A stretch of DNA of 64,000 nt from a virus. Positions 1 to 64,000 of the stretch are shown here, in pieces. The first letter of the stretch is position 1. Each line of letters starts with the position of its first letter. A program made the position numbers and the translations under genes. The notes under the pieces are model-generated. The model was given only the letters and a program-made list of their open reading frames with translations, did no database searches and had not been told where the DNA came from. The DNA lies in the IMG/VR virus record IMGVR_UViG_3300036719_002639, positions 16,171 through 80,170 of that record; one strand, 5' to 3'.

Positions 1-2951
1 GAACCTGTAGTGGTTGTGTCATTAAATTGTGCCGAAAGTGGATCGTAACCCCAAACTACTCTGTTGGCATCTGTTTTTACTAATCCATTATTACCGACAG
101 GATATGCCGAAGCAGTTCCAACGTTCCAACTAGTTAGTGAATTTACTCTTATGGATGCTGTATCAAATGGTGTAATATTGAAATTAGCTGTAGGCCATCT
201 TTCAAAGACATTAACATCTACAGTATTACTTGATACTGATGTGATAATAGGATCACCTGAAAGTAAATAACAACTCTGATCAAAATTTAATGTACAGTAT
301 GGTATAAACTTGCCAATAGATTCAGCAGGGCCACCTGTCCATCTAGGTTGATATGGTTTACCATTTATTGATGGATCGTTGTAAGTATATACAATCGTGT
401 TATCAACAGTGGTTGTTGATATCGTATTAGGTACAATGGTTCCTATATCAATGGTTTTATCTCTGTAATTAAATGTGTAACCGTTAGGTGAGAAGCTTCC
501 ACTTGTAATCATGGTAGCAGATAAGGTCGTTTTTAAGTTGTCATAACCAGATACCTTGGTAAACGTAGTATCGATTGAGGTCAAAGATTTCCAAAATGTT
601 TTATCACACTTTGCTACATTATCATAAGTAGGATTGTTAACATTTAAAAGTACAACTGGATATATAACAGGTGGATGTATAAAATCTGGCTCGGTTATAA
701 CATTTTGTGTTGCAAATAACATTGATGTTCCAATATTATCAGAATTGTATTCAGTGGTGTTACCAGCTATTCTTGGAAAACTAATTTGACTACCAACACT
801 AATATAATTTGGATAAACTCGTTTACCAGCACTAGCGTAATTTGTATTAGTATTGCACCAATTTGTGGCAGCAAAAGTTTGGTCGCCTAACGTACCTGAT
901 AATTTAACCCCATAAGACGAAAGATATTGTTGGGTTGGTCTAGCTGTTGCGCCTGATGCAAAGGTTAAATTTCTTGTTAAATAAAATTCGATATAAGGAT
1001 TGTTTCCGTTGTTACCATAAGAATAATCTGTTGTTCTTCCTGATGATGTAGCAAAAGAACTTGGTAATGCTGGATATGTACATAATCCACCACTTGAAAA
1101 TGCGGTACTACTTTCAAGATTGTAAATCAATGTTAATGCGTTTAATGATGGTAATTCTTGTGTAACCCAAATATTGTTCTGTGTATCAACATTAATATGT
1201 ACTGGATTAGTAACATTCCAATAGTCGGTAGATAAAGTTGGTGTAAGTGAGTTATAATACAAACCAGCAGTTCTATTACTTTCGTTAAATGTATTTGAAC
1301 CATTCCAAGTCAATTTATGTACTTTATTTTCGATTTCATTAACTTGATAAATATTATAAGAATTACCACTTAAAATACCGAAACTTGGATATGATGCGGC
1401 TAATCCCTTTTGACTATAAATAGGTATTGGATTATCTTTAGGTGTAGGAGTTCTTCTATCACCCATAAATGGTCTACCACCAGAGTCACCACCATTAGGT
1501 GAGGTTCCAACCCAACTAAGTGCTGTACGATATGGTTGTGATGAACTCGTAAATGGATAATAATGTATATTTGCTCCTGATACGGTATACGGGAAAAGTT
1601 GTCCGTTAGTTGCACTATTATTTACATTAGTAGTAACACCATAAATATATCCAATATCTTGTAAAAAGTTTACATCTTCATAATATGTGTTGGTAGTGGT
1701 TGTAGTGACATCGGGTTTATGTTTAGATGCTACGCATGTTGCATATCCTAATAATCCTGCATTAATAGCTGCTTGATGATTATTATTCCATTGTGATGCA
1801 TAACCACTATCAATATTGCCATCGGGAAAACATACACCTATCCAAGGACCGGGAACAGTTACTACACTAGTAGTCGTATAAGAATATTTGTAATGAATTG
1901 GTGTATGTCCATTAACCCAAACCCCACCATCGGCACCATTTGTAATACCTAAAATATTTGGTAATGGTTTTTCTATGGTAGGAGTTATTGTGGTGCTACT
2001 ACAACCAAAATTTGTTCTTGGATAATCTACTCTTGACGCTGAATCAATTCCTATTCTAGAAATATTGTCAAAATTATTGATTGTATAAGCATAATGATTA
2101 TTATTTTCTTTGGCAATCACTAAACCATTATTATTAACCGTTGTAGGAACTGTTGTTGTAAATAAATTACTGATAACACCTGTCAATGCAGATATTTTAT
2201 AAACTGTACTACTATTTCCAATGAAGATAGCATTACCTGTATCTGGATCAACTCTTAATGCTAAAATGTTTCCTATTGCTATATCTTTATCGTAAACAAC
2301 GGCACCCGTATCACCATTTAAACAGTAAATTTTATTATTACCAGATGCCCAAACATTTTTCATTCGATTTCTTGTGATATCGTATGTGGTGTCAACAGCT
2401 ATTCGATTTATTGAACCTAACGTGTTATTCAACCAAACTACATCGCCTTCATTATATAAAGTGTTATCATATACCTGAGTAACAATTGAGCGACATTCAA
2501 CTCCATCAGTATGTGCAGTGTATATAAAGGGTAAATCGTTAAATCCAACCGTAGAAGACTTTGCTTCGATTTTATAGTAGATTCTTCTTTTAGCGGTGTA
2601 AATTTCTTCTTTAACATCTTTACCATCAGTGTCAATCCATTTTGTACCGTCAAACAAAATGCCTTCATCAGCATGTACACTCATATTGCCCCAATTGTCA
2701 GTATAAGTAAATGTCCCTTTATCGACTGTGGCAATCAATTTGTAATTACTTTGAAATTGGTTAGTTGTAGGGTTGTTATTTACCCCACCATTTGCCGTTC
2801 CAGATATTTTGTTTTCGATATGGCGATAGATGTTGTATGATAATGCTGTATTATCATCAGTATATGTCCAATTAATGGTAAAGCCATTGGTTCTAGCCTG
2901 TTCCATGCTTGTGATTGACGTAAATATTGGTTTTCTATAGTTCCAGTTCAT
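1..2951 (-). CDS. Giant tail/adhesion protein, partial (C-terminus beyond left edge)
   Basis: An open frame of 983 codons runs from an ATG at 2951 to the left edge without a stop, so the 3' end is missing. About the first 100 residues look like a fibronectin type III domain (FTINWTYTDDNT, then NIYR). They are followed by beta-propeller-like stretches such as ALRVDPDTGNAIFIG and by Gly/Ser/Asn/Thr-rich beta-structure with no membrane segment, typical of phage tail fibre or receptor-contact proteins. A TATAAATA late promoter lies 10 nt upstream of the ATG. It follows another giant structural gene on the same strand, at the end of the gp25-gp6 baseplate block. The tail role is inferred from composition and position; no exact homologue is recognised. 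Confidence 0.8.
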   Translation of the reverse strand, partial: MNWNYRKPIFTSITSMEQARTNGFTINWTYTDDNTALSYNIYRHIENKISGTANGGVNNNPTTNQFQSNYKLIATVDKGTFTYTDNWGNMSVHADEGILFDGTKWIDTDGKDVKEEIYTAKRRIYYKIEAKSSTVGFNDLPFIYTAHTDGVECRSIVTQVYDNTLYNEGDVVWLNNTLGSINRIAVDTTYDITRNRMKNVWASGNNKIYCLNGDTGAVVYDKDIAIGNILALRVDPDTGNAIFIGNSSTVYKISALTGVISNLFTTTVPTTVNNNGLVIAKENNNHYAYTINNFDNISRIGIDSASRVDYPRTNFGCSSTTITPTIEKPLPNILGITNGADGGVWVNGHTPIHYKYSYTTTSVVTVPGPWIGVCFPDGNIDSGYASQWNNNHQAAINAGLLGYATCVASKHKPDVTTTTTNTYYEDVNFLQDIGYIYGVTTNVNNSATNGQLFPYTVSGANIHYYPFTSSSQPYRTALSWVGTSPNGGDSGGRPFMGDRRTPTPKDNPIPIYSQKGLAASYPSFGILSGNSYNIYQVNEIENKVHKLTWNGSNTFNESNRTAGLYYNSLTPTLSTDYWNVTNPVHINVDTQNNIWVTQELPSLNALTLIYNLESSTAFSSGGLCTYPALPSSFATSSGRTTDYSYGNNGNNPYIEFYLTRNLTFASGATARPTQQYLSSYGVKLSGTLGDQTFAATNWCNTNTNYASAGKRVYPNYISVGSQISFPRIAGNTTEYNSDNIGTSMLFATQNVITEPDFIHPPVIYPVVLLNVNNPTYDNVAKCDKTFWKSLTSIDTTFTKVSGYDNLKTTLSATMITSGSFSPNGYTFNYRDKTIDIGTIVPNTISTTTVDNTIVYTYNDPSINGKPYQPRWTGGPAESIGKFIPYCTLNFDQSCYLLSGDPIITSVSSNTVDVNVFERWPTANFNITPFDTASIRVNSLTSWNVGTASAYPVGNNGLVKTDANRVVWGYDPLSAQFNDTTTTG

Positions 2952-2961
2952 ATGTTATAAT

Positions 2962-2969
2962 TATTTATA
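2962..2969 (-). promoter_or_regulatory. T4-type late promoter
   Basis: TATAAATA reads on the minus strand, 10 nt before the ATG at 2951. It matches the T4 late promoter consensus exactly. Confidence 0.7.
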
Positions 2970-2990
2970 CAAATAATCATATTTTCAACG

Positions 2991-5900
2991 CTATATGGTT
3001 GGTGTTATTACGGAAACTTTAGAAACTTCATAATCTTCTCCATTATTTTTAATGTAAAGATTGATCAATACAAATGAGGTATAGATATTACTCTTACCAA
3101 TAAACGTCATTACATAGGTTTTTGTGTCTTTATTGTAAGTAAATACAGGTTCTTCTATACTATTTAATTGTAAAGCACTTAATTGATTTGTGTCTACAGA
3201 TTGTGTATTATAGATGTATTTCATTACATTGGAGTCAATATCATATGATCTAAGGGCTGGATATATACCAGAAACACTTGAAACTAATGTAGCTACTGTA
3301 ACAAGTTTTTCTCTATCGAAGAACCATGTTCCAGCAAATTTATCCTCATGGCCTGATGCACTCAAATTGATCAAATGAAGATTATTGATGTCAAAGTCGA
3401 TTACGTTTGTATTATAATCGAAATTAATCTTATTAAACACCAAATAAGTAGGTGTTTTCAACATAAGCGTATCATACCATAGATCAATATCTTTTGGTGT
3501 GTAAATTTCACTTGATAAGATTGGATTACTAGTGACACGATAATTTGTGTAAAAATCTTGTAGTAATGCAGATGCAGGTAATACCATATTTCGATTATTA
3601 CGCACCCATAATTCACCAAGTGCTTGTTTCTTGTCATACATGGTATTAATACCACTTAAATCCTTCAATAAAGCATATTGATTGTCAAAAATATCAGTCT
3701 TCCATTGCCATACGGCTTTATAACCTGCAAATTGACTGTACCAACCATCAATGTTGTATTCTTTGGTGTAATTAGGTGGAAAGTCTGTGGTATTCTCCCA
3801 AGTGGAGTCGGTTACGCCTGTCCAAGGATCATACTTATCCTTTTGTTGATGAATTCCAATGTTGTTTGTCTTGGTGTTTTCATATTTCGTCTGATATGGA
3901 ACGAATTGTTGGTAACTAGCAGGATTTATGATCATTCCAGCATTCTTCCATTCAGTAACGCTAGATTTCATCCATATTGCATCACTATCAACGTTAGAAA
4001 CAGGCTCCACCAACGAAGTTTGGCTTAAACCATAATCATTATTATAGATATCGATATTTTGGTAAATTGCAGAAGTTCCTCTATCCAAACTAGTCATCAT
4101 TAATGAAGTGTCTAATACATTGGTGTTATTCTTACTTAAAAATGTAGTAGTTCCTAACATTCTAGGAATGAAATAACCACCTGAATCCTCAGTACTATAA
4201 AGATTTTCAACATGTGGAACCGTTGCAATAGTTGGAAAGTGTCTATTAGTTAAATTTACATAAGGTAATTCTGCAAGGATATAGGTGCCACTAACAATAT
4301 CAACAAATACACCACCAGTTGGGGGTAAACCTAATGAACTATTTGATAAGATTTCTGACCATGTAAAGGCAGAGTTTGCATAATAATTTACAAATACTGG
4401 TAATTCATTTATTCTTGGTTGTAATACTAAAGGACTTGGATTATATGTCGCTGATACAATCATTTCTTTATTGATATTGTACAAATATGAACTCAATGTA
4501 GCTAATTTTGTTGTATCAATTAGTAAATCACACCATTCAGATGATGTAATATTTACATTAAATGTTATTGGTTGTGTCCAAATAAGATTGTTCTGTGCTT
4601 TATATTCAACATACGAATCCATTTCAAATGTCATATCAGAAAGATCGGGTTGTGTGATTAATACGTAATCATCAACCACCTTTATACCACCACCCCAAAC
4701 ATCGACACCTTTATGTTTTGTGGTCTTATTATTTTCGTCAGAGGCAATAGCCCAAAACGGACGAGCACCTGCTGAAATACCATTGAAAATACTGTTTGTG
4801 TAATCCCAGCCAGATAAAGGGACATTGATTGACATGTTAATCGTATCGGCATAAATTGTGTTAATAGATAATGCACCACTTACACCATATGTTGCAAGTC
4901 TTGGAGCTATATAAAAATTTCCAATTTGATTGTGTGTTTCATTCGTTCCGCTTAATGGTTTACCAATAGCACTACTATACCATTGTCCTGTAATATCGGC
5001 GTAAATCGTTAAGGTTTGGTCTGGTGTATTAGTATAGCTTAATACGTTTAAATTTGGGGTAGTAACAGACCAATAAACCGTATCTAATTCGTAAGCTAAT
5101 TTTGTAGGGCCATTGTTATATACTTCGTTAGGCCAACTTAGCTTTATTTGTGTGCCACTAGTCGCATAATTATAATTTAACCAGCGATTATTACTTGTGT
5201 TTAAAGCTGATGCGTTATAAGTAATAGTTTGCCCTAAATCTCCATTGCCTGTAATACAATACCAATTTGAGTCAATATGATCGTAAACAAAATATTCAGC
5301 AGGATTTAAAACCATATCAGAAACTTCATCCATTGATCCCCAATTTCCAGTGGAATCAGCAACAGCTTTAATCCACACGGCTTCACAATTCTCAACATAA
5401 GGAACCTTGATAATAAGATTTGGAACTGTATTATCTGTCAAATATGTATTACTGTGTCCAAGATCGTTTCTAAGATATTTGTATTGCTGACCTTTAATGA
5501 ACGTAAATTCACTTCCGTCACCAGTTACCCATTTACCACGACCCCAACCAACATCACTCTGAAATTCGTTTGTAGAATCTAATTGGAACCACGCAAAATC
5601 TTTACTATTCTTGTAGTTTTTACCATCTGTTAAACCTACCCATGTAGTTTTATTGAAAGGTAATGGATATGATGAATCGGTGTAAATAATATCAGCCATT
5701 CCAGCATAATCATCAAAATTATTTCCTGCATGTCCTAATGGGGAATACTGGATAGCCTTACATTCACACTTCTGCCATTGATGATAGTTGATATCTGCTT
5801 TATCATCAGCAGGATTCTCTTTAAATAGTGAGTGATGCTTTTCGTATCTATAAGGACAATCTGGTTGATGTTCTTTATGTTGAATATTTACATTTGAAAT

Positions 5901-7880
5901 AGTTGTTGTAGAGTCAGTCCAAATGAATATAACTTCTTGATTTGGTTGACAATTTAATGTCAATCCAGCTTGTTTAATACCTGTAGCATTGGCTGTGAAA
6001 GTCGTTCCGCTTACAGTATCACCCAACATACTAATTTCTCGACCACTTAAAAATGCACATTCAACTGGTGTTCCATTGCGTTTATCAAGTTTATAGATAA
6101 TATCACTATCAAATAAACCATATCCTGCTCTTGCACCTACAAAATCATTATTAATCGCTAAAGATGATAACGATACGGGTAAACATTGTGAAGTAGGAAC
6201 CTTATAGACGGTGGTAGCATCCTTGTCATAGCGTTCTACGGGCCAATTGATATAGTTCTGCCCTCTTACAATAGGAATGTCCGTGGTGTCCATTTTATAC
6301 AACCATGCGTGTTTGATAGACTCTTGATAAATTGCATTTGGTGTAGCATCATGTACTTTATCTGCATTTGTAGTAACTCTTACAGAAATTCTATCTGCTT
6401 GGTCATACATACTTCCTGCTGTAGCACCATTATCAATTAAATTTGTATCATGAATATCTATAGCACAAATACTTGAGGTGGTTGTGGTGTCATTCCAATA
6501 TGTATTTCTTATTAATGTTTTGAGATTTTCATCTAAAAATTCATAATCTTTATTAAGATTGGTAAGTTGTCCACCTGTCCATGAAATATCTTCACCACTT
6601 ATTCCATAACCAGCAAATGGGAATTTGAAAATATTTGCATCACCTGTAAACAATCCTGCACTCATAGTACTTACTTGTGTATTGATTGTATCATAACGTA
6701 ACCAAGCACCAGAAACCGTATTACCACTACGAATAAAAATTTTATCCGCATTCAAATAATTAGATGAGCCAACAGCACCATTAACAATCAAATTACTGTT
6801 GACCAATGGAATAGAATCAATGGTTGTTAACGTAGCTTCTTCGATATATTCACCAGAAGGCCAATAAAACCAATTATTACCCTGTATCAAATCTAAATCT
6901 AATGGGCGTGTCCAAGGAATGTAGTATCCACTTGCTGCAAAATATTGATTTTCACCAAGATATTTCTTAGTCAAGCTGACCTTATAATATTCGTTCAAAA
7001 TATAACTCTCTAAGTCAATGTATGCAGAAGTAGGTTGGAGATTATTTACCAAATTCTCCATAATAAAGTATAATGGGTTATCAGATGATACAGAATTAAA
7101 TCCTGTTTTAAATACCCAATCATATGCTGATGTAGGCATATTCTGTGAACTATAATAACCAGTAGTTTCAGGTGAAAAACTACTTAAATCAAAATAAAAA
7201 TTTGAACTTTGTATTGGATTTTTATCGAAGTATGAAGTATCATCATAAAGTTCTTCAATTTTAATTTGAAATCCGTCATTTACTGCACTCAAATCTGGAA
7301 AAGTTGCATATAGGGCTGGATCAGGTACATTCATTACATAATCACGTTTGGTGAAAGACTTTAAAAGATATTCATAGAATAATCTTTCAAGTGCTTGTGT
7401 GGCACCTGTCATGTTGTATTTTAATTTAGCCTTTTTAAGTGCATCACGCTTATTAATAAGATATAACGCAATTTCTTTCAGTTTTTTAGCATAAACCGGA
7501 ATAGCTTGTTCTACTTCGATAGTATTATTCCAATCAATATCAGTTAACCAATTGGTTTTATCCTCTTTGTCAATCAATAAAGTAAGATTTTGTAAAAATG
7601 CTATATAGTCTGCTTTAAGATCGGAAGCTACATTGGTTGGTGTATAACGTGTTGAATTCCAAGTCTTTAAATACAACTCATATTGTTTGTATTCTTGACC
7701 TGAAATGATTCCTGTATTACGATTATACCATTGTTCATAAGTGTAAGGTTGATAGTAATCATTCGGGAGATTAGCCTTTTCAACAGCATTAGACGCTAGT
7801 GAATCGAGATATTGCTGTTGGGTAACATTCTCAACGTTAGTTACGTCTTTCGTTTTTGTGTATTTGGCTAAAACATTCAT
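2991..7880 (-). CDS. Giant tail or baseplate-associated structural protein, 1629 aa
   Basis: Function is inferred. The protein is very long, Asn/Thr/Ser/Tyr/Trp-rich and beta-structured, without signal peptide or membrane segments. Helical, charged sequence occupies about the first 200 residues, followed by repeated Trp/Gly-containing beta modules. A Cys/His cluster (CECK, with nearby HxGH) lies near the middle and resembles the Cys/His ribbon in the neighbouring 967-aa protein. It belongs to the minus-strand late block gp25, gp6, 967-aa protein, HNH, this gene, giant adhesin. In T4 this position holds baseplate wedge gp7/gp8 and then tail fibre genes, so it may be a wedge periphery or fibre protein. 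The start is supported by a late promoter whose spacing places transcription at the ATG. Confidence 0.75.
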   Translation of the reverse strand: MNVLAKYTKTKDVTNVENVTQQQYLDSLASNAVEKANLPNDYYQPYTYEQWYNRNTGIISGQEYKQYELYLKTWNSTRYTPTNVASDLKADYIAFLQNLTLLIDKEDKTNWLTDIDWNNTIEVEQAIPVYAKKLKEIALYLINKRDALKKAKLKYNMTGATQALERLFYEYLLKSFTKRDYVMNVPDPALYATFPDLSAVNDGFQIKIEELYDDTSYFDKNPIQSSNFYFDLSSFSPETTGYYSSQNMPTSAYDWVFKTGFNSVSSDNPLYFIMENLVNNLQPTSAYIDLESYILNEYYKVSLTKKYLGENQYFAASGYYIPWTRPLDLDLIQGNNWFYWPSGEYIEEATLTTIDSIPLVNSNLIVNGAVGSSNYLNADKIFIRSGNTVSGAWLRYDTINTQVSTMSAGLFTGDANIFKFPFAGYGISGEDISWTGGQLTNLNKDYEFLDENLKTLIRNTYWNDTTTTSSICAIDIHDTNLIDNGATAGSMYDQADRISVRVTTNADKVHDATPNAIYQESIKHAWLYKMDTTDIPIVRGQNYINWPVERYDKDATTVYKVPTSQCLPVSLSSLAINNDFVGARAGYGLFDSDIIYKLDKRNGTPVECAFLSGREISMLGDTVSGTTFTANATGIKQAGLTLNCQPNQEVIFIWTDSTTTISNVNIQHKEHQPDCPYRYEKHHSLFKENPADDKADINYHQWQKCECKAIQYSPLGHAGNNFDDYAGMADIIYTDSSYPLPFNKTTWVGLTDGKNYKNSKDFAWFQLDSTNEFQSDVGWGRGKWVTGDGSEFTFIKGQQYKYLRNDLGHSNTYLTDNTVPNLIIKVPYVENCEAVWIKAVADSTGNWGSMDEVSDMVLNPAEYFVYDHIDSNWYCITGNGDLGQTITYNASALNTSNNRWLNYNYATSGTQIKLSWPNEVYNNGPTKLAYELDTVYWSVTTPNLNVLSYTNTPDQTLTIYADITGQWYSSAIGKPLSGTNETHNQIGNFYIAPRLATYGVSGALSINTIYADTINMSINVPLSGWDYTNSIFNGISAGARPFWAIASDENNKTTKHKGVDVWGGGIKVVDDYVLITQPDLSDMTFEMDSYVEYKAQNNLIWTQPITFNVNITSSEWCDLLIDTTKLATLSSYLYNINKEMIVSATYNPSPLVLQPRINELPVFVNYYANSAFTWSEILSNSSLGLPPTGGVFVDIVSGTYILAELPYVNLTNRHFPTIATVPHVENLYSTEDSGGYFIPRMLGTTTFLSKNNTNVLDTSLMMTSLDRGTSAIYQNIDIYNNDYGLSQTSLVEPVSNVDSDAIWMKSSVTEWKNAGMIINPASYQQFVPYQTKYENTKTNNIGIHQQKDKYDPWTGVTDSTWENTTDFPPNYTKEYNIDGWYSQFAGYKAVWQWKTDIFDNQYALLKDLSGINTMYDKKQALGELWVRNNRNMVLPASALLQDFYTNYRVTSNPILSSEIYTPKDIDLWYDTLMLKTPTYLVFNKINFDYNTNVIDFDINNLHLINLSASGHEDKFAGTWFFDREKLVTVATLVSSVSGIYPALRSYDIDSNVMKYIYNTQSVDTNQLSALQLNSIEEPVFTYNKDTKTYVMTFIGKSNIYTSFVLINLYIKNNGEDYEVSKVSVITPTI

Positions 7881-7884
7881 ATAA

Positions 7885-7892
7885 GTATTTAG
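7885..7892 (-). promoter_or_regulatory. Late promoter abutting the start codon
   Basis: The minus strand reads GCTAAATA then CTTAT then ATG (start at 7880). In T4 register (-13 to -6) the +1 falls on the A of ATG, and there is no Shine-Dalgarno site. Confidence 0.6.
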
Positions 7893-7896
7893 CGCA

Positions 7897-8553
7897 TTAG
7901 ATAACTTTACTACCCTTTTCTAAGTTTTCTTCTGCCCATAATGGTTGTAAATTAGTATAATGAAAACATTTTTTCTGTTGTTCTAAATCAGTTAGATCAA
8001 ATGAAGCGCATGGTATTATATGGTCTACATGCCAACCATATAATCCATAATTTTCCCAAGACATACCATCTTTGAATTTTTGTTCTAGGTATAATTTTAA
8101 TTCGGTTGAACAACATCCCAATAACTCTTGTGTTTTTTTACTTTTATTACCGTGAAGTGCATCCCAAACTCTTTTGCGATATCGCTCCATTATTTTAAAT
8201 TCAACATCAATCTTTAAACGTTCCTTTTTTCGTATATAATTCTTCGTATTAATTATTTCTTTATTATTAGAGTGATAAATTTTATTATTTATATTACATT
8301 GTTCTTTATTTTCTATGTAATATTGTTTATTGTATATCTGTATAATTTGTTTATTTTTATCATAATAATTAGTCCATTGATGTTTATTATTTTTATAAAA
8401 ATCTCGTTTCTTTTCTAATATTTTTTCTCTATTATCAATGTGATACTGTTTATGACAAGCCTTACATTGCTGATGTAATCCATCAGTAGTATTCTTATTT
8501 TTAGGAAAATTATCTAATTCCTTTTCCGTTTTACATTTTACGCATGTTTTCAT
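7897..8553 (-). CDS. HNH homing endonuclease with N-terminal zinc finger
   Basis: This is a DNA-nicking mobile endonuclease, free-standing between two tail genes. The N-terminus (residues 4-35) has two CxxC pairs (CVKC, CKAC) forming a zinc knuckle. The middle is Lys/Asn-rich, and the C-terminal HNH core reads WHVDHIIPC, then NLQPLW and NLEKGSK. It has three paralogues in this window (41370-41975, 57094-57774, 60326-60988) with the same architecture. Its own CTAAATA box lies 5 nt before the ATG, so it can be expressed late. Insertion between the 967- and 1629-aa structural genes without disrupting either is typical of free-standing homing genes. Confidence 0.9.
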   Translation of the reverse strand: MKTCVKCKTEKELDNFPKNKNTTDGLHQQCKACHKQYHIDNREKILEKKRDFYKNNKHQWTNYYDKNKQIIQIYNKQYYIENKEQCNINNKIYHSNNKEIINTKNYIRKKERLKIDVEFKIMERYRKRVWDALHGNKSKKTQELLGCCSTELKLYLEQKFKDGMSWENYGLYGWHVDHIIPCASFDLTDLEQQKKCFHYTNLQPLWAEENLEKGSKVI

Positions 8554-8557
8554 ATAA

Positions 8558-8565
8558 TTATTTAG
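8558..8565 (-). promoter_or_regulatory. Late promoter abutting the start codon of the HNH gene
   Basis: The minus strand reads TCTAAATA then ATTAT then ATG, the same 5-nt spacing seen at several other late genes. It overlaps the last codons of the upstream 967-aa gene. Confidence 0.55.
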
Positions 8566-11465
8566 AATCCTAATCCTTTATGTAAAATATAATTTATTTG
8601 TCGCTCTATTAATTGGTTGTCACCATACCACACATCTAAACCACTATTATGTTCGCTCATTGTAGTGTATATGGAAGACCAATCTATTACGCCTTCGATT
8701 TGGATGTTACATGGTGTTGGGATATATTCATAATAACAGTAAAAACTTGGATCGTTTAATAAATAAGTTGATACATAATTGTAAAGATTACCGGATGTGT
8801 TAGGTACAATCTTTTCGTAATAATCTCTACCGTATTTATACTCTGCTAATACAGGAATACCTGCTGAAAGTATATAAGTATCAGAATCCAATGCATCTCC
8901 ACGATTTGAATCATGTTTATGTCCACAATTGCTACAATATCCCCAACTACCTCTATAATTCTCGGCACATTTACAATGATCGCCCCATAAAATTTTATGA
9001 TCAATACTTACAATATCCATCAAACGTTTTAACTCTGATGGTATCACAAAATTATAATCATCGATAGGAACATCAATAGATTGTGCAAGGGAATAAAGTT
9101 GGTTAATACCACAAACATCTACGTCTGCATTATTTGGTACAAAGTTTGCAATTCTTTCATAAAGTGCTCTACCCATACTCTTAGCAGATGTTTCTAATCC
9201 ACCAATCATGGTTCCGATATAGTTTTCAAAAAGATTGTAATCTTCATGTAAGGAGTCATTCAATGCATAGTCTCTGATTTGTGTTGTCACATCCCAAGAT
9301 TCATTGTATTTACGAAGATCATATCCAGTAAAACTATCAATATCAAATGGATCGCTTTCACCAGTGATATACATCTGTCTTGTTCTACCATATTTCTGTT
9401 GCCAGTTTAATCCTGTCCAGTCACCAAAAGCTTGTAATGATTTTTCATACGGATTAGCGATGTCATATTGACTAAAATCAGTTCCTACAATTTGATCAAT
9501 TCTGTTTGTAGATAAACTATATTGACTTACTGTTGTAAAATTTCCACTTAATACAAAAACTTTTGATTCCATTGAATTAATAACCCAAATACGATTGGAT
9601 GCATCAGCAGCAATACCTTCTAGAGCATTGTAATTCAACTGTCCATTATACCAATCAGGATTAGCCGAAATACCTATAGTAGATGTAGTAAGATTTCCTG
9701 TGGTTAAATTTAATCTATTAACTTTATTAAAATTACTTGTAAACCATAAATGATTATCATTATCAAGTGTTAAATATTCTGGATGATATGCTGGAATACT
9801 ACATAAGGGTGTTCCAATAGAATTGTATTTATTAACACATCCACCAGATGGTGAAGCATGATAGGTTAAAGTTATCCAAACAGAATTATCGGCATCTACA
9901 ATTATATCCATAGGATTCGAACTAATAGGTAAAGAAATTGATGTCAATGGTGTTCCATTTGTATCATACTTATAAAGATAAGAAGATAAAGTGTTTCCAT
10001 ATGTTACCCATATGTTATCATTTATATCAGTCTGAACCATTGTTGGCTTATAATCAGGATCAATACCAAATCCGTTGATTGGTGATGTCTGGTTGCCACT
10101 AGGATTGATCGTAAGTAATAGATTACCTGTTATACCATCAAACTTTAAAACGCTGGTAGAATCAAATAATGTCACCCAAAGTTTATTTGTAGAGTCTAAA
10201 CATATTCCAGCAGGTGTACATCCACCAGTTATACCATTTAATAAACTACTTGTATCACTTAAATCAATAGATGAAACTTGTATCCCTCTTGAATTGAATT
10301 TATAAAGTTTATCCAATTCTGCATCAGAACACCAAATATTAAAACAAGGATCAACTGCTATACCATATATACCACCAAAACCAGAAAGACTCATAACGTT
10401 TGGTCGTGTTTCTAAATATTCTGTATTATATTGATTATTAGTTCCGTTGATATTAAATCCGTCCAACCAACTAGTAATATTATTTACCATTGTTTGGTTG
10501 ATATATGGATAATAAATTTTATGTAATAATGCACTATTAGGATTTGATATCCAGATATAAGGCGTTTCTTTATAAGAACTATATAACACATTTGCTGCTG
10601 CTGTAATTGTTGTATTGAGCGTTACGGTATTTGACGTTACGATATTTCTTGAATATCCACCACGTTGATATCCTTTAGTATCAGTCTTTTGAAAATATGG
10701 ACCAACTAAATCATCAATAGTTACCCAAGTTTGTGAAGATACTGGAATAGTGGTAATACCAGAGCTTATTACCCCCATTTCAATACCTAACGCATTACTA
10801 GAAGGATAATCAAATAATGTTCCAATAGCATCAGTAGTACAACCAAATTCAGGATATTGGTCGTATACTAAATTAAAAACATTTGGGATATTTTGATTAA
10901 CCCAATATGTACTATCACTCATGGAATCAATACCATTACGTGTTATCTTAATTTCCGCAGGTGTTCCACCATTGATATAATAAGGTATCGGACAAATCAC
11001 TTTACTATTTGCATAAGATGGTACTGGTGAGTTACCGTCTTTAGATTCACTGTAAAGAGGTAAGCCTGATACTGATAAGGTGGCCCATAGAATAGCTGGT
11101 TCACCCATCTGACTACCAATATCATCGATATAATAATATTCAGCAAACCCTGTAACACCTATAAAATTAGTTCCGCTATAAATCGGTGTATCCGTGGTTG
11201 TAATTTGAGTTATTACATTCTGATTAATATCTAAAAACTTCCAACTAGGAACCAAATGACTCCATTTACCTTGTTCTGGATATGGTTTACTTTGACTATA
11301 CTGTGTATATAAATCAATAGTGTGAACTCCATTATCAGACGCAGATAAAGTTAATTTGAATGGATACTGTTGAAGTGTTCCAATCATACTTGGTGGTGGT
11401 ATAACGGCATATGATATTGCATACGGTATAGTAGCTGATGTATCTAAATAAAAGGTGTTGTCCAT
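8562..11465 (-). CDS. Baseplate/tail protein with NHL-type beta-propeller, 967 aa
   Basis: A structural protein placed directly after the gp6 homologue, where T4 has gp7. The middle third (about residues 350-640) contains successive propeller blades of NHL/Vgb type (GIAVDPCFNIWCSD, GICLDSTNKLWVTL, DIIVDADNSVWITL). The C-terminal part carries a zinc-ribbon-like segment near residue 830 (CKC, then CSNCGHKH). No membrane segments are seen. The start is preceded by a weak GGA site; the stop of gp6 lies 12 nt upstream. Whether the propeller binds sugar or other virion proteins cannot be told from sequence. Confidence 0.75.
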   Translation of the reverse strand: MDNTFYLDTSATIPYAISYAVIPPPSMIGTLQQYPFKLTLSASDNGVHTIDLYTQYSQSKPYPEQGKWSHLVPSWKFLDINQNVITQITTTDTPIYSGTNFIGVTGFAEYYYIDDIGSQMGEPAILWATLSVSGLPLYSESKDGNSPVPSYANSKVICPIPYYINGGTPAEIKITRNGIDSMSDSTYWVNQNIPNVFNLVYDQYPEFGCTTDAIGTLFDYPSSNALGIEMGVISSGITTIPVSSQTWVTIDDLVGPYFQKTDTKGYQRGGYSRNIVTSNTVTLNTTITAAANVLYSSYKETPYIWISNPNSALLHKIYYPYINQTMVNNITSWLDGFNINGTNNQYNTEYLETRPNVMSLSGFGGIYGIAVDPCFNIWCSDAELDKLYKFNSRGIQVSSIDLSDTSSLLNGITGGCTPAGICLDSTNKLWVTLFDSTSVLKFDGITGNLLLTINPSGNQTSPINGFGIDPDYKPTMVQTDINDNIWVTYGNTLSSYLYKYDTNGTPLTSISLPISSNPMDIIVDADNSVWITLTYHASPSGGCVNKYNSIGTPLCSIPAYHPEYLTLDNDNHLWFTSNFNKVNRLNLTTGNLTTSTIGISANPDWYNGQLNYNALEGIAADASNRIWVINSMESKVFVLSGNFTTVSQYSLSTNRIDQIVGTDFSQYDIANPYEKSLQAFGDWTGLNWQQKYGRTRQMYITGESDPFDIDSFTGYDLRKYNESWDVTTQIRDYALNDSLHEDYNLFENYIGTMIGGLETSAKSMGRALYERIANFVPNNADVDVCGINQLYSLAQSIDVPIDDYNFVIPSELKRLMDIVSIDHKILWGDHCKCAENYRGSWGYCSNCGHKHDSNRGDALDSDTYILSAGIPVLAEYKYGRDYYEKIVPNTSGNLYNYVSTYLLNDPSFYCYYEYIPTPCNIQIEGVIDWSSIYTTMSEHNSGLDVWYGDNQLIERQINYILHKGLGF

Positions 11466-11477
11466 ATTTTTCCAATC

Positions 11478-13310
11478 TTAGTATTCTACACTGTCATACT
11501 TAACTATAGTTGTTGATACGTTAATCTTATTTACAAAGCTTTCTTGATTATTTAAAAATGGGAATTGAAAATAATTTAATACTTGATTTTGTGAAATGAA
11601 ATTAATATCGTTTGTATAGATAGGATTCCATGTCAACATTGATAATCCTTCATATCTTGCATTAGAATCTGTTCTTGCTGTATAAAATGTCTCTACACCA
11701 TCAACAGATAATATCGAATTAGATAAATTATCAATATCTACAACTTGTCCTAAACGAGAATTTGTCGATGTAAAATAATTATAGAAGATATTATAGATAT
11801 CGGTCTTAATTGCCGATGCATCTCTACGACTATTGGGTTTTTTAATCACTAATAGTTGTGTATTATCTGTATCAGTTAACGCAGGTGTCACACCGCTATT
11901 GGCAATACCAATATCAAATGCCATATACACTGGATCGATTGTTATTGGCTCAGAAGTCAATACCTTCACATCCTGCATACTTCCTATAATTAACGATTTC
12001 AACGAAGGATTTAAATATGATAATGGATTTTTCGTATTAGTAATTACTTTAGGCACAATGAATAAGTATACATTATTAAAATTACAAGAATCTGCAAATA
12101 GTACTTGGTTAAACAAAACTCTACTTACATTATTAGGATTTGTGATACCAAGATCATAAAAATACTTCAAATAACTTGATAAATATGACCAATTGTTGAC
12201 AACTTTAACATCATGAATCAAATTACTGTAATTGGTTCGAACATAATTTTCAAAATCAGATTCAGTCACAAGTCTATACTGTGAACGGAAATTAGCGGGT
12301 GAACGACTTCTAATATCTTCTACCCCTTCGGATTCAGCGTAATAAGTTGATGATGAATTATTATCAAAGCTTAAATTCGTTATTTCATTTGGTGGTATAA
12401 TGGTTATAGCTTCAATAATAATGTCATTTAAAATAGCATCAAATTGTTCGCTACTATAAACAACCATTTTACCAGCTTTAAGTGCATTCACACCAACTTC
12501 ACCAGTTTTACCATCTGATTTTAAATAATATATAGCAACTTGATCACCAACATTCATCTTTTTGCCATTAATATCATTACCAAATTTAATTTCATAATGC
12601 ATTTTCTCGTTAAGACGAATTTCATACTTCTTATCAGTTGAATTTTCATTATAAAGATTGTTTGAACGATTCCATTCACTCCATTTATTATCGATAATAC
12701 TCTTAACATAAATGTTTATATTGAAATGATCAACAATGACATTATCACCTGGTAAAAGGTAAATGATTTCATTCTCGTCGCCAGTTGCCGTATAAATTGG
12801 ATACTCAATAAAGCGTCCTTGATAAAATATCTTAGATGTTGACATATCACTCAAAAATTCTGATCCAGTAGTAGAGTGATAAAAACTGATATCCTCTTTA
12901 AATGAATAAGATATCGAACCCAATGTCATGTATGAATATCTAGGAATGGTATAAAGTGCTACAGGCATAGCGTTTGTAGCTGTGCAAGTGAAACTTAATA
13001 CACTTGTTTGATAACCAATAGGGTTATATCCGATTAAAGTGGTTATTCTATTGATATTTTCGTACTTTTGTGATTCGCTAAACAAAGCTTCTGTACCAGT
13101 TCTGTTATTATAATAAACCATTGTGTTGTAATGATATGCTACGATATCAATAAGTTGAGAAATGTTGCTACCTTCATATAATTGATCGGTAAATATCCCA
13201 TTCTCTGTTAATCGTTGCTTCATAGCTGCCTTCATACCTAATGCATCGAAGGTTAAATAACCATCTTTAGGGAGTGGAAAATCGCCATTATTGTTTGTAA
13301 TCGTTGCCAT
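11478..13310 (-). CDS. 6: Baseplate wedge protein, T4 gp6-like (J family)
   Basis: Builds the inner baseplate wedge ring together with gp25, whose gene lies immediately upstream (1 nt between). At 610 aa it is close to T4 gp6 (about 660). The features expected of baseplate J-like proteins are visible: an N-terminal helical segment ending in YEGSNISQLIDIVAYHYN, a central beta-rich region, and the conserved block EGVEDIRSRSPANFRSQYR followed by LVTESDFENYVR. A Shine-Dalgarno AAGGAA precedes the ATG. The adjacent gp25 and the downstream wedge-size protein support the call. Confidence 0.88.
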   Translation of the reverse strand: MATITNNNGDFPLPKDGYLTFDALGMKAAMKQRLTENGIFTDQLYEGSNISQLIDIVAYHYNTMVYYNNRTGTEALFSESQKYENINRITTLIGYNPIGYQTSVLSFTCTATNAMPVALYTIPRYSYMTLGSISYSFKEDISFYHSTTGSEFLSDMSTSKIFYQGRFIEYPIYTATGDENEIIYLLPGDNVIVDHFNINIYVKSIIDNKWSEWNRSNNLYNENSTDKKYEIRLNEKMHYEIKFGNDINGKKMNVGDQVAIYYLKSDGKTGEVGVNALKAGKMVVYSSEQFDAILNDIIIEAITIIPPNEITNLSFDNNSSSTYYAESEGVEDIRSRSPANFRSQYRLVTESDFENYVRTNYSNLIHDVKVVNNWSYLSSYLKYFYDLGITNPNNVSRVLFNQVLFADSCNFNNVYLFIVPKVITNTKNPLSYLNPSLKSLIIGSMQDVKVLTSEPITIDPVYMAFDIGIANSGVTPALTDTDNTQLLVIKKPNSRRDASAIKTDIYNIFYNYFTSTNSRLGQVVDIDNLSNSILSVDGVETFYTARTDSNARYEGLSMLTWNPIYTNDINFISQNQVLNYFQFPFLNNQESFVNKINVSTTIVKYDSVEY

Positions 13311-13311
13311 A

Positions 13312-13809
13312 TTATGTGTTCCTTATCATTAAAATACCTTGACTTGTATATGTTCCTATGAGTTGAATACCTGTCTTCTTTAATGCTGGTATCGTGATAT
13401 AAACAGTCACATCATATTCATTTTCATCAGGTTTAGATTCAATTATAATCTGATCTACAGTAACTCGTGGTTCCCACTTGGTAATCGCATTATCAATCTC
13501 TGTACCAATCATATTTCCTGTACTGGTGGTTACTGGCATACCAACATATCTTAATAAATTACACCCAAAAGTCGGTATTAAAAAGCGTTGTCCAGCACGA
13601 GTATTCAAAATATTACTTAAAGCATTTCTTATGGCATATTCATCATAATCAACCACAATATCTTTACCATTAATACTTTTATATACGTTCTCGATACTGA
13701 TACCTCGATTACTTTGCATGATATCGAAGTGCATATCAGTATATGTGTATCCTTTACTAGTACTTAACGATGTCTTCTTTGACAATTCTGTTAATTTAAT
13801 TGAAGCCAT
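13312..13809 (-). CDS. 25: Baseplate wedge subunit, T4 gp25-like
   Basis: A lysozyme-like-fold baseplate protein that connects the wedge to the sheath initiation ring. At 165 aa it is slightly longer than T4 gp25 (132). The diagnostic core is AIRNALSNILNTRAGQRF followed by LIPTFGCNLLRYVG, the gp25 family signature in which a short loop precedes the FG pair. It begins the minus-strand baseplate operon, with an ATAAATAT late box and an AAGGAT Shine-Dalgarno upstream. Divergent late promoters separate it from the plus-strand gene at 13896. Confidence 0.9.
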   Translation of the reverse strand: MASIKLTELSKKTSLSTSKGYTYTDMHFDIMQSNRGISIENVYKSINGKDIVVDYDEYAIRNALSNILNTRAGQRFLIPTFGCNLLRYVGMPVTTSTGNMIGTEIDNAITKWEPRVTVDQIIIESKPDENEYDVTVYITIPALKKTGIQLIGTYTSQGILMIRNT

Positions 13810-13826
13810 AACATAATCCTTTACAA

Positions 13827-13834
13827 ATATTTAT
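13827..13834 (-). promoter_or_regulatory. Late promoter of the baseplate operon
   Basis: The minus strand reads ATAAATAT (GATAAATATT in context), 17 nt before the gp25-like ATG, leaving room for the AAGGAT ribosome site. Confidence 0.5.
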
Positions 13835-13862
13835 CGGATTAGTTGAAAATGTAAGCAAATTC

Positions 13863-13870
13863 TATAAATA
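13863..13870 (+). promoter_or_regulatory. T4-type late promoter
   Basis: TATAAATA on the plus strand, 25 nt before the ATG at 13896, with an AGGAGA ribosome site in between. It is divergent from the gp25 promoter. Confidence 0.7.
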
Positions 13871-13895
13871 ATTAAAAGCAATAGGAGAAATAAAT

Positions 13896-14465
13896 ATGTT
13901 TACAGATTTCAAATCAAAATTTAGTATGTTGTGTGAAGAGAACACTCTTCGTTATAAACAATCAGGTGTATTGTTTGGTGATTATTGCATTATTCGACCT
14001 GATGCACTTAAATCAGACTTTATGAAAGGTAAGCCTTCTAATTTCGTAGATAAAATTAAATCTATGATGAATTCAGATAAGCCTCTCAAGATTAGTGTAG
14101 TTAAATCAGTACGTCCAGAGAGTTCTAATGATCTTGCTGCTGGTGCTGGTGAGGCTTCTACTGGTACTATGGTGGATGTTATCACCTGTTTGACTCCTGC
14201 GACCTTTGTAGACCCTGTTACACTCCCTGTAGAGCTTATTGACGTAGTTATCCCTAATGATAACAATTGGAGTCCTGCTATGCCTGATAGTTGGAAACGT
14301 AAAGATGATTCACAAATTGAACCCATCCCTGTTACTGATGCTACAGGTGAGCTTGATCACCAAACTCAAGGTTCAAAACGTAAATTGGCTACCAAAGATA
14401 CAAAAGGTCTTGGTAAATCAGCCGTAGACGGTAAGAAATCAGCTAAAAAGGCTAAAGAGGACTAA
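13896..14465 (+). CDS. Putative late virion-associated protein, 189 aa
   Basis: Family not recognised. The N-terminus (MFTDFKSKFSMLCEEN) recalls the short amphipathic leader of the proteins at 19409 and 32709. The middle is Val/Pro/Thr-rich, with Pro repeats around TLPVELIDVVIPND, and the last 50 residues are strongly basic (KKSAKKAKED end), suggesting nucleic acid contact. It is driven by a consensus TATAAATA promoter with a strong AGGAG Shine-Dalgarno site, so late expression is likely. The stop is 4 nt before the next plus-strand gene. It could be an internal head or DNA-packaging accessory protein. Confidence 0.7.
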   Translation: MFTDFKSKFSMLCEENTLRYKQSGVLFGDYCIIRPDALKSDFMKGKPSNFVDKIKSMMNSDKPLKISVVKSVRPESSNDLAAGAGEASTGTMVDVITCLTPATFVDPVTLPVELIDVVIPNDNNWSPAMPDSWKRKDDSQIEPIPVTDATGELDHQTQGSKRKLATKDTKGLGKSAVDGKKSAKKAKED

Positions 14466-14469
14466 TAAA

Positions 14470-15069
14470 ATGCAATTTACATCATTATCTAATAAAGAAT
14501 CTGAAAAAATTTCTGATGCTTATGAACAAATCTTGAAAAAAGCTAAAGAAACACCAAAACCTGCTCCTAAAGACCCACCAAAACCTATTAAAGAGGGTAT
14601 CGATCCTCGTCAAGCTGATGGTGGCAAGGGAGATTATCTTAGAGACATGGCAAAAGATGATAAAGCTGATACAAGAAGAGAAAAAGCTTCTGCTATTCCT
14701 TTAGATCAACCTGCTGGTGTTGGTAGGGATCAAATTGCACGTATTGAAGCTGCAAGAGCCAAATTAAAGACATTAGCTGGTGCTTACAAAGAAGCAAAAC
14801 AGACAAATGCGCCTAATTTGATCAGTTTACGTAGCGAAGTTGTTGATACCATTGCTGATGTGTTTGAAGATATCGCCCAAGATGCTGTTAAACAGTTCGA
14901 AGGTGACAATCTTAAAACTACAAGAGGTAATTACGGTAAATACATGCAGTTCTTGTCTAATGAAAGCTTTAAGGGATTATATCTTCATGGTATTATCAAA
15001 GCCCTTAGAAAAGCTGGTGCTGGACAAGGGCTTAGTGACGCAACTCGTATTATAATGGGTAACTTCTAA
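14470..15069 (+). CDS. Hypothetical late protein, 199 aa
   Basis: Not recognised. It is mostly helical and charged, with a Lys/Pro-rich linker (TPKPAPKDPPKPIKEG) near residues 30-45. A C-terminal domain contains IADVFEDIAQDAVKQF. No Cys clusters or membrane segments. It follows the 189-aa gene by 4 nt and shares its late promoter, converging on the clamp loader gene with 1 nt between the stops. A virion or assembly role is likely from expression class only. Confidence 0.65.
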   Translation: MQFTSLSNKESEKISDAYEQILKKAKETPKPAPKDPPKPIKEGIDPRQADGGKGDYLRDMAKDDKADTRREKASAIPLDQPAGVGRDQIARIEAARAKLKTLAGAYKEAKQTNAPNLISLRSEVVDTIADVFEDIAQDAVKQFEGDNLKTTRGNYGKYMQFLSNESFKGLYLHGIIKALRKAGAGQGLSDATRIIMGNF

Positions 15070-15070
15070 G

Positions 15071-16024
15071 TTACTTATCTAATATTTGTTCAATCTTGAT
15101 AACACAGGCAAAGAAGTTAATCTCTTTATCGAGTACTGTTGCATCTGCACACATCGAATCAGATATTACTAATAAAACTATCTTCTTCTTCGTCATAGGT
15201 AAGTCTGCATCAGCATAAAATAAATCAAAAAGCTGTCTCAATAAGGCTTGATAATTACTATTGAATGCTGTTTCCTTTGCAATAACTGCTCCACGCATTT
15301 CAAAGATATCTTTCTTATTACGGATATAATCATAACAAGTCTTTGCCAATTGAGCAACTTCCTTGGTAAGATCGACTTCTGCGTAAATAAATTTACCAGT
15401 TATGGAAAATTTTTGAAGACTATTGATACCTGCACGTAAATCTGGATAACAATCATTGATTAATTTCTTAAAATTCTCTATTTGATCTTTATCAATTCTA
15501 ATCTTTTCTTCGTGTAATATTTTAATAAGACGATTACTATATTCTGAACGACTAGGTTGAATATAAAATGTTCCTGCCGAACAACGTGAACGAATGGCAT
15601 CACTAATTTTATTAATATTGTTAGCAGTTAATACAAATCTTGCATATTTTGCATATTCCTCAATTGAATTACGTAAAGCATCTTGACCTGCTGTAGAAAA
15701 CCCATCAAATTCGTCCAAAAAGACTACCTTAATACCACCATCAATACTTTTTGTTTGTATAAAATTAGTAATCTTACCACGAACAGTTTCAATACCTGAC
15801 TCGTCTGATGCATTAATATAAAGATATTGACAACCCAACAAATCATTTACAATGATATGACCTAATCGGGATTTCCCACCACCGGGTTCACCTACTAACA
15901 AAATATTAGGAATGTTTTTTGTTTTCTGTACATTTAAAAAATATTCTCGTACTTCTGGTGTAAGAATAATATCTTCAAATTTGTATGGTCTATATTTTAC
16001 TTCCCAAAGAATATCAAAGTTCAT
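15071..16024 (-). CDS. 44: Sliding clamp loader subunit, T4 gp44/RFC-small-like AAA+ ATPase
   Basis: Opens and loads the DNA polymerase clamp at primer-template junctions. At 317 aa it is the T4 gp44 size (319). Visible motifs: N-terminal LWEVKYRPYKFEDII (the 'WVEKYRP' box), Walker A GEPGGGKS, Walker B VVFLDEFDGF, sensor 1 FVLTANN, and the arginine-finger SRC box (IRSRCSAGTF). The start is preceded by GGAGAAAAATA and overlaps the upstream 62-aa gene by 4 nt (ATGA coupling). It is the last gene of a minus-strand operon starting near 19327. The small subunit gp62, clamp and polymerase are not in this window. Confidence 0.93.
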   Translation of the reverse strand: MNFDILWEVKYRPYKFEDIILTPEVREYFLNVQKTKNIPNILLVGEPGGGKSRLGHIIVNDLLGCQYLYINASDESGIETVRGKITNFIQTKSIDGGIKVVFLDEFDGFSTAGQDALRNSIEEYAKYARFVLTANNINKISDAIRSRCSAGTFYIQPSRSEYSNRLIKILHEEKIRIDKDQIENFKKLINDCYPDLRAGINSLQKFSITGKFIYAEVDLTKEVAQLAKTCYDYIRNKKDIFEMRGAVIAKETAFNSNYQALLRQLFDLFYADADLPMTKKKIVLLVISDSMCADATVLDKEINFFACVIKIEQILDK

Positions 16025-16209
16025 TTATTTTTCTCCATAAAATTTTCTGCACGTAAATGTTGTAAGCGTTGATCAAGATCATATATCACATACTTCTGAA
16101 AGTCAATGATTTTCTTTAATCTTTCTATTTCAAGTTTATCATTACATGACGCACACTCACATTTACGTGTAGGTTCATCTTTATCTTCCCAACCATGAAC
16201 GAAATCCAT
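16021..16209 (-). CDS. Small CxCxxC protein, 62 aa
   Basis: Function unknown. The N-terminal half has a compact Cys cluster (CECASC) and the C-terminal half is a predicted coiled coil (LEIERLKKIIDFQKYVIYDL). Translation is coupled to the clamp loader by a 4-nt overlap and to the upstream gene by close spacing. It could be a small replication accessory protein, but the sequence does not show this. Confidence 0.65.
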   Translation of the reverse strand: MDFVHGWEDKDEPTRKCECASCNDKLEIERLKKIIDFQKYVIYDLDQRLQHLRAENFMEKNK

Positions 16210-16210
16210 A

Positions 16211-16519
16211 TTATTCTCCTTGGTATTCTAGAGAACCTTCATTGATAGTATTACCATCCATATTGTAAAAATGATGAAGAATCATTTCACCGCTGTTAGC
16301 ATTACCCACTAAACATGCCCAAAATCTGGTGTTATCATCTTTATCACCAACTTTACGTTGCTTATCAGTACTGAAATATGACTTACCATATTTCTTAATC
16401 CAATTTTCAACACGTTCAGGTGCAGAGAAAATTCCGATAACATGTACTGTATCATTGGGAATCAATTTCCCAAGTTTCTTCATCTTACGACTCTCTAAAA
16501 CAAAATATTCCTTTTTCAT
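16211..16519 (-). CDS. Hypothetical protein, 102 aa
   Basis: The start is placed at the ATG at 16519 because AAAGGATT lies 6 nt upstream; an in-frame ATG 33 nt earlier lacks a ribosome site. The protein is a small alpha/beta fold with the basic stretch ESRKMKKLG. No family recognised. It lies between a small membrane protein gene and the CxCxxC gene in the gp44 operon. Confidence 0.65.
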   Translation of the reverse strand: MKKEYFVLESRKMKKLGKLIPNDTVHVIGIFSAPERVENWIKKYGKSYFSTDKQRKVGDKDDNTRFWACLVGNANSGEMILHHFYNMDGNTINEGSLEYQGE

Positions 16520-16521
16520 AA

Positions 16522-16710
16522 TTAATCCTTTATAATTTCTGTTACAGACCAATGTAAAATAATAGTTATTAATCCGCTAATAAGAAAAGAACTAATAACT
16601 ATTAAAACTGCGTATACTAACGCAAACATAAAACTAAGTGCTAGTGTTAATCCCGATAATAATAAAACTCCTAAAATTACTAAATTAATATATGCAATTT
16701 TCTTTCTCAT
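16522..16710 (-). CDS. Small two-helix membrane protein, 62 aa
   Basis: The start at 16710 has AAGGGTTTA upstream, so the longer frame from 16767 is not used. After a basic N-terminus (MRKK) there are two hydrophobic segments (INLVILGVLLLSGLTLAL and the VLIVISSFLISGLITIIL region), i.e. two membrane helices separated by a short turn. It could be an inner-membrane accessory such as a superinfection or lysis modulator. No family recognised. Confidence 0.65.
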   Translation of the reverse strand: MRKKIAYINLVILGVLLLSGLTLALSFMFALVYAVLIVISSFLISGLITIILHWSVTEIIKD

Positions 16711-16711
16711 A

Positions 16712-17287
16712 TTAAACCCTTTCAATAAAATGTCTCCACGACTGACAAGGATGATTCTGCCATACAACGGAAGTCAAAGGATTAATCCATCTTGGCTTAC
16801 GTGGTTGTATAATCAACTTCATACCTGCTTCTTGTGGGGTTCTGTTAGCCTTCTTCTGATTACAACCCATACAAGCTGGAACAGTATTATCCCATGTACT
16901 CTTACCACCTCTAGAGCGTGGCATAACATGCTCGATCTGTAATTCCTTTTCAGTAAAAACTTTACCACAATATAAACACTTCATCTTATATGTCTTGAAT
17001 AAATTCTCTCTGCTATATTTAACCTCTCTGTCGGGTAATCTGTCATACTTTGTAAGTACAATGATTTCAGGAACAGCAATAGGACATCTAACAGTCTTAA
17101 TCTTAGCATAATCTTCTGCATTTGATATAGAGAAGTTAATCCAATCTTCATAAGCATATCCAACATAGTCTCTATCTAAAGCGTGTGCATGATCCTTATA
17201 AAGTAATGTAATACCTTTAGGCCAATCAACAACATGTGTTGGAGTATAAGCTTTATTTAACACTAAAATATTATGTTTACTTTTCAT
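16712..17287 (-). CDS. HNH endonuclease, 191 aa
   Basis: The N-terminal domain (residues 1-90) begins HNILVLNKAYTPTHVVDW, typical of the bacterial/phage HNH subfamily that has this N-terminal extension. The nuclease core has CLYCGK, then LQIEHVMPRSRGGKSTWDN (His and Asn of the HNH fold) and CMGCNQKKANRTP, so both zinc CxxC pairs are present. The start at 17287 lies inside the last codons of the upstream gene (translational coupling). It differs from the four short zinc-finger HNH paralogues elsewhere. It may be a stand-alone endonuclease acting on host or competing phage DNA. Confidence 0.88.
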   Translation of the reverse strand: MKSKHNILVLNKAYTPTHVVDWPKGITLLYKDHAHALDRDYVGYAYEDWINFSISNAEDYAKIKTVRCPIAVPEIIVLTKYDRLPDREVKYSRENLFKTYKMKCLYCGKVFTEKELQIEHVMPRSRGGKSTWDNTVPACMGCNQKKANRTPQEAGMKLIIQPRKPRWINPLTSVVWQNHPCQSWRHFIERV

Positions 17288-17522
17288 CTTTAAATCCAAT
17301 CCCAATTTTATCTATTTTTTTATTAACTACTAAATCTTCTTCTCTTAATACCATTGTTTTAAATTCTGGCCCAAACCAATATAAAATTTCATATGTTACA
17401 TTGAATTTATAAATGTTAATAGCATTTATTTTCCCATGCATAGGCACTTGCTTCGGATCACCGAAAGATACTAATGTACCTATCGGTAACACTTTTCTTG
17501 TTTCCTCAGTTAGTTTCTTCAT
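17277..17522 (-). CDS. Hypothetical protein, 81 aa
   Basis: A small beta-rich protein with VLPIGTLVSFGDPKQVPMHG in the N-terminal half, an SH3- or KOW-like pattern. It has its own host-type promoter inside the 3' end of the radical SAM gene. Its end overlaps the HNH start by 11 nt. Function unknown. Confidence 0.6.
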   Translation of the reverse strand: MKKLTEETRKVLPIGTLVSFGDPKQVPMHGKINAINIYKFNVTYEILYWFGPEFKTMVLREEDLVVNKKIDKIGIGFKDEK

Positions 17523-17533
17523 ATGTTGTAAAT

Positions 17534-17562
17534 ACTATATTATGCAATCTCAGTATTGTCAA
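17534..17562 (-). promoter_or_regulatory. Host-type (sigma70) promoter
   Basis: Minus strand: -35 TTGACA (17557-17562), 17-nt spacer, -10 TATAGT (17534-17539), 11 nt before the ATG at 17522. It sits over the 3' end of the radical SAM gene. Confidence 0.6.
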
Positions 17563-18685
17563 CAACTGTCGTATAAGTATTATCGAATTTATAATCTCCA
17601 CTGAATACAGCATACACTGTCACAACTGGTGAATATGATGGTTTAGGTTTAAACGATTCTCTTGGCATAAATCCATAACGCATCGCAAGACGTAAATCTT
17701 TATCTGGATATTGTTTTTTAGCAGGAAATCCATAAAGCATCATAATTGGTCGATCTTCTGCCTTTTCTGTCTTTTCTAGAACCTCAAACACACCTTTAAC
17801 GGTATATTTTGGTTCATATGTCTTATTTTTACAATGATCTTTGCAACATTTACAACTACGGAAACGCTGTTCTAAAAACTTATTTTCCCAAATTGCTTGT
17901 AATTGACTATAAGGAATATTACCCTGTACTAAATCGTTAATATTACTTACCCATGAACGCATACTCAAACATGGAACAACATCTCCATTTGAAAGAATAC
18001 CGATAGACTTTACACCTGCACTACACGATCCATTATTCATATCATCTGCAAGAACAACTTTTACCTTCTGATCAATTGCAGTTTGAATTTTATCAAATAA
18101 ATGCTTCAACGCTTCATCATTGTTATAAATGGCATCAGAACTTTCCATATCATTATACATGGTGTACTGAACCTGCCAGTTCATATTATACGTACTAACA
18201 ACAGTTCTAATTTTATCAAAAAGAAATACATTATTGATATTGAAATTAGTAATGACGGTCATTTTATCAACTAATGGTAATCGATTACCAAATGTTGCAA
18301 AGAATTGATCAATTTCCACTTGTTCGTTAAGTGATACACCAACCCAATCATAAGATTCTAATATTTTAATCTTATCATCAAAAATCATCGGGGAAAGTTG
18401 TTTAAAACTCTTAGGATTGAAAAGGATTTTAACCTGTACACCCTTATCTTTCAATACTTTTACCAAACGTTGGTGTGTAGCTAATGGTACTAATAGTGGA
18501 TCACCACCACTAACATCGATAGCCGTAGGTGGAAACTCTGCAATGGCATCAACAATTCGATCAATAGTATTGGTATCAATTTCAGTATCCCATTGGTCTT
18601 TTGATCCACAATATTTACAGCCATTGTTACACTTACCTGTAATTTCGTAAATAATCTCTTCTAATTTAATTGCTGGTTTATTCAT
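17540..18685 (-). CDS. Radical SAM enzyme with C-terminal Cys cluster, 381 aa
   Basis: The [4Fe-4S]/SAM motif is CNNGCKYCG (CxxxCxxC) at about residue 18, followed by the SAM-binding box DVSGGDPLL. A second cluster (SCKCCKDHCKN, about residues 290-300) resembles SPASM or twitch auxiliary-cluster enzymes that modify peptides or proteins. The last 70 residues are unusual, with repeated aromatic-Gly segments (MMLYGFPAKKQYP, VTVYAVFSGDYKF), and could be a fused substrate-like tail. The start overlaps the upstream gene by 4 nt. Substrate unknown; a peptide-modifying or RNA-modifying role is inference. Confidence 0.85.
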   Translation of the reverse strand: MNKPAIKLEEIIYEITGKCNNGCKYCGSKDQWDTEIDTNTIDRIVDAIAEFPPTAIDVSGGDPLLVPLATHQRLVKVLKDKGVQVKILFNPKSFKQLSPMIFDDKIKILESYDWVGVSLNEQVEIDQFFATFGNRLPLVDKMTVITNFNINNVFLFDKIRTVVSTYNMNWQVQYTMYNDMESSDAIYNNDEALKHLFDKIQTAIDQKVKVVLADDMNNGSCSAGVKSIGILSNGDVVPCLSMRSWVSNINDLVQGNIPYSQLQAIWENKFLEQRFRSCKCCKDHCKNKTYEPKYTVKGVFEVLEKTEKAEDRPIMMLYGFPAKKQYPDKDLRLAMRYGFMPRESFKPKPSYSPVVTVYAVFSGDYKFDNTYTTVVDNTEIA

Positions 18686-18933
18686 ACATCTCCATTCGTT
18701 AAGTTTGCATCATCTTCACGTTTATCCAAAAATCTTCTACGATATTCATCACCACAATGAATTGCTGCATATACAGTATCATGTAGATTCGAATAGTTAA
18801 AATCTCTTGTTGTCATGTATTCTTTCATAAGATAAAAGATACAATATTCCAATTCACCTTTAGTGGTAAATGGTGGAAGTTCACTTAAAACTTCATTAAA
18901 TTTAACTCTATCACCTTGTTTAATATAGGGCAT
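18682..18933 (-). CDS. Hypothetical protein, 83 aa
   Basis: A small acidic helical protein in the same operon, one nucleotide from the HAD-like gene and overlapping the radical SAM start. It contains GDEYRRRFLDKREDD near the C-terminus. No family recognised. Confidence 0.6.
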   Translation of the reverse strand: MPYIKQGDRVKFNEVLSELPPFTTKGELEYCIFYLMKEYMTTRDFNYSNLHDTVYAAIHCGDEYRRRFLDKREDDANLTNGDV

Positions 18934-18934
18934 A

Positions 18935-19327
18935 CTAATCCCTCTTCCTTTTATTTTGGATTACATCAACCGCATTCAACTTTAAAAAGTATTCAATACT
19001 TCCGGGACTTTTATCATCAACATAGATATTAGCATAAATTTTACGGTTTGCAAAGATATGTCCATTTTCTTTGAGCATTTTTACCACATATTCAGAGTGT
19101 GATGGAGCATTATCATTAACCGCATCAAATGTTAGCCCATTTTCATTACATCTGTCGATAGCTTCTTGTAATGTTCCTGCCTCACGACAAGTCCATAAGA
19201 TAATTTCTGCACCTTCCGATTTGAATTCTTTTACTTTTTCAAATACAGGAATTACAGGATTACCTAAATTGGGGTAACTATCTGTGAATAATGTACCATC
19301 ATAATCAACTGCTACTATATATTTCAT
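18935..19327 (-). CDS. HAD-superfamily hydrolase, 130 aa
   Basis: A small haloacid dehalogenase-like phosphatase: motif I is AVDYDGTLF (nucleophile Asp and second Asp), motif II is the Thr in ILWTCREA, and the C-terminal acidic motif is IYVDDKSPG. The length fits single-domain capless HAD phosphatases found in phages. It is the first gene of the minus-strand operon leading to the clamp loader, with a host-type promoter placing transcription near the ATG. It could dephosphorylate nucleotides or DNA ends. Confidence 0.82.
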   Translation of the reverse strand: MKYIVAVDYDGTLFTDSYPNLGNPVIPVFEKVKEFKSEGAEIILWTCREAGTLQEAIDRCNENGLTFDAVNDNAPSHSEYVVKMLKENGHIFANRKIYANIYVDDKSPGSIEYFLKLNAVDVIQNKRKRD

Positions 19328-19334
19328 GCTTACT

Positions 19335-19362
19335 ACTATATCAAAATATTAAAAAAATACAA
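19335..19362 (-). promoter_or_regulatory. Host-type promoter next to the HAD gene start
   Basis: -35 TTGTAT (19357-19362), 16-nt spacer, -10 TATAGT (19335-19340), then 7 nt to the ATG at 19327, so little or no 5' leader is expected. Confidence 0.5.
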
Positions 19363-19382
19363 GTAGTATTTGCACTTTTTTA

Positions 19383-19390
19383 CATAAATA
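19383..19390 (+). promoter_or_regulatory. Late promoter (CATAAATA)
   Basis: A CATAAATA box 18 nt before the preferred ATG at 19409; a GGAG ribosome site lies between them. Confidence 0.5.
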
Positions 19391-19408
19391 GTTAAAATGG
19401 AGCATACT

Positions 19409-21379
19409 ATGGACTTTAAAACACTTTACAATGAAATATTAACCGAAGGTAAAACCGAACTAGAGAAAATTAAGGAAGAAATAGCTAAAATTAGTGTAAA
19501 ATATGGTGAAAAAGCTGCTACTGCCTTGGAAAATTTGTTAGAAGTAGTACAGGCTCATTCAACTGCATTAAAAAGCTTCCAAAAAAAGACACCAAAACCA
19601 ACTTTATCTAAAAAAATAGATATAAATAACCCTAAAAATAATAAAGAACGTGAAAAAATTAGTGAGTATAAGACAGCCCTTGTAGCATATAAAGCTGGAT
19701 ACGAAGATTTACAACACACAAAATTAAATGCTTTAGTTCCAATTTTAGATTCGGTTAAAGCAATTAATGTTCCTGAAAAAGATCCGTGTGGATTAGAGTA
19801 TACCCAAGGGAATTCAAAAGTTGGTGATGATACCATAATCATAAACATGGGACCAGCAACCGTATGTGACTCTGCTAAAGCAGGTAAATGTGATTTATAC
19901 TTTTTGGGATTCTGCTATGCTCAAAATAACGAATCTACTCATAAACTCGCTATTGTTAAACGTTTTAGAGAAAAATTACAATGGAAATTCGGAAATCCTA
20001 CCACTATAGCTACACAAATTTCAGATGTAATTTTAAAATTAAGAAAACGTGGTGATAAGATTAAATATGTACGTTTTAATGAGTCTGGTGATTTCGCAAC
20101 ACCTAATGATGCAACACCTAATGATGTCTCTAAATTTGAACAGGTTGTAGAAGAAACAAATAAATTATTAGGGAGTGATCCTGTTATATTCTACACCTAT
20201 ACACATAGAAGTGATTTATTCGAAACATATAAACCAAAATCTAAAGAACTTATTATTCAAGGATCAGGTAAATTTGGTGAAACTGGTAAAGAAAAACCAT
20301 TTTTTGTTCATAATTGTTTCATGGGTATTGATTATGGTATCGTTGTTAATTTATTAGAGAATGGTAAATTAAATGATTCAGACGAATTAAAAACTGCACT
20401 AGGTTTACCGCTTGATAAACCTATTAAAAATGTTGTTTATTGTCCCGGTAATTGTTTTGGATGTCTATTATGCAAAACTAAAAAGGAAGGTGTTGATAAT
20501 GGCAGGTTAATTTTAGTTATGAATCATGGTATGGGTGCGGAATTAACTAATGCTGTAAAAGATGTTACAAAACAACTTAGAGATTTATTCAAACAAAATG
20601 CCAATCAGATTTTAAAATTAAATGCTAGTAATATTCCAGACGCTTTAAAAAAGGCTATTTTCTCCACTCAATATTTTCATGAGAATAGTGTCGTAGAAAA
20701 ACTTCTTCTTTATACAATGCCTCGTTATAATAATAAAACTAAAGTAACTAAACCACCACTAGTTGATATTGATAGTATATATCCCTTCATTATGGATATG
20801 CGTGAGTCTTTTAAGAAAGAAGTAAAGGCAAATCCTAAATCACAAATTCTTAAAGCAACTAGAAGATTTTTAGACCTTCAAACTGGTAAAGCTAGTGACG
20901 AAGCTCTATTACAATTTATTGATAAAACTCGACAGAAAATTAAAAGGGGTGAAGTTATTACTGATGTACCAGAAACAAGTGGTCCCACGGATGTTCCAAC
21001 GGTTGCAGTGAATAGTAGTTATAAATTAAATGGTAATTTATTAACCGAAGGTAAAAAATTCGATATATCAAAAGTTTCATCAGTTAATTTGGCTAATATG
21101 GCTTTAGATGGTAGTCTTGCTAAATTTAATGGATTCAAAACTGAAAATGATTTATATCCAGACGGAAATCCTGATAAAGAAGTAGAAGAAACACCTCAAC
21201 CTGCACCTGTTCAAGCTCCTACAGCTACCGCAATGCCTACTACTCCTGCTACACCTGCACCAACGGCTCCAACAGCCCCTACAACAGGTGAAGTTGTAGC
21301 AGACAGTCTACGTGTTCAAAAGAATATGCGTAAGATTCTAGGAGAAAAGAAGTGTATTATTTTGAAGAACCGTCTTTAA
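19409..21379 (+). CDS. Cys-rich late protein with capsid-targeting-like N-terminus, 656 aa
   Basis: The start at 19409 is preferred over 19397 because GGAG lies 8 nt before it. The N-terminus MDFKTLYNEILTEG resembles T4 capsid-targeting leaders and ends in LTE-G, like a gp21 protease site; a second LLTE-G occurs near residue 555. The central domain (about residues 130-370) holds many Cys (DPCG, CDSAKAGKCDL, GFCYAQN, CPGNCFGCLLCK) and YVRFNESGDF, a pattern I associate with the phage gp88-type Cys-rich family of unknown activity (low certainty). The C-terminus is a Pro/Ala/Thr-rich linker. Probably a virion-internal protein made late. Confidence 0.75.
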   Translation: MDFKTLYNEILTEGKTELEKIKEEIAKISVKYGEKAATALENLLEVVQAHSTALKSFQKKTPKPTLSKKIDINNPKNNKEREKISEYKTALVAYKAGYEDLQHTKLNALVPILDSVKAINVPEKDPCGLEYTQGNSKVGDDTIIINMGPATVCDSAKAGKCDLYFLGFCYAQNNESTHKLAIVKRFREKLQWKFGNPTTIATQISDVILKLRKRGDKIKYVRFNESGDFATPNDATPNDVSKFEQVVEETNKLLGSDPVIFYTYTHRSDLFETYKPKSKELIIQGSGKFGETGKEKPFFVHNCFMGIDYGIVVNLLENGKLNDSDELKTALGLPLDKPIKNVVYCPGNCFGCLLCKTKKEGVDNGRLILVMNHGMGAELTNAVKDVTKQLRDLFKQNANQILKLNASNIPDALKKAIFSTQYFHENSVVEKLLLYTMPRYNNKTKVTKPPLVDIDSIYPFIMDMRESFKKEVKANPKSQILKATRRFLDLQTGKASDEALLQFIDKTRQKIKRGEVITDVPETSGPTDVPTVAVNSSYKLNGNLLTEGKKFDISKVSSVNLANMALDGSLAKFNGFKTENDLYPDGNPDKEVEETPQPAPVQAPTATAMPTTPATPAPTAPTAPTTGEVVADSLRVQKNMRKILGEKKCIILKNRL

Positions 21380-21576
21380 AACAGATTTCCACCAAAAATA
21401 TCATTAAAAATACTACTATCAACCTTTGGTTCGGGTTTTCTGGCTTCTAAACCCTTATCAAAGGCTAATTTTAAAGCCTTCTTAAAGCCTTTCTTAGTCA
21501 TTGTAATGGTTTCAGAATCGTTTCTGAGATTCACGTTCTTATTTTCTATAATAATCCATAATGTTTCAAAGTTCAT
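21376..21576 (-). CDS. Small hypothetical protein, 66 aa
   Basis: A short basic/acidic protein (TKKGFKKALKLAFDKGLEAR in the middle) overlapping the convergent plus-strand gene by 4 nt. It is preceded by a near-consensus host-type promoter with 6 nt between -10 and ATG. No family recognised. Confidence 0.6.
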   Translation of the reverse strand: MNFETLWIIIENKNVNLRNDSETITMTKKGFKKALKLAFDKGLEARKPEPKVDSSIFNDIFGGNLF

Positions 21577-21582
21577 GTGAAT

Positions 21583-21610
21583 AATATATCACTATTTTTG
21601 GAAAAGTCAA
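21583..21610 (-). promoter_or_regulatory. Host-type promoter with transcription start predicted at the ATG
   Basis: -35 TTGACT (21605-21610), 16-nt spacer, -10 TATATT (21583-21588), then 6 nt and ATG at 21576. It lies just downstream of the tRNA cluster terminator. Confidence 0.6.
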
Positions 21611-21611
21611 C

Positions 21612-21640
21612 AAAAAACCCCAAACCTTTCGGAATGGGGT
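21612..21640 (-). terminator. Rho-independent terminator of tRNA cluster 1
   Basis: Minus strand hairpin CCCCATTCC / GGTTTGGGG followed by TTTTTTG, about 29 nt beyond the last tRNA (Gly-GCC). Confidence 0.8.
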
Positions 21641-21668
21641 AAAACGACGAATATAGATTGTTTCTAAA

Positions 21669-21742
21669 TGGTGCGGTATGGGAAATTCGAATTCCCAACA
21701 AAACATTGGCAATGTCTTATGTTACCATTACACTAATACCGC
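21669..21742 (-). tRNA. tRNA-Gly(GCC)
   Basis: Acceptor GCGGTAT, anticodon loop TTGCCAA, T loop TTCGAAT, encoded CCA. Its 5' 26 nt overlap the 3' end of the homing endonuclease gene, whose stop codon lies in the D loop. Confidence 0.9.
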
Positions 21743-22628
21743 ATAAAAGTTTCTTTATCTGTTCAAAATATTTTAAACCATACTGTTCATTAAAATTACC
21801 ATCTTTAGATACATCAATGGTTATTAATTGTATATTGTTTTTAAGACATAATTCAGATTTAATTTTGTCTTTTTTTATATTATTAATTAATCGCTTCTCA
21901 CCATATATTGGTTTATAATGGATGATGCCGTTAAATTCAATTCCTAATTTATAATCAGGAAAATATAAATCTAGTTCATATGGATTTATTATTTTTCTAC
22001 TATTAAAAAGACATTTGGGTTTTAATGTTGTTAATATTTTATCTTTCAAATATTTCTCTAATTTAGATGTTGACGCATGTTTTATATGATGTTGTAAATT
22101 ATATTTATTTCTGCATGTCATATTACAAAATTGATTTGTTGTTTCCTTTTTGTAAGATTTACGTGTAAATTCTTTATTACAATAAGTACAAATTAGTTGT
22201 TTTTCGTATACTTTAGTTCGATATTTAGTTCGATATTTACTTGCACACGATTTACTACAACATATTGCATCCTTTTCTCCACTATGAAATGATATTTTAC
22301 ATTGTGGACATATTTTATTTGGTAGTTTATTTGCATTAAATTTACCAGAACACGTATGATTACAAAAATGATTATTAGATTTAATAAAATCTTTATAAAT
22401 TAATATTATATCGCAGCCACATTGTTTACATTTAGTGGATATACGATTTTGTTTAAACTTTGCTCTACATGTATTTGAGCAACAGTCTAATTTTCTCCCA
22501 CCAGACAAACAAGATAACACTTCATTTTTTGGTTTATAATAAATGTTATTACATTGTTTACATTTAAGTGGTATAGGATCACGACTCTTATAATTTTTTA
22601 ATTCTTCTATTGTTATTTGTATGTTCAT
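21717..22628 (-). CDS. Vsr-like (EDxHD-type) homing endonuclease with zinc-finger array, 303 aa
   Basis: The N-terminal 180 residues hold a run of CxxC pairs (CKQC, CCSNTC, CKQCGC, CNHTC, CPQC, CCSKSC, CTYC, CNMTC), i.e. several consecutive zinc fingers for DNA recognition. The C-terminal domain has YELDLYFPDYKLGIEFNG then HYK, the pattern of Vsr-like homing enzymes related to I-Bth0305I. The gene is inserted between tRNA-Gly(TCC) and tRNA-Gly(GCC); its last codons (CGISVMVT) are read from the 5' part of tRNA-Gly(GCC). A late promoter box precedes the ATG by 5 nt. Confidence 0.85.
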   Translation of the reverse strand: MNIQITIEELKNYKSRDPIPLKCKQCNNIYYKPKNEVLSCLSGGRKLDCCSNTCRAKFKQNRISTKCKQCGCDIILIYKDFIKSNNHFCNHTCSGKFNANKLPNKICPQCKISFHSGEKDAICCSKSCASKYRTKYRTKVYEKQLICTYCNKEFTRKSYKKETTNQFCNMTCRNKYNLQHHIKHASTSKLEKYLKDKILTTLKPKCLFNSRKIINPYELDLYFPDYKLGIEFNGIIHYKPIYGEKRLINNIKKDKIKSELCLKNNIQLITIDVSKDGNFNEQYGLKYFEQIKKLLCGISVMVT

Positions 22629-22632
22629 ATAA

Positions 22633-22640
22633 CTATTTAG
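22633..22640 (-). promoter_or_regulatory. Late promoter abutting the homing endonuclease start
   Basis: The minus strand reads ACTAAATA then GTTAT then ATG, lying between two tRNA-Gly genes. Confidence 0.55.
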
Positions 22641-22645
22641 TGAAA

Positions 22646-22724
22646 TGGAGCATCAGGCGGGTAACTCTCCCGCTTATATTATCCACATTGGAAGTGTGGT
22701 GCCTCAATTTTAGGCTACTGATGC
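22646..22724 (-). tRNA. tRNA-Gly(TCC), non-canonical loops
   Basis: Acceptor GCATCAG, anticodon arm CCACA-CTTCCAA-TGTGG, CCA encoded. The T loop is AGAGTTA instead of TTCRANY and the D loop lacks GG, so the usual elbow contacts are missing. Confidence 0.7.
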
Positions 22725-22730
22725 ATGAAT

Positions 22731-22807
22731 TGGAGCAGTAAGTCAGACTTCCACTGACTAAATGTGAGGTTGCAACTCACCGCTTCGTGTGTTTTAGCTT
22801 TTACTGC
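22731..22807 (-). tRNA. tRNA-Cys(GCA), non-canonical loops
   Basis: Acceptor GCAGTAA/TTACTGC, anticodon arm GTGAG-TTGCAAC-CTCAC, CCA encoded. The T loop is TGGAAGT and the D loop lacks GG. Confidence 0.75.
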
Positions 22808-22814
22808 ATAAATA

Positions 22815-22889
22815 TGGCGAGTCAAATCGGCTATGCTCCGATATCAAAAGCGCAATAAGCTTCCGTTTTAATGTTTAAACTATTGACTC
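22815..22889 (-). tRNA. tRNA-like cloverleaf, apparent anticodon ATT (Asn)
   Basis: A full cloverleaf: acceptor GAGTCAA/TTGACTC, D stem GTTT/AAAC, anticodon arm GAAGC-TTATTGC-GCTTT, T arm ATCGG-AGCATAG-CCGAT, CCA. A34 is unusual and both D and T loops lack consensus bases, so it may be a tRNA-derived RNA rather than a translator. Confidence 0.55.
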
Positions 22890-22895
22890 ATAAAA

Positions 22896-22981
22896 TGGCG
22901 GGGATGACGGGACTTAAACCCGCATTGCTTTTCAGCGTCACCGTGACAGGGTGATATGTCTATCAATTCCACCACATCCCC
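22896..22981 (-). tRNA. tRNA-Asp(GTC) with class II variable arm
   Basis: Acceptor GGGGATG/CATCCCC with G73, anticodon arm TCACC-CTGTCAC-GGTGA (GTC, C38; both known Asp identity elements). The variable arm GCTGAAAAGC is long and the D arm is tRNA-Leu-like. It is the only Asp tRNA in the window. Confidence 0.8.
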
Positions 22982-22987
22982 AAAAAA

Positions 22988-23063
22988 TGGTACTCGATCA
23001 CAGAATCGAACTGTGATTTTCTGCATGTAAAACAGAAGTACTAGGCCGTTGTACGAATCGAGC
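22988..23063 (-). tRNA. tRNA-Val(TAC)
   Basis: Acceptor GCTCGAT, anticodon arm TCTGT-TTTACAT-GCAGA, T loop TTCGATT, CCA encoded. Confidence 0.88.
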
Positions 23064-23096
23064 ATTAAATGGTCGAGAAAAGACTCCGCTTTAAGA

Positions 23097-23113
23097 GGAT
23101 TTCACTATTGTTC
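23097..23113 (-). repeat. 17-nt motif copy 1 (GAACAAYAGTGAAATCC)
   Basis: Minus strand GAACAATAGTGAAATCC, directly 3' of a strong hairpin. Related copies are at 23209-23225 and 24222-24238. Confidence 0.6.
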
Positions 23114-23151
23114 TGTTGGTTCTCCCTTCACTCACGGTGATGGAGCCAACA
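23114..23151 (-). ncRNA. Strong hairpin, candidate small RNA
   Basis: Minus strand TGTTGGCTCC pairs with GGGAG-AA-CCAACA, and inside TCAC pairs with GTGA around loop CGTGA, giving about 14 pairs in 38 nt. Confidence 0.5.
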
Positions 23152-23208
23152 TCTATCTCTCTTCTTAGTCTACCTGCACCTGAACTGGTGCTGTTCCTTT
23201 AGCCAACT

Positions 23209-23225
23209 GGATTTCACTGTTGTTC
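23209..23225 (-). repeat. 17-nt motif copy 2
   Basis: Minus strand GAACAACAGTGAAATCC, one base different from copy 1. It follows a GGCTCCA segment that copy 1 also has upstream. Confidence 0.6.
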
Positions 23226-23328
23226 TCTACGTGGAGCCATATATCCCGCTATAGTCGGGGTATGGACATGTATATGATCTATCAGTTGTGTTAACTATTT
23301 TCATGCAATTCTCTAGGGTTTAATCATT

Positions 23329-23565
23329 ATGGAGAACTGCACTAAAATACGTTCAAAGCTAATTAAACTATCTCTCGAAATTGGTAACGGATCAAATAAT
23401 GGTCGTAAATTTCAGGCTTGTTATGATCGTGGTATAGCACTTTGTATTATTGATTCATCTAAACAAAAGTATGTAAAGGAATCTAATAGTATCAAATTTC
23501 TTGATATCATAACTAACATAATAAACGAAAGTAGCGGGTCAATGAGTCGAACATTGAATGTATAG
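23329..23565 (+). CDS. Possible small protein, 78 aa, antisense in tRNA cluster
   Basis: The open frame starts at ATG 23329 with only a weak TAGGG upstream. The product has KIRSKLIKLSLEIGNGSNNG and a basic C-terminus, with no recognised family. Its last codons run antisense over a degenerate tRNA-Met-like gene. Codon composition looks gene-like, but the reading frame could be chance. Confidence 0.35.
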   Translation: MENCTKIRSKLIKLSLEIGNGSNNGRKFQACYDRGIALCIIDSSKQKYVKESNSIKFLDIITNIINESSGSMSRTLNV

Positions 23566-23604
23566 GTTATGAGCCTCACCAGAAAACCCTTTCTAGCTAC
23601 CCGC
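23534..23604 (-). tRNA. tRNA-Met(CAT)-like, no encoded CCA
   Basis: T arm CAATG-TTCGACT-CATTG and D arm with GG are intact, and the anticodon loop CTCATAA gives CAT. The acceptor pairs over only 6 bp (GCGGGT/ACCCGC), the outer anticodon stem is mismatched and CCA is absent. It may be an initiator-like tRNA or a decaying copy. Confidence 0.55.
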
Positions 23605-23616
23605 AAATTCTAAAAT

Positions 23617-23691
23617 TGGTGCCGATAGAGGGAATCGAACCCACGCAAATCTGCTTATGAAACAGACACTCAGCCATTGAGTGATATCGGC
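23617..23691 (-). tRNA. tRNA-Met(CAT)
   Basis: Acceptor GCCGATA/TATCGGC, anticodon arm TCTGT-TTCATAA-GCAGA, T loop TTCGATT, CCA encoded. The CAT anticodon could alternatively be Ile2 if modified. Confidence 0.85.
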
Positions 23692-23787
23692 GTAAAATAA
23701 TACCAAGTGTCCTGAACCTCTAGACGACTGATGAACTTTCATTCACCAAGATGGATTCGAACCATCGTTTCTCAGTTGATTAAACGC
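23692..23787 (-). ncRNA. Circularly permuted tRNA-like RNA (candidate YrlA-type Y RNA)
   Basis: On the minus strand the order is: T arm GATGG-TTCGAAT-CCATC (23750-23766), a closed acceptor-like hairpin TTGGTGAA-TGAAAG-TTCATCAG with 8 pairs (23728-23749), then a tRNA-Glu-like D arm CGTCTAGAGGTTCAGGAC (23710-23727). The flanks can pair with each other (TTGG/TCAA, TTA/TAA with a 2-nt bulge), where a tRNA would have its anticodon arm. This T-acceptor-D order with fused acceptor ends and a flanking stem is how I recall bacterial YrlA Y RNAs mimicking tRNA. A permuted tRNA-Glu gene is the alternative, but no anticodon is evident. Confidence 0.65.
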
Positions 23788-23856
23788 AAGTGGTCTACTA
23801 TTAACCTACAATAGTTTGATCTATCGTTGGAAGTTGCATCCAAACTACTTGCTAAA

Positions 23857-23930
23857 TGGTGGGAACAGAGAATTTCGAAATCTCATTGCTAGGGTTTCAC
23901 TCTAGAGTACTGCCTTTGTACGACATTCCC
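23857..23930 (-). tRNA. tRNA-Phe(GAA)
   Basis: Acceptor GGGAATG, anticodon loop GTGAAAC, T loop TTCGAAA, CCA encoded. The closing pair of the anticodon stem is A-C mismatched. Confidence 0.82.
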
Positions 23931-24131
23931 AAAAATCTATAGGTATCGTGTCCTAAAACGCTTACATTTACATGACTTTAAGTGTCATAATCAACTATCG
24001 CTGAAAATCTTCGAAATTCCGCTATAGTTGATTTGGAAATTGGTGTAGTCTCTCCTTACTGCCACTATTGACATGATCAGTGTACGGCTGGATGTCATTT
24101 CGGGTTAGTTACCGTATCCATTTCTGGAAAT
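23931..24131 (-). other. Structured interval between tRNA-Phe and tRNA-Ala
   Basis: 200 nt without a normal tRNA. On minus it holds a 10-bp hairpin AATCAACTAT/ATAGTTGATT (23989-24033) enclosing a T-loop-like AATTTCGAAGATT, then ATGAC-ACTTAAA-GTCAT. It ends in AGGACACGATACC, similar to the 3' side of the permuted tRNA-like RNA. An isolated ACACCA suggests a decayed tRNA end. No gene seen. Confidence 0.4.
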
Positions 24132-24207
24132 TGGTGGAGCAGATGGGAGTTGAACCCACATTATGCCACATTGCAGGTGTGGTGCATGGCCTTTATGCTA
24201 CTGCCCC
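24132..24207 (-). tRNA. tRNA-Ala(TGC)
   Basis: Acceptor GGGGCAG (with the G3-U70 wobble of Ala), anticodon arm CCACA-CCTGCAA-TGTGG, T loop TTCAACT, CCA encoded. Confidence 0.9.
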
Positions 24208-24350
24208 ATAAAATATGTGCTGGATTTCACGAATGTTCCACCTACCACTCCACTGATCAGGTGGTTGTAAGGTGTCTATCAGCGTAACAGACTAGTATGT
24301 TTTTTTCTTAATAATAGAATTTTTTTGTTTGCTGGAACTAGTCTAAATTG
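24208..24350 (-). other. Intergenic interval with inverted repeat and third 17-nt motif
   Basis: Contains the motif copy GAACATTCGTGAAATCC (24222-24238) preceded by a CCACC/GGTGG hairpin, and an 8-bp inverted repeat AGACTAGT/ACTAGTCT (24289-24296, 24337-24344) flanking an A/T-rich loop. No tRNA fits. Confidence 0.45.
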
Positions 24351-24650
24351 TTAAATGTCCGAAGCTTCTCTTGTGCGTCTATAATCTTGGCTTCTTACAT
24401 TGTTTTCTTCACTGGTTTGAAAATGGCTCGATACTGTTTCAACCTTCCATCCATTATCATCACCAATTCTTAAATACTTTCCTAAGATTGCATACTTTGC
24501 AGGTATGTAAGCTACTTGTGTAGCATTTTTCTTAGAGAGTGTGCATTGTTTGTAATCATTCTTCATGATTTGTCTTCTGATTGTTGTAGTGTCACTATCT
24601 TCATAGGGACTTCTTAAAACATTGTCAGGTGTACTTGGATAAACTTTCAT
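24351..24650 (-). CDS. Hypothetical protein inside tRNA cluster, 99 aa
   Basis: A GAAAG-type ribosome site precedes the ATG. The polar, basic protein contains RRQIMKNDYKQCTLSKKN and YIPAKYAILGKYLRIGDD. No family recognised. It sits between tRNA-Glu(TTC) and the structured interval upstream of tRNA-Ala, on the tRNA strand, so it is presumably co-transcribed. Confidence 0.6.
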   Translation of the reverse strand: MKVYPSTPDNVLRSPYEDSDTTTIRRQIMKNDYKQCTLSKKNATQVAYIPAKYAILGKYLRIGDDNGWKVETVSSHFQTSEENNVRSQDYRRTREASDI

Positions 24651-24676
24651 AATTACTTTCTTTCTTTGTTAAAAAA

Positions 24677-24752
24677 TGGCACCCGATAGGGGTTTCGATC
24701 CCCTTTCTAGAGTTTGAAGGACTCCTATCCTAGCCAGTAGACGAATCGGGTG
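24677..24752 (-). tRNA. tRNA-Glu(TTC)
   Basis: Acceptor CACCCGA/TCGGGTG, anticodon loop CCTTCAA, CCA encoded. The T loop is ATCGAAA (A54 instead of T54). Confidence 0.87.
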
Positions 24753-24760
24753 TGTTAAAA

Positions 24761-24835
24761 TGGCACCTCATGAGGGTATCGATCCCTCTCCTACAGATTG
24801 AGAATCTATCGACCTAGCCACTAGTCCAATGAGGT
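24761..24835 (-). tRNA. tRNA-Glu(CTC)
   Basis: Acceptor ACCTCAT, anticodon loop TTCTCAA, T loop ATCGATA, CCA encoded. D and T arms resemble the neighbouring Glu(TTC) gene, suggesting local duplication. Confidence 0.87.
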
Positions 24836-24842
24836 ATTAAAG

Positions 24843-24931
24843 TGGTGCATCTGACAAGAGTTGAACTTGTATTTGCCTAACGGCCTTTTGGGTTCGTAGC
24901 CCAACGTGCTAATCCATTACACTACAGATGC
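24843..24931 (-). tRNA. tRNA-Arg(ACG) with class II variable arm
   Basis: Acceptor GCATCTG, anticodon arm TTGGG-CTACGAA-CCCAA, a 17-nt variable region with stem GCC-gtta-GGC, T loop TTCAACT, CCA. Arg tRNAs are normally class I. Confidence 0.82.
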
Positions 24932-24938
24932 ATAAAAA

Positions 24939-25014
24939 TGGTGCAGACACTAGGATTTTAACCTAGAACAAGAGGATAGGAACCTCACATGATGTACACT
25001 TTCACCATGTCTGC
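24939..25014 (-). tRNA. tRNA-Arg(CCT)
   Basis: Acceptor GCAGACA, anticodon loop TTCCTAT, T arm CTAGG-TTAAAAT-CCTAG, CCA encoded. Confidence 0.83.
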
Positions 25015-25020
25015 ATGAAA

Positions 25021-25096
25021 TGGCGCAGATACCAAGATTCGAACTTGGAATTAAAGGGTAGAAACCTATCGTGATAGTCCGTTTCACTATACCTGC
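25021..25096 (-). tRNA. tRNA-Arg(TCT)
   Basis: Acceptor GCAGGTA, anticodon loop TTTCTAC, T loop TTCGAAT, CCA encoded. Similar in its arms to the preceding Arg(CCT) gene. Confidence 0.83.
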
Positions 25097-25104
25097 ATTA
25101 AAAT

Positions 25105-25180
25105 TGGAGCCAACAGTGACAATCGAAGTCACAGCCTTCACATTACCAATGTGATGTTCCGCCACTTGAACTATGTTGGC
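25105..25180 (-). tRNA. tRNA-Thr(GGT)
   Basis: Acceptor GCCAACA, anticodon arm TCACA-TTGGTAA-TGTGA, T loop TTCGATT, CCA encoded. Confidence 0.9.
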
Positions 25181-25185
25181 AAAAA

Positions 25186-25263
25186 TGGTCGGTCTGGTGG
25201 AAGTCGAATCCACATTATACTGGTTAAGAGCCAGTTCTATATGCCTTTCTAGTCACAGACCGA
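25186..25263 (-). tRNA. tRNA-Lys(CTT)
   Basis: Acceptor TCGGTCT/AGACCGA, anticodon arm ACTGG-CTCTTAA-CCAGT, T loop TTCGACT, CCA encoded. Confidence 0.88.
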
Positions 25264-25267
25264 TAAA

Positions 25268-25342
25268 TGGTGCTCCTATTGGGTATCGAACCCACTTCCC
25301 AAGGGTAAAAGCCTCGTGTTAATCCACTACAACTCTAGGAGC
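25268..25342 (-). tRNA. tRNA-Lys(TTT)
   Basis: Acceptor GCTCCTA, anticodon loop CTTTTAC, T loop TTCGATA, CCA encoded. Confidence 0.88.
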
Positions 25343-25352
25343 GTAAAAAAAT

Positions 25353-25432
25353 TGGTGCGCCGAGTGAGAATTGAACTCACCTCGATCAATGTATAAGATT
25401 GAGCTAAATGCTACCAGCTTAGTTTTCGGCGC
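25353..25432 (-). tRNA. tRNA-Ile(TAT)
   Basis: Acceptor GCGCCGA, anticodon arm TCAAT-CTTATAC-ATTGA, T loop TTCAATT, CCA encoded. It reads the rare ATA codon, frequent in AT-rich phage genes. Confidence 0.88.
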
Positions 25433-25436
25433 AAAA

Positions 25437-25515
25437 TGGTCAGCTAGGTCAGACTTGAACTGACAATATTCCTGTATCCAAAACAGGTCGCCTACCAATT
25501 GGCATCACTAGCTGA
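25437..25515 (-). tRNA. tRNA-Pro(TGG)
   Basis: Acceptor TCAGCTA/TAGCTGA, anticodon arm CCTGT-TTTGGAT-ACAGG, T loop TTCAAGT, CCA encoded. Confidence 0.87.
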
Positions 25516-25547
25516 TTAAAATTATTTGTGGTCTATCCCCACCGTCA

Positions 25548-25629
25548 AATCAATGCTGGTTCACTTTAATCCTGTTGACCAGTAAATTCACCTATCACAT
25601 CAGGGTTCGTAGGTGAAGATGTATTGATT
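25548..25629 (-). ncRNA. Three-way-junction RNA with possible kissing loops
   Basis: Minus strand: P1 AATCAAT/ATTGATT closes two hairpins, P2 TTCACCTA/TAGGTGAA and P3 CTGGT/ACCAG. The P2 loop contains CCTG and the P3 loop CAGG, able to pair. It lies between two tRNA-Pro genes and does not fold as tRNA. Confidence 0.55.
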
Positions 25630-25634
25630 AAATT

Positions 25635-25711
25635 GGTCGGAGTAACAGGGATCGAACCTGCATGACTTATGGGCCCAGGCCATACGCTTCGCCAATTAAG
25701 CTATACTCCGA
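25635..25711 (-). tRNA. tRNA-Pro(TGG), C33 variant
   Basis: Acceptor TCGGAGT/ACTCCGA, anticodon arm TATGG-CCTGGGC-CCATA giving TGG with G37 (usual for Pro) but C instead of T at position 33, T loop TTCGATC, CCA. Confidence 0.72.
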
Positions 25712-25716
25712 TAAAA

Positions 25717-25794
25717 TGGTCGGCTATGGTGGTAACGATCCACCCTTCTCTGTGTATCAGACAGAAGTAATCAAACCTATATACTAATAGCCGA
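25717..25794 (-). tRNA. tRNA-Ile(GAT)
   Basis: Acceptor TCGGCTA, anticodon arm TCTGT-CTGATAC-ACAGA, T loop ATCGTTA, CCA encoded. Confidence 0.86.
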
Positions 25795-25799
25795 TAAAA

Positions 25800-25892
25800 T
25801 GGTGGCAATAGTAGGAATCGAACCTACCGTGTTTACCCGAAGGGAACAGATTTACAGTCTGCTACGACACAACCAATAGTCGTCTTACTGCC
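25800..25892 (-). tRNA. tRNA-Tyr(GTA)
   Basis: A class II tRNA as expected for Tyr: acceptor GGCAGTA, anticodon arm GCAGA-CTGTAAA-TCTGT, variable arm with CCCTTCGGG, T loop TTCGATT, CCA. Confidence 0.9.
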
Positions 25893-26260
25893 ATAAAAGG
25901 TTTTACTATGAATTCCTAGAAGTTTCCTTCATTAAAAAAGTCATTGGGATTAGAACGCTTCCAATCAGCGGTTGAATTCTCGACTCTAACTGTGATTCAA
26001 CAGACCTTATCTATTGAATAACATTCAACTTCTCACCGAATGAGGTTGAACTTAATCAACCCCTCTTCTACGAGATTTACTAAGGTTCCCCAACGCATCA
26101 GGGAATCCTTTAAACAATCTATATTCAGTTTTCAAATATCTTCACAACATCTTTTAGCGTTGTAGGCACTTTCGCACCATTTATTAACAGCCCCATCGTC
26201 GCTGTTAACCTTGGATACCGTTCTTGTATCCTAACCGTTATAATATCAAGTCTATAAACG
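25893..26260 (-). other. 5' leader region of tRNA cluster 1 with serial hairpins
   Basis: 368 nt without a gene. Successive hairpins on the minus strand: GGATAC/GTATCC, TTAACAGC/GCTGTTAA, GGTTGA/TCAACC, GTTGAAT/ATTCAAC, GAAG-gaaa-CTTC. A 16-nt segment (26121-26136, ATATTCAGTTTTCAAA on plus) is identical in the leader of cluster 2. Likely the transcribed leader with RNA processing sites; a clear promoter is not evident. Confidence 0.5.
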
Positions 26261-26287
26261 AAAAAACCCACCGTTTTACTGGTGGGT
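26261..26287 (-). terminator. Rho-independent terminator
   Basis: Minus strand ACCCACCAG / CGGTGGGT hairpin followed by TTTTTT. It ends the operon of small genes just upstream of the tRNA cluster. Confidence 0.8.
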
Positions 26288-26308
26288 GTGTGATCCTAAT
26301 GATCCTAT

Positions 26309-26413
26309 TTAACACCCACTACAACCTGCATCAAAGCGTTCTATCGCCTTGGGCATCGGTTTCACAGTTCCTCTATAAATTTCACAAACTCTATTCATAA
26401 CTTCTCTCTTCAT
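26309..26413 (-). CDS. Small CxGC-ended protein, 34 aa
   Basis: A short open frame starting MKREVMNRVCEIYRG and ending in DAGCSGC. It is supported by a consensus TATAAATA late promoter 4 nt before the ATG and by its position directly upstream of a terminator. No homologue recognised; three Cys suggest metal binding or a redox role. Confidence 0.55.
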   Translation of the reverse strand: MKREVMNRVCEIYRGTVKPMPKAIERFDAGCSGC

Positions 26414-26417
26414 TAAC

Positions 26418-26425
26418 TATTTATA
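26418..26425 (-). promoter_or_regulatory. T4-type late promoter
   Basis: TATAAATA then GTTA then ATG on the minus strand (start at 26413). Confidence 0.6.
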
Positions 26426-26452
26426 ACAATCATATCACTTTTCTACAGAAAA

Positions 26453-26587
26453 TCAAGAAATATTTTCAACTTTCTTTTTACATACGGAATTCACTGCATA
26501 TCTTATACAATTTCCGCACACTCTTCTGCCCTTGTTCCTTAGTAATTTTCTCTTACATCTAGAACAATGTACGTATCTCGTCTTCAT
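26453..26587 (-). CDS. Small zinc-ribbon protein, 44 aa
   Basis: The frame begins MKTRYVHCSRCKRKLLRN and contains CSRC, CGNC and a further Cys: a compact four-cysteine zinc ribbon with many Lys/Arg, typical of small phage regulators or RNA/DNA-binding proteins. A host-type promoter (TTGACT-N17-TAAGTT) ends 7 nt before the ATG. Confidence 0.6.
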   Translation of the reverse strand: MKTRYVHCSRCKRKLLRNKGRRVCGNCIRYAVNSVCKKKVENIS

Positions 26588-26594
26588 TGTTAAT

Positions 26595-26623
26595 AACTTA
26601 TCATGACACTCACTGGAAGTCAA
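26595..26623 (-). promoter_or_regulatory. Host-type promoter, weak -10
   Basis: -35 TTGACT (26618-26623), 17-nt spacer, -10 TAAGTT (26595-26600), 7 nt to the ATG at 26587. Confidence 0.4.
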
Positions 26624-26641
26624 TAGGTATTTTGAAAATTG

Positions 26642-27079
26642 TTAAATAGATTTCTTTCGTTTGGGTGTTTTAGGTTCTTGTACGGGTTTTTTATAATATA
26701 CACCATGTATCATGATTAATCTATTTCGTATTGGACTTTTAGGATCGTTTGCCCATTTAAATAAATCTTCGATGCTGTATTTGTCGATAGGATATCCTTT
26801 TGAACACCAAGCATACAATGGTTCAATGATATCCAATGCTGTACCATCTTCATGAACTCTTTTAATCTCACCATTATGTATTCTTTCGACAACTTTTACA
26901 CAATTTTCAAAAAACGCTAAATGTATGTCATAATAATCATCTACATGTTCTGGATCAAATAAACCCCGTTCTCCTGTAGCATTCCTTTTACTTGGTGGAT
27001 TCTTTTTAAGATAATCTACAATATATTTCAAAGTATGTAAAACTGTTGTATACATCGTTGTTTCTTCTAATGTATTCAT
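26642..27079 (-). CDS. Hypothetical protein, 145 aa
   Basis: A soluble alpha-helical protein with a basic C-terminus (PKTPKRKKSI). It overlaps the upstream gene by 4 nt and has AGGGAG before the ATG. No family recognised. It is the last gene of the operon started by the metallopeptidase-like gene. Confidence 0.65.
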   Translation of the reverse strand: MNTLEETTMYTTVLHTLKYIVDYLKKNPPSKRNATGERGLFDPEHVDDYYDIHLAFFENCVKVVERIHNGEIKRVHEDGTALDIIEPLYAWCSKGYPIDKYSIEDLFKWANDPKSPIRNRLIMIHGVYYKKPVQEPKTPKRKKSI

Positions 27080-27492
27080 ATATTACTCCCTACATTCGTC
27101 TTTAGTTGTCCTGTATACGCAGGATCAAGCTTGTGACGTTGGGCTGTCTCTCGTTCTACAGCTTTATCATGTGCATCATTGTAATCCATCTTTGGATCAG
27201 CCTTCATTAATGATCTTTCATATACTTCGTGTTGAAAATTAAACCACATTTCCTTACGATCTTCCATCTCTTCTACCCAAATCTCGTCTTTAGGTACGTA
27301 GTCATAAACATATCCGTGTCCCCCTTCGACAAAATCAACATTAATATTTGAACGAACAAAATCACCATTTACAATGTATACGTTTACACCTTTAGCAATC
27401 TTGCTGTAGTTTGGCGAAAAGTGTTTCCAAGCTTGTTTTCCCGCTACCTTGGCATAATCTTTGAAATTCTTGAATGTGTGTTTAGTTTCCAT
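27076..27492 (-). CDS. Hypothetical protein, 138 aa
   Basis: A polar protein with KDEIWVEEMEDRKEMWFNFQ and no Cys or membrane segment. It is coupled to its neighbours by overlaps at both ends (4 and 11 nt). No family recognised; a late class is suggested by the upstream promoter at 28585. Confidence 0.65.
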   Translation of the reverse strand: METKHTFKNFKDYAKVAGKQAWKHFSPNYSKIAKGVNVYIVNGDFVRSNINVDFVEGGHGYVYDYVPKDEIWVEEMEDRKEMWFNFQHEVYERSLMKADPKMDYNDAHDKAVERETAQRHKLDPAYTGQLKTNVGSNI

Positions 27493-28579
27493 TTGGCTCC
27501 GGTGTCTTTTGTTTTAAAATATCAGCAGTAAGGCTTCTTACAAGAGATTTAATTCTATTGATATCATCTGATGCATCTACATTGACAAACGCTGTATAAA
27601 TTTTACTCAATATCTTTCGATATAATGGCTCATTCTTCTTGAAATTATCAAGATACTTATACATCCACTCCAATGTACCACGTTGTTTGCTATTATGGTA
27701 TAAGAATCTATCACGATTAACAACCTGACTATAAAAGTCTTTCTTTGTCATATCTGAATGATAGGTGTAATACATATATTGTAATCTACGAATAAAACTA
27801 ACTAAATTTGTGTAATATTCGATTGGTCGCTTAACATGTTCAACTCTTCGTGTACCTTCTGTCTCTTGTGCGATTAATTTTGGTTTTCTTCCTAATGATG
27901 GTATTTTCATTAGGACTTTAGAAATAGCTTCTTCGGCTGATTTAGCAGATATTACGATAAGTTTGTTATTATATGCAAATGATTGTCCATCCTTTTGCAT
28001 TTCTGGTGTAGTTATTGTCCATTTCTTCAATTTATCAATCTTATAACCACGCATAGTGACATCAGTAGGTAACATCTTTCTTGATGGAGTACCACCAATA
28101 TGCTTTTCATACTCTTTAATTGACATATCTGGTAATAAACCCTTTTTAATCTTATAAGTCACTATCAAATACTGAATATAATGTAATAATTCATGTTCAG
28201 TTACATGTAATAGAAGTTCTGTTAAATTACTGTTTAAACTGATAGTAATATAACCTACACCATCTTTGATATTCTTTCCAAGGTCTTTATTTTCAGGATT
28301 AGTTTTAGTGAAAAAACTATCTTCATATTTATTGTTATTAATTAAGATGATATGAGGGTTTATTTCGTTCAAAAAAGCCCAATTAGTGCCACTGAAATCA
28401 ATAGCAAAATCTTTATTAGGAAAGGATTTACCTGAAAGCCGTTTAATACCTTCCCCTCGCACTTTCTTATAAGAGGCTATGATTTGATCTTCAATATCCT
28501 TAAAAACATGCTTTGCGAGTGATATTGTCTCTAGTAGTATAGTCTCATCTAGTTTTGTAAAAATATTAAACTTAATCAT
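27482..28579 (-). CDS. Putative late metallopeptidase-like protein with HELLH motif, 365 aa
   Basis: The start at 28579 is chosen because TATAAATA-GTTAC immediately precedes that ATG; an earlier in-frame ATG would lie upstream of the promoter. The zinc-protease-type motif HExxH appears as TEHELLHYIQYL near residue 130, preceded by beta-strand-like sequence, as in small zincin families. The N-terminus (MIKFNIFTKLDETILLE) recalls the leader motif of late virion proteins in this genome. The third zinc ligand cannot be assigned by eye, so protease activity is a hypothesis. Confidence 0.65.
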   Translation of the reverse strand: MIKFNIFTKLDETILLETISLAKHVFKDIEDQIIASYKKVRGEGIKRLSGKSFPNKDFAIDFSGTNWAFLNEINPHIILINNNKYEDSFFTKTNPENKDLGKNIKDGVGYITISLNSNLTELLLHVTEHELLHYIQYLIVTYKIKKGLLPDMSIKEYEKHIGGTPSRKMLPTDVTMRGYKIDKLKKWTITTPEMQKDGQSFAYNNKLIVISAKSAEEAISKVLMKIPSLGRKPKLIAQETEGTRRVEHVKRPIEYYTNLVSFIRRLQYMYYTYHSDMTKKDFYSQVVNRDRFLYHNSKQRGTLEWMYKYLDNFKKNEPLYRKILSKIYTAFVNVDASDDINRIKSLVRSLTADILKQKTPEPNGN

Positions 28580-28584
28580 GTAAC

Positions 28585-28592
28585 TATTTATA
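28585..28592 (-). promoter_or_regulatory. T4-type late promoter abutting the start codon
   Basis: The minus strand reads TATAAATA then GTTAC then ATG at 28579: a consensus box with 5-nt spacing. Confidence 0.7.
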
Positions 28593-28875
28593 CACAATTC
28601 GGACAAATATAAGACATTTTTTTACCATGAAAAATCCAACCTACCCTAGCAGCTTCTTTCCAAGTGGTTTCTCGCTTACACCCCCCACAAAGAATCATGA
28701 AATTAGACGATAAAACCTCATCATAAACCAAATTTATAATGTTTTTATCCACTTTAGGTTTTGTAAGAAGTTTCTTGGATGTTTTCTTACAAGGTTTTGT
28801 CTGAAATTGTGCTTCTTTTTCAGACAAAACCTCAGAGTTAATTAAATTCAAAAGACTGTTTAAAGAGTCATTCAT
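28588..28875 (-). CDS. C4 zinc-finger protein, 95 aa
   Basis: The C-terminal half carries CGGCKRE and, 25 residues later, CPNC at the extreme end, forming a zinc ribbon. The N-terminal half is helical and basic (CKKTSKKLLTKPKVDKN). It follows the 163-aa NSSSS-motif gene by 1 nt. No specific family recognised. Confidence 0.65.
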   Translation of the reverse strand: MNDSLNSLLNLINSEVLSEKEAQFQTKPCKKTSKKLLTKPKVDKNIINLVYDEVLSSNFMILCGGCKRETTWKEAARVGWIFHGKKMSYICPNCV

Positions 28876-28876
28876 T

Positions 28877-29368
28877 TTAATCGTGTTCTACTTTACATTC
28901 CAAGGTTTTCTTAATCTCAAATAAGTAATACATACAGATACTCTTTAAAAGATCAGGAACATCACAGATAGAGTTATGCATAGATGAATCGCCAGTTAAG
29001 ATGATATCTCCGTTATAAAATTTAGTTTGAATACGATAATACTGATTCAAAATATCTGTCACAAGTTCTGCATCAGGTTGGACATACTGATATCCACCAA
29101 GTCCACTATCTTCTTTTAATGCTTCCAATCTAGCGATTAATGTGGTAAGTTGTTCTGTCTCGCGTCTAAAATGTTTACCCATTAATTCGTTTCCCATAAT
29201 ATCTTTACGTCTATCGGTAAAGCGTTCAATCAAACTTTCTGGTTCAAAATAATCATACTGAAATTCTTGTGCAATTGACTCACAAAAATCCATTATATTC
29301 ACATCGTGAATACGTACAATATAACTTGCACTTGAACTGTTACTTACAAAACCGTTTCTTAATTTCAT
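28877..29368 (-). CDS. NSSSS-motif protein, 163 aa
   Basis: Begins MKLRNGFVSNSSSASYIV, a recurrent N-terminal signature seen in otherwise unrelated phage and bacterial hypothetical proteins; its role is unknown to me. The start at 29368 is set by GGGAG and by the ATGA overlap with the upstream gene. The rest is acidic and helical. The adjacent gene has the same N-terminus, so the two are paralogues or share a targeting or processing signal. Confidence 0.7.
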   Translation of the reverse strand: MKLRNGFVSNSSSASYIVRIHDVNIMDFCESIAQEFQYDYFEPESLIERFTDRRKDIMGNELMGKHFRRETEQLTTLIARLEALKEDSGLGGYQYVQPDAELVTDILNQYYRIQTKFYNGDIILTGDSSMHNSICDVPDLLKSICMYYLFEIKKTLECKVEHD

Positions 29369-29613
29369 GATCTCTCCCAATTTACTATATCTTCTTCGAC
29401 TCCAATGTTCACTAAAAATTCACGCATATCAAAATTATCCATAGAAGTATAACCTTCTACTGTGTGTGTTGTAACAGTAATAGTCCAAGGATTGTCATTA
29501 GTATGATCTGAATGATTCACAATATCAACTAATTGTTTAGCTGTAATCTTTATTAAAGGGATTACAAAGCTACTTGAGCTACTATTACTTACAAATCCAA
29601 TTCTTATTTTCAT
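29365..29613 (-). CDS. NSSSS-motif protein, 82 aa
   Basis: The start at 29613 has TTTGGAGA upstream. It begins MKIRIGFVSNSSSSSFVI, nearly the same first 18 residues as the following gene, after which the sequences diverge. The end overlaps the next start as ATGA. Function unknown. Confidence 0.7.
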   Translation of the reverse strand: MKIRIGFVSNSSSSSFVIPLIKITAKQLVDIVNHSDHTNDNPWTITVTTHTVEGYTSMDNFDMREFLVNIGVEEDIVNWERS

Positions 29614-29614
29614 A

Positions 29615-29809
29615 TTATCTCCAAATTCTCCTATAACCATCAACGGGAAACATCTGTCTAAAAATTCTTTTTGGTGCAGTTTCAATATCTCTATGATAAA
29701 GCATTGAGAATATACAGAATTTACCAATAAAATACTTATATACAACGCCACTTAAAGGATACATGAAGATTGCGGGTACATACCAAACCTTTTCTCGTGT
29801 TCTTTTCAT
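29615..29809 (-). CDS. Small membrane-associated protein, 64 aa
   Basis: Basic N-terminus (MKRTREK), then a hydrophobic aromatic segment (VWYVPAIFMYPLSGVVYKYF) that could span or lie on the membrane, and a basic C-terminus. It overlaps the epimerase stop (ATGA) and ends 1 nt before the next start, so it is translationally embedded in the operon. Confidence 0.6.
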   Translation of the reverse strand: MKRTREKVWYVPAIFMYPLSGVVYKYFIGKFCIFSMLYHRDIETAPKRIFRQMFPVDGYRRIWR

Positions 29810-30594
29810 GTTTGACTCCTTATTAATTCTATAATATTTGGTGGTGTATAATATTTTTTGAGTTTACTTAAATCCATAATACTATTTACCAAATGTAATC
29901 CTTGTTGTCTACGTATTTCTTCAATACTGATAATCTCTTTCTTCATTCCCATCAATAATCCGATTTCATGCATACTGACATAACCATCACATGCCACATT
30001 ATAGGCTCCTGTGCATTCATTATCAATCAAAATCTTAATCGCTTTTGTTAATATTGTAACATTGGTTACACTGTCCTTTTCGTCACACAACTTATCAAAG
30101 CGTTTTATTTTGTTTAGTAAATTGTTTTCACGAGCACTAAAATCAAAAAATAATCTTGGTCGTATAATCAAATCTCTGTCAAAATCACAACCCTTTTCGC
30201 CATGCCATTTTGTTAAGGTGTAATTACAATGTGCGGAAAGAAAATCTGTCTCCTTTTGTGGTGTATCGTTTCTGTCGTATAAGCAACCAGTTGAAATCTG
30301 TACAAATTTCTTATTACCACCATTGCACCATTGACTTAAAACCTGTGGAATAACAGCATTACTAAAAAATGCCTCATTATAATTCTCTTCACAATATCTA
30401 GTATTACTCTTCGCAATACAATTTATTACCACATCAAATTTATCTAATTTTCTTGCCATATAAAACGGAAATTCTAATGAATCGTTTATTTGGATTTGTG
30501 ATAAATTGAACCTTTCCTTATCAAGAACCGTATAATGAAGTTTTTCGAACTCATGTCCTAAATACCCCGAACCTAATACTACAACTTTATTCAT
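29806..30594 (-). CDS. NAD-dependent epimerase/dehydratase-like (RmlD-type) protein, 262 aa
   Basis: The start at 30594 is chosen for its GGAGAAG site. An N-terminal Rossmann motif (VVVLGSGYLGHEF) is followed by VVINCIAKSN, ISTGCLYDR and YTLTKWHGEK, which is the YxxxK catalytic pair of extended SDR enzymes. At 262 aa it is a compact member like dTDP-4-dehydrorhamnose reductase. It may modify nucleotide sugars, for instance for glycosylation of DNA, virion or host surface, but the substrate is unknown. Confidence 0.8.
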   Translation of the reverse strand: MNKVVVLGSGYLGHEFEKLHYTVLDKERFNLSQIQINDSLEFPFYMARKLDKFDVVINCIAKSNTRYCEENYNEAFFSNAVIPQVLSQWCNGGNKKFVQISTGCLYDRNDTPQKETDFLSAHCNYTLTKWHGEKGCDFDRDLIIRPRLFFDFSARENNLLNKIKRFDKLCDEKDSVTNVTILTKAIKILIDNECTGAYNVACDGYVSMHEIGLLMGMKKEIISIEEIRRQQGLHLVNSIMDLSKLKKYYTPPNIIELIRSQT

Positions 30595-30596
30595 AC

Positions 30597-30788
30597 TTAC
30601 TTCTCCATATGTATCGTTTTTCGACAAAGAATTTCCTGACAAAACATTTTTACTGCATCAGGTGCTTTATTAAACTCATCTACAGCCTCATCATATAACC
30701 ATTTTGTTAAGTATTGTACCTGTGATCCATTTTTATAGACCACTACATAAGATTTAGATTCAATAAATTCTTCTACTTTTTGTTTCAT
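30597..30788 (-). CDS. Hypothetical protein, 63 aa
   Basis: A small acidic protein, two nucleotides upstream of the epimerase start codon and overlapping the SLOG gene by 4 nt. Not recognised; a phage accessory gene. Confidence 0.6.
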   Translation of the reverse strand: MKQKVEEFIESKSYVVVYKNGSQVQYLTKWLYDEAVDEFNKAPDAVKMFCQEILCRKTIHMEK

Positions 30789-31138
30789 ACTGTTATAATC
30801 TCCTTACCACCTTTAATACCTTTACGTATAGTGTCCTCAGTTCCCCCTGTACGATCATCTGATACTACAGCCAATATCACATCAGCATCATCAGCTATTA
30901 ACCCATTACGTTGGAAACCAGCACTCTTTCCATACTTTCGCCAATCAGCGTAATGTATTCTGATAGGAATGTCAAGATGTTTTGCAATAATTTCAGCAAA
31001 TCTATCTCCACCTTGTGGACATCCTCCGCTACACAAAGAGTCTCCCCTGCGATAAATCTCTAAGAATTTATTCAAACAACGTTTGAAATCTTCTGGTGAG
31101 TTTTTACGTCTAGAACCGATTATGCCGATTACTTTCAA
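30785..31138 (-). CDS. SLOG/DUF2493-like nucleotide-binding protein, 117 aa
   Basis: A Rossmann-like SLOG fold: MKVIGIIGSRR start, the signature CSGGCPQGGDRFAEIIA, ADWRKYGKSAGFQRN and C-terminal GGTEDTIRKGIKGG. Members bind nucleotides, and some are linked to ADP-ribose or anti-phage signalling pathways. In a phage it could hydrolyse or sequester a nucleotide signal. It overlaps its neighbours by 4 nt on both sides. Confidence 0.85.
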   Translation of the reverse strand: MKVIGIIGSRRKNSPEDFKRCLNKFLEIYRRGDSLCSGGCPQGGDRFAEIIAKHLDIPIRIHYADWRKYGKSAGFQRNGLIADDADVILAVVSDDRTGGTEDTIRKGIKGGKEIITV

Positions 31139-31428
31139 TCATACTCCTTAATAGAAACACCGGGAGATTCCATTCCAGTAAATCGTGTATCACCTTCTGG
31201 TATACATACGGGACAAGCTTCGTCATGTGCATAATCTGGACAAATACAAACTGGTGGACGTTTATTCCAAACTTCAATAGCTTGTTCATCTGTAGTAAAC
31301 CATACACCCGCACCCAAAGAACCACCACATTGTTTCTCGTCTATACAACTTACAAACTTCTCACCAAAACCACCAGTGAAGACTTGTGCTTCACCACCAC
31401 AAAACGGACAAGGAAAAATTTTATTCAT
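31135..31428 (-). CDS. Lar-like zinc-finger protein (restriction alleviation family), 97 aa
   Basis: The N-terminus FPCPFCGGEA, then VSCIDEKQCGG and AIEVWNKRP, matches the Lar/phage zinc-ribbon pattern (CPFCG ... C..C ... A...WN.R). Lar proteins reduce restriction by type I systems; many phage homologues are untested. The C-terminal half adds more Cys (CICPDYAHDEACPVC). It is the first gene of an operon with a near-consensus early promoter ending 6 nt before the ATG. Confidence 0.78.
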   Translation of the reverse strand: MNKIFPCPFCGGEAQVFTGGFGEKFVSCIDEKQCGGSLGAGVWFTTDEQAIEVWNKRPPVCICPDYAHDEACPVCIPEGDTRFTGMESPGVSIKEYD

Positions 31429-31434
31429 GTAAAT

Positions 31435-31462
31435 ATCATACCAGATTTATTAGGATTGTCAA
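31435..31462 (-). promoter_or_regulatory. Strong host-type promoter, start predicted at ATG
   Basis: -35 TTGACA (31457-31462), 16-nt spacer, -10 TATGAT (31435-31440), then 6 nt and ATG at 31428. It overlaps the stop of the upstream aminomutase-like gene. Confidence 0.65.
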
Positions 31463-32592
31463 CCATTATAATAATCAGTTAACTCACCCTTATAATTCTC
31501 AATAACAACATTCACACCTTCTACACTTTTAATGTAGTTGTAAATAATAGGTATCTTTCCACCACCAGCGGGTAAGTCTACAACTAATTGAGGTATAGCA
31601 TATCCACTAATATTACCTCTAATGCTTTTAAAAATCTCAATACCCTTCTCAATAGTTGTTCTAAAATGACCTGAACCAGTTACCTTATCACAAATGTATG
31701 TATAATAAGGCTTTACACGTATTTTTAATAACCCTGTGAATAATTTTTTAAGGGTTTCACTATCATCATTAACATCTTTCAATAATACTGTCTGACTTCC
31801 TAAAGGTATACCTGCATCAGCCAATCTATTACAAGCTTCTTGGGTTTCTGGTGTCAATTCACTAGGATGTGTGAAATGTAGACTCATAAACAATGGATGA
31901 TATTGTTTTAACATGTCAGTTAATTCTTTTGTAATACGTTGAGGTAATACAGCAGGAATTTTTGTACCAATTCGAATCATTTCAACATGAGGAATTTTAC
32001 GTAAATTTGAAAGTATCCATTCTAAGGTTTCTGTTGGTAAAGTTAAAGGATCACCACCAGAAATTAACACATCTCGTATCTCTTTATGTTCTTCGATGTA
32101 TTTAAGTGACTTCATCCATTGTTCTTTAGTATATGTTTTATCTTTACCAACCATACGTGATCGTGTACAATACCTACAAATGGTGCTACAATAGTCTGTA
32201 ACGAGAAATAATACTCTATCTGGATATCTGTGTACCAAACCATCTACAGGGCTTTGGTTGATCTCATGAAGTGGATCATCTTGTTCACATTGTGAGATGA
32301 TATGTTCCTCATCGGAAGGCATTACTGTTTTTCTTAGCTTATCACCCAATATGGATGCATAATAAGGAGTAATACCCATAGGAAATTTGTAATTATTATC
32401 AGTAGTATCGATAATTCGGTTTCTTAATTGCCATCTCCAATCATTCCATTCAACATAAGGTACACTTGGATAGTTTTGCTCCATAAACCCATGTGTTATT
32501 GGGCCTATGGGCATACTACTCGGAGGCTTATCTGATTCTTCGGAACAACACTCAACAGCTTCAACCACATCGACGATTTTTTCATTTTGCAT
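31459..32592 (-). CDS. Lysine 2,3-aminomutase-like radical SAM/PLP enzyme, 377 aa
   Basis: The radical SAM motif is CSTICRYCTR (CxxxCxxC) at about residue 130, followed by DVLISGGDPLTL and QTVLLKDVNDD, typical of the KamA/EpmB/YodO family. The C-terminal part with PQLVVDLPAGGGKIPI resembles the PLP-lysine region of KamA. At 377 aa it is slightly shorter than clostridial KamA (about 416), nearer EpmB size. It could make beta-lysine for polyamine-like, osmotic or EF-P modification; which of these is unknown. Confidence 0.88.
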   Translation of the reverse strand: MQNEKIVDVVEAVECCSEESDKPPSSMPIGPITHGFMEQNYPSVPYVEWNDWRWQLRNRIIDTTDNNYKFPMGITPYYASILGDKLRKTVMPSDEEHIISQCEQDDPLHEINQSPVDGLVHRYPDRVLFLVTDYCSTICRYCTRSRMVGKDKTYTKEQWMKSLKYIEEHKEIRDVLISGGDPLTLPTETLEWILSNLRKIPHVEMIRIGTKIPAVLPQRITKELTDMLKQYHPLFMSLHFTHPSELTPETQEACNRLADAGIPLGSQTVLLKDVNDDSETLKKLFTGLLKIRVKPYYTYICDKVTGSGHFRTTIEKGIEIFKSIRGNISGYAIPQLVVDLPAGGGKIPIIYNYIKSVEGVNVVIENYKGELTDYYNG

Positions 32593-32620
32593 ATATATAA
32601 TATTTTTACTTCCCTTAAAT

Positions 32621-32628
32621 GTATTTAG
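32621..32628 (-). promoter_or_regulatory. Late-type promoter upstream of the aminomutase-like gene
   Basis: The minus strand reads CTAAATAC, 28 nt before the ATG at 32592, with AAGGGAAG in between. Confidence 0.4.
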
Positions 32629-32695
32629 GTATATTAACCTAAAATTCTTGAACTTTTTTAATGTATCATAAATAGATGAAAATTACAAGGTATTT

Positions 32696-32703
32696 GATAA
32701 ATA
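32696..32703 (+). promoter_or_regulatory. Late promoter abutting the start codon
   Basis: GATAAATA then CTTAT then ATG at 32709. A second box (CATAAATA, 32667-32674) lies upstream. Confidence 0.55.
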
Positions 32704-32708
32704 CTTAT

Positions 32709-33755
32709 ATGAATATTTTTCGTACTCTATATGAACAGATACTTTTTGAAGCACTTTGGGACTCTGATGCAGTAAATACCGGAGATTCCCCATTCTTAGG
32801 GAATGTGTATCGTGTTTATGAGTTGGAATACAAGCTTCAAGCCCTAAAACGCTCACAATTAGGTATATCTAATCCTAAAAGATTGGAAAATATCACTAGA
32901 CAAGTACAATTAGAACTTGGTTCTGCTGGTATGGCACTTAAACAAATTTTATTGAATACTTTTGCGCTTTGGTTACAACAACATGCTTTAACTAAACCTC
33001 AAATTTGGGCAGAAGGACGTTATAATACATTTACGGAATCTGGTGACGATGATCCAAATACAATGATGGAAGGTATTGTTGGTGAATATAGTAGATATGC
33101 TACTGGTGGTAAAGTTGATAGATATGGTGTACGTGCGATGTTATCTGTTGACCAATTCTTTCCAATAATCGATAAAAATTTAAAAAATCTTCCATACACT
33201 AAATCCGTTCTTGATTCTGTTTATAAAATTTACATGCAAGAAGAATATGATAATGATCCAGAAGGTACTATGGAACGTTGGGGGATATCTACACCAGAAG
33301 AAGCTGATCAACATATTGAAACATCTACTTTAGATCAAGATGGACTTGAAGGTATGGTATATGACATGGAATCTTTAATGGGGATTATAGAACAACATGG
33401 AGAGTTATCAAAATTCTTCATTGAACTTTATGCGAAACTTGTTTTCCCTGTTTGGTTTGCACATTGGAAGGCTCAAGGTATCGTGGAAACTCGTAAACGT
33501 GTTCAAAATGTTTATAATAATCTTAAAAAAGCTTCTCCAAAGGATTTGGGTAATCTAGTTGCATGGCTTAGTGCAGCTTTAAATACTGCTCATCAATCTG
33601 GTTCAATGTTAGATTTTGTTCCAGAAGATGATAACTTCTCTGTAAACATTGATGGCGCAGAAGATACCTATTATGCAAAAGATTTATTAGATGCTGTAAC
33701 AGATGGTAAATTCAATGACCAATGGGATAAAGAATTAGCCGAAGCTGGTGTGTAA
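32709..33755 (+). CDS. Late protein with capsid-targeting-like N-terminus, 348 aa
   Basis: The start at 32709 is chosen because GATAAATA-CTTAT directly precedes it; an in-frame ATG at 32676 is upstream of that box. The N-terminus MNIFRTLYEQILFEALW matches the leader of the 656-aa protein (F-x-x-LY-x-x-IL-x-E) and contains LFE-A, like a gp21-type cleavage site. The remainder is helical and acidic with no Cys clusters. Probably a virion-internal protein. It is convergent with tRNA cluster 2. Confidence 0.7.
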   Translation: MNIFRTLYEQILFEALWDSDAVNTGDSPFLGNVYRVYELEYKLQALKRSQLGISNPKRLENITRQVQLELGSAGMALKQILLNTFALWLQQHALTKPQIWAEGRYNTFTESGDDDPNTMMEGIVGEYSRYATGGKVDRYGVRAMLSVDQFFPIIDKNLKNLPYTKSVLDSVYKIYMQEEYDNDPEGTMERWGISTPEEADQHIETSTLDQDGLEGMVYDMESLMGIIEQHGELSKFFIELYAKLVFPVWFAHWKAQGIVETRKRVQNVYNNLKKASPKDLGNLVAWLSAALNTAHQSGSMLDFVPEDDNFSVNIDGAEDTYYAKDLLDAVTDGKFNDQWDKELAEAGV

Positions 33756-33758
33756 AAT

Positions 33759-33776
33759 ACTGAATATTTGAAAAGT
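33759..33776. repeat. 18-bp inverted repeat, left copy
   Basis: ACTGAATATTTGAAAAGT on plus; the exact inverse occurs at 36115-36132. The pair brackets tRNA cluster 2. Confidence 0.7.
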
Positions 33777-33792
33777 GTTTAGTTATTCGATC

Positions 33793-33935
33793 ATTGCTTT
33801 CTGAGATAGGATTCGAACCTACATTTTGTTTCCGCACCCAATGACAGGCGGCATGTGTTAATCCACACACAGCAGAGTTACCCGTAGTGTAAACGGGAGT
33901 TACCGCAGGGTAAGCCAGTTCCCCCACTCATTAAC
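33793..33935 (-). other. Degenerate tRNA-like sequence at the end of cluster 2
   Basis: A clear T arm (GTAGG-TTCGAAT-CCTAT) and a class II-like D region (GGGGGAACTGG) are present, with hairpin CCCGT-TTACACT-ACGGG. The acceptor pairs poorly (TGAG/CTCA only) and CCA is missing. GGTAACTC is repeated. Probably a decayed or derived tRNA. Confidence 0.4.
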
Positions 33936-33941
33936 TAAAAT

Positions 33942-34017
33942 TGGTGCGCCTAGAGGGACTTGAACCCCCAAAACTCAGCTTCTTAGACTGATATGTATGC
34001 CATTCCATCATAAGCGC
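33942..34017 (-). tRNA. tRNA-Leu(AAG), short variable loop
   Basis: Acceptor GCGCTTA/TAGGCGC with A73, anticodon arm TCAGT-CTAAGAA-GCTGA, T loop TTCAAGT, CCA. The variable loop is about 5-6 nt instead of a class II arm. Confidence 0.82.
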
Positions 34018-34084
34018 ATAAAACGAATTCTAAAATAATATGGAGTCTGCACCACCACTAAGACCAAGTTAGTCTATTTTCGGT

Positions 34085-34143
34085 GTACTATTCGCAACCT
34101 TTTGTGAACCGTGTCGTCAATGTTCTTCAACATCCCGTAGTAC
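34085..34143 (-). ncRNA. Structured interval between tRNA-Leu(AAG) and tRNA-Leu(TAA)
   Basis: Minus strand GTACTA/TAGTAC closes a hairpin ATGTT-gaag-AACAT and a further loop. The adjoining sequence 34040-34084 has ACTAA-CTTGGTC-TTAGT, an anticodon-arm look-alike (TGG) followed by GACTCCA but no T arm. Not a normal tRNA. Confidence 0.4.
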
Positions 34144-34186
34144 GTTTCTTCCACGCTTAAATAACTTCGCTAACTATTTTAGAAAT

Positions 34187-34262
34187 TGGTGCTAGTGGTG
34201 GGACTTGAACCCACAAACAACAGATTTTAAGTCTGCCCGATAAGCCGTTCTCGTACACTAGC
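34187..34262 (-). tRNA. tRNA-Leu(TAA), short variable loop
   Basis: Acceptor GCTAGTG, anticodon arm GCAGA-CTTAAAA-TCTGT, variable loop TGTTT, T loop TTCAAGT, A73, CCA. Confidence 0.88.
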
Positions 34263-34268
34263 GTAAAT

Positions 34269-34344
34269 TGGTGCATCTGGTGGGATTCGAACCCACAAAA
34301 CCTAGATTCTAAGTCTAGTACATAAGCCGTTCTGTTACAGATGC
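34269..34344 (-). tRNA. tRNA-Leu(TAG), short variable loop
   Basis: Acceptor GCATCTG, anticodon arm CTAGA-CTTAGAA-TCTAG, variable loop about 5 nt, T loop TTCGAAT, A73, CCA. Confidence 0.88.
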
Positions 34345-34350
34345 GTTAAA

Positions 34351-34426
34351 TGGTGCAAGTGAAGGGATTCGAACCCTTAAACAACAGTTTTTGAAACTGC
34401 CCGATAAGCCTTTCTCGTACACTTGC
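34351..34426 (-). tRNA. tRNA-Leu(CAA), short variable loop
   Basis: Acceptor GCAAGTG, anticodon arm GCAGT-TTCAAAA-ACTGT, variable loop TGTTT, T loop TTCGAAT, A73, CCA. Close relative of the Leu(TAA) gene. Confidence 0.88.
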
Positions 34427-34433
34427 ATAAAAT

Positions 34434-34511
34434 TGGTTCCCCCATCATGATTCGAACATGATCTAAGATGGTCAAAGCATCTTGTGCATAAGCCATTACA
34501 CTATAGGGGAA
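34434..34511 (-). tRNA. tRNA-Gln(TTG)
   Basis: Acceptor TTCCCCT, anticodon arm AGATG-CTTTGAC-CATCT, T loop TTCGAAT, CCA encoded. Confidence 0.87.
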
Positions 34512-34520
34512 TGTTAAAAT

Positions 34521-34594
34521 TGGTTGTCCTACCTTGAATCGAACAAGGTTAAATAGATTCAGAGTCTACTGTACAGCCATTATACCATATGACA
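34521..34594 (-). tRNA. tRNA-Gln(CTG)
   Basis: Acceptor TGTCATA/TAGGACA with one mismatch, anticodon arm GTAGA-CTCTGAA-TCTAT, T loop TTCGATT, CCA encoded. Confidence 0.82.
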
Positions 34595-34602
34595 GATAAA
34601 AT

Positions 34603-34676
34603 TGGAGCCTGTTAAGGGAATTAAACCCTTACCCACTGATTACGAAACAGTGATACTATCGTTGTACTAAACAGGC
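34603..34676 (-). tRNA. tRNA-Thr(CGT)
   Basis: Acceptor GCCTGTT/AACAGGC, anticodon loop TTCGTAA with a T-T closing mismatch, T loop TTTAATT, CCA encoded. Confidence 0.8.
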
Positions 34677-34684
34677 AATTAAAA

Positions 34685-34778
34685 TGGAGCCAACGGTGGG
34701 ATTTGAACCCACATCATCACTTTTACATGACTTAACCCGATTACAAATCGGGGCCATAGCCGTTCTGGACACGTTGGC
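34685..34778 (-). tRNA. tRNA-Thr(TGT) with class II variable arm
   Basis: Acceptor GCCAACG/CGTTGGC, anticodon arm CCCGA-TTTGTAA-TCGGG, a 23-nt variable region with TCA/TGA, T arm GTGGG-TTCAAAT-CCCAC, CCA. Total 94 nt; Thr tRNAs are normally class I. Confidence 0.82.
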
Positions 34779-34785
34779 AAGTAAA

Positions 34786-34861
34786 TGGAGCACCCGACAG
34801 GCATCAAACCTGCAACCTTGTCCTTACAAAAGACTTGCTCTATCAATTGAGCTACAGGTGC
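34786..34861 (-). tRNA. tRNA-Thr(TGT), class I
   Basis: Acceptor GCACCTG, classical D arm AGCTCAATTGATAGAGC, anticodon loop TTTGTAA, T loop TTTGATG, CCA. A second gene for the same anticodon as its neighbour but of normal shape. Confidence 0.84.
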
Positions 34862-34867
34862 GAAAAT

Positions 34868-34941
34868 TGGCAGGAACACAGGGATTCGCACCCTGACCAA
34901 AAGTTTTGGAGACTATTGTGCAACTTTAACACTTTGTTCCT
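34868..34941 (-). tRNA. tRNA-Trp(CCA)
   Basis: Acceptor AGGAACA/TGTTCCT with G73, anticodon loop CTCCAAA, T loop TGCGAAT, encoded CCA. Confidence 0.85.
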
Positions 34942-34948
34942 ATAAAAT

Positions 34949-35042
34949 TGGAGGAAGGTGGGAGAATTGAACTCCCGCCACCTTTTAAGGGGTGGAACAA
35001 TTTAGCAAATTGTCTCGACAAACCGACATTCGACTACCTTCC
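34949..35042 (-). tRNA. tRNA-Ser(GCT)
   Basis: A class II tRNA as expected: acceptor GGAAGGT, anticodon arm ACAAT-TTGCTAA-ATTGT, variable arm CCACCCC/GGTGG, T loop TTCAATT, CCA. Confidence 0.9.
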
Positions 35043-35047
35043 AAAAT

Positions 35048-35145
35048 TGGCTGACTCGGCTCGACTTGAACGAGCACACACATCCCGTTAAGAATGTCAT
35101 GGATGGTTTAACAGACCATTGCCTTACCATTAGGCCAACGAGTCA
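35048..35145 (-). tRNA. tRNA-Asn(GTT) with class II variable arm, copy 1
   Basis: Acceptor TGACTCG/CGAGTCA with G73, anticodon arm ATGGT-CTGTTAA-ACCAT, long variable stem ACATTC/GGATGT, T loop TTCAAGT, CCA; 98 nt. Asn tRNAs are normally class I. Confidence 0.84.
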
Positions 35146-35166
35146 AACTTAAATTGTTTCTTGATA

Positions 35167-35194
35167 TCGTGTCAAGGACGCTTGATTTGCACAA
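35167..35194 (-). ncRNA. Hairpin between the two tRNA-Asn genes
   Basis: Minus strand TTGTG/CACGA plus inner TCAAG-CGTC-CTTGA. The 3' side ends in GACACGATA, also found at the end of the interval 23931-24131. Confidence 0.4.
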
Positions 35195-35221
35195 GGGGTT
35201 ACGTTTACCCAATATTCAAAA

Positions 35222-35308
35222 TGGCTCCAGAGGTAGGACTTGAACCTACACGCCCATTACAGGCATCAGATTAACAGTCTGACATGGCTACAATTACATC
35301 ACTCTGGA
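35222..35308 (-). tRNA. tRNA-Asn(GTT) with class II variable arm, copy 2
   Basis: Acceptor TCCAGAG/CTCTGGA with G73, anticodon arm TCAGA-CTGTTAA-TCTGA, variable stem GCC-tgtaat-GGGC, T loop TTCAAGT, CCA. Confidence 0.83.
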
Positions 35309-35318
35309 AACGAAAAAC

Positions 35319-35412
35319 AAGTTGGCTTTCTACTTTTTATTTAGCGTCTAAAAATCGAAAAAGACTGATTATGGACTCTCGCCCACGTTTTATTGTTTGC
35401 TGTAACCAACTT
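35319..35412 (-). ncRNA. Structured RNA family, unit B
   Basis: Terminal helix AAGTTGG/CCAACTT. Inside it are 5' strand ACAGCAAA and 3' strand AAAAAGTAG-AAA, shared with units A and C. Near the 3' side is a hairpin GTCT/AGAC whose loop contains TTTTCGATTTT (T-loop-like). The terminal stem sequence differs from the other units but pairs, i.e. covaries. About 94 nt; no anticodon, no CCA. Confidence 0.75.
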
Positions 35413-35422
35413 AAAATAAAAC

Positions 35423-35530
35423 AGATTGTGTTTTCTACTTTTTAGAGAACGTCGAAACTCCCATCTTTTTGATTTATGTGATCGTCTGGTGGATCACTAA
35501 CGTATTGTTGTTTTTTGCTGTACACAATCT
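35423..35530 (-). ncRNA. Structured RNA family, unit A
   Basis: Terminal helix AGATTGTGT/ACACAATCT (9 bp), inner strands ACAGCAAAA and AAAAAGTAG-AAA. Middle hairpin GTGATC/GATCAC, and a 3' hairpin GGAG/CTCT with loop TTTCGACGTT. About 108 nt, directly upstream (on minus) of unit B. Confidence 0.75.
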
Positions 35531-35534
35531 AAAA

Positions 35535-35612
35535 TGGCTAACCCTGCTGGACTCGCACCAGCAAAAATTGACTAACGTTAATTGTCAACTTTCGGCTACT
35601 AGCTAAAGGTTA
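35535..35612 (-). tRNA. Degenerate tRNA with 11-nt anticodon loop
   Basis: Acceptor TAACCTT/AGGGTTA with CCA and T arm GCTGG-TGCGAGT-CCAGC are intact. The anticodon stem TTGAC/GTCAA closes an 11-nt loop (AATTAACGTTA), so the anticodon cannot be assigned. Possibly a special or inactive tRNA. Confidence 0.5.
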
Positions 35613-35619
35613 ATGAAAA

Positions 35620-35716
35620 TGGAGGAAGCGGTGGGATTCCAACCCACGGAGGATAGTTTGAGCTACCCCCTTCCGTTTTCAAGACGGACGCAATAAAGAC
35701 GCTCTGCCACGCTTCC
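35620..35716 (-). tRNA. tRNA-Ser(TGA)
   Basis: Class II: acceptor GGAAGCG, anticodon arm TCCGT-CTTGAAA-ACGGA, variable stem GGGGGTAG/CTATCCTCC, T loop TTGGAAT, CCA. Confidence 0.9.
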
Positions 35717-35727
35717 ATAAAATAAAC

Positions 35728-35892
35728 AGGTTGATTTTCCTACTTTTTACACAGAAAATCGAAACTGTCACAAGTTTTACATCAGTAGATCACGATGTCA
35801 GGTTTTTATTTATGTGTCGCCTAGATAAAGACACTATGCCCGAAGGCATTTATTTACTATTTAGTTTATTGTTTGTTTGCTGCAATCAACCT
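35728..35892 (-). ncRNA. Structured RNA family, unit C
   Basis: Terminal helix AGGTTGATT/AATCAACCT (9 bp, perfect), inner strands GCAGCAAA and AAAAAGTAG-GAAA. Middle hairpins ATGCC/GGCAT and GTGTC/GACAC, and a 3' hairpin ACAG/CTGT with loop TTTCGATTTT. About 165 nt, between tRNA-Ser(TGA) and tRNA-His. Confidence 0.75.
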
Positions 35893-35897
35893 AAAAT

Positions 35898-35973
35898 TGG
35901 GGCGATATACGAGACTTAAACTCGCTCTAAAACATTCACAGTGTTTCGTGCTAATCATTACACTAATATCGCC
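35898..35973 (-). tRNA. tRNA-His(GTG)
   Basis: Acceptor GGCGATA/TATCGCC with C73, anticodon arm AAACA-CTGTGAA-TGTTT, T loop TTTAAGT, CCA encoded. Confidence 0.87.
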
Positions 35974-35978
35974 ATTGT

Positions 35979-36036
35979 GGGACTTCATACCACGTTTGGG
36001 CCAAGCTAGAGGCTTATAGTGTGGGTTTGTCGTCCC
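35979..36036 (-). ncRNA. Closed structured RNA upstream of tRNA-His
   Basis: Minus strand GGGAC/GTCCC closes 58 nt, with a possible inner CCCAC/GTGG pairing and hairpin AAGC/GCTT. Not tRNA-like. Confidence 0.45.
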
Positions 36037-36061
36037 TAAAATCTTTATAACTTGCCAGATA

Positions 36062-36112
36062 TGGCGCATTAATGGCTATTATGGCACATTAATCGTCGTA
36101 TTTGGCGCATTA
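36062..36112. repeat. Three short repeats TGGYRCATTA-type
   Basis: TGGCGCATTA (36062), TGGCACATTA (36082), TGGCGCATTA (36103), about 20 nt apart. On minus each ends in GCCA, as if remnants of CCA-ended RNA genes. Confidence 0.5.
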
Positions 36113-36114
36113 CT

Positions 36115-36132
36115 ACTTTTCAAATATTCAGT
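36115..36132. repeat. 18-bp inverted repeat, right copy
   Basis: Exact inverse of 33759-33776. It overlaps the 16-nt segment ATATTCAGTTTTCAAA shared with the leader of cluster 1. Confidence 0.7.
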
Positions 36133-36172
36133 TTTCAAAAATCGTGTTGTGCTTTCGCAATCAACTTCTAAT

Positions 36173-36200
36173 ACTTTATCACAACTTCAAAAAATGTCAA
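36173..36200 (-). promoter_or_regulatory. Host-type promoter for tRNA cluster 2
   Basis: -35 TTGACA (36195-36200), 16-nt spacer, -10 TAAAGT (36173-36178). It lies about 200 nt upstream of tRNA-His on the same strand. Confidence 0.5.
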
Positions 36201-36210
36201 CCCATAAAAC

Positions 36211-36242
36211 AAAAAACCCTAATCTTTTTTTAAGATCAGGGT
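36211..36242 (-). terminator. Rho-independent terminator
   Basis: Minus strand CCCTGATCTT / AAGATTAGGG then TTTTTT. It closes the operon of small genes upstream. A second palindrome ATCTCTTA/TAAGAGAT lies at 36271-36288. Confidence 0.75.
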
Positions 36243-36370
36243 TATAGTTGACAATATAATACCTGACCTTATCTCTTATGTAAGAGATTAGACCATGTTG
36301 TACTATTTTGCAATGACGTTTTCATATTGTTATAATTATTTAGTATATCCATTCAACTTTTCAATAAAAT

Positions 36371-36679
36371 TTATGAGAAATATTTAGTTACATCAAATTC
36401 TTTTAATGTTTTTGGTGGAACACCAGCTTGTTCCAACTTTAAAACTACACTTTTAGCTTGTTTAATATACGGTTTAACATTATGAGAAAGTCGTTGTAAA
36501 ATTTCAATTTTATTTTTAACATCATTTTCGATATTATCAATATTCTTTAAAACTGTTGTACCATCACTACCTAACATTTGATTACCATCTAACCATGTTG
36601 TCAAGAAATATCTATATGTGCCAGTAATCTCTTCACAAATTAAACCCATTTTTTCGTAATCTTTATCATCAAATCTCAT
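36371..36679 (-). CDS. Hypothetical helical protein, 102 aa
   Basis: Predicted to be mostly alpha-helical (IDNIENDVKNKIEILQRL) without Cys clusters. A CTAAATACTT box and an AGGTGAT ribosome site precede the ATG, so late expression is likely. Similar in size and style to the neighbouring 101-aa protein. Not recognised. Confidence 0.65.
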   Translation of the reverse strand: MRFDDKDYEKMGLICEEITGTYRYFLTTWLDGNQMLGSDGTTVLKNIDNIENDVKNKIEILQRLSHNVKPYIKQAKSVVLKLEQAGVPPKTLKEFDVTKYFS

Positions 36680-36714
36680 AATATCACCTAATTCCTTTTA
36701 AGTATTTAGTTGCA

Positions 36715-37020
36715 TTAAATCTCAATCTTGTTCAATTCACCAATCTTATTATTAAGATCGATTAAAGTCAACTTAATTGTTTTTGATTTAGGTGCATCGA
36801 CATTAACGCCTAAAACATATAAAATCTTTCTAATCACACCCATAATAGCGTTACATGCATCGATAGTTTTACCGATATCTTCTGCATATTTGTTCTTACT
36901 GGCATCCAATTGTTCTCTAGTGTTTTTCAATACAATAACACTAGTACCCAACACATCGTAAATTTGCACAAGAGCATTCTTAATATTCCCCAACTTAAAC
37001 ATAGTTTTAAACCAATTCAT
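36715..37020 (-). CDS. Hypothetical helical protein, 101 aa
   Basis: An amphipathic helix-rich protein (NTREQLDASKNKYAEDIGKT), with a GATAAATA box (37045-37052) and an AAGGAT site upstream. It may be a small virion or lysis-associated factor; no family recognised. It directly follows the lipoprotein gene. Confidence 0.65.
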   Translation of the reverse strand: MNWFKTMFKLGNIKNALVQIYDVLGTSVIVLKNTREQLDASKNKYAEDIGKTIDACNAIMGVIRKILYVLGVNVDAPKSKTIKLTLIDLNNKIGELNKIEI

Positions 37021-37043
37021 AATTTTATCCTTCTTTCTTATAA

Positions 37044-37322
37044 TTATTTATCACGTTTCTTGATATTTACAAGATAATCTTCTTCGGAAACATTAAAAAG
37101 GTCAGATTCAGAGATAGACCATCTGTAATTCTGTTCATTATGTATTACACCTCTGGTATCGGTATAAACACCAGCAGGTAAGCGATATGGGCTATCTCCC
37201 GATGTTAGTGGTATGTTGGTGTAGTCGGGTTTAGGTTGGGTCGTACAACCCGATATATTTAACATCATGATTAAACCAATACCAACCCAAATTGTTGCCA
37301 ATACATGTTGAATATATTTCAT
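37044..37322 (-). CDS. Small lipoprotein, 92 aa (possible spanin-like)
   Basis: The start at 37322 is set by GAGAGGT. The N-terminal signal ATIWVGIGLIMMLNISGC ends in a lipobox-like ISGC followed by TTQPKPD, so the mature protein would begin at a lipidated Cys. The remaining about 65 residues are Pro/Ser/Tyr-rich. Phage outer-membrane spanins (Rz1) are similar small Pro-rich lipoproteins, but no Rz partner is recognisable nearby, so this stays tentative. Confidence 0.7.
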   Translation of the reverse strand: MKYIQHVLATIWVGIGLIMMLNISGCTTQPKPDYTNIPLTSGDSPYRLPAGVYTDTRGVIHNEQNYRWSISESDLFNVSEEDYLVNIKKRDK

Positions 37323-37323
37323 A

Positions 37324-37950
37324 TTAACCTCTCCAAGTTTTATCAAATGGATCACCCCAATTATTACCAAGTTCTGGTGAATTTGCTACCATTGTTCCTA
37401 ATTCCTTCTCTACATATTTAGCAATACAAGATACTTCATCACATTGTGGGAAAGTCTCTTGAACATTTGCCTTTACATATACACGAATGATATATGTATA
37501 TTTAGCACAATGTTCACATTTAGGAGGTTCTATTCCAAAGACATTTACTTCTGGTTTAATTTCACCTAATCCACCACGATATGGTAACTCATAAAAGAAA
37601 ATTACACTACTATCAGCAAAATGTGTTACTAATTTATCCATACTATCGAATGAATAATCTTTTGTGTTATATGTCTCATTATTCATTTTGATAATAGGAC
37701 CAAATCCTTCACCTACAATAAATATAGTTTTATCAGGATATTTTTCCTTCATTGCTTCTACTAACATATCTTTTGTTACAAGTTTAGTATATGTTTTATG
37801 TGTTACCTTCCATGATAATATTTCATTATCTCGTTTAAGCGAATTAATTTGTTGATATAAATCTTCGATCTGGTATAATAATTGATTCTCTCTATTATTA
37901 AGAGGTGGATTGAATTGTTCCTTAATTAATGCTGTTGTTAGTTCTTTCAT
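37324..37950 (-). CDS. Coiled-coil protein with Cys pairs, 208 aa
   Basis: The N-terminal 60 residues form a coiled coil (NRENQLLYQIEDLYQQINSL). The C-terminal half contains CEHC and further single Cys. It lies 1 nt from the upstream gene and 1 nt from the lipoprotein start. No family recognised. Confidence 0.65.
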   Translation of the reverse strand: MKELTTALIKEQFNPPLNNRENQLLYQIEDLYQQINSLKRDNEILSWKVTHKTYTKLVTKDMLVEAMKEKYPDKTIFIVGEGFGPIIKMNNETYNTKDYSFDSMDKLVTHFADSSVIFFYELPYRGGLGEIKPEVNVFGIEPPKCEHCAKYTYIIRVYVKANVQETFPQCDEVSCIAKYVEKELGTMVANSPELGNNWGDPFDKTWRG

Positions 37951-37951
37951 T

Positions 37952-38356
37952 TTATTCCTTCTTTCTTATTTTACTAAATTCTTCTTGTGGCTCGATTAAT
38001 AATACTTTTTCACATTTATCTGAATCTTTATTTATATCACCAATAAATCCCCATTTTTTCATTAGATATGTTTTGTGAAATTCTGCATAACGTTTTTTGA
38101 TTTCCGCAATACGTTCTTCTCTAAAATTTCCAAAATAGTATTTCTCTTCGGATTCAAGTATAACTGCTGTTTTTAATCTGTTGATATTTTCTTCTTCTGA
38201 TTCTGGTGTCTTAGTATAATCTAAAACATGTCTCCATTTTTCAACAAGTTGTGATGCTCTTTCAAAATCACACTGGTTTGAACATGTACGAAGTATACTG
38301 AGTTCTGTACAATCTTTACCACACCATTCACAATAATCTTGTTTATAATCGTTCAT
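37952..38356 (-). CDS. Zinc-finger protein carrying a copy of the major capsid protein N-terminal segment, 134 aa
   Basis: Residues 8-30 hold two Cys pairs (CEWCGKDC, CSNQC). From about residue 29, ERASQLVEKWRHVLDY then RLKTAVILESEEKYYF closely parallels SRATQLLEKWKPVLDY and RLSTAVLLENQEKYLT at the start of the capsid protein (44064-45527). In T4 that N-terminal piece contacts the scaffold and is cut off by gp21. The rest is basic. It may be a capsid assembly modulator; the similarity is clear, the role is inferred. Confidence 0.75.
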   Translation of the reverse strand: MNDYKQDYCEWCGKDCTELSILRTCSNQCDFERASQLVEKWRHVLDYTKTPESEEENINRLKTAVILESEEKYYFGNFREERIAEIKKRYAEFHKTYLMKKWGFIGDINKDSDKCEKVLLIEPQEEFSKIRKKE

Positions 38357-38565
38357 AATACTTCATTTGTAATATCGATATACTCACCACGTTTATATGA
38401 CTCATGCATTTCAATTATTTCTTTGGCAGTTTGTTGTGCGTTTGGTGAACTTGACAAATTTCGTGTAAACCCAAAACCAATGATACCATCAGTTTTAAAT
38501 ATTTTTTGAAGTCGTGCTATATAATCAACTTCCGACATTTCTAAATTTACATAGGTTTGTTTCAT
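38353..38565 (-). CDS. Hypothetical protein, 70 aa
   Basis: A small polar protein overlapping both neighbours by 4 nt (ATGA), hence translationally coupled within the 40571-37044 operon. Contains IIGFGFTRNLSSSPNAQQ. Not recognised. Confidence 0.6.
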   Translation of the reverse strand: MKQTYVNLEMSEVDYIARLQKIFKTDGIIGFGFTRNLSSSPNAQQTAKEIIEMHESYKRGEYIDITNEVL

Positions 38566-38813
38566 AATTTATTTCCTGTATATGGATCAATTGGATCATC
38601 TTCAAATAATTCAGGATGTTCTTTTCTAAGATTTCCCATATCTTCTAAATAATCATTACCTATTTTCTCCCAATCTTTACCTATTTTTGCCCAATCACTA
38701 GTTTCATTTAATACTAAATCTTTAAGAGATTCTTCGCATTTTAATATTTCTACTTCAATAAAATCTGCGATTGGCTTATCTTTTAATTGTTCGCTGATAA
38801 TAATTTCGTTCAT
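38562..38813 (-). CDS. Hypothetical acidic protein, 83 aa
   Basis: Highly acidic and helical (IGKDWEKIGNDYLEDMG) with DDPIDPYTG near the C-terminus. Overlaps the next gene by 4 nt. Not recognised; acidic small phage proteins are often inhibitors or DNA mimics, which is speculation here. Confidence 0.6.
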   Translation of the reverse strand: MNEIIISEQLKDKPIADFIEVEILKCEESLKDLVLNETSDWAKIGKDWEKIGNDYLEDMGNLRKEHPELFEDDPIDPYTGNKL

Positions 38814-38815
38814 AA

Positions 38816-39043
38816 TTAACCTTTCAAATGACTATATTTCTTACGCTTCTCACGGATTCGTTGAATCGTTTCAAAGTCGCCTGTCTGAATAGCAATCTTC
38901 AAATCATTGTCTTCTTTGATTCTATCCAATTCATCTTGCCGTTTCTTAGCTTCGGCTAAGTCTTCGGCAGTTGTCTCTTTCTTCTGTAAGATGAAATTAA
39001 CAATTCGAACGATCAATTCAATTATTGCTGTTATTAGTTTCAT
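38816..39043 (-). CDS. Small protein with amphipathic N-terminal helix, 75 aa
   Basis: The start is placed at 39043 (AGAAGAAA upstream), overlapping the upstream gene by 26 nt. The N-terminus MKLITAIIELIVRIVNFIL is a hydrophobic or amphipathic helix, followed by a charged coiled coil. This would fit a membrane-anchored small protein; a holin role is possible but unsupported. Confidence 0.55.
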   Translation of the reverse strand: MKLITAIIELIVRIVNFILQKKETTAEDLAEAKKRQDELDRIKEDNDLKIAIQTGDFETIQRIREKRKKYSHLKG

Positions 39044-39314
39044 TTTTCTTCTGCTTGGCCTCAATCTTCATCAATCCTTCATGAACAAATGCCACAAATG
39101 CCTTATGATGATCTTGAAGTGCTATTAATTTATTACCTACATTCATATTCATTTCACTTAATCTCGCAACTTGTCCATATAAGTTAGCAATCTTGATACT
39201 CTTAGCATCCTCTTCACTAATTTCAAGAGATTTCTCTGTAAGAAGTTTTTCAAACTCTACAATATCTAATAAATCTTGTGTCTTATTAAAAAGATTCTCT
39301 TCAAATAAGTTCAT
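39018..39314 (-). CDS. Hypothetical helical protein, 98 aa
   Basis: An acidic, helical protein (LFNKTQDLLDIVEFEKLLTE) with a polar Asn-rich end. Overlaps the upstream gene by 14 nt. Not recognised. Confidence 0.6.
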   Translation of the reverse strand: MNLFEENLFNKTQDLLDIVEFEKLLTEKSLEISEEDAKSIKIANLYGQVARLSEMNMNVGNKLIALQDHHKAFVAFVHEGLMKIEAKQKKNETNNSNN

Positions 39315-39525
39315 TTAACTCTTTCTCCCTAGTCTTTGAAGACATCATAATCGTTTTACCAATAGTCGGATGTGTTCGAACCAAATCACGAATAGCTTTT
39401 TGCATTACATATTCAAGATGGTCAAACACATCTGCTGAGACTCTTGTGAATTTCTTCGTTCTAGTGTCTTCTGCAACACTTAGAACGAATTTCTTACAAG
39501 CTGATCTATTGATGAGTGATGCCAT
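39301..39525 (-). CDS. Hypothetical basic protein, 74 aa
   Basis: A basic protein (MASLINRSACKKFVLS) with helices and TRTKKFTRVSADVFDHLEYV in the middle; histone-like composition but no recognised family. The start overlaps the stop of the 55-aa gene (TAATG). Confidence 0.6.
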   Translation of the reverse strand: MASLINRSACKKFVLSVAEDTRTKKFTRVSADVFDHLEYVMQKAIRDLVRTHPTIGKTIMMSSKTREKELNELI

Positions 39526-39692
39526 TAGCGTTTCTCATTTAAAAGGACTTGGACACTTTGCATATAAGGTTCGTCTTGGATTACTTCCTTGATTTGACGT
39601 TCCTTCTGTACTGCATTAGACTGTAACCAGCCCACCAAATTGCCTTCTTCAACGATCCACGTTCTTCCACCTGCCATAATTGTTATTTGCAT
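39525..39692 (-). CDS. Small protein, 55 aa
   Basis: A short frame starting MQITIMAGGRTWIVEEGN and ending VLLNEKR, filling an otherwise empty gap between two coupled genes. Its stop TAA overlaps the next ATG by one base and its start is 1 nt from the upstream stop, which strongly suggests a real gene. Not recognised. Confidence 0.6.
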   Translation of the reverse strand: MQITIMAGGRTWIVEEGNLVGWLQSNAVQKERQIKEVIQDEPYMQSVQVLLNEKR

Positions 39693-39693
39693 A

Positions 39694-39921
39694 TTATTTC
39701 AAACTCCCTGCTTCTTTAATTACTTGACTAACTTCATCTGAAATAGGTTTCTTAGTTTTAACATCCTTCTCAACACGTACACGTTTCTTCATGTCACGAC
39801 TTGAGCGTAAAGGCTTACGAGGCACAGGTGAACTATTCTCGAAAGTTCTACCACCACACTGAGGACACTTATCCTTCAACTTACACACTTCTGATCCATA
39901 ACCACAACTTTCACACCACAT
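39694..39921 (-). CDS. Zinc-ribbon protein, 75 aa
   Basis: The N-terminal CESCGYGSEVC and CPQCGG form a rubredoxin-like zinc ribbon, followed by a strongly basic tail (RSSRDMKKRVRVEKDVKTKK). Likely nucleic acid or RNA polymerase binding. One nt separates it from each neighbour. Confidence 0.7.
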   Translation of the reverse strand: MWCESCGYGSEVCKLKDKCPQCGGRTFENSSPVPRKPLRSSRDMKKRVRVEKDVKTKKPISDEVSQVIKEAGSLK

Positions 39922-39922
39922 A

Positions 39923-40264
39923 TTATGTTTCCTTTCGCATTTTTAGTATCTTCTGTTTATTAATTTCGTCCAAAACTCTTTGATCATAAATAGTCGTAGC
40001 AGCTTTTGTTCGCAACATTGCAAACTTCTTGCCAAAAGAATTCACAATAAAGGTTCCAGCTTTAATTTTTACTTCCTTACCCTTCTGAACTTCATCTACA
40101 TTCTCAGAAAGGAACTCTAATGTTAAGTCTTTCTTATCAAACTTAATAACCTTGAGCTTCAATCCGTTTACTTCAACGATTTCATCAGGCTGAATCAAAC
40201 AAAATCCTCTAGAATCTTGTTGTTCTTGATTCTCACGCACTTTAATTACATCTTGTTCTTGCAT
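39923..40264 (-). CDS. Hypothetical protein, 113 aa
   Basis: A beta-rich protein (LKLKVIKFDKKDLTLEFL) with a basic helical end, possibly an OB/KOW-like fold. In the same operon, 1 nt from each neighbour. Not recognised. Confidence 0.6.
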   Translation of the reverse strand: MQEQDVIKVRENQEQQDSRGFCLIQPDEIVEVNGLKLKVIKFDKKDLTLEFLSENVDEVQKGKEVKIKAGTFIVNSFGKKFAMLRTKAATTIYDQRVLDEINKQKILKMRKET

Positions 40265-40265
40265 A

Positions 40266-40571
40266 TTATTTTACCTTTGGTTTTCTTCCACGCTTTTTAG
40301 GAGCTTCCTCAACTTCATTAGATAATAGTTTATCACCCTTTACTGATTTGTCAAGTTTTTTAGCAGCCTTAATAAACTTTTTAGCTTCTTTAGGGTCTTG
40401 AAGATTATTACAAATCTCTCCTAACATATGTACTATCGCATAATTGGTTAAAGCCTTTTCATCTGTAGCAATTTTCTCCAATGCATACGCACATAATGTC
40501 TTTGTCTCTTCATCTGTCAAGTCCATATCATATTCTACCATATCCACAATTCGTTCATTAGTCAAATTCAT
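40266..40571 (-). CDS. Hypothetical protein with AT-hook-like tail, 101 aa
   Basis: The start at 40571 is preferred (AGGAACGG upstream) over an ATG 12 nt earlier. The helical N-terminal part is followed by a C-terminal PKKRGRKPKVK, an AT-hook-type minor groove binding motif. First gene of the minus operon, driven by an early-type promoter. It may be a DNA-binding regulator. Confidence 0.65.
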   Translation of the reverse strand: MNLTNERIVDMVEYDMDLTDEETKTLCAYALEKIATDEKALTNYAIVHMLGEICNNLQDPKEAKKFIKAAKKLDKSVKGDKLLSNEVEEAPKKRGRKPKVK

Positions 40572-40595
40572 ACCGTTCCTCATCTTTCTATTAAG

Positions 40596-40623
40596 AATAT
40601 AACAAACTTTTAAGTTAAATCAA
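40596..40623 (-). promoter_or_regulatory. Host-type promoter of the small-gene operon
   Basis: -35 TTGATT (40618-40623), 16-nt spacer, -10 TATATT (40596-40601), about 25 nt before the preferred ATG at 40571. Confidence 0.6.
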
Positions 40624-40652
40624 GTATAAATCTTGCAAAAACGAGAAATGGT

Positions 40653-40660
40653 TATAAATA
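40653..40660 (+). promoter_or_regulatory. T4-type late promoter
   Basis: TATAAATA then CTTGTATAT and ATG at 40670 (9 nt between). Confidence 0.65.
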
Positions 40661-40669
40661 CTTGTATAT

Positions 40670-41275
40670 ATGAGTGTTATAGAAACAAATTCGTTGATTG
40701 AAGAGTTGAAAAATCTTAATTCTGATTTAAGTGGTGGATTAAAAGATATGAAACGTACTACTATCGATCTAAATAGTAAGTTTAATAATTCTATTTCAAC
40801 TATAACACCAATTATAACATCAACCACACCAACAACTAGTTCTATACCTATCTTACCACCAAAACAACCATTAAATATGGATGGATTAAGTGATTTCGTG
40901 TTATCTAAAACAGAAGAATTGGTAATTAATGGATTAGATACTGTTAAAGACCTTCAGCAGACCGTAGGATTAACTATGGACGGAAAGGTTATCGCCGCCT
41001 TTGCAAACGTTATTGCCGCCACTAACACGGCTCTAGCCACTTTAAATGCCATAAATATTGAGCGTAGTAAACAAAAAGCAGCTAAAGAATTAAAAGAGAT
41101 GGATATTGCTGCTAAAAAAGCTATTGGACCTGCAAATAATACTAAAAATGTCGTTAATCTCATCGCAAATAGAGAGGTCATACTTAAAATGTTAGAGGAA
41201 ACATCAAATACACCTATAAAAGGGGAAATAATTGATTTGACCTCCGATGATTATAGCGTTCAAAACACTAAATAG
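40670..41275 (+). CDS. Hypothetical late protein, 201 aa
   Basis: Helical with an Ala-rich middle (VIAAFANVIAATNTALATLN) and coiled-coil flanks; a Thr/Pro-rich linker lies around residues 45-60. The consensus late promoter suggests a virion or assembly protein. Its last codons contain the CTAAATAG promoter box of the following RNA leader and HNH gene. Confidence 0.68.
   Translation: MSVIETNSLIEELKNLNSDLSGGLKDMKRTTIDLNSKFNNSISTITPIITSTTPTTSSIPILPPKQPLNMDGLSDFVLSKTEELVINGLDTVKDLQQTVGLTMDGKVIAAFANVIAATNTALATLNAINIERSKQKAAKELKEMDIAAKKAIGPANNTKNVVNLIANREVILKMLEETSNTPIKGEIIDLTSDDYSVQNTK
41268..41275 (+). promoter_or_regulatory. Late promoter for the structured leader and HNH gene
   Basis: A CTAAATAG box, overlapping the end of the upstream gene. 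The predicted start lies at the 5' edge of the leader RNA (41279). Confidence 0.5.
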
Positions 41276-41278
41276 TTA

Positions 41279-41345
41279 TAGCAGTAATCAAAGAAGGTAT
41301 GAACTTCTTTGAAACAGGTGGAGTAATCTACCTACTGTCCTGCTA
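41279..41345 (+). ncRNA. Three-way-junction RNA leader of an HNH gene (copy 1)
   Basis: P1 TAGCAG/CTGCTA closes P2 AAAGAAG/CTTCTTT and P3 AGGTGGA/TCTACCT. Junction strands are TAATC, GAAAC and ACTGTC. The same junction strands with different, still complementary stems occur before the HNH genes at 57774 (minus) and 60326 (plus). Confidence 0.75.
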
Positions 41346-41369
41346 CAGAAGTATTTAAGGAGTAATATC

Positions 41370-41975
41370 ATGAATCAAGTAGAATCTACAAAGAAATGTT
41401 CAAAATGTCAAAACATTAAACCTTTATCAGAGTTTAGTAAAAATAAGTCACATCATGACGGATATAATAATTACTGTAAATGTTGTCGTAAACAATATTC
41501 TATAGAAAATCGTAATCAAAGACAAAAACATGATAAAAAGTATCAAAATTCGCACTCAATCTCATATAAACAATATCAAAAACAATACGGTAAATTATGG
41601 CGTGAGATAAATAAAAATAAAAGAACAACACAAGCTAATTTTAGATATAACTCTGATATTAAATTTAAACTTTTACAGATTTTACGTAGTCGTATAAATT
41701 ATGCAATACATAAAAATTCTAAAAATGAACATTCGATTGATTTATTAATGTGTACTGTTAATGAATGGAAAAGGCATCTTGAAGTGCAATTTGTTAATGG
41801 TATGTCTTGGGAAAATTATGGTAATAAAGAAAATCAGTGGTCAGTAGATCACATAATACCATGTAATTTCTTCAATCTAAGTGATCCGGTAGAACAATAT
41901 ATGTGTTTTAGATATGAAAATACTAGACCTTTATGGCATATTGATAATTTACGTAAATCTAATAAAATAATTTAA
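41370..41975 (+). CDS. HNH homing endonuclease with zinc finger, 201 aa
   Basis: N-terminal CSKCQ and CKCC pairs form a zinc knuckle, the Lys/Asn/Tyr-rich middle is a DNA-binding linker, and the C-terminal HNH core reads WSVDHIIPCNFF, then RPLWHIDNLRKS. A paralogue of the genes at 7897, 57094 and 60326. Preceded by AAGGAG and the conserved RNA leader. Converges with the methyltransferase gene with 4 nt overlap. Confidence 0.9.
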   Translation: MNQVESTKKCSKCQNIKPLSEFSKNKSHHDGYNNYCKCCRKQYSIENRNQRQKHDKKYQNSHSISYKQYQKQYGKLWREINKNKRTTQANFRYNSDIKFKLLQILRSRINYAIHKNSKNEHSIDLLMCTVNEWKRHLEVQFVNGMSWENYGNKENQWSVDHIIPCNFFNLSDPVEQYMCFRYENTRPLWHIDNLRKSNKII

Positions 41976-43111
41976 ATAGAACCCTTTTTCCATACCCACA
42001 TAGGTTCGGCAAAGATACCTTCCTTGTCAGCATTGGTATTTGGTCGTTTAGCCATTCTTAAACCTAATGCACCTTGATATTCTGAACCTTTAAGTGTGTT
42101 AATATAATCGTTCATTGGATCACAAATATGATTAATCGTATGATTTGAGTACACATCTGATATATTGATTATCATATGTCCACCTTCTTTTAAATTAACC
42201 CAAAAACATCGTATAGATTCAAATAAAAATCCTGCTAACCAATCATCAAGCTTCTTAAATTTCTTAAAAGATTGATCCGCATCTTGTGTATATCTCTCTA
42301 TATTGAAATAGGGACACGACGTAAATATTAAGTCTACTTTTTCACCTAATGTTACATCTTCCGCACACCAAGGCAACATTTTAGCACTCTTATCTTTACA
42401 TATAGAATTATACATCGTAATCTGGTCATTATATCCAGCAATTAGATTTTTATTTGGATCGATTCCTATATATTCTTTAGCAGATGATGCATAAAATCCT
42501 GTTAATCTATCACCCCATCCTGATGAAAAATCCAATACAACGCCATTTGGTGCATATCTATTATAAATATATTTAGCTACAGATGGTTTAAATTGTGATG
42601 CAATATATTTACGCATACCTATAGCTTGTTTAAATGTGCTCATAGTAATACTACCCGTAATCAATCCACTCCAAAAGTAATTCATTAATGTAAGCATAAA
42701 TTTATCATTATTCCATACTCTAATTGGTGATGGTGAATTAATGGAGTCACACGCTAACCTGTTATCCATGTGATAATAGTTAGAAGCTTGAAGTCCTGCA
42801 TTGCTACCGTTTAGATATATAAAATTATTAATGTCTTCATACTCCAAAGGCCATTTATAGTCATATCGTGTATGCCAATATTCATAATTTTCTATCTTTA
42901 CACTATCCTCTACAATTAAATTATTGAAATCCTTAATAACTTGGTCAACTGTGGGTTTACTAAATGGTAATGGTATATTATAAATACGAATAGCTTTTAA
43001 CATTTCTAATTTAATTTGATCTTTTGTGTATGTCGTATTGAGAGCATTCCAATATTCATTAGATATATTAAATTCTCCGTCTTTTATAAAGTTGATATAA
43101 TTTAATTCCAT
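41972..43111 (-). CDS. DNA/nucleic acid methyltransferase-like protein, 379 aa
   Basis: The start at 43111 is set by the promoter spacing. The SAM-binding motif I is VVLDFSSGWGDRLTGF, the acidic strand end YIGIDPN is motif II, and the catalytic-type motif IV is LIFTSCPYFNIE (SCPYF in place of DPPY). GGHMIINISDVY resembles motif VI. The N-terminal 170 residues would be target recognition. Probably an amino-methyltransferase acting on phage DNA; the specificity is unknown. Confidence 0.78.
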   Translation of the reverse strand: MELNYINFIKDGEFNISNEYWNALNTTYTKDQIKLEMLKAIRIYNIPLPFSKPTVDQVIKDFNNLIVEDSVKIENYEYWHTRYDYKWPLEYEDINNFIYLNGSNAGLQASNYYHMDNRLACDSINSPSPIRVWNNDKFMLTLMNYFWSGLITGSITMSTFKQAIGMRKYIASQFKPSVAKYIYNRYAPNGVVLDFSSGWGDRLTGFYASSAKEYIGIDPNKNLIAGYNDQITMYNSICKDKSAKMLPWCAEDVTLGEKVDLIFTSCPYFNIERYTQDADQSFKKFKKLDDWLAGFLFESIRCFWVNLKEGGHMIINISDVYSNHTINHICDPMNDYINTLKGSEYQGALGLRMAKRPNTNADKEGIFAEPMWVWKKGSI

Positions 43112-43118
43112 GTATATG

Positions 43119-43146
43119 ACTATATCATATATGGTACACAAAGCAA
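43119..43146 (-). promoter_or_regulatory. Host-type promoter next to the methyltransferase start
   Basis: -35 TTGCTT (43141-43146), 16-nt spacer, -10 TATAGT (43119-43124), 7 nt before the ATG at 43111. Confidence 0.45.
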
Positions 43147-43148
43147 CA

Positions 43149-43943
43149 TTATTCTACATGGTATCTATAATAATATAATCCTACTTTATATTTTAAGATT
43201 TCTTTATTTTTCTGACAACATTTAACTATATTGGATGTATATGAATTATTTTCCGTTGCTGTATCTTTAATGGTGTCATATATTTTAATAACATTTAGTG
43301 TTATTGGACAGATTTTATCTATTTTTCTTCTGTTAACTGATGGTTTACCAAAATTAAAATTACCACACCCGCTATTCTTCTCTGATAAAAATATTAGATA
43401 CTCGTTAGTAAAGGTTGGTGCCAACGTGCCATTTTTAATCTTTGTTGCTATTCTTTTTAATGTAGCTTCTTTAGTTTTTGGTATACCTTTTAAAGCTTGT
43501 GATATTTTATTTTTATGTTCTTCTGACATTTTTCCGTTTTTATCTCTACGTTTTGTTGCTAAATAACACTTCATTTTTGTTTCGTCAGTATGTTTTTTAT
43601 TTAAATTTATATTTCTTAATTTTTCTTTTGTAGTCTCATTATGTAATCTAGGTGCTATTGGCATATCTACATTATATCCCAAATTACGATCAAAACTATT
43701 ATAATAATTACACCAAAAGGTTTCTCGTTCTTTTAATTGCTCAAATTTACATTCTTCTATAATATCAAATTTAAAATTTTCTACCCCATGTTTCGTTATA
43801 GAACTTTGTATATATGTAGGATATTTTTTAGGATATTTTTTATGTTCTTTCCATCTACGTAAAATATTATTAGATGAACCTATATAAATCTTATTATTAA
43901 GAATGTTTATTATTTTATAAATACCTGTAATTTTTGTTTTCAT
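43149..43943 (-). CDS. GIY-YIG homing endonuclease, 264 aa
   Basis: The start at 43943 is preferred because TATAAATA-GTTAT directly precedes it. The N-terminal catalytic domain has TGIYKI, KIYIGSS and ILRRWKEHKK; the central NUMOD-type repeats (KEATLKRIATKIKNG) and the C-terminal NUMOD1-like helix-turn-helix (VIKIYDTIKDTATENN) bind DNA. Free-standing between the methyltransferase and the capsid terminator. Confidence 0.9.
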   Translation of the reverse strand: MKTKITGIYKIINILNNKIYIGSSNNILRRWKEHKKYPKKYPTYIQSSITKHGVENFKFDIIEECKFEQLKERETFWCNYYNSFDRNLGYNVDMPIAPRLHNETTKEKLRNINLNKKHTDETKMKCYLATKRRDKNGKMSEEHKNKISQALKGIPKTKEATLKRIATKIKNGTLAPTFTNEYLIFLSEKNSGCGNFNFGKPSVNRRKIDKICPITLNVIKIYDTIKDTATENNSYTSNIVKCCQKNKEILKYKVGLYYYRYHVE

Positions 43944-43948
43944 ATAAC

Positions 43949-43956
43949 TATTTATA
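43949..43956 (-). promoter_or_regulatory. T4-type late promoter abutting the start codon
   Basis: TATAAATA then GTTAT then ATG (43943): consensus box, 5-nt spacing. Confidence 0.7.
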
Positions 43957-43985
43957 ATGTAATGTTCTAAAGTAAAGTAAAAAAG

Positions 43986-44047
43986 TATAAAAAAAGAAGA
44001 GGTTATTTCTAACCTCTTCGTAAAGAAAAGGGTTACTTTCATAACCC
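43986..44047 (-). terminator. Tandem terminator of the capsid operon
   Basis: Minus strand: hairpin GGGGTTAT/GTAACCC with a T-rich tail, then GAAGAGGTTA/TAACCTCTTC followed by TTTTTTT. It sits right after the major capsid gene. Confidence 0.85.
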
Positions 44048-44063
44048 CTTGATCTACAATGAT

Positions 44064-45527
44064 TTACATGTAGACGTGTGCGGCCCCGGGCACAAAGGCT
44101 TCACCAAGACCCTTGACTATCAACAAGTGATAGAACATAGAGCTTCCGAAGATATGATCTACAACACCATAACGTGTAAGCAAACCAACTCTTGGTGCAA
44201 AGTCATTAGGTCCAATTGTGCGTTGAATCATAACCGGGATGTAAGGACAGTATACCAAACCAGTGTCATAATAATCAGCACCCTTGTATCCAAGCAATGC
44301 GTATTCTACGATAGCGGTACGTTGACCCTGTTGGTACTGGGCTTCTGTACGTGTATCTCTGTAGATATTAAAACGACCACCGACTGAACCAACCTTGGCA
44401 ATACCCGTAGGCTGTGTATTGACAGTTCCATTCACTTGCATGAACTTGAACTCAGGAAGGTTTTCCAAGATTGAACACACTCTTGGTGTTGCAATAATGA
44501 AGTTAGCAGGACCACGACGATTGTTGATAGCAATACGGTTTGCTTCAATAATGATACGGGCATACAAGTCACGATTACGTTCACCGATCCAACGGGCATC
44601 AGCAGAACCAGCGTACCAGAATGAATAACCCTTACCCTTGTTTGTAGGTCCACCAGCGGTTAAGCAGATTTGAACCATACGCATAATCATTTCACGGTCA
44701 ATTTCAGCCTGAATTTCATAACTCATTGCATTGGTCATTTCTGAGTCAATGTCAATACCGTTCATGTTCTTCAAGTCTTGTTCCAACTCAACGCTCCACT
44801 TTGCAGCTAAACGTCTTGTACCAGCTTCAACGCTTGTCTTCTCCATACTGATAGTCATCTGAGGAATCTTACCAGACATTTCGAATTGAGCAAGAAGGGC
44901 TGCTACACCAGAGTCAACTCCATTGTATGCAGGATCAAATACTCCAGCTAAACCAACTAAGCTGTTTGAGCTTACGCCAGTATGCATAGTATTAAGATTA
45001 TTCCAACCAACTTCGGTCTGACCTGAAAGTACTGTATTACTAGTACCTGTCCAAGTATTACCACCAACGCCATTAGCTGTCCAACCAGAAGGATCACGAC
45101 CATCACTATTACCCGTATATCCACCAAGACTGTTATCATCATAGCGGTAACGAAGTGCGAAAGCCAAACCAACGGGTCCACTCATAGGCTGAACACCGAC
45201 GATTTCATTAGTAATCAATTCAGGGAAAGTACGACGAATCATGGGAATTAATACTTTAGGTAAACGTGCGTCACCTGGAGCATAATTGTCACCAGAATAA
45301 GGAGTACCCATATTTCCACCGCTACCAAATACTCCACCTTGTCCAGCGAAGCTATTTTCGGTCAAATACTTTTCTTGGTTTTCCAAAAGTACGGCTGTAC
45401 TTAAACGCTTGTGAGAATCTTCCAAAGCAGGAACCTTATCGGAGCTATAGTCCAAAACGGGTTTCCACTTTTCGAGCAATTGTGTTGCTCTACTGCGATC
45501 TACATATCCACTTGCTTGTGTTATCAT
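44064..45527 (-). CDS. 23: Major capsid protein, T4 gp23-like, 487 aa
   Basis: Forms the hexamers of the head shell (HK97 fold). The N-terminal segment TQLLEKWKPVLDY and LSTAVLLENQEKYL is the gp23 propeptide type and ends in YLTE-N, a likely gp21 protease site. Then follow IPMIRRTFPELITNEIVGVQPMSG in pieces, typical of gp23, and the SMEKTSVEAGTRRL and ANRIAINNRRGPANFI core blocks. The length fits T4 gp23 (521). It ends an operon protease-scaffold-capsid and has its own late promoter with a 60-nt leader and an AAAGGAAA ribosome site. Confidence 0.95.
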   Translation of the reverse strand: MITQASGYVDRSRATQLLEKWKPVLDYSSDKVPALEDSHKRLSTAVLLENQEKYLTENSFAGQGGVFGSGGNMGTPYSGDNYAPGDARLPKVLIPMIRRTFPELITNEIVGVQPMSGPVGLAFALRYRYDDNSLGGYTGNSDGRDPSGWTANGVGGNTWTGTSNTVLSGQTEVGWNNLNTMHTGVSSNSLVGLAGVFDPAYNGVDSGVAALLAQFEMSGKIPQMTISMEKTSVEAGTRRLAAKWSVELEQDLKNMNGIDIDSEMTNAMSYEIQAEIDREMIMRMVQICLTAGGPTNKGKGYSFWYAGSADARWIGERNRDLYARIIIEANRIAINNRRGPANFIIATPRVCSILENLPEFKFMQVNGTVNTQPTGIAKVGSVGGRFNIYRDTRTEAQYQQGQRTAIVEYALLGYKGADYYDTGLVYCPYIPVMIQRTIGPNDFAPRVGLLTRYGVVDHIFGSSMFYHLLIVKGLGEAFVPGAAHVYM

Positions 45528-45592
45528 TTTTTATTTCCTTTTTCTATTTCTAAATGTCCAAACCATTGAACATTAAATTGTTTTCTTATAAT

Positions 45593-45600
45593 TATTTATC
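45593..45600 (-). promoter_or_regulatory. Late promoter of the major capsid gene
   Basis: The minus strand reads GATAAATA, 65 nt upstream of the capsid ATG, giving a leader of about 60 nt with AAAGGAAA before the start. Confidence 0.6.
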
Positions 45601-45639
45601 AAATTCAAAATCAATTCTGAGGTTTTTTCTGAATTTTTA

Positions 45640-46563
45640 TTAAACAATCTTTCTTTCGTTTACATCACCCTTCATATAATTAGCAATTTCTTGTACATAA
45701 GAGTACTCAGGAATTTCTCCAGCTTCTTCCTTCTTCTCAAGAATTACTTTAGGTGTATCAAATGTTTTCTGATCAACCTTGGTAGTTGCTTTTGAAGTTG
45801 CTTCTTCAATCTTCTTGGTTTCATCGTGTTCAAACATTTCAGTGACATACTTATAGTTTGATTCGATTTCACTTGGCTTCTTGCCTTCTAACATTTTCAA
45901 CACATACTTCTTTTGTTCTGGTGACAAATCTTTGGTCTTCTTCTCAAGAATCAAAGTTGCCTCAGTAGCTTGAAGTTTCTGTTTAATTTCGGTAGATTCC
46001 TTAATTGTAGAATTAAGTTGCATACGAAGTTTTTCAATTGTGTCATGTCCATCTTTAAGTGCAGACTTGAAATTCTCACTAATAAACTCAGGATCAACTG
46101 CAACAATTTTACGAATTTCGTCCAACATTGTACGAGCACGAATATTGTCACAAGCTTCTTTGAGTTGCTGTGTAGGCATAGCGGAATCCATATAAAGATC
46201 AACAAACTTAGAAACCTTTTCGATTAACTCAACACGGAGAGCTTCTGCTCCTGTTTTATAATCAGCGTCATACTTCTCAATTACCTTCTGTAACTTAGCA
46301 GTATGTGCGGCATCTAATTGTTCAACGACCTTATGAAACTTAGCTGTATGATCTGCATCAATTGCTTCAATCAAAGAATCAAGTTTACTGGTATGATCTT
46401 CATCCATCTTAGCAAGTTCTGACTCAACTACTAATTGGACTTGGGCTTTGCTTTTCTCTTCAACAGCTTCGTTGAACATAGTAGCTAAAGTGGTTTTTGT
46501 TTCCTCAGTTAATATTTCAGAACTGATTGACTTTAATACATCTTCTATCTTTTTTGTTTCCAT
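45640..46563 (-). CDS. 22: Prohead scaffold protein, T4 gp22-like, 307 aa
   Basis: An internal core protein that shapes the prohead and is later degraded. Between protease and capsid genes as in T4, it is long-helical and acidic. It has four tandem 15-residue repeats near residues 50-110 (DEDHTSKLDSLIEAI, DADHTAKFHKVVEQL, DAAHTAKLQKVIEKY, DADYKTG). The N-terminus has EILTEE, a gp21-type site. A strong AAAGGAG site overlaps the end of the 53-aa gene. Confidence 0.85.
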   Translation of the reverse strand: METKKIEDVLKSISSEILTEETKTTLATMFNEAVEEKSKAQVQLVVESELAKMDEDHTSKLDSLIEAIDADHTAKFHKVVEQLDAAHTAKLQKVIEKYDADYKTGAEALRVELIEKVSKFVDLYMDSAMPTQQLKEACDNIRARTMLDEIRKIVAVDPEFISENFKSALKDGHDTIEKLRMQLNSTIKESTEIKQKLQATEATLILEKKTKDLSPEQKKYVLKMLEGKKPSEIESNYKYVTEMFEHDETKKIEEATSKATTKVDQKTFDTPKVILEKKEEAGEIPEYSYVQEIANYMKGDVNERKIV

Positions 46564-46565
46564 TG

Positions 46566-46727
46566 TTATTCTCCTTTAGAAATTGATTCATCACTGTTGA
46601 TCTGGTCACGCATTTTCTCTTTAATACGTTCTGTAACAGCATTTTGCAAACTTGCTTTGGCATCAGAATAGTTATCTTCGAATATATTCTTAATAAAAAC
46701 TCCAATTTGTTCCTGTGATTTGGTCAT
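46566..46727 (-). CDS. Small prohead core protein candidate, 53 aa
   Basis: A short frame from ATG 46727 with AAAGGAAA upstream, starting MTKSQEQIGVFIKNIFEDN and ending SKGE. It is helical and charged, located directly upstream of the scaffold gene. T4 encodes small core proteins gp67 and gp68 in this block, so it probably has that role. It ends 2 nt before the scaffold ATG. Confidence 0.65.
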   Translation of the reverse strand: MTKSQEQIGVFIKNIFEDNYSDAKASLQNAVTERIKEKMRDQINSDESISKGE

Positions 46728-46785
46728 AATTACATTTCCTTTTCAATTATTTAGTAGAATTAAATACAATTCCATAAAGATTTGT

Positions 46786-47205
46786 TTAATTTTTGGGTAT
46801 CCATGTGTCTCCACCCATTACAATCTTTTTAATACTACCCACTTTAAATGATCTTGTTACTTTTTGACCATTTCTCGTAACACATAATCTTAATACACCA
46901 TTTCGGGCATATTGAACTTTGGTATCAAGATTGGGATTACGAGTTTGACTAATATTATGTGAGCCTTTACAAGCCCCTAAACGTCCTGTGAGAGTCATAA
47001 GATCACCAGCTTTTTTGCTAGGATCAGTCTTACTATCTAATTCTCTTACAGCAGTTATCGATAAAATGTCTTTACCAGCTTGTGTGTGTGCGAACAGAAA
47101 GTTCGAAATGTCACTCTCATCTGTTGAATCATCTGTAGTAATATTCTTACGATTTAATGAATATTCACGTAAAGCTTCAACAAATAATGTGAAATCTGCT
47201 TTCAT
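46786..47205 (-). CDS. Head-operon protein, 139 aa
   Basis: N-terminal helix (FTLFVEALREYSLNR) followed by an acidic linker and a beta-rich basic domain (LRLCVTRNGQKVTRSFKVGS). Translation is coupled to the upstream gene (TAATG). Position between protease and scaffold implies a head assembly role; no T4 equivalent recognised. Confidence 0.68.
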   Translation of the reverse strand: MKADFTLFVEALREYSLNRKNITTDDSTDESDISNFLFAHTQAGKDILSITAVRELDSKTDPSKKAGDLMTLTGRLGACKGSHNISQTRNPNLDTKVQYARNGVLRLCVTRNGQKVTRSFKVGSIKKIVMGGDTWIPKN

Positions 47206-47699
47206 TAGTCCTTCTTAATGCTTGGAGCAGAAATACCTTTTCCATCAACCTTCGTGGTAGCTTCTGGTGAGTAGGTTCTGTCACAGTTTTGACAGTATTT
47301 GTAACCCTTCTTAGCCTTTTCTTCGTTGTGGTGCTTACCCATTGGTTTGTTGCATTTATCACATTTATGTGTGCCTTCGGTTAATACTGCATCATCAGTT
47401 TTAACAGACTCCATTGCAGGGGTAGTTGGTGCAGGTGCTGACATCTTATCGAGTAAATTTGAGATCATACTCAAACTCTGTTTTAAATCATTTACGGTTG
47501 AAGTAGTCGTTAAACCTTGGTTCTTATATTCTACAAAGCGTCTTGCATCTACCATGAATAAACTCACTGCTGTCTTAAAGTTTCCAATATCGGATTTAAC
47601 TTTAGGTAGTTTTGGTTTATCAAATCGAGTGTCATAAGGCTTGTCATTCACCAACTGTGATTTATATACTTCCATTATTTTTGTTGAATCATTATCCAT
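47205..47699 (-). CDS. Head-operon zinc-finger protein, 164 aa
   Basis: The N-terminal 90 residues are helical; the C-terminal part has CDKCNKPMGKHH and CQNCDRTY, a C4 zinc ribbon. SD AGAGGA. It lies directly downstream of the protease gene. A zinc protein in the prohead block is unusual; it may be a core or packaging accessory. Confidence 0.68.
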   Translation of the reverse strand: MDNDSTKIMEVYKSQLVNDKPYDTRFDKPKLPKVKSDIGNFKTAVSLFMVDARRFVEYKNQGLTTTSTVNDLKQSLSMISNLLDKMSAPAPTTPAMESVKTDDAVLTEGTHKCDKCNKPMGKHHNEEKAKKGYKYCQNCDRTYSPEATTKVDGKGISAPSIKKD

Positions 47700-47700
47700 A

Positions 47701-48372
47701 TTATCCTCTTAATGCTTTCATGAACTGTGCAAAACTCTCAACCATATAAGTATCTACGTCTTTCTTAGGAATAGCGTTAAGTCTGCATTGTAACGAATCA
47801 CAAGCTAATTCAACGATTCTTCCACCCTCTGCAATGATATACTGACGATTTTCAGTAATACTTTCGAGAATAGCAGATTGGTATGAAGGTTGATGAACAA
47901 GGTCAACTGCAATTAAATGGAAATTTTTAACCTTGTTGTACTTGCCTTCTTGAATCAATGAGCCAAGAGCACGACTAGAACAACCAAGTTTCACACCATC
48001 AATAAGCAACTGCTTAACGATTACACCAGCAGGAGTAGAAAGAATTTTTGATCTACCGTAGAACACATTATCCTTCTGTTCTAACTTGGTAATCATATGG
48101 CAAGCTTTGTCAAGAGATACGTCAGTAGATTCTTGAGGATGGTTTAATTCACCTAAAGCACGACTTTGTTTAATGAATTCTTTGTCATATCGGGTAACTT
48201 CATTAACCATTTCAGTTAAATCGTAGATACGGTTGTTCTGATTTGGTTGCGAAGCCAACATGTATGGCCCTTGAATATAAACACTTCTTGGCTCGTTATT
48301 GTTCTTTTCTTCAACAATAACCTCTAAATCTTGGCTAAATTCGGTTTCTCTCAAATATTTTAATACTTGCAT
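47701..48372 (-). CDS. 21: Prohead protease, T4 gp21-like, 223 aa
   Basis: Serine protease (herpes assemblin fold) that cleaves scaffold, capsid propeptides and internal proteins. Visible catalytic motifs are His in LGELNHPQ and Ser in LGCSSRALG. Length matches T4 gp21 (212). First gene of the head operon, with CAGGAG before the ATG and a CATAAATA late box 38 nt upstream. Likely target motif LTE/LFE is found in several proteins of this window. Confidence 0.93.
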   Translation of the reverse strand: MQVLKYLRETEFSQDLEVIVEEKNNNEPRSVYIQGPYMLASQPNQNNRIYDLTEMVNEVTRYDKEFIKQSRALGELNHPQESTDVSLDKACHMITKLEQKDNVFYGRSKILSTPAGVIVKQLLIDGVKLGCSSRALGSLIQEGKYNKVKNFHLIAVDLVHQPSYQSAILESITENRQYIIAEGGRIVELACDSLQCRLNAIPKKDVDTYMVESFAQFMKALRG

Positions 48373-48409
48373 ATGTTATTCTCCTGTGTAGAATCGCTTC
48401 TCTTTCAAG

Positions 48410-48417
48410 TATTTATG
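48410..48417 (-). promoter_or_regulatory. Late promoter of the head operon
   Basis: The minus strand reads CATAAATA, upstream of the protease gene and divergent from the Ro60-like gene's promoter. Confidence 0.5.
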
Positions 48418-48454
48418 TAAATAAATGTTAATTTCATCTTTTTTTATTAATCTA

Positions 48455-48482
48455 TTGACATTTAATACGAATGTGATATATT
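48455..48482 (+). promoter_or_regulatory. Near-consensus host sigma70 promoter of the Ro60-like gene
   Basis: -35 TTGACA (48455-48460), 16-nt spacer, -10 TATATT (48477-48482). The transcript would have a leader of about 50 nt with AAAGGT before the ATG at 48540. Confidence 0.75.
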
Positions 48483-48539
48483 AATAAAGAATAGATTGAA
48501 TACAGCAATAAAAATAATAACAGTCTGAAAGGTAAAAAA

Positions 48540-49952
48540 ATGAAAACAAACAGCAGAACATGTAACGGCGCAAACGCATTCGAACACTCAGAAAACCATC
48601 TTTTGGAATTCTTTTCCAAGGCTGGATCATTATACACAAAGAAGGAGAGTTACTACGGTAATGAGTCTTCTGCTTTGGAATTGTTCAAAACTGCTTGGAG
48701 AGCAGATGCTGAAAAGGCTATGAAGTTGCTTTTCTGGTTGCGTGATTGCCGTGGTGGTGCAGGTAACAGAAGTGGTACAAGAGAAATCTTAACTTGGTTG
48801 GGCAATACTCACTCAGAATGGGTAAATGCCAATATCAACCTTATCCCTAAGTATGGTCGTTGGGATGATTTAACCGCTTTGTATAACACTCCTTGTGAGA
48901 ACTCAGCATTAGCTTGTTGGGAAACTGGTATCTTGGGTGATGATTCTGTTTGTGGTCTTGCTTCAAAGTGGGCTGATAGACAGGATGTAAAGCTTCGTAA
49001 GCATATGAAGCTTTCTCCAAAGGCTTTCAGAAAGCTTGTTGTACAGAAGACTAAGGTAGTTGAAACCATTATGTGTAATAACGAATGGGCTAATATCAAC
49101 TATTCTACAGTTCCTTCTGTAGCTTCTGCTCGTTATAAGAACGCTTTCAAACGCCATGATGCACAGTATGAGGAATGGGTTAAGTCTTTGACAAAAGAAG
49201 GTACTGAAACCAAGGTCAATGCTGAAACATTGATGCCTCATGATATTGTAAGAATGGTACAGACTGACATCAATGATGCTACTACTGGTGCATTAGCTGA
49301 TGCTCAGTTGAAGGCTATGCCTAATTTCATGGAAGGTACTAATTACAGAATTATGCCTATTTGTGACTTCTCTGGTTCAATGCATGTTCAAATGTCTGGA
49401 TCAATTCAGGCATATGAGGTGTCTTTGGCATTAGGGTTGTATTGTTCTGAAAAGGTTGGTTCAGAGAATCCTTTCTACCGTAAGGTGATTCCATTCTCTA
49501 CCGATTCTAAGATCGAGTCTTGGAAGAATAAGTCTTTTGCACAAGCTGTAAGAGATATTCCTAACGGGTATTGTGGTGGTACGAATATTCAGAAGGCTTT
49601 GAACAAGATTCTTGAAGCAGCTACTTTATTCAATGTTACGAATGATCAGATTCCTAACGTCTTGTTAATTCTTTCTGATATGCAGTTCGATCAGGGTGTT
49701 GAAGATTGTGGTACACCTGTAAACGAATCTTTGGCTAAGTGGAAGTCTGCTGGTTATGATATTCCAAAGGTAATCTATTGGAATCTTGCTGGTAATGCTG
49801 GACAACCTGCTACTTGTGCAGACAAGAATGTTGCCTTGGTAAGTGGTTTCAGCCCATCAGTATTGAAGGCAGTATTGGGTGGAACAGACTTTAGCCCTAT
49901 TGCCATCATGAATAGTGCAATTAGTAAATATAATGTAGTAGTTCCAAACTAA
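48540..49952 (+). CDS. Ro60/TROVE-vWA-like RNA-binding ring protein (DUF2828-like), 470 aa
   Basis: The N-terminal alpha-helical repeat domain shows LLFWLRDCRGGAGNRSGTRE and LIPKYGRWDDLTALY, signatures of the TROVE/DUF2828 group. The C-terminal vWA domain has the metal-site motif CDFSGSM (DxSxS) near residue 277 and later LLILSDMQF. Ro60 proteins bind Y RNAs and misfolded structured RNAs and, in bacteria, can tether them to PNPase. It is alone on the plus strand amid late head genes, with a strong host-type promoter, suggesting early independent expression. Codon choice (TTG, AAG) looks like that of highly expressed genes here. Candidate Y-like RNAs lie in the tRNA clusters. Confidence 0.85.
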   Translation: MKTNSRTCNGANAFEHSENHLLEFFSKAGSLYTKKESYYGNESSALELFKTAWRADAEKAMKLLFWLRDCRGGAGNRSGTREILTWLGNTHSEWVNANINLIPKYGRWDDLTALYNTPCENSALACWETGILGDDSVCGLASKWADRQDVKLRKHMKLSPKAFRKLVVQKTKVVETIMCNNEWANINYSTVPSVASARYKNAFKRHDAQYEEWVKSLTKEGTETKVNAETLMPHDIVRMVQTDINDATTGALADAQLKAMPNFMEGTNYRIMPICDFSGSMHVQMSGSIQAYEVSLALGLYCSEKVGSENPFYRKVIPFSTDSKIESWKNKSFAQAVRDIPNGYCGGTNIQKALNKILEAATLFNVTNDQIPNVLLILSDMQFDQGVEDCGTPVNESLAKWKSAGYDIPKVIYWNLAGNAGQPATCADKNVALVSGFSPSVLKAVLGGTDFSPIAIMNSAISKYNVVVPN

Positions 49953-50650
49953 GATTTATATTTCACTATCTGCTTACATAATGCTATGAAGTCTGATTCA
50001 TCAAGATCGGATTTCATAGCATTAATAGTTTTATGAACCCACTGTACATTGTCTTTAATATAACCAAACTTAGAGTTTATTCTATCAAGTGATGCAGTTT
50101 GTGCTGAGTCTGTACTAAAAATTAAAGTGATTCCACTTAATGCACATAATTTGTTTTGTTTGATATATAATTCCCACATATATTTCAATGTAATATTGAA
50201 CGGTATTTTTCGTTTTTTTGCATTGGCTTTAATACTCGATAGATATCTTCCGCTTATACTCTCGTAACCTTTCCAATTGGCGTTATTGTTACCAGATAAT
50301 TTAATACATCCACAAGAAAGTTGTTTTCCTCGTTTTAAATTTGATGCCAATACTTTACACTCGTTTCCACAATCACATTTACATAACCATATTCTATGTC
50401 CACTTTTATCACATCCCTCTAGACTAATAGCAGTTAAATTATCAAATTTTTTACCAGTTAAATTATCTTTTTTATTAATAACACTTTTATGTATAACTGG
50501 AACACCAATACCTTGTCTTATCTCTAACAATCTATTTCGATTCTTTTCATAATGGCATTTCTTACATATTGTACATCTCTTGTTTCTTGAGATATAATAC
50601 TCGTCTTCGGATTTATCTTTACTACATTTTGAACATTTAATAACTTTCAT
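49949..50650 (-). CDS. HNH-type homing endonuclease-like protein, 233 aa
   Basis: N-terminal zinc pairs (CSKC, CTICKKC), then a second zinc-binding module (GKKFDNLTAI, WLCKCDCGN, LSCGC) common in phage homing enzymes. The C-terminal part with ASLDRINSKFGYIKDNVQW resembles HNH-like cores with the Asp/Asn pair. It overlaps the stop of the Ro60-like gene by 4 nt (convergent). A CTAAATAA box and an AGGAG site precede the ATG. Confidence 0.82.
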   Translation of the reverse strand: MKVIKCSKCSKDKSEDEYYISRNKRCTICKKCHYEKNRNRLLEIRQGIGVPVIHKSVINKKDNLTGKKFDNLTAISLEGCDKSGHRIWLCKCDCGNECKVLASNLKRGKQLSCGCIKLSGNNNANWKGYESISGRYLSSIKANAKKRKIPFNITLKYMWELYIKQNKLCALSGITLIFSTDSAQTASLDRINSKFGYIKDNVQWVHKTINAMKSDLDESDFIALCKQIVKYKS

Positions 50651-50703
50651 ATTTCATACTCCTATAATTATTTAGTAAAACGGTATATGAAATACGAAAT
50701 TAT

Positions 50704-50798
50704 AAAACAAAAAACCCTCTAACCTTTCGGAAAGAGGGCTACCTTGTCGGGGTTGATATATCGAAGAAGCGTGTGAGAGAAATCTTACACGCTTTTTT
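50704..50798 (-). repeat. 95-bp direct repeat, copy 1, with double hairpin terminator
   Basis: Identical to 51037-51131. Minus strand: hairpin AGCGTGT/ACACGCT, then the conserved CCCCGACAAGGTAGCCC, then terminator hairpin CCCTCT/AGAGGG with TTTTTTG. It ends the 67-aa gene. Confidence 0.85.
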
Positions 50799-50801
50799 GT
50801 T

Positions 50802-51005
50802 TTATTTACAATCTTCGCAATATTTTTGATTCATTGGTATTTTTGTGTTGCATCCCTTACATTCGTGTTTCTGATTTGGACATCCCTTTTCGTGGCAACG
50901 AACACCATTAATCATAGTTTCTTGACATTGATCACATTTTTCAGTCTTCTTTTTGGTTTCAGACATGCTCTCGTAAATTGCTTCTAGTTTTAAATCTCTA
51001 TTCAT
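50802..51005 (-). CDS. Cys-rich zinc protein, 67 aa
   Basis: Two or three zinc-binding clusters: CDQCQE with CHEKGC, then CKGCNTKIP and YCEDCK. Late box CTAAATAA and GGAG site upstream. It is framed by two identical 95-bp terminator repeats, so it looks like a self-contained cassette. Confidence 0.7.
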   Translation of the reverse strand: MNRDLKLEAIYESMSETKKKTEKCDQCQETMINGVRCHEKGCPNQKHECKGCNTKIPMNQKYCEDCK

Positions 51006-51036
51006 AATTATTCTCCGTTTTAATTATTTAGTATTT

Positions 51037-51131
51037 AAAACAAAAAACCCTCTAACCTTTCGGAAAGAGGGCTACCTTGTCGGGGTTGATATATCGAAGA
51101 AGCGTGTGAGAGAAATCTTACACGCTTTTTT
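51037..51131 (-). repeat. 95-bp direct repeat, copy 2
   Basis: Identical to 50704-50798, 333 bp away. It acts as the terminator of the 157-aa gene, whose stop codon it touches. Confidence 0.85.
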
Positions 51132-51603
51132 ATTTTACATGTTCAACTAATTTATACAACCCTTCAATAGTGGTCGTGTTATAATCATATTCTTTATCAG
51201 ATAATGGGGTCTGAATTGCAGTGTATATCACTGAACAACCAGCGTCTTTTGCTAATTTATGTAATACTTCTAGATTATTTTTTATCACTTCTTTTGTACC
51301 ATCAATTGTCATATTTTTACGAATACTACTAATCCCATAAGTGGCTTTTGGTTCTTGGTTAATAGTAATGCGGAGAGCACCATTATTAAATGCTTTCATA
51401 TATAATTCTTCTTGTGTGAGCGTTGTTAAATCTGATCGTGATATACCAAATATTTTTGGGTGGTCTTTTAGATAACTTATATGTGAGAAATCTGGAACCT
51501 CAAGGATTTTACTAGGATAAGATATTATCCATGCATTATAACCACCAAAAGTACGTTCCTCTTTTAAAATTATATATAGATTGTAGAAAAAATTATCTCG
51601 CAT
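51130..51603 (-). CDS. Hypothetical late protein, 157 aa
   Basis: An alpha/beta protein with FGGYNAWIISYPSKILEV at the N-terminus and ITINQEPKATYGISSIRKN in the middle. No motif recognised. The start codon is preceded by ACTAAATA-ATCAT with 5-nt spacing and no Shine-Dalgarno, as at other presumed leaderless late genes. Confidence 0.65.
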   Translation of the reverse strand: MRDNFFYNLYIILKEERTFGGYNAWIISYPSKILEVPDFSHISYLKDHPKIFGISRSDLTTLTQEELYMKAFNNGALRITINQEPKATYGISSIRKNMTIDGTKEVIKNNLEVLHKLAKDAGCSVIYTAIQTPLSDKEYDYNTTTIEGLYKLVEHVK

Positions 51604-51607
51604 ATGA

Positions 51608-51615
51608 TTATTTAG
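51608..51615 (-). promoter_or_regulatory. Late promoter abutting the start codon
   Basis: The minus strand reads ACTAAATA then ATCAT then ATG at 51603. Confidence 0.55.
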
Positions 51616-51625
51616 TATATAAACG

Positions 51626-51669
51626 AAAAAAAAACCCGACTCCTTGCGGAATCGGGCTACCTTGTCGGG
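51626..51669 (-). terminator. Terminator of the ribonucleotide reductase gene
   Basis: Minus strand CCCGATTCC-GCAA-GGAGTCGGG then TTTTTTTTT, preceded by CCCGACAAGGTAG, the segment also found in the 95-bp repeats. CCCGAC could pair alternatively with GTCGGG. Confidence 0.8.
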
Positions 51670-51708
51670 TATCTGAAATTGTCTTCGTATACAACTATTT
51701 AGTAATTC

Positions 51709-54159
51709 TTATGAACACTTTGAGTTTCCACAATTCTTACAAATCTTGCAACCATCTTCAAAAACCAATTTAGAACCACATTTCTCACAATTACCACCAA
51801 TTGTGCCATCTTTAATATACTTTTTTAATGCTCGTGCAATAGACTTACCAAAGCTGAACATATCACCTTCCGTCTTCAATAATTGGTCTACAGTATATTG
51901 AAGAGGAACATGATGGCGAAGAGATAGTGATGTAAAACGAGTAAGCATATCTTCCTCTTCTGTTGTATTCTTGGTAATATCTTTAATTTCGCTACCATCT
52001 TCAAATATCAAATGATATCGCCCTTGGGTTTCACGTATAATCTTGCCTGTGGTTAATTTTTTGTCATATTTACCATTTTCGATAGCAAAACATTCATATG
52101 GTACTCCTTCATCAAAACCAATCATAACCATATATTCGAATGTACGCACCTTATCTAATTTCTTTGTAACCTTAATGTGGTGGATTTCACATGGAACAAT
52201 TTTGGGGCGTTTCTTTGCTTCGTTCTTTTTAACTTCTTTATTACCAGTGTCATTTTCGTTTACCAACACACCTGAACGACTTCCATCACGGTAGAACGTC
52301 ATACCCTTACATCCACCCTTCCAAGCTTTCATGTAAAGTTTTTCCACCATGTCCATACTCACAGATTTAGGGGCATTTGCTGTCTTTGAAACTGAATGTG
52401 AAATCCATTTCTGTACACTAGATTGAAGATCAATTGAGGATTCCAAATCGATGTCTTTAACAGTAGAACCATGATAAGGTGACTTGGTAATATCCTTTGT
52501 AGGATTACTTTTAATCCACTTATTTAATCCTGTGTGATACATGATAAATTCCTGCCATCTATCACCCATATCGTCAACGAAATCGACCTTAACTGTGCTA
52601 TTCGTAGCATTGATTTTCTTTCTACGTTTGTAAGACAATTCAAACACAGGTTCAATACCAGAAGAAGTCTGTGTCAAGATTGAAACACTTCCTGTTGGTG
52701 AGCAAGTTGTAGGAGAAATATTTCTTCTACCGTACTTTGAGTGTAAATCTGCTACCTCTGGTGAAGCTTCAAAAATACGAGTGAGTAATGGAGAAGGATT
52801 ATTATATTCAAGATCATGATTATAAAGAGGAAATGCACCCAATTCCTTCGCCATCTCACAAGATGATTTCATACTCGAAACCGCTAAACCCTTGAATACA
52901 GTATCAGTGATAGCCAATGATTCTTTTGAACCATACTTACATCCCATAGAAGCAAATACATCAGCTAAAGCCGTTACACCAAGACCAGTTCTGCGACCTT
53001 TGATACAAGAATCTTTTATATTCAACCATGTATCCAATTCAATCTGTTTAATTTTATCTGTCTCTTTATCAGATTTAATTTTATTGATAATTTCATCCAA
53101 GCATTCAAGTTCTAAATCAATAAGATCATCCATTAAACGTTGACCCATTTCAACCATCTTACCAAACTTACCATAGTTGAAAAATGCTGTATCGGTAAAC
53201 GGATGTTCAACAAAACTGATGAGATTTACAACAATCAAACGACAAGAATCAACTCCCATTACAATTTCACCACAAGGATTCGTTGTTCGATCATAGAAAT
53301 TATTATCAATGGCTCCATAGCGATTTGATAAGCTATTATTAATCATTGTATCCCAAAACATACAACCGGGTTCTCCATTGTTGAAATTTGCTTCCATCAT
53401 TAATTTCCAGATTGAACGAGCGTTCACTTTCTTAGAAATTTCTTTCTTTCCTGTCATAGGCCAGAATTGTTCATAATCAGTATTAGCTTCAACAGCCTTC
53501 AAGAAATCATCTGTAAATCTTACTGAAATATTTGCACCAGTTACACGTTTCTTATCAGCTTTCATCAAGATAAATTTCTCAATTTCAGGATGATGTACTG
53601 ACATAGATAATAACAATGCACCACGACGACCACCTTGTGCAATTCCTCTAACAGTTTCACTAAATTTATCTGCGAATACACTGAATCCGTCTGTAGTACG
53701 TGCAGCATTTTCAACATGCATACCAGATGGACGAATATTGCTGATATCTACACCTACACCTGCTCTACGTTTCATAAGTTGAGCCATAACTTGATCCGTA
53801 TAACATACACCACCAATTGAATCTACAACATTATCAATTACATAACAATTACCAAGGGTTTGTTTCTGATGTTTATTACCAATTCCAGACATTGGTGAAC
53901 CTTGTGGGACGATGTATTTAAATTTATCAAATGCATCAAAGATTTCTTTTTCTGTGAGGGGTTTCTTAAATTTCTTTTTCTCAATTCGTGCAAATTCTTT
54001 TGCCATGCGCCAATGCATATCTTCTGGTGTCTTTTCGATTAGATTATCATCTTTATCACGTAGTGCGTATTTTTCAATCCAGACGCTAGAGGCGAGTTCG
54101 TCACCATTAAAATATTTTAAGCATTCAATCATAGATTCTTCTTGTGTATATTTCTTCAT
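51709..54159 (-). CDS. nrdJ: Class II (adenosylcobalamin-dependent) ribonucleotide reductase, 816 aa
   Basis: Reduces ribonucleotides to deoxyribonucleotides using B12, with no oxygen requirement. Family blocks: PQGSPMSGIGNKHQ, RRAGVGVDISNIRPSG, GGRRGALLLSM, TNPCGEIVMG, LGVTALADVFASMGC and SPTGSVSILTQTSSGIEPVF. The C-terminal CEKCGSKLVFEDGCKICKNC ends in a zinc ribbon and thiol tail, typical of NrdJ. T4 itself has class I enzymes. Late box TATAAATA and AGGAG upstream, though replication enzymes are usually early. Confidence 0.95.
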   Translation of the reverse strand: MKKYTQEESMIECLKYFNGDELASSVWIEKYALRDKDDNLIEKTPEDMHWRMAKEFARIEKKKFKKPLTEKEIFDAFDKFKYIVPQGSPMSGIGNKHQKQTLGNCYVIDNVVDSIGGVCYTDQVMAQLMKRRAGVGVDISNIRPSGMHVENAARTTDGFSVFADKFSETVRGIAQGGRRGALLLSMSVHHPEIEKFILMKADKKRVTGANISVRFTDDFLKAVEANTDYEQFWPMTGKKEISKKVNARSIWKLMMEANFNNGEPGCMFWDTMINNSLSNRYGAIDNNFYDRTTNPCGEIVMGVDSCRLIVVNLISFVEHPFTDTAFFNYGKFGKMVEMGQRLMDDLIDLELECLDEIINKIKSDKETDKIKQIELDTWLNIKDSCIKGRRTGLGVTALADVFASMGCKYGSKESLAITDTVFKGLAVSSMKSSCEMAKELGAFPLYNHDLEYNNPSPLLTRIFEASPEVADLHSKYGRRNISPTTCSPTGSVSILTQTSSGIEPVFELSYKRRKKINATNSTVKVDFVDDMGDRWQEFIMYHTGLNKWIKSNPTKDITKSPYHGSTVKDIDLESSIDLQSSVQKWISHSVSKTANAPKSVSMDMVEKLYMKAWKGGCKGMTFYRDGSRSGVLVNENDTGNKEVKKNEAKKRPKIVPCEIHHIKVTKKLDKVRTFEYMVMIGFDEGVPYECFAIENGKYDKKLTTGKIIRETQGRYHLIFEDGSEIKDITKNTTEEEDMLTRFTSLSLRHHVPLQYTVDQLLKTEGDMFSFGKSIARALKKYIKDGTIGGNCEKCGSKLVFEDGCKICKNCGNSKCS

Positions 54160-54182
54160 TAATTTCTCCTAAAGTGTTCAAG

Positions 54183-54190
54183 TATTTATA
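54183..54190 (-). promoter_or_regulatory. T4-type late promoter upstream of nrdJ
   Basis: TATAAATA on minus, 23 nt before the ATG at 54159, with AGGAG between. Confidence 0.6.
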
Positions 54191-54328
54191 CCAATAAGTG
54201 TGTTTTACTATAGGTACTTTGGTATGTAGTCGTAACCTCTTATGTTTGTTCAGTTTATATGTTTATTATATAATTTATTCTTATTACCCTTACAGTATAG
54301 CATTTTCTCAAGATTATTCAACTCTTTT

Positions 54329-54336
54329 GATAAATA
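54329..54336 (+). promoter_or_regulatory. Late promoter of the neck genes
   Basis: GATAAATA then CTTAAAAAGGATT and the ATG at 54356. Confidence 0.55.
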
Positions 54337-54355
54337 CTTAAAAAGGATTTCATTT

Positions 54356-55717
54356 ATGGCTAAATTTACAAATATTAATAATGCAACCATCGTACAAACT
54401 ACAACAGCCGATGGATTTTGGCTACCAACTAAAATAAATACTCGTCAGGTTGGATTACAAGTTTACAGTTTTGATGACCCCGCTTTGGATATTATACCAC
54501 CATCACCCGGTTTTGTAATAAATGATGCACATATCTATCAATCTTCTACTTTAGTTCCTAATGCTACTTCCTATGGTGTAGCTGTAGCATTTACTGTTAA
54601 TGGTAGTGCTGTTGCTGTACCTTTATATCAAATTGAACAGAATAGTGAAATATATCCTTTATTAGACTTTAAAACTCCTACATTGGTTGGTGGATTAACT
54701 TCAACTGGATCATTTATGGTAATGGGTATTGATAATGTTAATTATGGACTTTCTTTGTATAATTATGGTCAACTATTAAATCAACAAAATAATACTTTCA
54801 GTGATATTACTACTGGAATAACTACTAATACTATTGTTGATGTGGGTAAACCTACCTTTGATATCACTACTGAGAGTGGTTCTACATATCTTAATCCTAA
54901 AATTGAAGCTTATAGTGACTTATTGGAACGTATCAAACGTCTTCTTGGTTGGCCTTCTATCAATATTGATTTATGTGATGAAAATATTGCTGCATTTATT
55001 GATAACGCCATTGAATTATATACAAAATATGCTGGTTACTCAGAAGAGTTTATGATTTTCAATACCAATATTTACAAACGAGGTATTGGTATTAAACTTG
55101 ATGATATTTTCTCATTCACTCCTGAATTAAATGAGAAGACTAGTAATAATGCTAAAATCGGTTTTGATTATGATATGAAAGATTATCGTAAAGTACTTGA
55201 TGTCTGGTCTTTCGAACAAGGTGAATCAACTGGTATTAATACTTTATTCACGATGGAACAAGCGATGGTACAACAAGTTTATTACGGAAATCTTTTAGGT
55301 AGTATGGGATTTGATTTGGTTACGTGGCATATTACTAAAGAATGGCTTGAAACTAGAGAGAAAGTATTGGCGCAAAAACCGTATATCAGATTTAATGCTC
55401 GTTCACAATATATGACCATTCTTCCAGAACCAATGCCTAACCAGAACTATTTTGGTTGTATTGGTGCTAATGTAGAAAAACCTGTTCGTGATTTAATTTC
55501 AGAACCTTGGGTTGTATTCTATGTACAAGCTCTTTCAAAAATTGCTATCGGTAATCTTAGAACTAAGTTCCAAGGTCAGGTATTATTCGGTGGTGGTACA
55601 GTTAATGGTACAGATTTATTAGGTCAAGGTCTTAAAGAAAAAGAAGAACTTGAAAAACAATTATTAACTGGTAGTGGATTTGTTGATGTAACACCTATTA
55701 GATTCTTCATGGGGTAA
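54356..55717 (+). CDS. 13: Neck (head-tail connector) protein, T4 gp13-like with beta-rich N-terminal extension, 453 aa
   Basis: The start at 54356 has AAAAGGATT upstream. Residues 1-180 are beta-rich and Thr/Asn-rich (decoration-like). The C-terminal half has YSDLLERIKRLLGWPSINID and IAAFIDNAIELYTKYAGYSE, then FYVQALSKIAIGNLRTKFQG, the pattern of T4-type neck proteins. It is followed 3 nt later by the gp14-like gene. The assignment to gp13 rests on this order and on the C-terminal blocks. Confidence 0.72.
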   Translation: MAKFTNINNATIVQTTTADGFWLPTKINTRQVGLQVYSFDDPALDIIPPSPGFVINDAHIYQSSTLVPNATSYGVAVAFTVNGSAVAVPLYQIEQNSEIYPLLDFKTPTLVGGLTSTGSFMVMGIDNVNYGLSLYNYGQLLNQQNNTFSDITTGITTNTIVDVGKPTFDITTESGSTYLNPKIEAYSDLLERIKRLLGWPSINIDLCDENIAAFIDNAIELYTKYAGYSEEFMIFNTNIYKRGIGIKLDDIFSFTPELNEKTSNNAKIGFDYDMKDYRKVLDVWSFEQGESTGINTLFTMEQAMVQQVYYGNLLGSMGFDLVTWHITKEWLETREKVLAQKPYIRFNARSQYMTILPEPMPNQNYFGCIGANVEKPVRDLISEPWVVFYVQALSKIAIGNLRTKFQGQVLFGGGTVNGTDLLGQGLKEKEELEKQLLTGSGFVDVTPIRFFMG

Positions 55718-55720
55718 AAA

Positions 55721-56566
55721 ATGAAATGTAATGGAACTAAACCAAGATTTGTAAATAAAAACACAAATGCCAATGAACGTAAGCTTATAGCCCAATGGTG
55801 GGAAGAAGCTACGCAATTATATGGAACCTCTGTATCCTATTTTACCAATCTTTACAGTTTAACTTCACATGATTTCTTATACGGTGAGAATCCTACTAAG
55901 GGATTTTCTTCACCTACCGAAATGATTGTATTAGCTCAAATGAATAACGATTCTCTTTTATTGAGTAAGTTTGGTATTCAAGCACAGGGTGAATTGACAA
56001 TTGTAATTCCCATCTCTCAATTCTCTACAGATATGAAGAATCCACGAGCAGAACCAAAAAGTGGTGATTTAATTCGTCTTGATGAGGTTGGTTGGGATCG
56101 TCCAAATGGTGGGGGTTATCCAAATTCTTATCCTGATACACAATTAACAGGATTAAGTTCAATCGATTTCTGTACTATGAGCGATCCTGATGGTAATAAA
56201 ACATTAAATAGTGGTTATGTTAGCGGTGGTGGTTATAATCCTATCGATAGCTGGTTACGTGGACCAAATGTTTACGAAATTACCGAAAGAAGAGATGAAA
56301 ATATACCCGGGCAGATTAATCCTTTAATGGCTCATATCGTTTGGTATATTACTTGCAAGAGATTTGATTATTCTTACGAACCAAATGCTCCTATGGAAGC
56401 TGGTTCAAGTCAGGTTTCGGATTCGTCTATGTATGGTAAATTAAGTGGTGGTACGCCTACTGCGGAACCACCTAAACCTTATACGCAAAATGATGAACTT
56501 GCTGCGAAACTCTCATGGGATTATACGCAACACGGCAATCTCGATTCTGTATACGGTAAATATTAA
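55721..56566 (+). CDS. 14: Neck protein, T4 gp14-like, 281 aa
   Basis: Seals the head after packaging and joins the tail. Family pattern: WWEEATQLYGTSVSYFTNLY, HDFLYGENPTKGFSSPTEM, LLSKFGIQAQGELTIVIP and GDLIRLDEVGWDRPN. Length is close to T4 gp14 (256). Polar C-terminus with Gly/Ser. Directly downstream of the gp13-like gene; its end overlaps the convergent HNH gene by 4 nt. Confidence 0.82.
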   Translation: MKCNGTKPRFVNKNTNANERKLIAQWWEEATQLYGTSVSYFTNLYSLTSHDFLYGENPTKGFSSPTEMIVLAQMNNDSLLLSKFGIQAQGELTIVIPISQFSTDMKNPRAEPKSGDLIRLDEVGWDRPNGGGYPNSYPDTQLTGLSSIDFCTMSDPDGNKTLNSGYVSGGGYNPIDSWLRGPNVYEITERRDENIPGQINPLMAHIVWYITCKRFDYSYEPNAPMEAGSSQVSDSSMYGKLSGGTPTAEPPKPYTQNDELAAKLSWDYTQHGNLDSVYGKY

Positions 56567-56835
56567 ATCTTAACATCGTTACGATACCATAGTAACTCAG
56601 GTCCAATTGATGTTTGTTGCCAATCCTCAATTACAATTAAATCTTGATGTACTTCTGTATGACAATCTGCACAAATATAACAAAGATTCCATTTAGCATT
56701 AGCATCAGGTATTTTTCGACCATGTATATGATGTTCTTCTAAAATTTTCTTTTCTTCACAAAGATCACAAGGTTTGGTTTTGGAGCGTTTAATTTTTTGT
56801 AAACTTTTACGGGTTAAATCTGATTTTTTTCTCAT
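56563..56835 (-). CDS. Short HNH endonuclease, 90 aa
   Basis: The basic N-terminus is followed by CDLCEEKKILEEHHIHGRKI and NLCYICADCHTEVHQD, i.e. a complete HNH zinc core (two CxxC pairs, HH, N, H). Much shorter than the other HNH genes and not paralogous to them. Consensus late promoter with 5-nt spacing to ATG. Confidence 0.87.
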   Translation of the reverse strand: MRKKSDLTRKSLQKIKRSKTKPCDLCEEKKILEEHHIHGRKIPDANAKWNLCYICADCHTEVHQDLIVIEDWQQTSIGPELLWYRNDVKI

Positions 56836-56840
56836 ATAAC

Positions 56841-56848
56841 TATTTATA
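56841..56848 (-). promoter_or_regulatory. T4-type late promoter abutting the start codon
   Basis: TATAAATA then GTTAT then ATG at 56835. Confidence 0.7.
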
Positions 56849-56873
56849 ATTTACCATATTCATTTACAATTTC

Positions 56874-56881
56874 AATAAATA
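56874..56881 (+). promoter_or_regulatory. Late promoter of the small membrane gene
   Basis: AATAAATA on plus, 19 nt before the ATG at 56901, with an AGAGGT ribosome site between. Confidence 0.5.
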
Positions 56882-56900
56882 ATTATACAGAGGTAATATT

Positions 56901-57104
56901 ATGCCATTTATAACTAAAAACATTGACGGTAAAAGTGAAGTACAAGTTCGTGCGATATTAGCAGGATTGTTCTCATTAGCTATTATTGCTGGTTTCTTCT
57001 GTGCTTTAATCACTGCGGATTCATTTATGGGTATTGCTACAATGGCTATTACCTATTATTTTGCAAAAAGAAATACTGAGGAAGGTAAAACAATCAATAA
57101 ATAA
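56901..57104 (+). CDS. Small two-helix membrane protein, 67 aa (holin candidate)
   Basis: Two hydrophobic segments (ILAGLFSLAIIAGFFCALIT and FMGIATMAITYYFA) separated by a short polar turn, with a charged tail (KRNTEEGKTINK). Both the late promoter and topology would suit a class II holin, but no lysin gene is adjacent, so it could equally be a virion membrane protein. Confidence 0.7.
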   Translation: MPFITKNIDGKSEVQVRAILAGLFSLAIIAGFFCALITADSFMGIATMAITYYFAKRNTEEGKTINK

Positions 57105-57774
57105 AATTGGTCTTTTCTGGTACTTTATCGCCTTTAGATAGATTTTCACGTACTAATAATGGTTGAAGATTTCCCCAATGATTAGCTATCTTCTGATTGG
57201 TTTGGTCTATTAAATCATTATCCGCAAAGAACTGTAATGGTATTATATGATCTACATGCCATACTTTACCATAATTTTCTCTTGTCATTCCATCACGAAA
57301 TTGTTTTTCTAAATGATTCCATACTTCTTCTATCGTACAACAAAAGGATTCTATTGTTGATGTGTATTTAGAATTATTTTTTAATGCTTTATTACGTCTT
57401 CGTCTTAAATTATGTAATAACTTATAATTAGAATCAGTTTTTAATCTTGTTTTAACATATGAATTATCACGAGTCTGTTTTATGGTTCTATTTTCTTTGT
57501 TATATTTCTTTACGTAATTTTTAATATGTAATCTATGTATTTCATTATTATCATATTTATCTTTTCGTTTTTCTTTTATTACTGTTTTATTTAAAACTCT
57601 ATACTGACGAAGATAATCAATATTTTCAGTTCTATGTAGTAATCTATACTGTTTATTACAAAGTTTACAGTTGTTCTGGTGTCCGTCTAACGCTTTAGTG
57701 TATTTTGAGAAATCGTCTATAGATTTAATCTCATTACATTTAAAACATTTTTTGGTATCATTTTGACTTGTCAT
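57094..57774 (-). CDS. HNH homing endonuclease with zinc finger, 226 aa
   Basis: N-terminal CFKCNE and CKLC knuckle, long basic linker with many Lys/Arg/Asn, C-terminal HNH core WHVDHIIPLQFF, then GNLQPLLVRENLSKGDK. Closest in this window to the gene at 60326-60988 (shared HIIPL, HWGNLQPLLV). AGGTGAG site and the three-way-junction leader upstream. Located between the membrane protein and head completion genes. Confidence 0.9.
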   Translation of the reverse strand: MTSQNDTKKCFKCNEIKSIDDFSKYTKALDGHQNNCKLCNKQYRLLHRTENIDYLRQYRVLNKTVIKEKRKDKYDNNEIHRLHIKNYVKKYNKENRTIKQTRDNSYVKTRLKTDSNYKLLHNLRRRRNKALKNNSKYTSTIESFCCTIEEVWNHLEKQFRDGMTRENYGKVWHVDHIIPLQFFADNDLIDQTNQKIANHWGNLQPLLVRENLSKGDKVPEKTNFIY

Positions 57775-57800
57775 TTAAACTCACCTTTATAAATATTGAT

Positions 57801-57865
57801 GTACAGGACAGCTATACTCACCTGTAGTTTCTATAAACAAACCACTGTTTATAGATTACTGTATC
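57801..57865 (-). ncRNA. Three-way-junction RNA leader of an HNH gene (copy 2)
   Basis: P1 TACAG/CTGTA, junction TAATC, P2 TATAAAC/GTTTATA (7 bp), GAAAC, a short P3, then GCTGTC. Same core strands as at 41279 and 60239. Confidence 0.72.
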
Positions 57866-57876
57866 TCTTCTTTTAA

Positions 57877-57884
57877 TTATTTAG
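57877..57884 (-). promoter_or_regulatory. Late promoter for the structured leader
   Basis: The minus strand reads CTAAATAA, 13 nt upstream of the leader RNA. Confidence 0.5.
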
Positions 57885-57888
57885 TATA

Positions 57889-58344
57889 TTAACATTTAAT
57901 ACCTAATTCTTTTTCGGTAATTATGGTAAACTTCATATTATGCTTCGCTGCATACTGTTTAGCTGCATCCCATTTACTACTATTGATAGCATATTCTTCC
58001 ATTTCATACATTAATGTCTTTGGGGCTTTTCTTTTACTTGGTAAAGGTTGTTTCAATTTCTTTGCTGGTTTGTATTCAATGATGTATTTTTCTAAAGTAC
58101 CTGTAGGTGTTCTTAAAATACAATTAAAATCTATAAAATATCTATGAACTTTTCCGTCAGTCGGTTTCAAATAAGGTATAACTACACTTTCAGACCCCCA
58201 TTCAATGATATTTGGATTTAAATCTAACCATCTGCATAATAAAAACTCAGGATGTGAGCGATAACACAAAGGCATCGACCCCTTATACTTCGATGTATTC
58301 TTTAAGGGATAGATGCCTTGTGAATAATATATGTCTTTAGCCAT
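57889..58344 (-). CDS. 4: Head completion nuclease-like protein, T4 gp4-like, 151 aa
   Basis: The gp4/gp50 head completion protein has a TnsA/PD-(D/E)XK-like fold. Visible: GIYPLKNTSKYKGSMPLCYR, SHPEFLLCRWLDLN, a catalytic-type VHRYFIDFNC (D) and EKYIIEYKPAKK (E-x-K). Length equals T4 gp4 (150). Follows the portal gene by 8 nt on the same strand. Confidence 0.88.
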   Translation of the reverse strand: MAKDIYYSQGIYPLKNTSKYKGSMPLCYRSHPEFLLCRWLDLNPNIIEWGSESVVIPYLKPTDGKVHRYFIDFNCILRTPTGTLEKYIIEYKPAKKLKQPLPSKRKAPKTLMYEMEEYAINSSKWDAAKQYAAKHNMKFTIITEKELGIKC

Positions 58345-58352
58345 ATATCACG

Positions 58353-60170
58353 TTATGCTACTGGTGGTACTGCTGTTGATGCGGGGGCTTCTGCGCCACC
58401 TGCGGGTGCCTGTGCGCCCTCACCACCTGCGGGTGCGACACCTTCTGCGGGTGCGGGAGTCGCTGCCTCTGGTGCGGCTCCAAATTCTGGTGGTAATGCT
58501 GATCCACCACCCCCACCACCTGCTGGTGCTCCACCACCTTCTGCGGGTGCTCCACCACCAGCGGCTTCTGCGTCCTTCCAGTTTGGACCAGCTTCGCCAA
58601 TCTTAGCTAATTCGTAAGCTAAAATAGCATCTTTACGTTTCCATTCACGGTTCTGTGCCATTTCATCATCAGTTAAACCAAGATATTTCTTCTGTGCAAA
58701 ACTGTTAGATACACCATCATTACTGCTCATGTTATTAAAGTTGTTGTATTTCAATTCGAAAATCTGATTCTGCTTCAACATCATGTACATTGTAGGTAAA
58801 TTAAACTCAAGTTCAAAACTATGTTCTTTAAGTTTGAAATTCTCCCACATCTTTCTAAGCTTTAAATGGGTAATAAAACTATCTTTTAATCCTGCTGCGA
58901 ATTGTTTCTGAATACGTTGTAAGAATCTGGCAAAACGCAATTCTTCTCTGGTCATTGCATCACCATCTTTTACAACATTCTCAGGATCAAGGCGACCAAT
59001 AGGAACTTTCATAGATTTATAAAGTGCTCTAAGGAAGTACATCAAGTCATCCAAACTTCCTAAGTTCATTCCACCTTCAAGAGCTTCTACTGTTGTACCT
59101 TCTGAGCCAGTTTTCTTAGGGAACCAATAAGAATCTAACATACTTTGCGGATCATACGTATTGGTAATACGACCAGTTGAAGTATCATAAGTCTTTTTAG
59201 ACCAATAATTCTGCATAAGACGCTTCATATAAGCTTCTGCTTTAGGTGGTGTAAGATTACCAACATCAACCTTGAATACTAAGCGTTGTGGCGCACGTAC
59301 AAGTCTATGAATAACAATACTATCTTCAATTAAAGACAATTGTTTATATGATTTTCTTGCATTTTCAATATAAGGAACTTTGAAGTTGTTACCTTCACCC
59401 CATCTACCAGTATGAATATAAGTAACCTGTCTTGGTTCAAGAATAATCAACTGTTCCTTTTCTTGTTGATTTGATTTAGGATTAATAAGAGGTTTTCTTA
59501 CTGCATATCCTTCGATGATATCATTCTGTTGATTTTTATAGAATGGATTAATCAATTCTGTGGGAACTGAAACTACACCTAAAATACCGAATTCTGGATG
59601 GGTATCACTGATGACGTTTTCCCAAAATAATTCACCATCAACCATGAAATTATAACCACACTGCCAACCACGATCTTTCAACTTAAATAATTGGATATAC
59701 TTATCCCACTCTTTTTGGATGGTTTCTTCAACAGCTTTACTAAAATCACCTTGAAGTTTTAAAAGTACAAAACGATTCTTTTCATCTTCGGTAAATAATT
59801 CATCACAAATTTCCTCAAGACAGTCATTAAGAACTGAATATCCTGCCATTCTTCGATAATCTTGTAAACGTTTAATTTTATCAAGGTCGAGATTAGCATA
59901 CATGAAGCGTTGATAATTTTTATCAGCTAGTAATGAACCCATTAAACCTTCTGTCTCGTCCTGTTGTTGACGAGTTATTGAAAGGTCATTAACTCTCTGA
60001 TTACGGTCAATTACTAAATCTTGAAATGTTTCGTATTTTGGATTAAGTTGACTGATATTATCTAAAATCTGTACACCGAATGGTAAACGACTCATTACCG
60101 TAGAAAGAAAGCTTCTACCTGCACTTGTTGTCTGTGTTCCACCAACCCGGTTTGATCCTGTAGCATCCAT
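58353..60170 (-). CDS. 20: Portal protein, T4 gp20-like, 605 aa
   Basis: Dodecameric head vertex channel for DNA packaging and release. Family blocks: LQDYRRMAGYSVLNDCLEEI, YIENARKSYKQLSLIEDSIV, RLVRAPQRLVFKVDVG, VPIGRLDPENVVKDGD and TREELRFARFLQRIQ. The C-terminal 65 residues are a Gly/Ala/Pro low-complexity tail (APAEGGGAPAGGGGGGS) encoded by locally GC-rich DNA (58360-58570), atypical for gp20. TATAAATA (60199-60206) and AGGAGA precede the ATG. Confidence 0.92.
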   Translation of the reverse strand: MDATGSNRVGGTQTTSAGRSFLSTVMSRLPFGVQILDNISQLNPKYETFQDLVIDRNQRVNDLSITRQQQDETEGLMGSLLADKNYQRFMYANLDLDKIKRLQDYRRMAGYSVLNDCLEEICDELFTEDEKNRFVLLKLQGDFSKAVEETIQKEWDKYIQLFKLKDRGWQCGYNFMVDGELFWENVISDTHPEFGILGVVSVPTELINPFYKNQQNDIIEGYAVRKPLINPKSNQQEKEQLIILEPRQVTYIHTGRWGEGNNFKVPYIENARKSYKQLSLIEDSIVIHRLVRAPQRLVFKVDVGNLTPPKAEAYMKRLMQNYWSKKTYDTSTGRITNTYDPQSMLDSYWFPKKTGSEGTTVEALEGGMNLGSLDDLMYFLRALYKSMKVPIGRLDPENVVKDGDAMTREELRFARFLQRIQKQFAAGLKDSFITHLKLRKMWENFKLKEHSFELEFNLPTMYMMLKQNQIFELKYNNFNNMSSNDGVSNSFAQKKYLGLTDDEMAQNREWKRKDAILAYELAKIGEAGPNWKDAEAAGGGAPAEGGGAPAGGGGGGSALPPEFGAAPEAATPAPAEGVAPAGGEGAQAPAGGAEAPASTAVPPVA

Positions 60171-60198
60171 AATTTAAATTCTCCTATAATCTTTCAAA

Positions 60199-60206
60199 TA
60201 TTTATA
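60199..60206 (-). promoter_or_regulatory. T4-type late promoter of the portal gene
   Basis: TATAAATA on minus, 28 nt before the ATG at 60170. Confidence 0.65.
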
Positions 60207-60225
60207 GTAAAAGTATATAAATCTA

Positions 60226-60233
60226 CTAAATAA
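60226..60233 (+). promoter_or_regulatory. Late promoter for the structured leader
   Basis: CTAAATAA on plus, 5 nt before the leader RNA at 60239. Confidence 0.5.
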
Positions 60234-60238
60234 TTGAA

Positions 60239-60305
60239 GAAACAGTAATCAAGGAGCAACTAACTACCTTGAAACAGACGGGTTATCAATCTGCTGTCCT
60301 GTTCC
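60239..60305 (+). ncRNA. Three-way-junction RNA leader of an HNH gene (copy 3)
   Basis: P1 AACAG/CTGTT, junction TAATC, P2 AAGG/CCTT, GAAA, P3 CAGA/TCTG, CTGTC. Stem sequences differ from copies 1 and 2 but pair; the joining strands are conserved. Confidence 0.72.
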
Positions 60306-60325
60306 TAAAGTATTTAGAAAGGGTT

Positions 60326-60988
60326 ATGCAAATGGAAGAGATTACTACAAAAGTTTGTTCAAAATGTAAACAAGATAAGTCTATCACAGAATTTTATATG
60401 GATAATAAAACTATTGATGGTTATAAAGTGTGGTGTAAAGACTGTTTTAAACTTTATAAACAAAAATATTATATGGATAATAAAATTGAAATTTCAATAA
60501 AACGCAAAGAATTCAAAATAAATAATAGTATTAAAGTTAAAAATCAGCGTAAAAAATCTGATATTAAAAATAAATTACATAAAAGGGATTATTCAAAATT
60601 ATATTTTCAGCAAAATAAAACACAAATAAATCAGAAAAAACGATTAAAATATAAAACTGATTTTAATTATCGTTTAATTGTAATTAATAGAAATCGAGTA
60701 AATGAAACAATTAAAAATAAAACATGTTCGTCTATTGATTTATTTTGTTGCACACCACAAGAAGTTAGAAATCATTTAGAGCAACAATTCAGAGATGGTA
60801 TGAATTGGATAAATTATGGATCATTATGGCATATTGATCATATAATTCCATTAGATTTCTTTGATTTAAATAATTCAACCGAACAAAAGATTGCTAATCA
60901 TTGGGGTAATTTACAACCGTTGTTAGTACACGAAAATATTTCAAAGGGTGATAATATACCAACACAAACTAATTTCAAATATTTATAA
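60326..60988 (+). CDS. HNH homing endonuclease with zinc finger, 220 aa
   Basis: The start at 60326 has AAAGGG upstream. Zinc knuckle CSKCKQ and CKDC, basic linker, HNH core WHIDHIIPLDFF and GNLQPLLVHENISKGDN. Paralogue of 57094-57774. Located between the portal and gp15 genes, on the opposite strand, behind the conserved RNA leader. Overlaps the gp15-like gene's end by 6 nt. Confidence 0.9.
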   Translation: MQMEEITTKVCSKCKQDKSITEFYMDNKTIDGYKVWCKDCFKLYKQKYYMDNKIEISIKRKEFKINNSIKVKNQRKKSDIKNKLHKRDYSKLYFQQNKTQINQKKRLKYKTDFNYRLIVINRNRVNETIKNKTCSSIDLFCCTPQEVRNHLEQQFRDGMNWINYGSLWHIDHIIPLDFFDLNNSTEQKIANHWGNLQPLLVHENISKGDNIPTQTNFKYL

Positions 60989-62089
60989 AATCTGAATGCC
61001 ACTAATATAAGGCCATTGTACAGTACTATTATGTGCTATGGCATCTTCTGTCAATTTACCTACACCTGCCATACCATACCCCATAATATCAAAAAATCCT
61101 GATGTATTAATTTGTGGTAAAACAAATGTAATATTATTGTTATCTATGACAGTATATTCAGTGGATACCGCTGTAAATGCTGGATAAATAGCTGATAATC
61201 TATGTGAAGAAACATAAGGATCAAATGTCTGATAACTTGATGCTTCGAATACACCGGATGTACCACTTAAAGTAATTCCAGAAAGATAATCAAACATGTT
61301 ACCATGAATTGTGATTGTTTTGCCACTGTCAAAAGGCATGACTTGGTATGGTGCAACAGAATGTATGAATGGTCTACCTGATATTTCCAAATAATCACTC
61401 GTAATGTCAGATTCCAAACTGTGCATATAATCGTAATTATCGAATAATGCTGAAACTGCATTGAAACTCATTGGAATATTATGAATGATACCTGAATTAT
61501 TGTAGGCATTTCTGTACAACCACCCCTGTAAAGTGAATGTAGAATCTGCGACAATTCTATAGGGTTGTGTTCCAGCAATATCGAGAGGGTAGGTTAAATT
61601 AATAGCCTTATTCCACTCTAATTTACAACGAACTTCGTGTCCTAAATCAGGATGCTTGTATGAGATAATGATATATGGGTAAAAATAAGCAAAGATACAA
61701 GTCAAAATCTGATCGAGATCACGTTGATATCTTGTAAGGATGCTTAAATTTAAAGCGATTTCTACTGGAACTGGTTGAGGAAAATCCCCACCATTTGGTG
61801 TGTAATTTTGGGCTACTGTAAAACCTTCAATTTTATTAAAAGCTCGTTTAGCGTCATAATTAATTGAACTCATAGTAAGTGCCATTACTGGAACTTTAAT
61901 GTGTTGTGCTTTATTGACTAAATCATGAATAACACGTTGTTTTGGTGCATAAGCCAATGACACTTGTATGCTGTCAGTATTAGTTTCTTCGTCAAGTTCA
62001 TCCAAACGTCTAATCACAAGTCCATCTAAAGCAGCTAAGACTTGTGTTAATAATGTTCGTATTTCCTTATGATATGTATATTCACGCAT
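60983..62089 (-). CDS. 15: Tail terminator/sheath stabilisation protein, T4 gp15-like, 368 aa
   Basis: Caps the tail tube and sheath for head joining. Similar to gp15 of T4-like phages: IRTLLTQVLAALDGLVIRR, VSLAYAPKQRVIHDL, VMALTMSSINYDAKRAFNK and PVEIALNLSILTRYQRDLDQ. Compared with T4 gp15 (272 aa) it has an extra C-terminal domain of about 120 residues (HSVAPYQVMPFDSGKTITIHG) that looks like an IPT/TIG immunoglobulin-like fold. CATAAATA box with 5-nt spacing to ATG. Confidence 0.8.
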   Translation of the reverse strand: MREYTYHKEIRTLLTQVLAALDGLVIRRLDELDEETNTDSIQVSLAYAPKQRVIHDLVNKAQHIKVPVMALTMSSINYDAKRAFNKIEGFTVAQNYTPNGGDFPQPVPVEIALNLSILTRYQRDLDQILTCIFAYFYPYIIISYKHPDLGHEVRCKLEWNKAINLTYPLDIAGTQPYRIVADSTFTLQGWLYRNAYNNSGIIHNIPMSFNAVSALFDNYDYMHSLESDITSDYLEISGRPFIHSVAPYQVMPFDSGKTITIHGNMFDYLSGITLSGTSGVFEASSYQTFDPYVSSHRLSAIYPAFTAVSTEYTVIDNNNITFVLPQINTSGFFDIMGYGMAGVGKLTEDAIAHNSTVQWPYISGIQIL

Positions 62090-62093
62090 GTAA

Positions 62094-62354
62094 TTATTTA
62101 TGTAAACGTGGCATTTCTATTACCATTTCACTAATTTTAAATCCGTCCATGAAAGATTTTGTGGTACATTTGCATAGGTGATGAAGTCCATTTTGTGGAT
62201 CAATTGATTCCCAACCTCTACCAAAACATTTATTACAACTCGATTTTGGTAGTTTTTTTAATGGTATCTGATACTTGAAAAGTGTGGGTACATCATCTTG
62301 TTGTATTTTAAATGTATCACCTGTTACAATGCTTATTGCGTATAATTGGTTCAT
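62094..62354 (-). CDS. DnaJ-type zinc-motif protein, 86 aa
   Basis: Contains CNKCFGRGW and HLCKC, one CxxCxGxG-like zinc module as in DnaJ/T4 small head proteins. Coupled by a 4-nt overlap to the upstream gene. The late box of the gp15-like gene (62095-62102) lies over its stop. Confidence 0.68.
   Translation of the reverse strand: MNQLYAISIVTGDTFKIQQDDVPTLFKYQIPLKKLPKSSCNKCFGRGWESIDPQNGLHHLCKCTTKSFMDGFKISEMVIEMPRLHK
62095..62102 (-). promoter_or_regulatory. Late promoter abutting the gp15-like start
   Basis: The minus strand reads CATAAATA then ATTAC then ATG at 62089. Confidence 0.55.
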
Positions 62355-62701
62355 GTTGTTACCTCAAATGTTAATACTTTATCATAGAATTTCGATATAC
62401 AAGTCTTTTTCATGCTATTAATAAGCGTTTCCATATCTTTATTATTCTTTGTAAAAGTCTTAATACGATAATCAAATGTAATAATATTATATTTTTGGGA
62501 CGCTTCAAAGGGTAAAGGAATCTTTAAGAGCTCGTTCTTAATCTTCTTCTTATTTTTGATATTAACGTTTAAATTAAAGAAGTTGTATCCAAAGGAGATT
62601 AAAGTGCCTTCTTTATAATTATTACCATCTAGTTTGATTATGACATGTGACAAAATAGCGGTTTTTAGTAGTTCATCGAGATAAATAGTGTATTCATTCA
62701 T
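62351..62701 (-). CDS. Hypothetical late protein, 116 aa
   Basis: An alpha/beta protein without Cys clusters (contains LKIPLPFEASQKYNIITFDY). The start is preceded by the box variant TATAAATT and CTTAT, 5-nt spacing. Lies among tail and neck genes; not recognised. Confidence 0.62.
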   Translation of the reverse strand: MNEYTIYLDELLKTAILSHVIIKLDGNNYKEGTLISFGYNFFNLNVNIKNKKKIKNELLKIPLPFEASQKYNIITFDYRIKTFTKNNKDMETLINSMKKTCISKFYDKVLTFEVTT

Positions 62702-62733
62702 ATAAGAATTTATACATCTAATTGTAATTGCAA

Positions 62734-63144
62734 CTACTTAGCCATAAATTTCAATTTATCAGCAGCACTCATCTTAGCAAAAAATCCTTCGAATAGCGTC
62801 CAGAATTTCTCTTGATCTTTTTGTGTATGTACAGGTATGGCTGTAATTACGATAACATATTCAACTGGTATGGCACGCCAATCTTGCCATAATATATCCC
62901 AACAGAATACCACATTTTTCTCGACTGGATTATAAGCTGGTGGATTAATTGGTATCTGATAATTAAGGGTAAATCGTCCGGGTAAACTCTGTAATAAATT
63001 TCCATCTAGTGTACATAACATTCTACGGACATGAGGATTCTGTCCACGTACACCTAATTTCTCGTTTCTACGTACAAAGGATAGCTCTACTACATGAGTC
63101 TGTAGTAAAGCTTTTAATCCATCTCTTGATAATCTTCGTGCCAT
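62734..63144 (-). CDS. Hypothetical structural-block protein, 136 aa
   Basis: A basic N-terminus (MARRLSRDGLKALLQTH) and FVRRNEKLGVRGQNPHVRRM, then a beta-rich part with several Trp (VVFCWDILWQDWRAI). T4-like phages have small proteins of this type near gp15, but I cannot name it. TCTAAATA box with 5-nt spacing to the ATG. Confidence 0.65.
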   Translation of the reverse strand: MARRLSRDGLKALLQTHVVELSFVRRNEKLGVRGQNPHVRRMLCTLDGNLLQSLPGRFTLNYQIPINPPAYNPVEKNVVFCWDILWQDWRAIPVEYVIVITAIPVHTQKDQEKFWTLFEGFFAKMSAADKLKFMAK

Positions 63145-63148
63145 ATAA

Positions 63149-63156
63149 CTATTTAG
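63149..63156 (-). promoter_or_regulatory. Late promoter abutting the start codon
   Basis: The minus strand reads TCTAAATA then GTTAT then ATG at 63144. Confidence 0.55.
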
Positions 63157-63159
63157 AGA

Positions 63160-63672
63160 TTACACCCACAATGACGTATCTAATCTACCTGCATCAACTT
63201 CATCCAAATACTTAAACATATTATCCCATGTTGGGAAAAAATGATGTTCTTTCACGAATACACCTATCCAAGGATTGAATTTATCCAACTGTGATTTATT
63301 ATATTTCAAAAGAATAGGCTTCTTTTCAAAAGAGGCAACTACCATCTCATGAATTGTTCCGACAGTTGATACTTCTGGATTATAATCAACAATTATAAAA
63401 TCTGCTACATCTACTGAACGTAAATCCCAACGAACTACAGGCCAAAACTCTTCTTTAAGTGTTTTCCAATCTTCACGCATGATAATGTCTTTGAATTTCT
63501 TCTTAGCATCGCCAATCTCTTCATCTCCATTAGCCTTCTTACAAGGGTCTAATACACCTAGACCATATTGTTTCAATCTAGGTGTAATTAAATCTCTCCA
63601 AGATGTACCATCATCAGATACATCTTTGATTGGTCCTGCTAAGTACACAACTCTATCTTGTAAGTAGTTCAT
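63160..63672 (-). CDS. Nucleoside 2-deoxyribosyltransferase-like protein, 170 aa
   Basis: N-terminal VVYLAGPIKDVSDDGTSWRD has the substrate loop Gly-Pro and WR of this family; the acidic DLRSVDVADFIIVDYNPE and VSTVGTIHEMVVAS (active-site Glu in a GT..E pattern) complete the fold. Such enzymes salvage bases or, in phages, may counter nucleotide-signal defences. Overlaps the GroES-like gene by 4 nt. Confidence 0.82.
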   Translation of the reverse strand: MNYLQDRVVYLAGPIKDVSDDGTSWRDLITPRLKQYGLGVLDPCKKANGDEEIGDAKKKFKDIIMREDWKTLKEEFWPVVRWDLRSVDVADFIIVDYNPEVSTVGTIHEMVVASFEKKPILLKYNKSQLDKFNPWIGVFVKEHHFFPTWDNMFKYLDEVDAGRLDTSLWV

Positions 63673-63965
63673 GCCTTTTCTTTCAAGATTGCAAAGATTC
63701 TTGATTCATTTAAGAAGATAACTTTCTTCTTACCAAATGCTACCATTCCAATACCTTTATCATTGGGGTAGAGAATTAATGTACCAACTTGGATACTCTT
63801 TGAAACTTGTGGACCAACGTTTAACACCTTACCGACACGCCATGCTTTTGTTCCAGCGGCTTCGGAAATAATAATACCACCACGAGTAACTAAACCATCA
63901 CCGACTTCATCTACATTTTCAAGACAGATGATGTCACCAAGTACACCATCGATTTCATAATCCAT
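63669..63965 (-). CDS. GroES-like co-chaperonin (T4 gp31 analogue), possibly extending upstream
   Basis: A GroES beta-barrel: VLGDIICLENVDEVGDG, mobile-loop-like LVTRGGIIISEAAG, GKVLNVGPQVSKSIQVG, TLILYPNDKGIG and end SRIFAILKEKA. At 98 aa from this ATG it fits GroES. The frame is open upstream to the right edge (residues LEACKGYGGTP precede Met), so the true start may lie outside the window. T4 gp31 replaces GroES for capsid protein folding; the same is likely here. Confidence 0.85.
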   Translation of the reverse strand: MDYEIDGVLGDIICLENVDEVGDGLVTRGGIIISEAAGTKAWRVGKVLNVGPQVSKSIQVGTLILYPNDKGIGMVAFGKKKVIFLNESRIFAILKEKA

Positions 63966-64000
63966 TGGAGTACCACCATAACCCTTACACGCTTCTAAAT

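What the first reader, a model, noticed from the sequence alone, without database searches (positions are those of the whole stretch)
35319..35892. New structured RNA family: three units with covarying terminal helices between tRNAs
Units B (35319-35412), A (35423-35530) and C (35728-35892) on minus share a layout. Each has a 7-9 bp terminal helix whose sequence differs each time but still pairs (AAGTTGG/CCAACTT, AGATTGTGT/ACACAATCT, AGGTTGATT/AATCAACCT), then conserved inner strands CAGCAAA and AAAAAGTAG, a variable middle with hairpins, and a 3' hairpin with a TTTCGA loop resembling a tRNA T loop. Compensatory changes across three copies are strong evidence for a functional RNA. Long end-to-end stem, conserved strands beside it and a tRNA-like element are reminiscent of Y RNAs, and this phage encodes a Ro60-like protein. 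I know no described family with these strands.
Basis: partly seen in the sequence, partly recalled or inferred. Interest (0 to 1): 0.88.

Follow-up and report, generated by a model that had tools for sequence, protein, structure and literature searches.

The report
Phage Y RNAs partnered with Ro60
This phage carries four copies of an apparently undescribed small structured RNA among its tRNA genes, and in dozens of other phages the same RNA sits beside the gene for Ro60, an RNA quality-control protein, so it is most likely the RNA partner of the viral Ro60.

Summary
Units B, A and C are real, and a fourth, D (24284-24345, minus), lies in the other tRNA array. A covariance model built only from 25 units of other phages finds these four in the window (63.3, 47.5, 32.5, 30.7 bits; next 14.5).

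Pattern scans of IMG/VR gave 74 distinct units, A and C included: a terminal helix that varies in sequence, CAGCA beside it, a T-arm-like UUUCGA hairpin (searched for), AAAAAGUAGrAA and usually UGUU. In 25 of them 10 of 16 pairs change on both sides and 0 of 500 shuffles reach the score.

The scans used no protein, yet 65 of 74 units lie within 2 kb of a Ro60-like gene on the same strand, 59 of them 15-431 nt upstream. The window's homologue (48540-49952, 12.6 kb from the units) has a predicted Ro60 fold. Cultured phages (P100, wV8, Aeh1, S13, BUCT-ZZ01) carry weaker-scoring units.

No Rfam family matched the units, YrlA (bacterial Y RNA) included. Best reading: a new family of phage Y RNAs docking on phage Ro60. 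Binding, transcription in this phage and function are not shown.

The parts
35314..35413 (-). Unit B: P1 35404-35413 with 35318-35327, CAGCAAA 35396-35402, UUUCGA hairpin about 35346-35365, AAAAAGTAG 35330-35338
   Evidence: R1 63.3 bits, E 9e-14; sequence
35418..35531 (-). Unit A: P1 35522-35531 with 35422-35431, CAGCAAA 35514-35520, T-like hairpin 35445-35462, AAAAAGTAG 35435-35443
   Evidence: R1 47.5 bits, E 1.7e-9; sequence
35723..35893 (-). Unit C: P1 35884-35893 with 35727-35736, CAGCAAA 35876-35882, T-like hairpin about 35751-35768, AAAAAGTAG 35740-35748
   Evidence: R1 32.5 bits, E 1.8e-5; sequence
24284..24345 (-). Unit D, not in the finding: P1 24337-24345 with 24288-24296, CAGCAAA 24328-24334; lacks AAAAAGUAG and the UUUCGA hairpin
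   Evidence: Pattern hit, sequence, R1 30.7 bits, E 5.6e-5, helix
48540..49952 (+). Ro60-like protein (TROVE-like plus vWA fold), proposed partner of the units
   Evidence: Pfam DUF2828 and DUF7788; AlphaFold2 model pLDDT 82.9; Foldseek ranks 1-11 and VIA-align rows 1-10 are TROVE/Ro60 entries
33942..35972 (-). tRNA array that holds units B, A and C in its spacers
   Evidence: ARAGORN
21669..25892 (-). Second tRNA array, which holds unit D
   Evidence: ARAGORN

Best explanation
The four units are phage Y RNAs, small noncoding RNAs that dock on the phage's own Ro60 (48540-49952). Proposed working: they are transcribed with the tRNA arrays and cut out. The terminal helix with its conserved flanks (CAGCA on one side; AAAAAGUAGrAA and, usually, UGUU on the other) is the common docking site for Ro60. 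The stretch in between, which differs from copy to copy and often holds a T-arm-like UUUCGA hairpin, is the effector end that brings a partner (a nuclease or a tRNA-handling enzyme) or a tRNA mimic to Ro60, for RNA quality control or repair in the infected cell. Shown here: anatomy, covariation, homologues, neighbourhood with Ro60-like genes in other phages, predicted Ro60 fold of the window protein. Inferred: transcription and processing in this phage, binding to Ro60, and all of the function.
For: Covariation of P1 and the hairpin in 25 units: 92.5% of cells paired, 10 of 16 pairs changed on both sides, 0 of 500 shuffles as high on any of five measures, 38-49% paired when slid. R1 finds the four window units without having been trained on them. 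Ro60-like gene in 94 of 102 pattern-fetched loci with a unit against 2 of 239 without one; 65 of 74 distinct units within 2 kb on the same strand, 59 of them 15-431 nt upstream (distances to the start of the HMM match). tRNAs: 63 of 74 within 3 kb, same strand. Ro60 fold of the window protein. Cultured phages with a Ro60-like gene carry units by R1: 5 of 8 whole records at E 1 or better, wV8 and P100plus stretches. A mycobacteriophage of the same protein family has a YrlA-like match beside its Ro-like gene, an independent sign that this protein family goes with Y RNAs.
Against: In the window phage and in G004 the units are 12-13 kb from the Ro60-like gene or more, not beside it. No binding and no transcript is shown. 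D lacks the 3' conserved strand and the hairpin; B's hairpin is weak. Hits in cultured phages have modest E-values (0.0005-0.15; best 1.1e-5) and often lack AAAAAGUAG or UGUU; a strict script signature (helix of at least 7 bp, CAGCA, TGTT) found none of the P100plus or Aeh1 units and no R1 unit of wV8. Three of eight cultured records gave no R1 hit at E 1. The phages are related to each other, so counts are not independent. No match to YrlA.
Confidence: 0.78

Rival explanations
1. The unit is a cis-acting leader of the Ro60 mRNA, for instance an autoregulatory site that Ro60 binds, and does not work as a free RNA.
For: 59 of 74 distinct units lie 15-431 nt upstream of the Ro60-like gene on the same strand.
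Against: Window units, G004, S13, Ci1, Aeh1 and wV8 have units in tRNA spacers or elsewhere away from the Ro60-like gene; several units occur in tandem; three distinct units lie just downstream of the gene.
Confidence: 0.1
2. The units are tRNA mimics that act without Ro60, for example decoys for tRNA-cutting defence nucleases or for tRNA-modifying enzymes; the neighbourhood with Ro60 is shared membership of an RNA-repair region.
For: T-arm-like hairpin in 74 of 74 units of the parsed set, where UUUCGA was part of the search; one BUCT-ZZ01 unit encloses a canonical T arm; an RNA ligase of the RtcB type lies near Ro60 in P100plus; the decoy idea has been voiced for YrlA (PMC7790460, passages).
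Against: The most conserved parts are P1's flanks, not the T-like arm; D and several units of cultured phages lack the arm. The tie to one gene is very tight.
Confidence: 0.08
3. The units are only processing signals or decayed tRNAs in array spacers, with no partner.
For: Position between tRNAs.
Against: Not called as tRNAs by ARAGORN or Rfam; compensatory changes and near-invariant strands across phages; enrichment beside one gene.
Confidence: 0.03

Closest known systems
Bacterial Y RNAs, YrlA (Rfam RF02553), partners of Rsr/Ro60
   Same: Small RNA, ends joined in a long helix, part of it tRNA-like, gene near a Ro60 gene (description recalled and from passages of PMC7790460)
   Different: No match of the units to the YrlA model (0 of 8 cultured phage records over its cut-off); conserved strands CAGCA and AAAAAGUAGrAA; several copies per phage, often inside tRNA arrays
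Suspected Y RNAs of Listeria phage CKA15 (PMC12282133, passages and section 8)
   Same: Strong noncoding transcription upstream of an Rsr homologue; that genome holds the same three-unit stretch as P100
   Different: The authors name no motif or structure in the parts read and leave open which region is a Y RNA; their top region corresponds by offset to a ROOL-like RNA, not to these units (inference)
T4 rnaC and rnaD (stable RNAs of the T4 tRNA cluster)
   Same: Small RNAs among phage tRNA genes; rnaC ends with a T-arm-like hairpin
   Different: No R1 match in the T4 stretch at E up to 10; CAGCAAA and AAAAAGUAG not seen there
ROOL and GOLLD RNAs
   Same: Phage noncoding RNAs found in tRNA arrays (GOLLD: passage of PMC9569102)
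   Different: Much longer (ROOL model 574 positions); no match to the units

Membership tests
Y RNA in the broad sense (noncoding RNA partner of Ro60) | Binds Ro60 | not testable with these tools
   No binding assay
Y RNA in the broad sense (noncoding RNA partner of Ro60) | 5' and 3' ends paired in a helix | tested here: met
   P1 with compensatory changes; present in all four window units
Y RNA in the broad sense (noncoding RNA partner of Ro60) | The sequence of the known Ro60 binding site in the helix | not tested
   The papers with Y RNA sequences are not held
Y RNA in the broad sense (noncoding RNA partner of Ro60) | Genome encodes a Ro60 orthologue | tested here: met
   Window protein 48540-49952, Ro60 fold by prediction
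Y RNA in the broad sense (noncoding RNA partner of Ro60) | Gene beside the Ro60 gene (typical of bacteria) | tested here: inconclusive
   Met in 65 of 74 distinct units (within 2 kb); not met in the window phage and G004
Y RNA in the broad sense (noncoding RNA partner of Ro60) | Expressed as a discrete small RNA | not testable with these tools
   No RNA-seq for this phage; CKA15 data are suggestive only
YrlA (Rfam RF02553) | Match to the family's covariance model | tested here: not met
   Units at E up to 10: none in 33900-36400 except a match lying on two tRNA genes, none for the L427 unit. No control genome exceeded the cut-off either, so this speaks only of Rfam's model
YrlA (Rfam RF02553) | tRNA-like module | tested here: inconclusive
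   T-arm-like hairpin in A, B and C and in 74 of 74 parsed units, selected for UUUCGA; no D arm shown; absent in D
tRNA (Rfam RF00005) | Called by ARAGORN or the tRNA model | tested here: not met
   No call on B, A, C or D; none on B, A or C at E up to 10
T4 rnaC/rnaD | Shared conserved strands and P1 | tested here: not met
   No R1 match in L124 at E up to 10; strands not seen in the sequence
Ro60 (for the window protein) | TROVE plus vWA fold | tested here: met
   Foldseek ranks 1-11 all TROVE/Ro60, best E 1.8e-8; VIA-align rows 1-10, Z 18.7-13.2, next 10.9; predicted model only

The most novel reading that the evidence does not exclude
Phage Ro60 is served by a set of interchangeable adaptor RNAs: one common docking module (P1 flanked by CAGCA and GUAGAAA) joined to different effector modules, several per phage, hidden in tRNA arrays. 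In some phages the same module, circularly permuted with P1 capped by a loop, may have replaced the anticodon arm of a tRNA-like RNA (Cronobacter phage S13, L502:4896-5016, insert GAGUAGAAAAACG-CAAACU-GAC-AAGUUUG-UAUUCAGCACUC, read by eye), which would bring Ro60 directly onto a tRNA body.
Probability: 0.35. Interest if true: 0.92.

Novelty: new variant of a known kind. Interest (0 to 1): 0.82.

Why it matters
671 records of the phage collection (duplicates included) encode a homologue of this Ro60-like protein, but in the papers I could read no phage RNA partner had been pinned down. A compact, recognisable candidate, present in well-known cultured phages, makes the role of viral Ro60 directly testable by binding, RNA-seq and deletion. 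The many natural variants would show which part is the Ro60 site and which is the exchangeable effector end, and they explain part of the long unannotated spacers in phage tRNA arrays.

Tried and rejected
Chance: the strict first pattern gave 13 stretches; 3 were near-identical phages and 10 were chance matches without a unit. The looser scans gave 119 and 118 stretches, mostly chance; only those with a complementary P1 were kept. In genome contigs the best-scoring match, L310, had a 7-bp helix and looked like chance; no unit was recognised among the fetched ones.

BLAST of three unit stretches against the phages collection: one search gave only weak scattered matches, one search was dominated by tRNA-Gly, one search gave weak scattered matches; no unit was recognised in the listed rows, which are part of the hits. 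Portal relatives: 30 records searched for CAGCAAANAA only, hits outside the near relatives not read. Methylase relatives L132-L152: checked for tRNAs only. The 102-aa neighbour found three near-identical loci, the 74-aa neighbour four such loci and G004.

The first structure model with 6 sequences was poor (pLDDT 57.3) and was not used; 37 sequences gave 82.9. A PDB sequence search with L405's protein found nothing at E up to 10, so the Ro60 assignment rests on the predicted fold and on names given by others. A script for circularly permuted modules printed none; its limits were too narrow for the S13 case, which rests on reading by eye. The script signature of helix, CAGCA and TGTT is not specific: 4 hits in the window (all four units) against 1.8 in Markov shuffles, none in the P100plus, Aeh1 and Clautastrophe stretches, and unrelated hits in wV8.

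Known phage RNAs considered: GOLLD, ROOL and others through Rfam; the drum RNA motif was recalled from memory and looked for in papers without a useful result.

Full report
THE OBSERVATION. The minus strand of 35314-35893 holds three units, B, A and C, in spacers of a tRNA array. Each begins and ends with a helix of about 10 pairs, different in sequence each time; CAGCAAA follows the 5' strand, AAAAAGUAGrAA precedes the 3' strand, and UGUU follows it. A search for the 5' part in the whole record gave one further place, which on reading is a shorter fourth unit, D, at 24284-24345 in the other array. At Rfam's own cut-offs the window shows tRNAs only; in 33900-36400 at E up to 10 no convincing match covers a unit. 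Folding of single sequences is only mildly better than shuffles.

CLOSE RELATIVES. The window lies in an 80,170-base virus record. Three other records are nearly identical around the units, the largest 248 kb. One relative, G004 (39,498 bases), shares 31 best protein matches with the window at about 28-85% identity, largely in the same order, and has two units in its tRNA array: AGGUUAG/CUAACCU and AGGUUGAUU/AAUCAACCU.

THE FAMILY. A strict pattern found only the near-identical phages and chance hits. Loosening the 3' strand, with UGUU required and a complementary helix as filter, gave independent members. Parsing all loci gave 118 matches, 84 distinct. 105 had CAGCA or CTGCA beside a helix, 74 of them distinct, with A and C of the window and one unit of G004 among them. 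They show 24 different 8-nt 5' helix strands; helix positions 4-11 are 92% paired, against 75% (at most 79%) in 1000 shuffles of whole 3' strands. The hairpin has 5 or more pairs in 70 of 74; its UUUCGA is there by selection. Between CAGCA and GUAG the length runs from 57 to 162 nt.

COVARIATION. I aligned 25 of the 35 shorter units, none from the window. P1 and the hairpin give 92.5% standard pairs, 10 of 16 pairs changed on both sides, 36 double-changed cells against 10.0 in shuffles, and score 0.302 against 0.102; 0 of 500 shuffles reach any of the five measures; sliding the 3' side by 1-3 columns gives 38-49%. RNAalifold on the same alignment predicts both helices. The structure was read from these sequences and some phages are related, so the shuffle figure is not a probability.

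INDEPENDENT TEST ON THE WINDOW. Model R1 from those 25 units, searched over the window, the first 16 kb of its record and G004 (119,698 bases), finds B 63.3, A 47.5, C 32.5 and D 30.7 bits, and G004's two at 41.0 and 29.8; the next hit is 14.5 bits. In the whole 248 kb record it finds B, A and D at the same scores, C at only 17.8 bits (E 0.34) with that tool's first look.

LINK TO RO60. In the first four loci read, the unit lies upstream of an open frame of 468-484 codons, whose protein is 33-36% identical to window protein 48540-49952. Over the 341 loci fetched by DNA pattern, 94 of 102 with a parsed unit contain such a gene, against 2 of 239 without one; in those two the match lies at the end of the fetched DNA, so the unit is cut. 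Of 74 distinct units, 59 lie 15-431 nt upstream of the HMM match (median 152), 3 more within 2 kb upstream, 3 within 500 nt downstream, and 9 have none. Of the 9, four have at most 230 nt of fetched DNA after them, two are window units, one is G004, and two (L401, L448) have over 2 kb without one. A cruder earlier count, duplicates included, was 87 of 108 within 1.5 kb. The Fisher value (1.2e-71) ignores relatedness and is only indicative. tRNAs: 64 of 74 units have one in the fetched DNA, 63 within 3 kb and on the same strand, median distance 103 nt.

IS IT RO60? By Pfam the protein is DUF2828 plus DUF7788, by PHROGs an RNA-binding protein. A model from 37 sequences (pLDDT 82.9) matches TROVE/Ro60 entries first: Foldseek ranks 1-11 and VIA-align rows 1-10, Z 18.7-13.2, rmsd 4.7-6.0 over 390-410 residues, then vWA domains at Z 10.9 and below. 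One entry is titled Ro60 dimer from Thermus phage phiLo. 671 phage records have a homologue at E 1e-5 or better, and those of mycobacteriophages shown are annotated Ro-like RNA binding protein. That some jumbo phages carry TROVE proteins is in print (PMC7824862, passages).

CULTURED PHAGES. R1 over whole records gave hits at E 1 or better in 5 of 8 cultured phages. In Cronobacter S13 (4 hits) and Citrobacter Ci1 (3 hits) they fall in spacers of the tRNA cluster, with helices such as AGAUUGAC/GUCAAUCU, AGGUUGAGUU/AGUUCAACCU and AGAAUCAUU/AAUGAUUCU; one Ci1 hit overlaps a short annotated hypothetical gene. Aeh1 has AGGCUC/GAGCCU and GGAAUGA/UCAUUCC beside a tRNA. BUCT-ZZ01 has two hits in tandem just before its Ro60-like gene, a further unit before them read by eye, and three hits elsewhere, one enclosing a canonical T arm. 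The two Ahp1 hits were not read. Listeria P100plus has three in a row between a promoter-like TTGACA and its Ro60-like gene (E 0.037, 0.023, 0.15), and wV8 two in its tRNA cluster (E 0.0005, 0.0014). These E-values are modest, and several of these units lack AAAAAGUAG or UGUU; position and complementary helices carry the case. No hit in nt-1, DLP_6 or Milchi or in the Clautastrophe stretch, which instead has a sub-threshold YrlA match (39.3 bits, E 1.8e-5, cut-off 69) just after its Ro-like gene.

TRANSCRIPTION ELSEWHERE. For Listeria phage CKA15 the authors report three strongly transcribed, apparently noncoding regions within 2 kb upstream of an Rsr homologue, offer Y RNAs as one explanation, and detect that protein in purified particles (PMC12282133; passages and section 8). 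The three-unit stretch is at 25210-25618 of that genome. Their top region, 26,236-26,727, corresponds by offset to the ROOL-like match of P100plus (my inference, assuming no large indels). The units may be one of the other two regions, whose coordinates I did not see.

KNOWN OR NEW. I found no description of this family in Rfam 15 or in the listings and passages of the paper searches made. The core bacterial Y RNA papers are not held, so an earlier description there or in other subscription papers is not excluded. It probably works like a Y RNA; it is not a member of YrlA as Rfam models it. Hence a new variant of a known kind.

LIMITS. No binding, transcript or function was shown for this phage. 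R1 models the short class of units; long inserts are not modelled. E-values of R1 are rough by the tool's own statement. The host of the window phage was not determined.

Noticed in passing
L526:2432-2983 (Listeria phage P100plus): ROOL RNA match just under Rfam's cut-off (86 bits against 99.1, E 3.4e-16) in the tRNA cluster; by offset it corresponds to the most transcribed noncoding region reported for phage CKA15.
   Followed up: partly
L502:4896-5016 and 5026-5138 (Cronobacter phage S13): Two tRNA-like RNAs of 113-121 nt downstream of Ro60 with an insert where the anticodon arm would be; the first insert reads like the Y module circularly permuted (GUAGAAAA, capped helix, UUCAGCA).
   Followed up: partly
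window 36125-36140 and about 26121-26135, minus; L122 near 1520, minus: TTTGAAAACTGAATA ahead of both tRNA arrays and of G004's array; it resembles an rRNA-operon boxA antitermination element (recalled, not tested).
   Followed up: no
L528:5531-5639 (Mycobacterium phage Clautastrophe): Sub-threshold YrlA match (39.3 bits, E 1.8e-5) just after the Ro-like protein gene, where R1 finds nothing: the same protein family may use different Y RNA types.
   Followed up: no
L526:6815-8026 (Listeria phage P100plus): A gene annotated RNA-2',3'-PO4:RNA-5'-OH ligase (RtcB type) lies about 1.3 kb downstream of the Ro60-like gene, as in bacterial RNA-repair operons.
   Followed up: no
window about 25515-25633, 34018-34186 and 23940-24131, minus: Further spacers of the tRNA arrays contain other helix-bounded stretches (for example AATCAACTAT/ATAGTTGATT around a UUUCGA loop near 24000-24100) that R1 does not match.
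   Followed up: no
units with long inserts, e.g. L427, L405, L455, L445: Many long units share a second module around CUGGAG, a hairpin and UUGAAGG between CAGCAA and the T-like hairpin; it could be a distinct effector domain.
   Followed up: no
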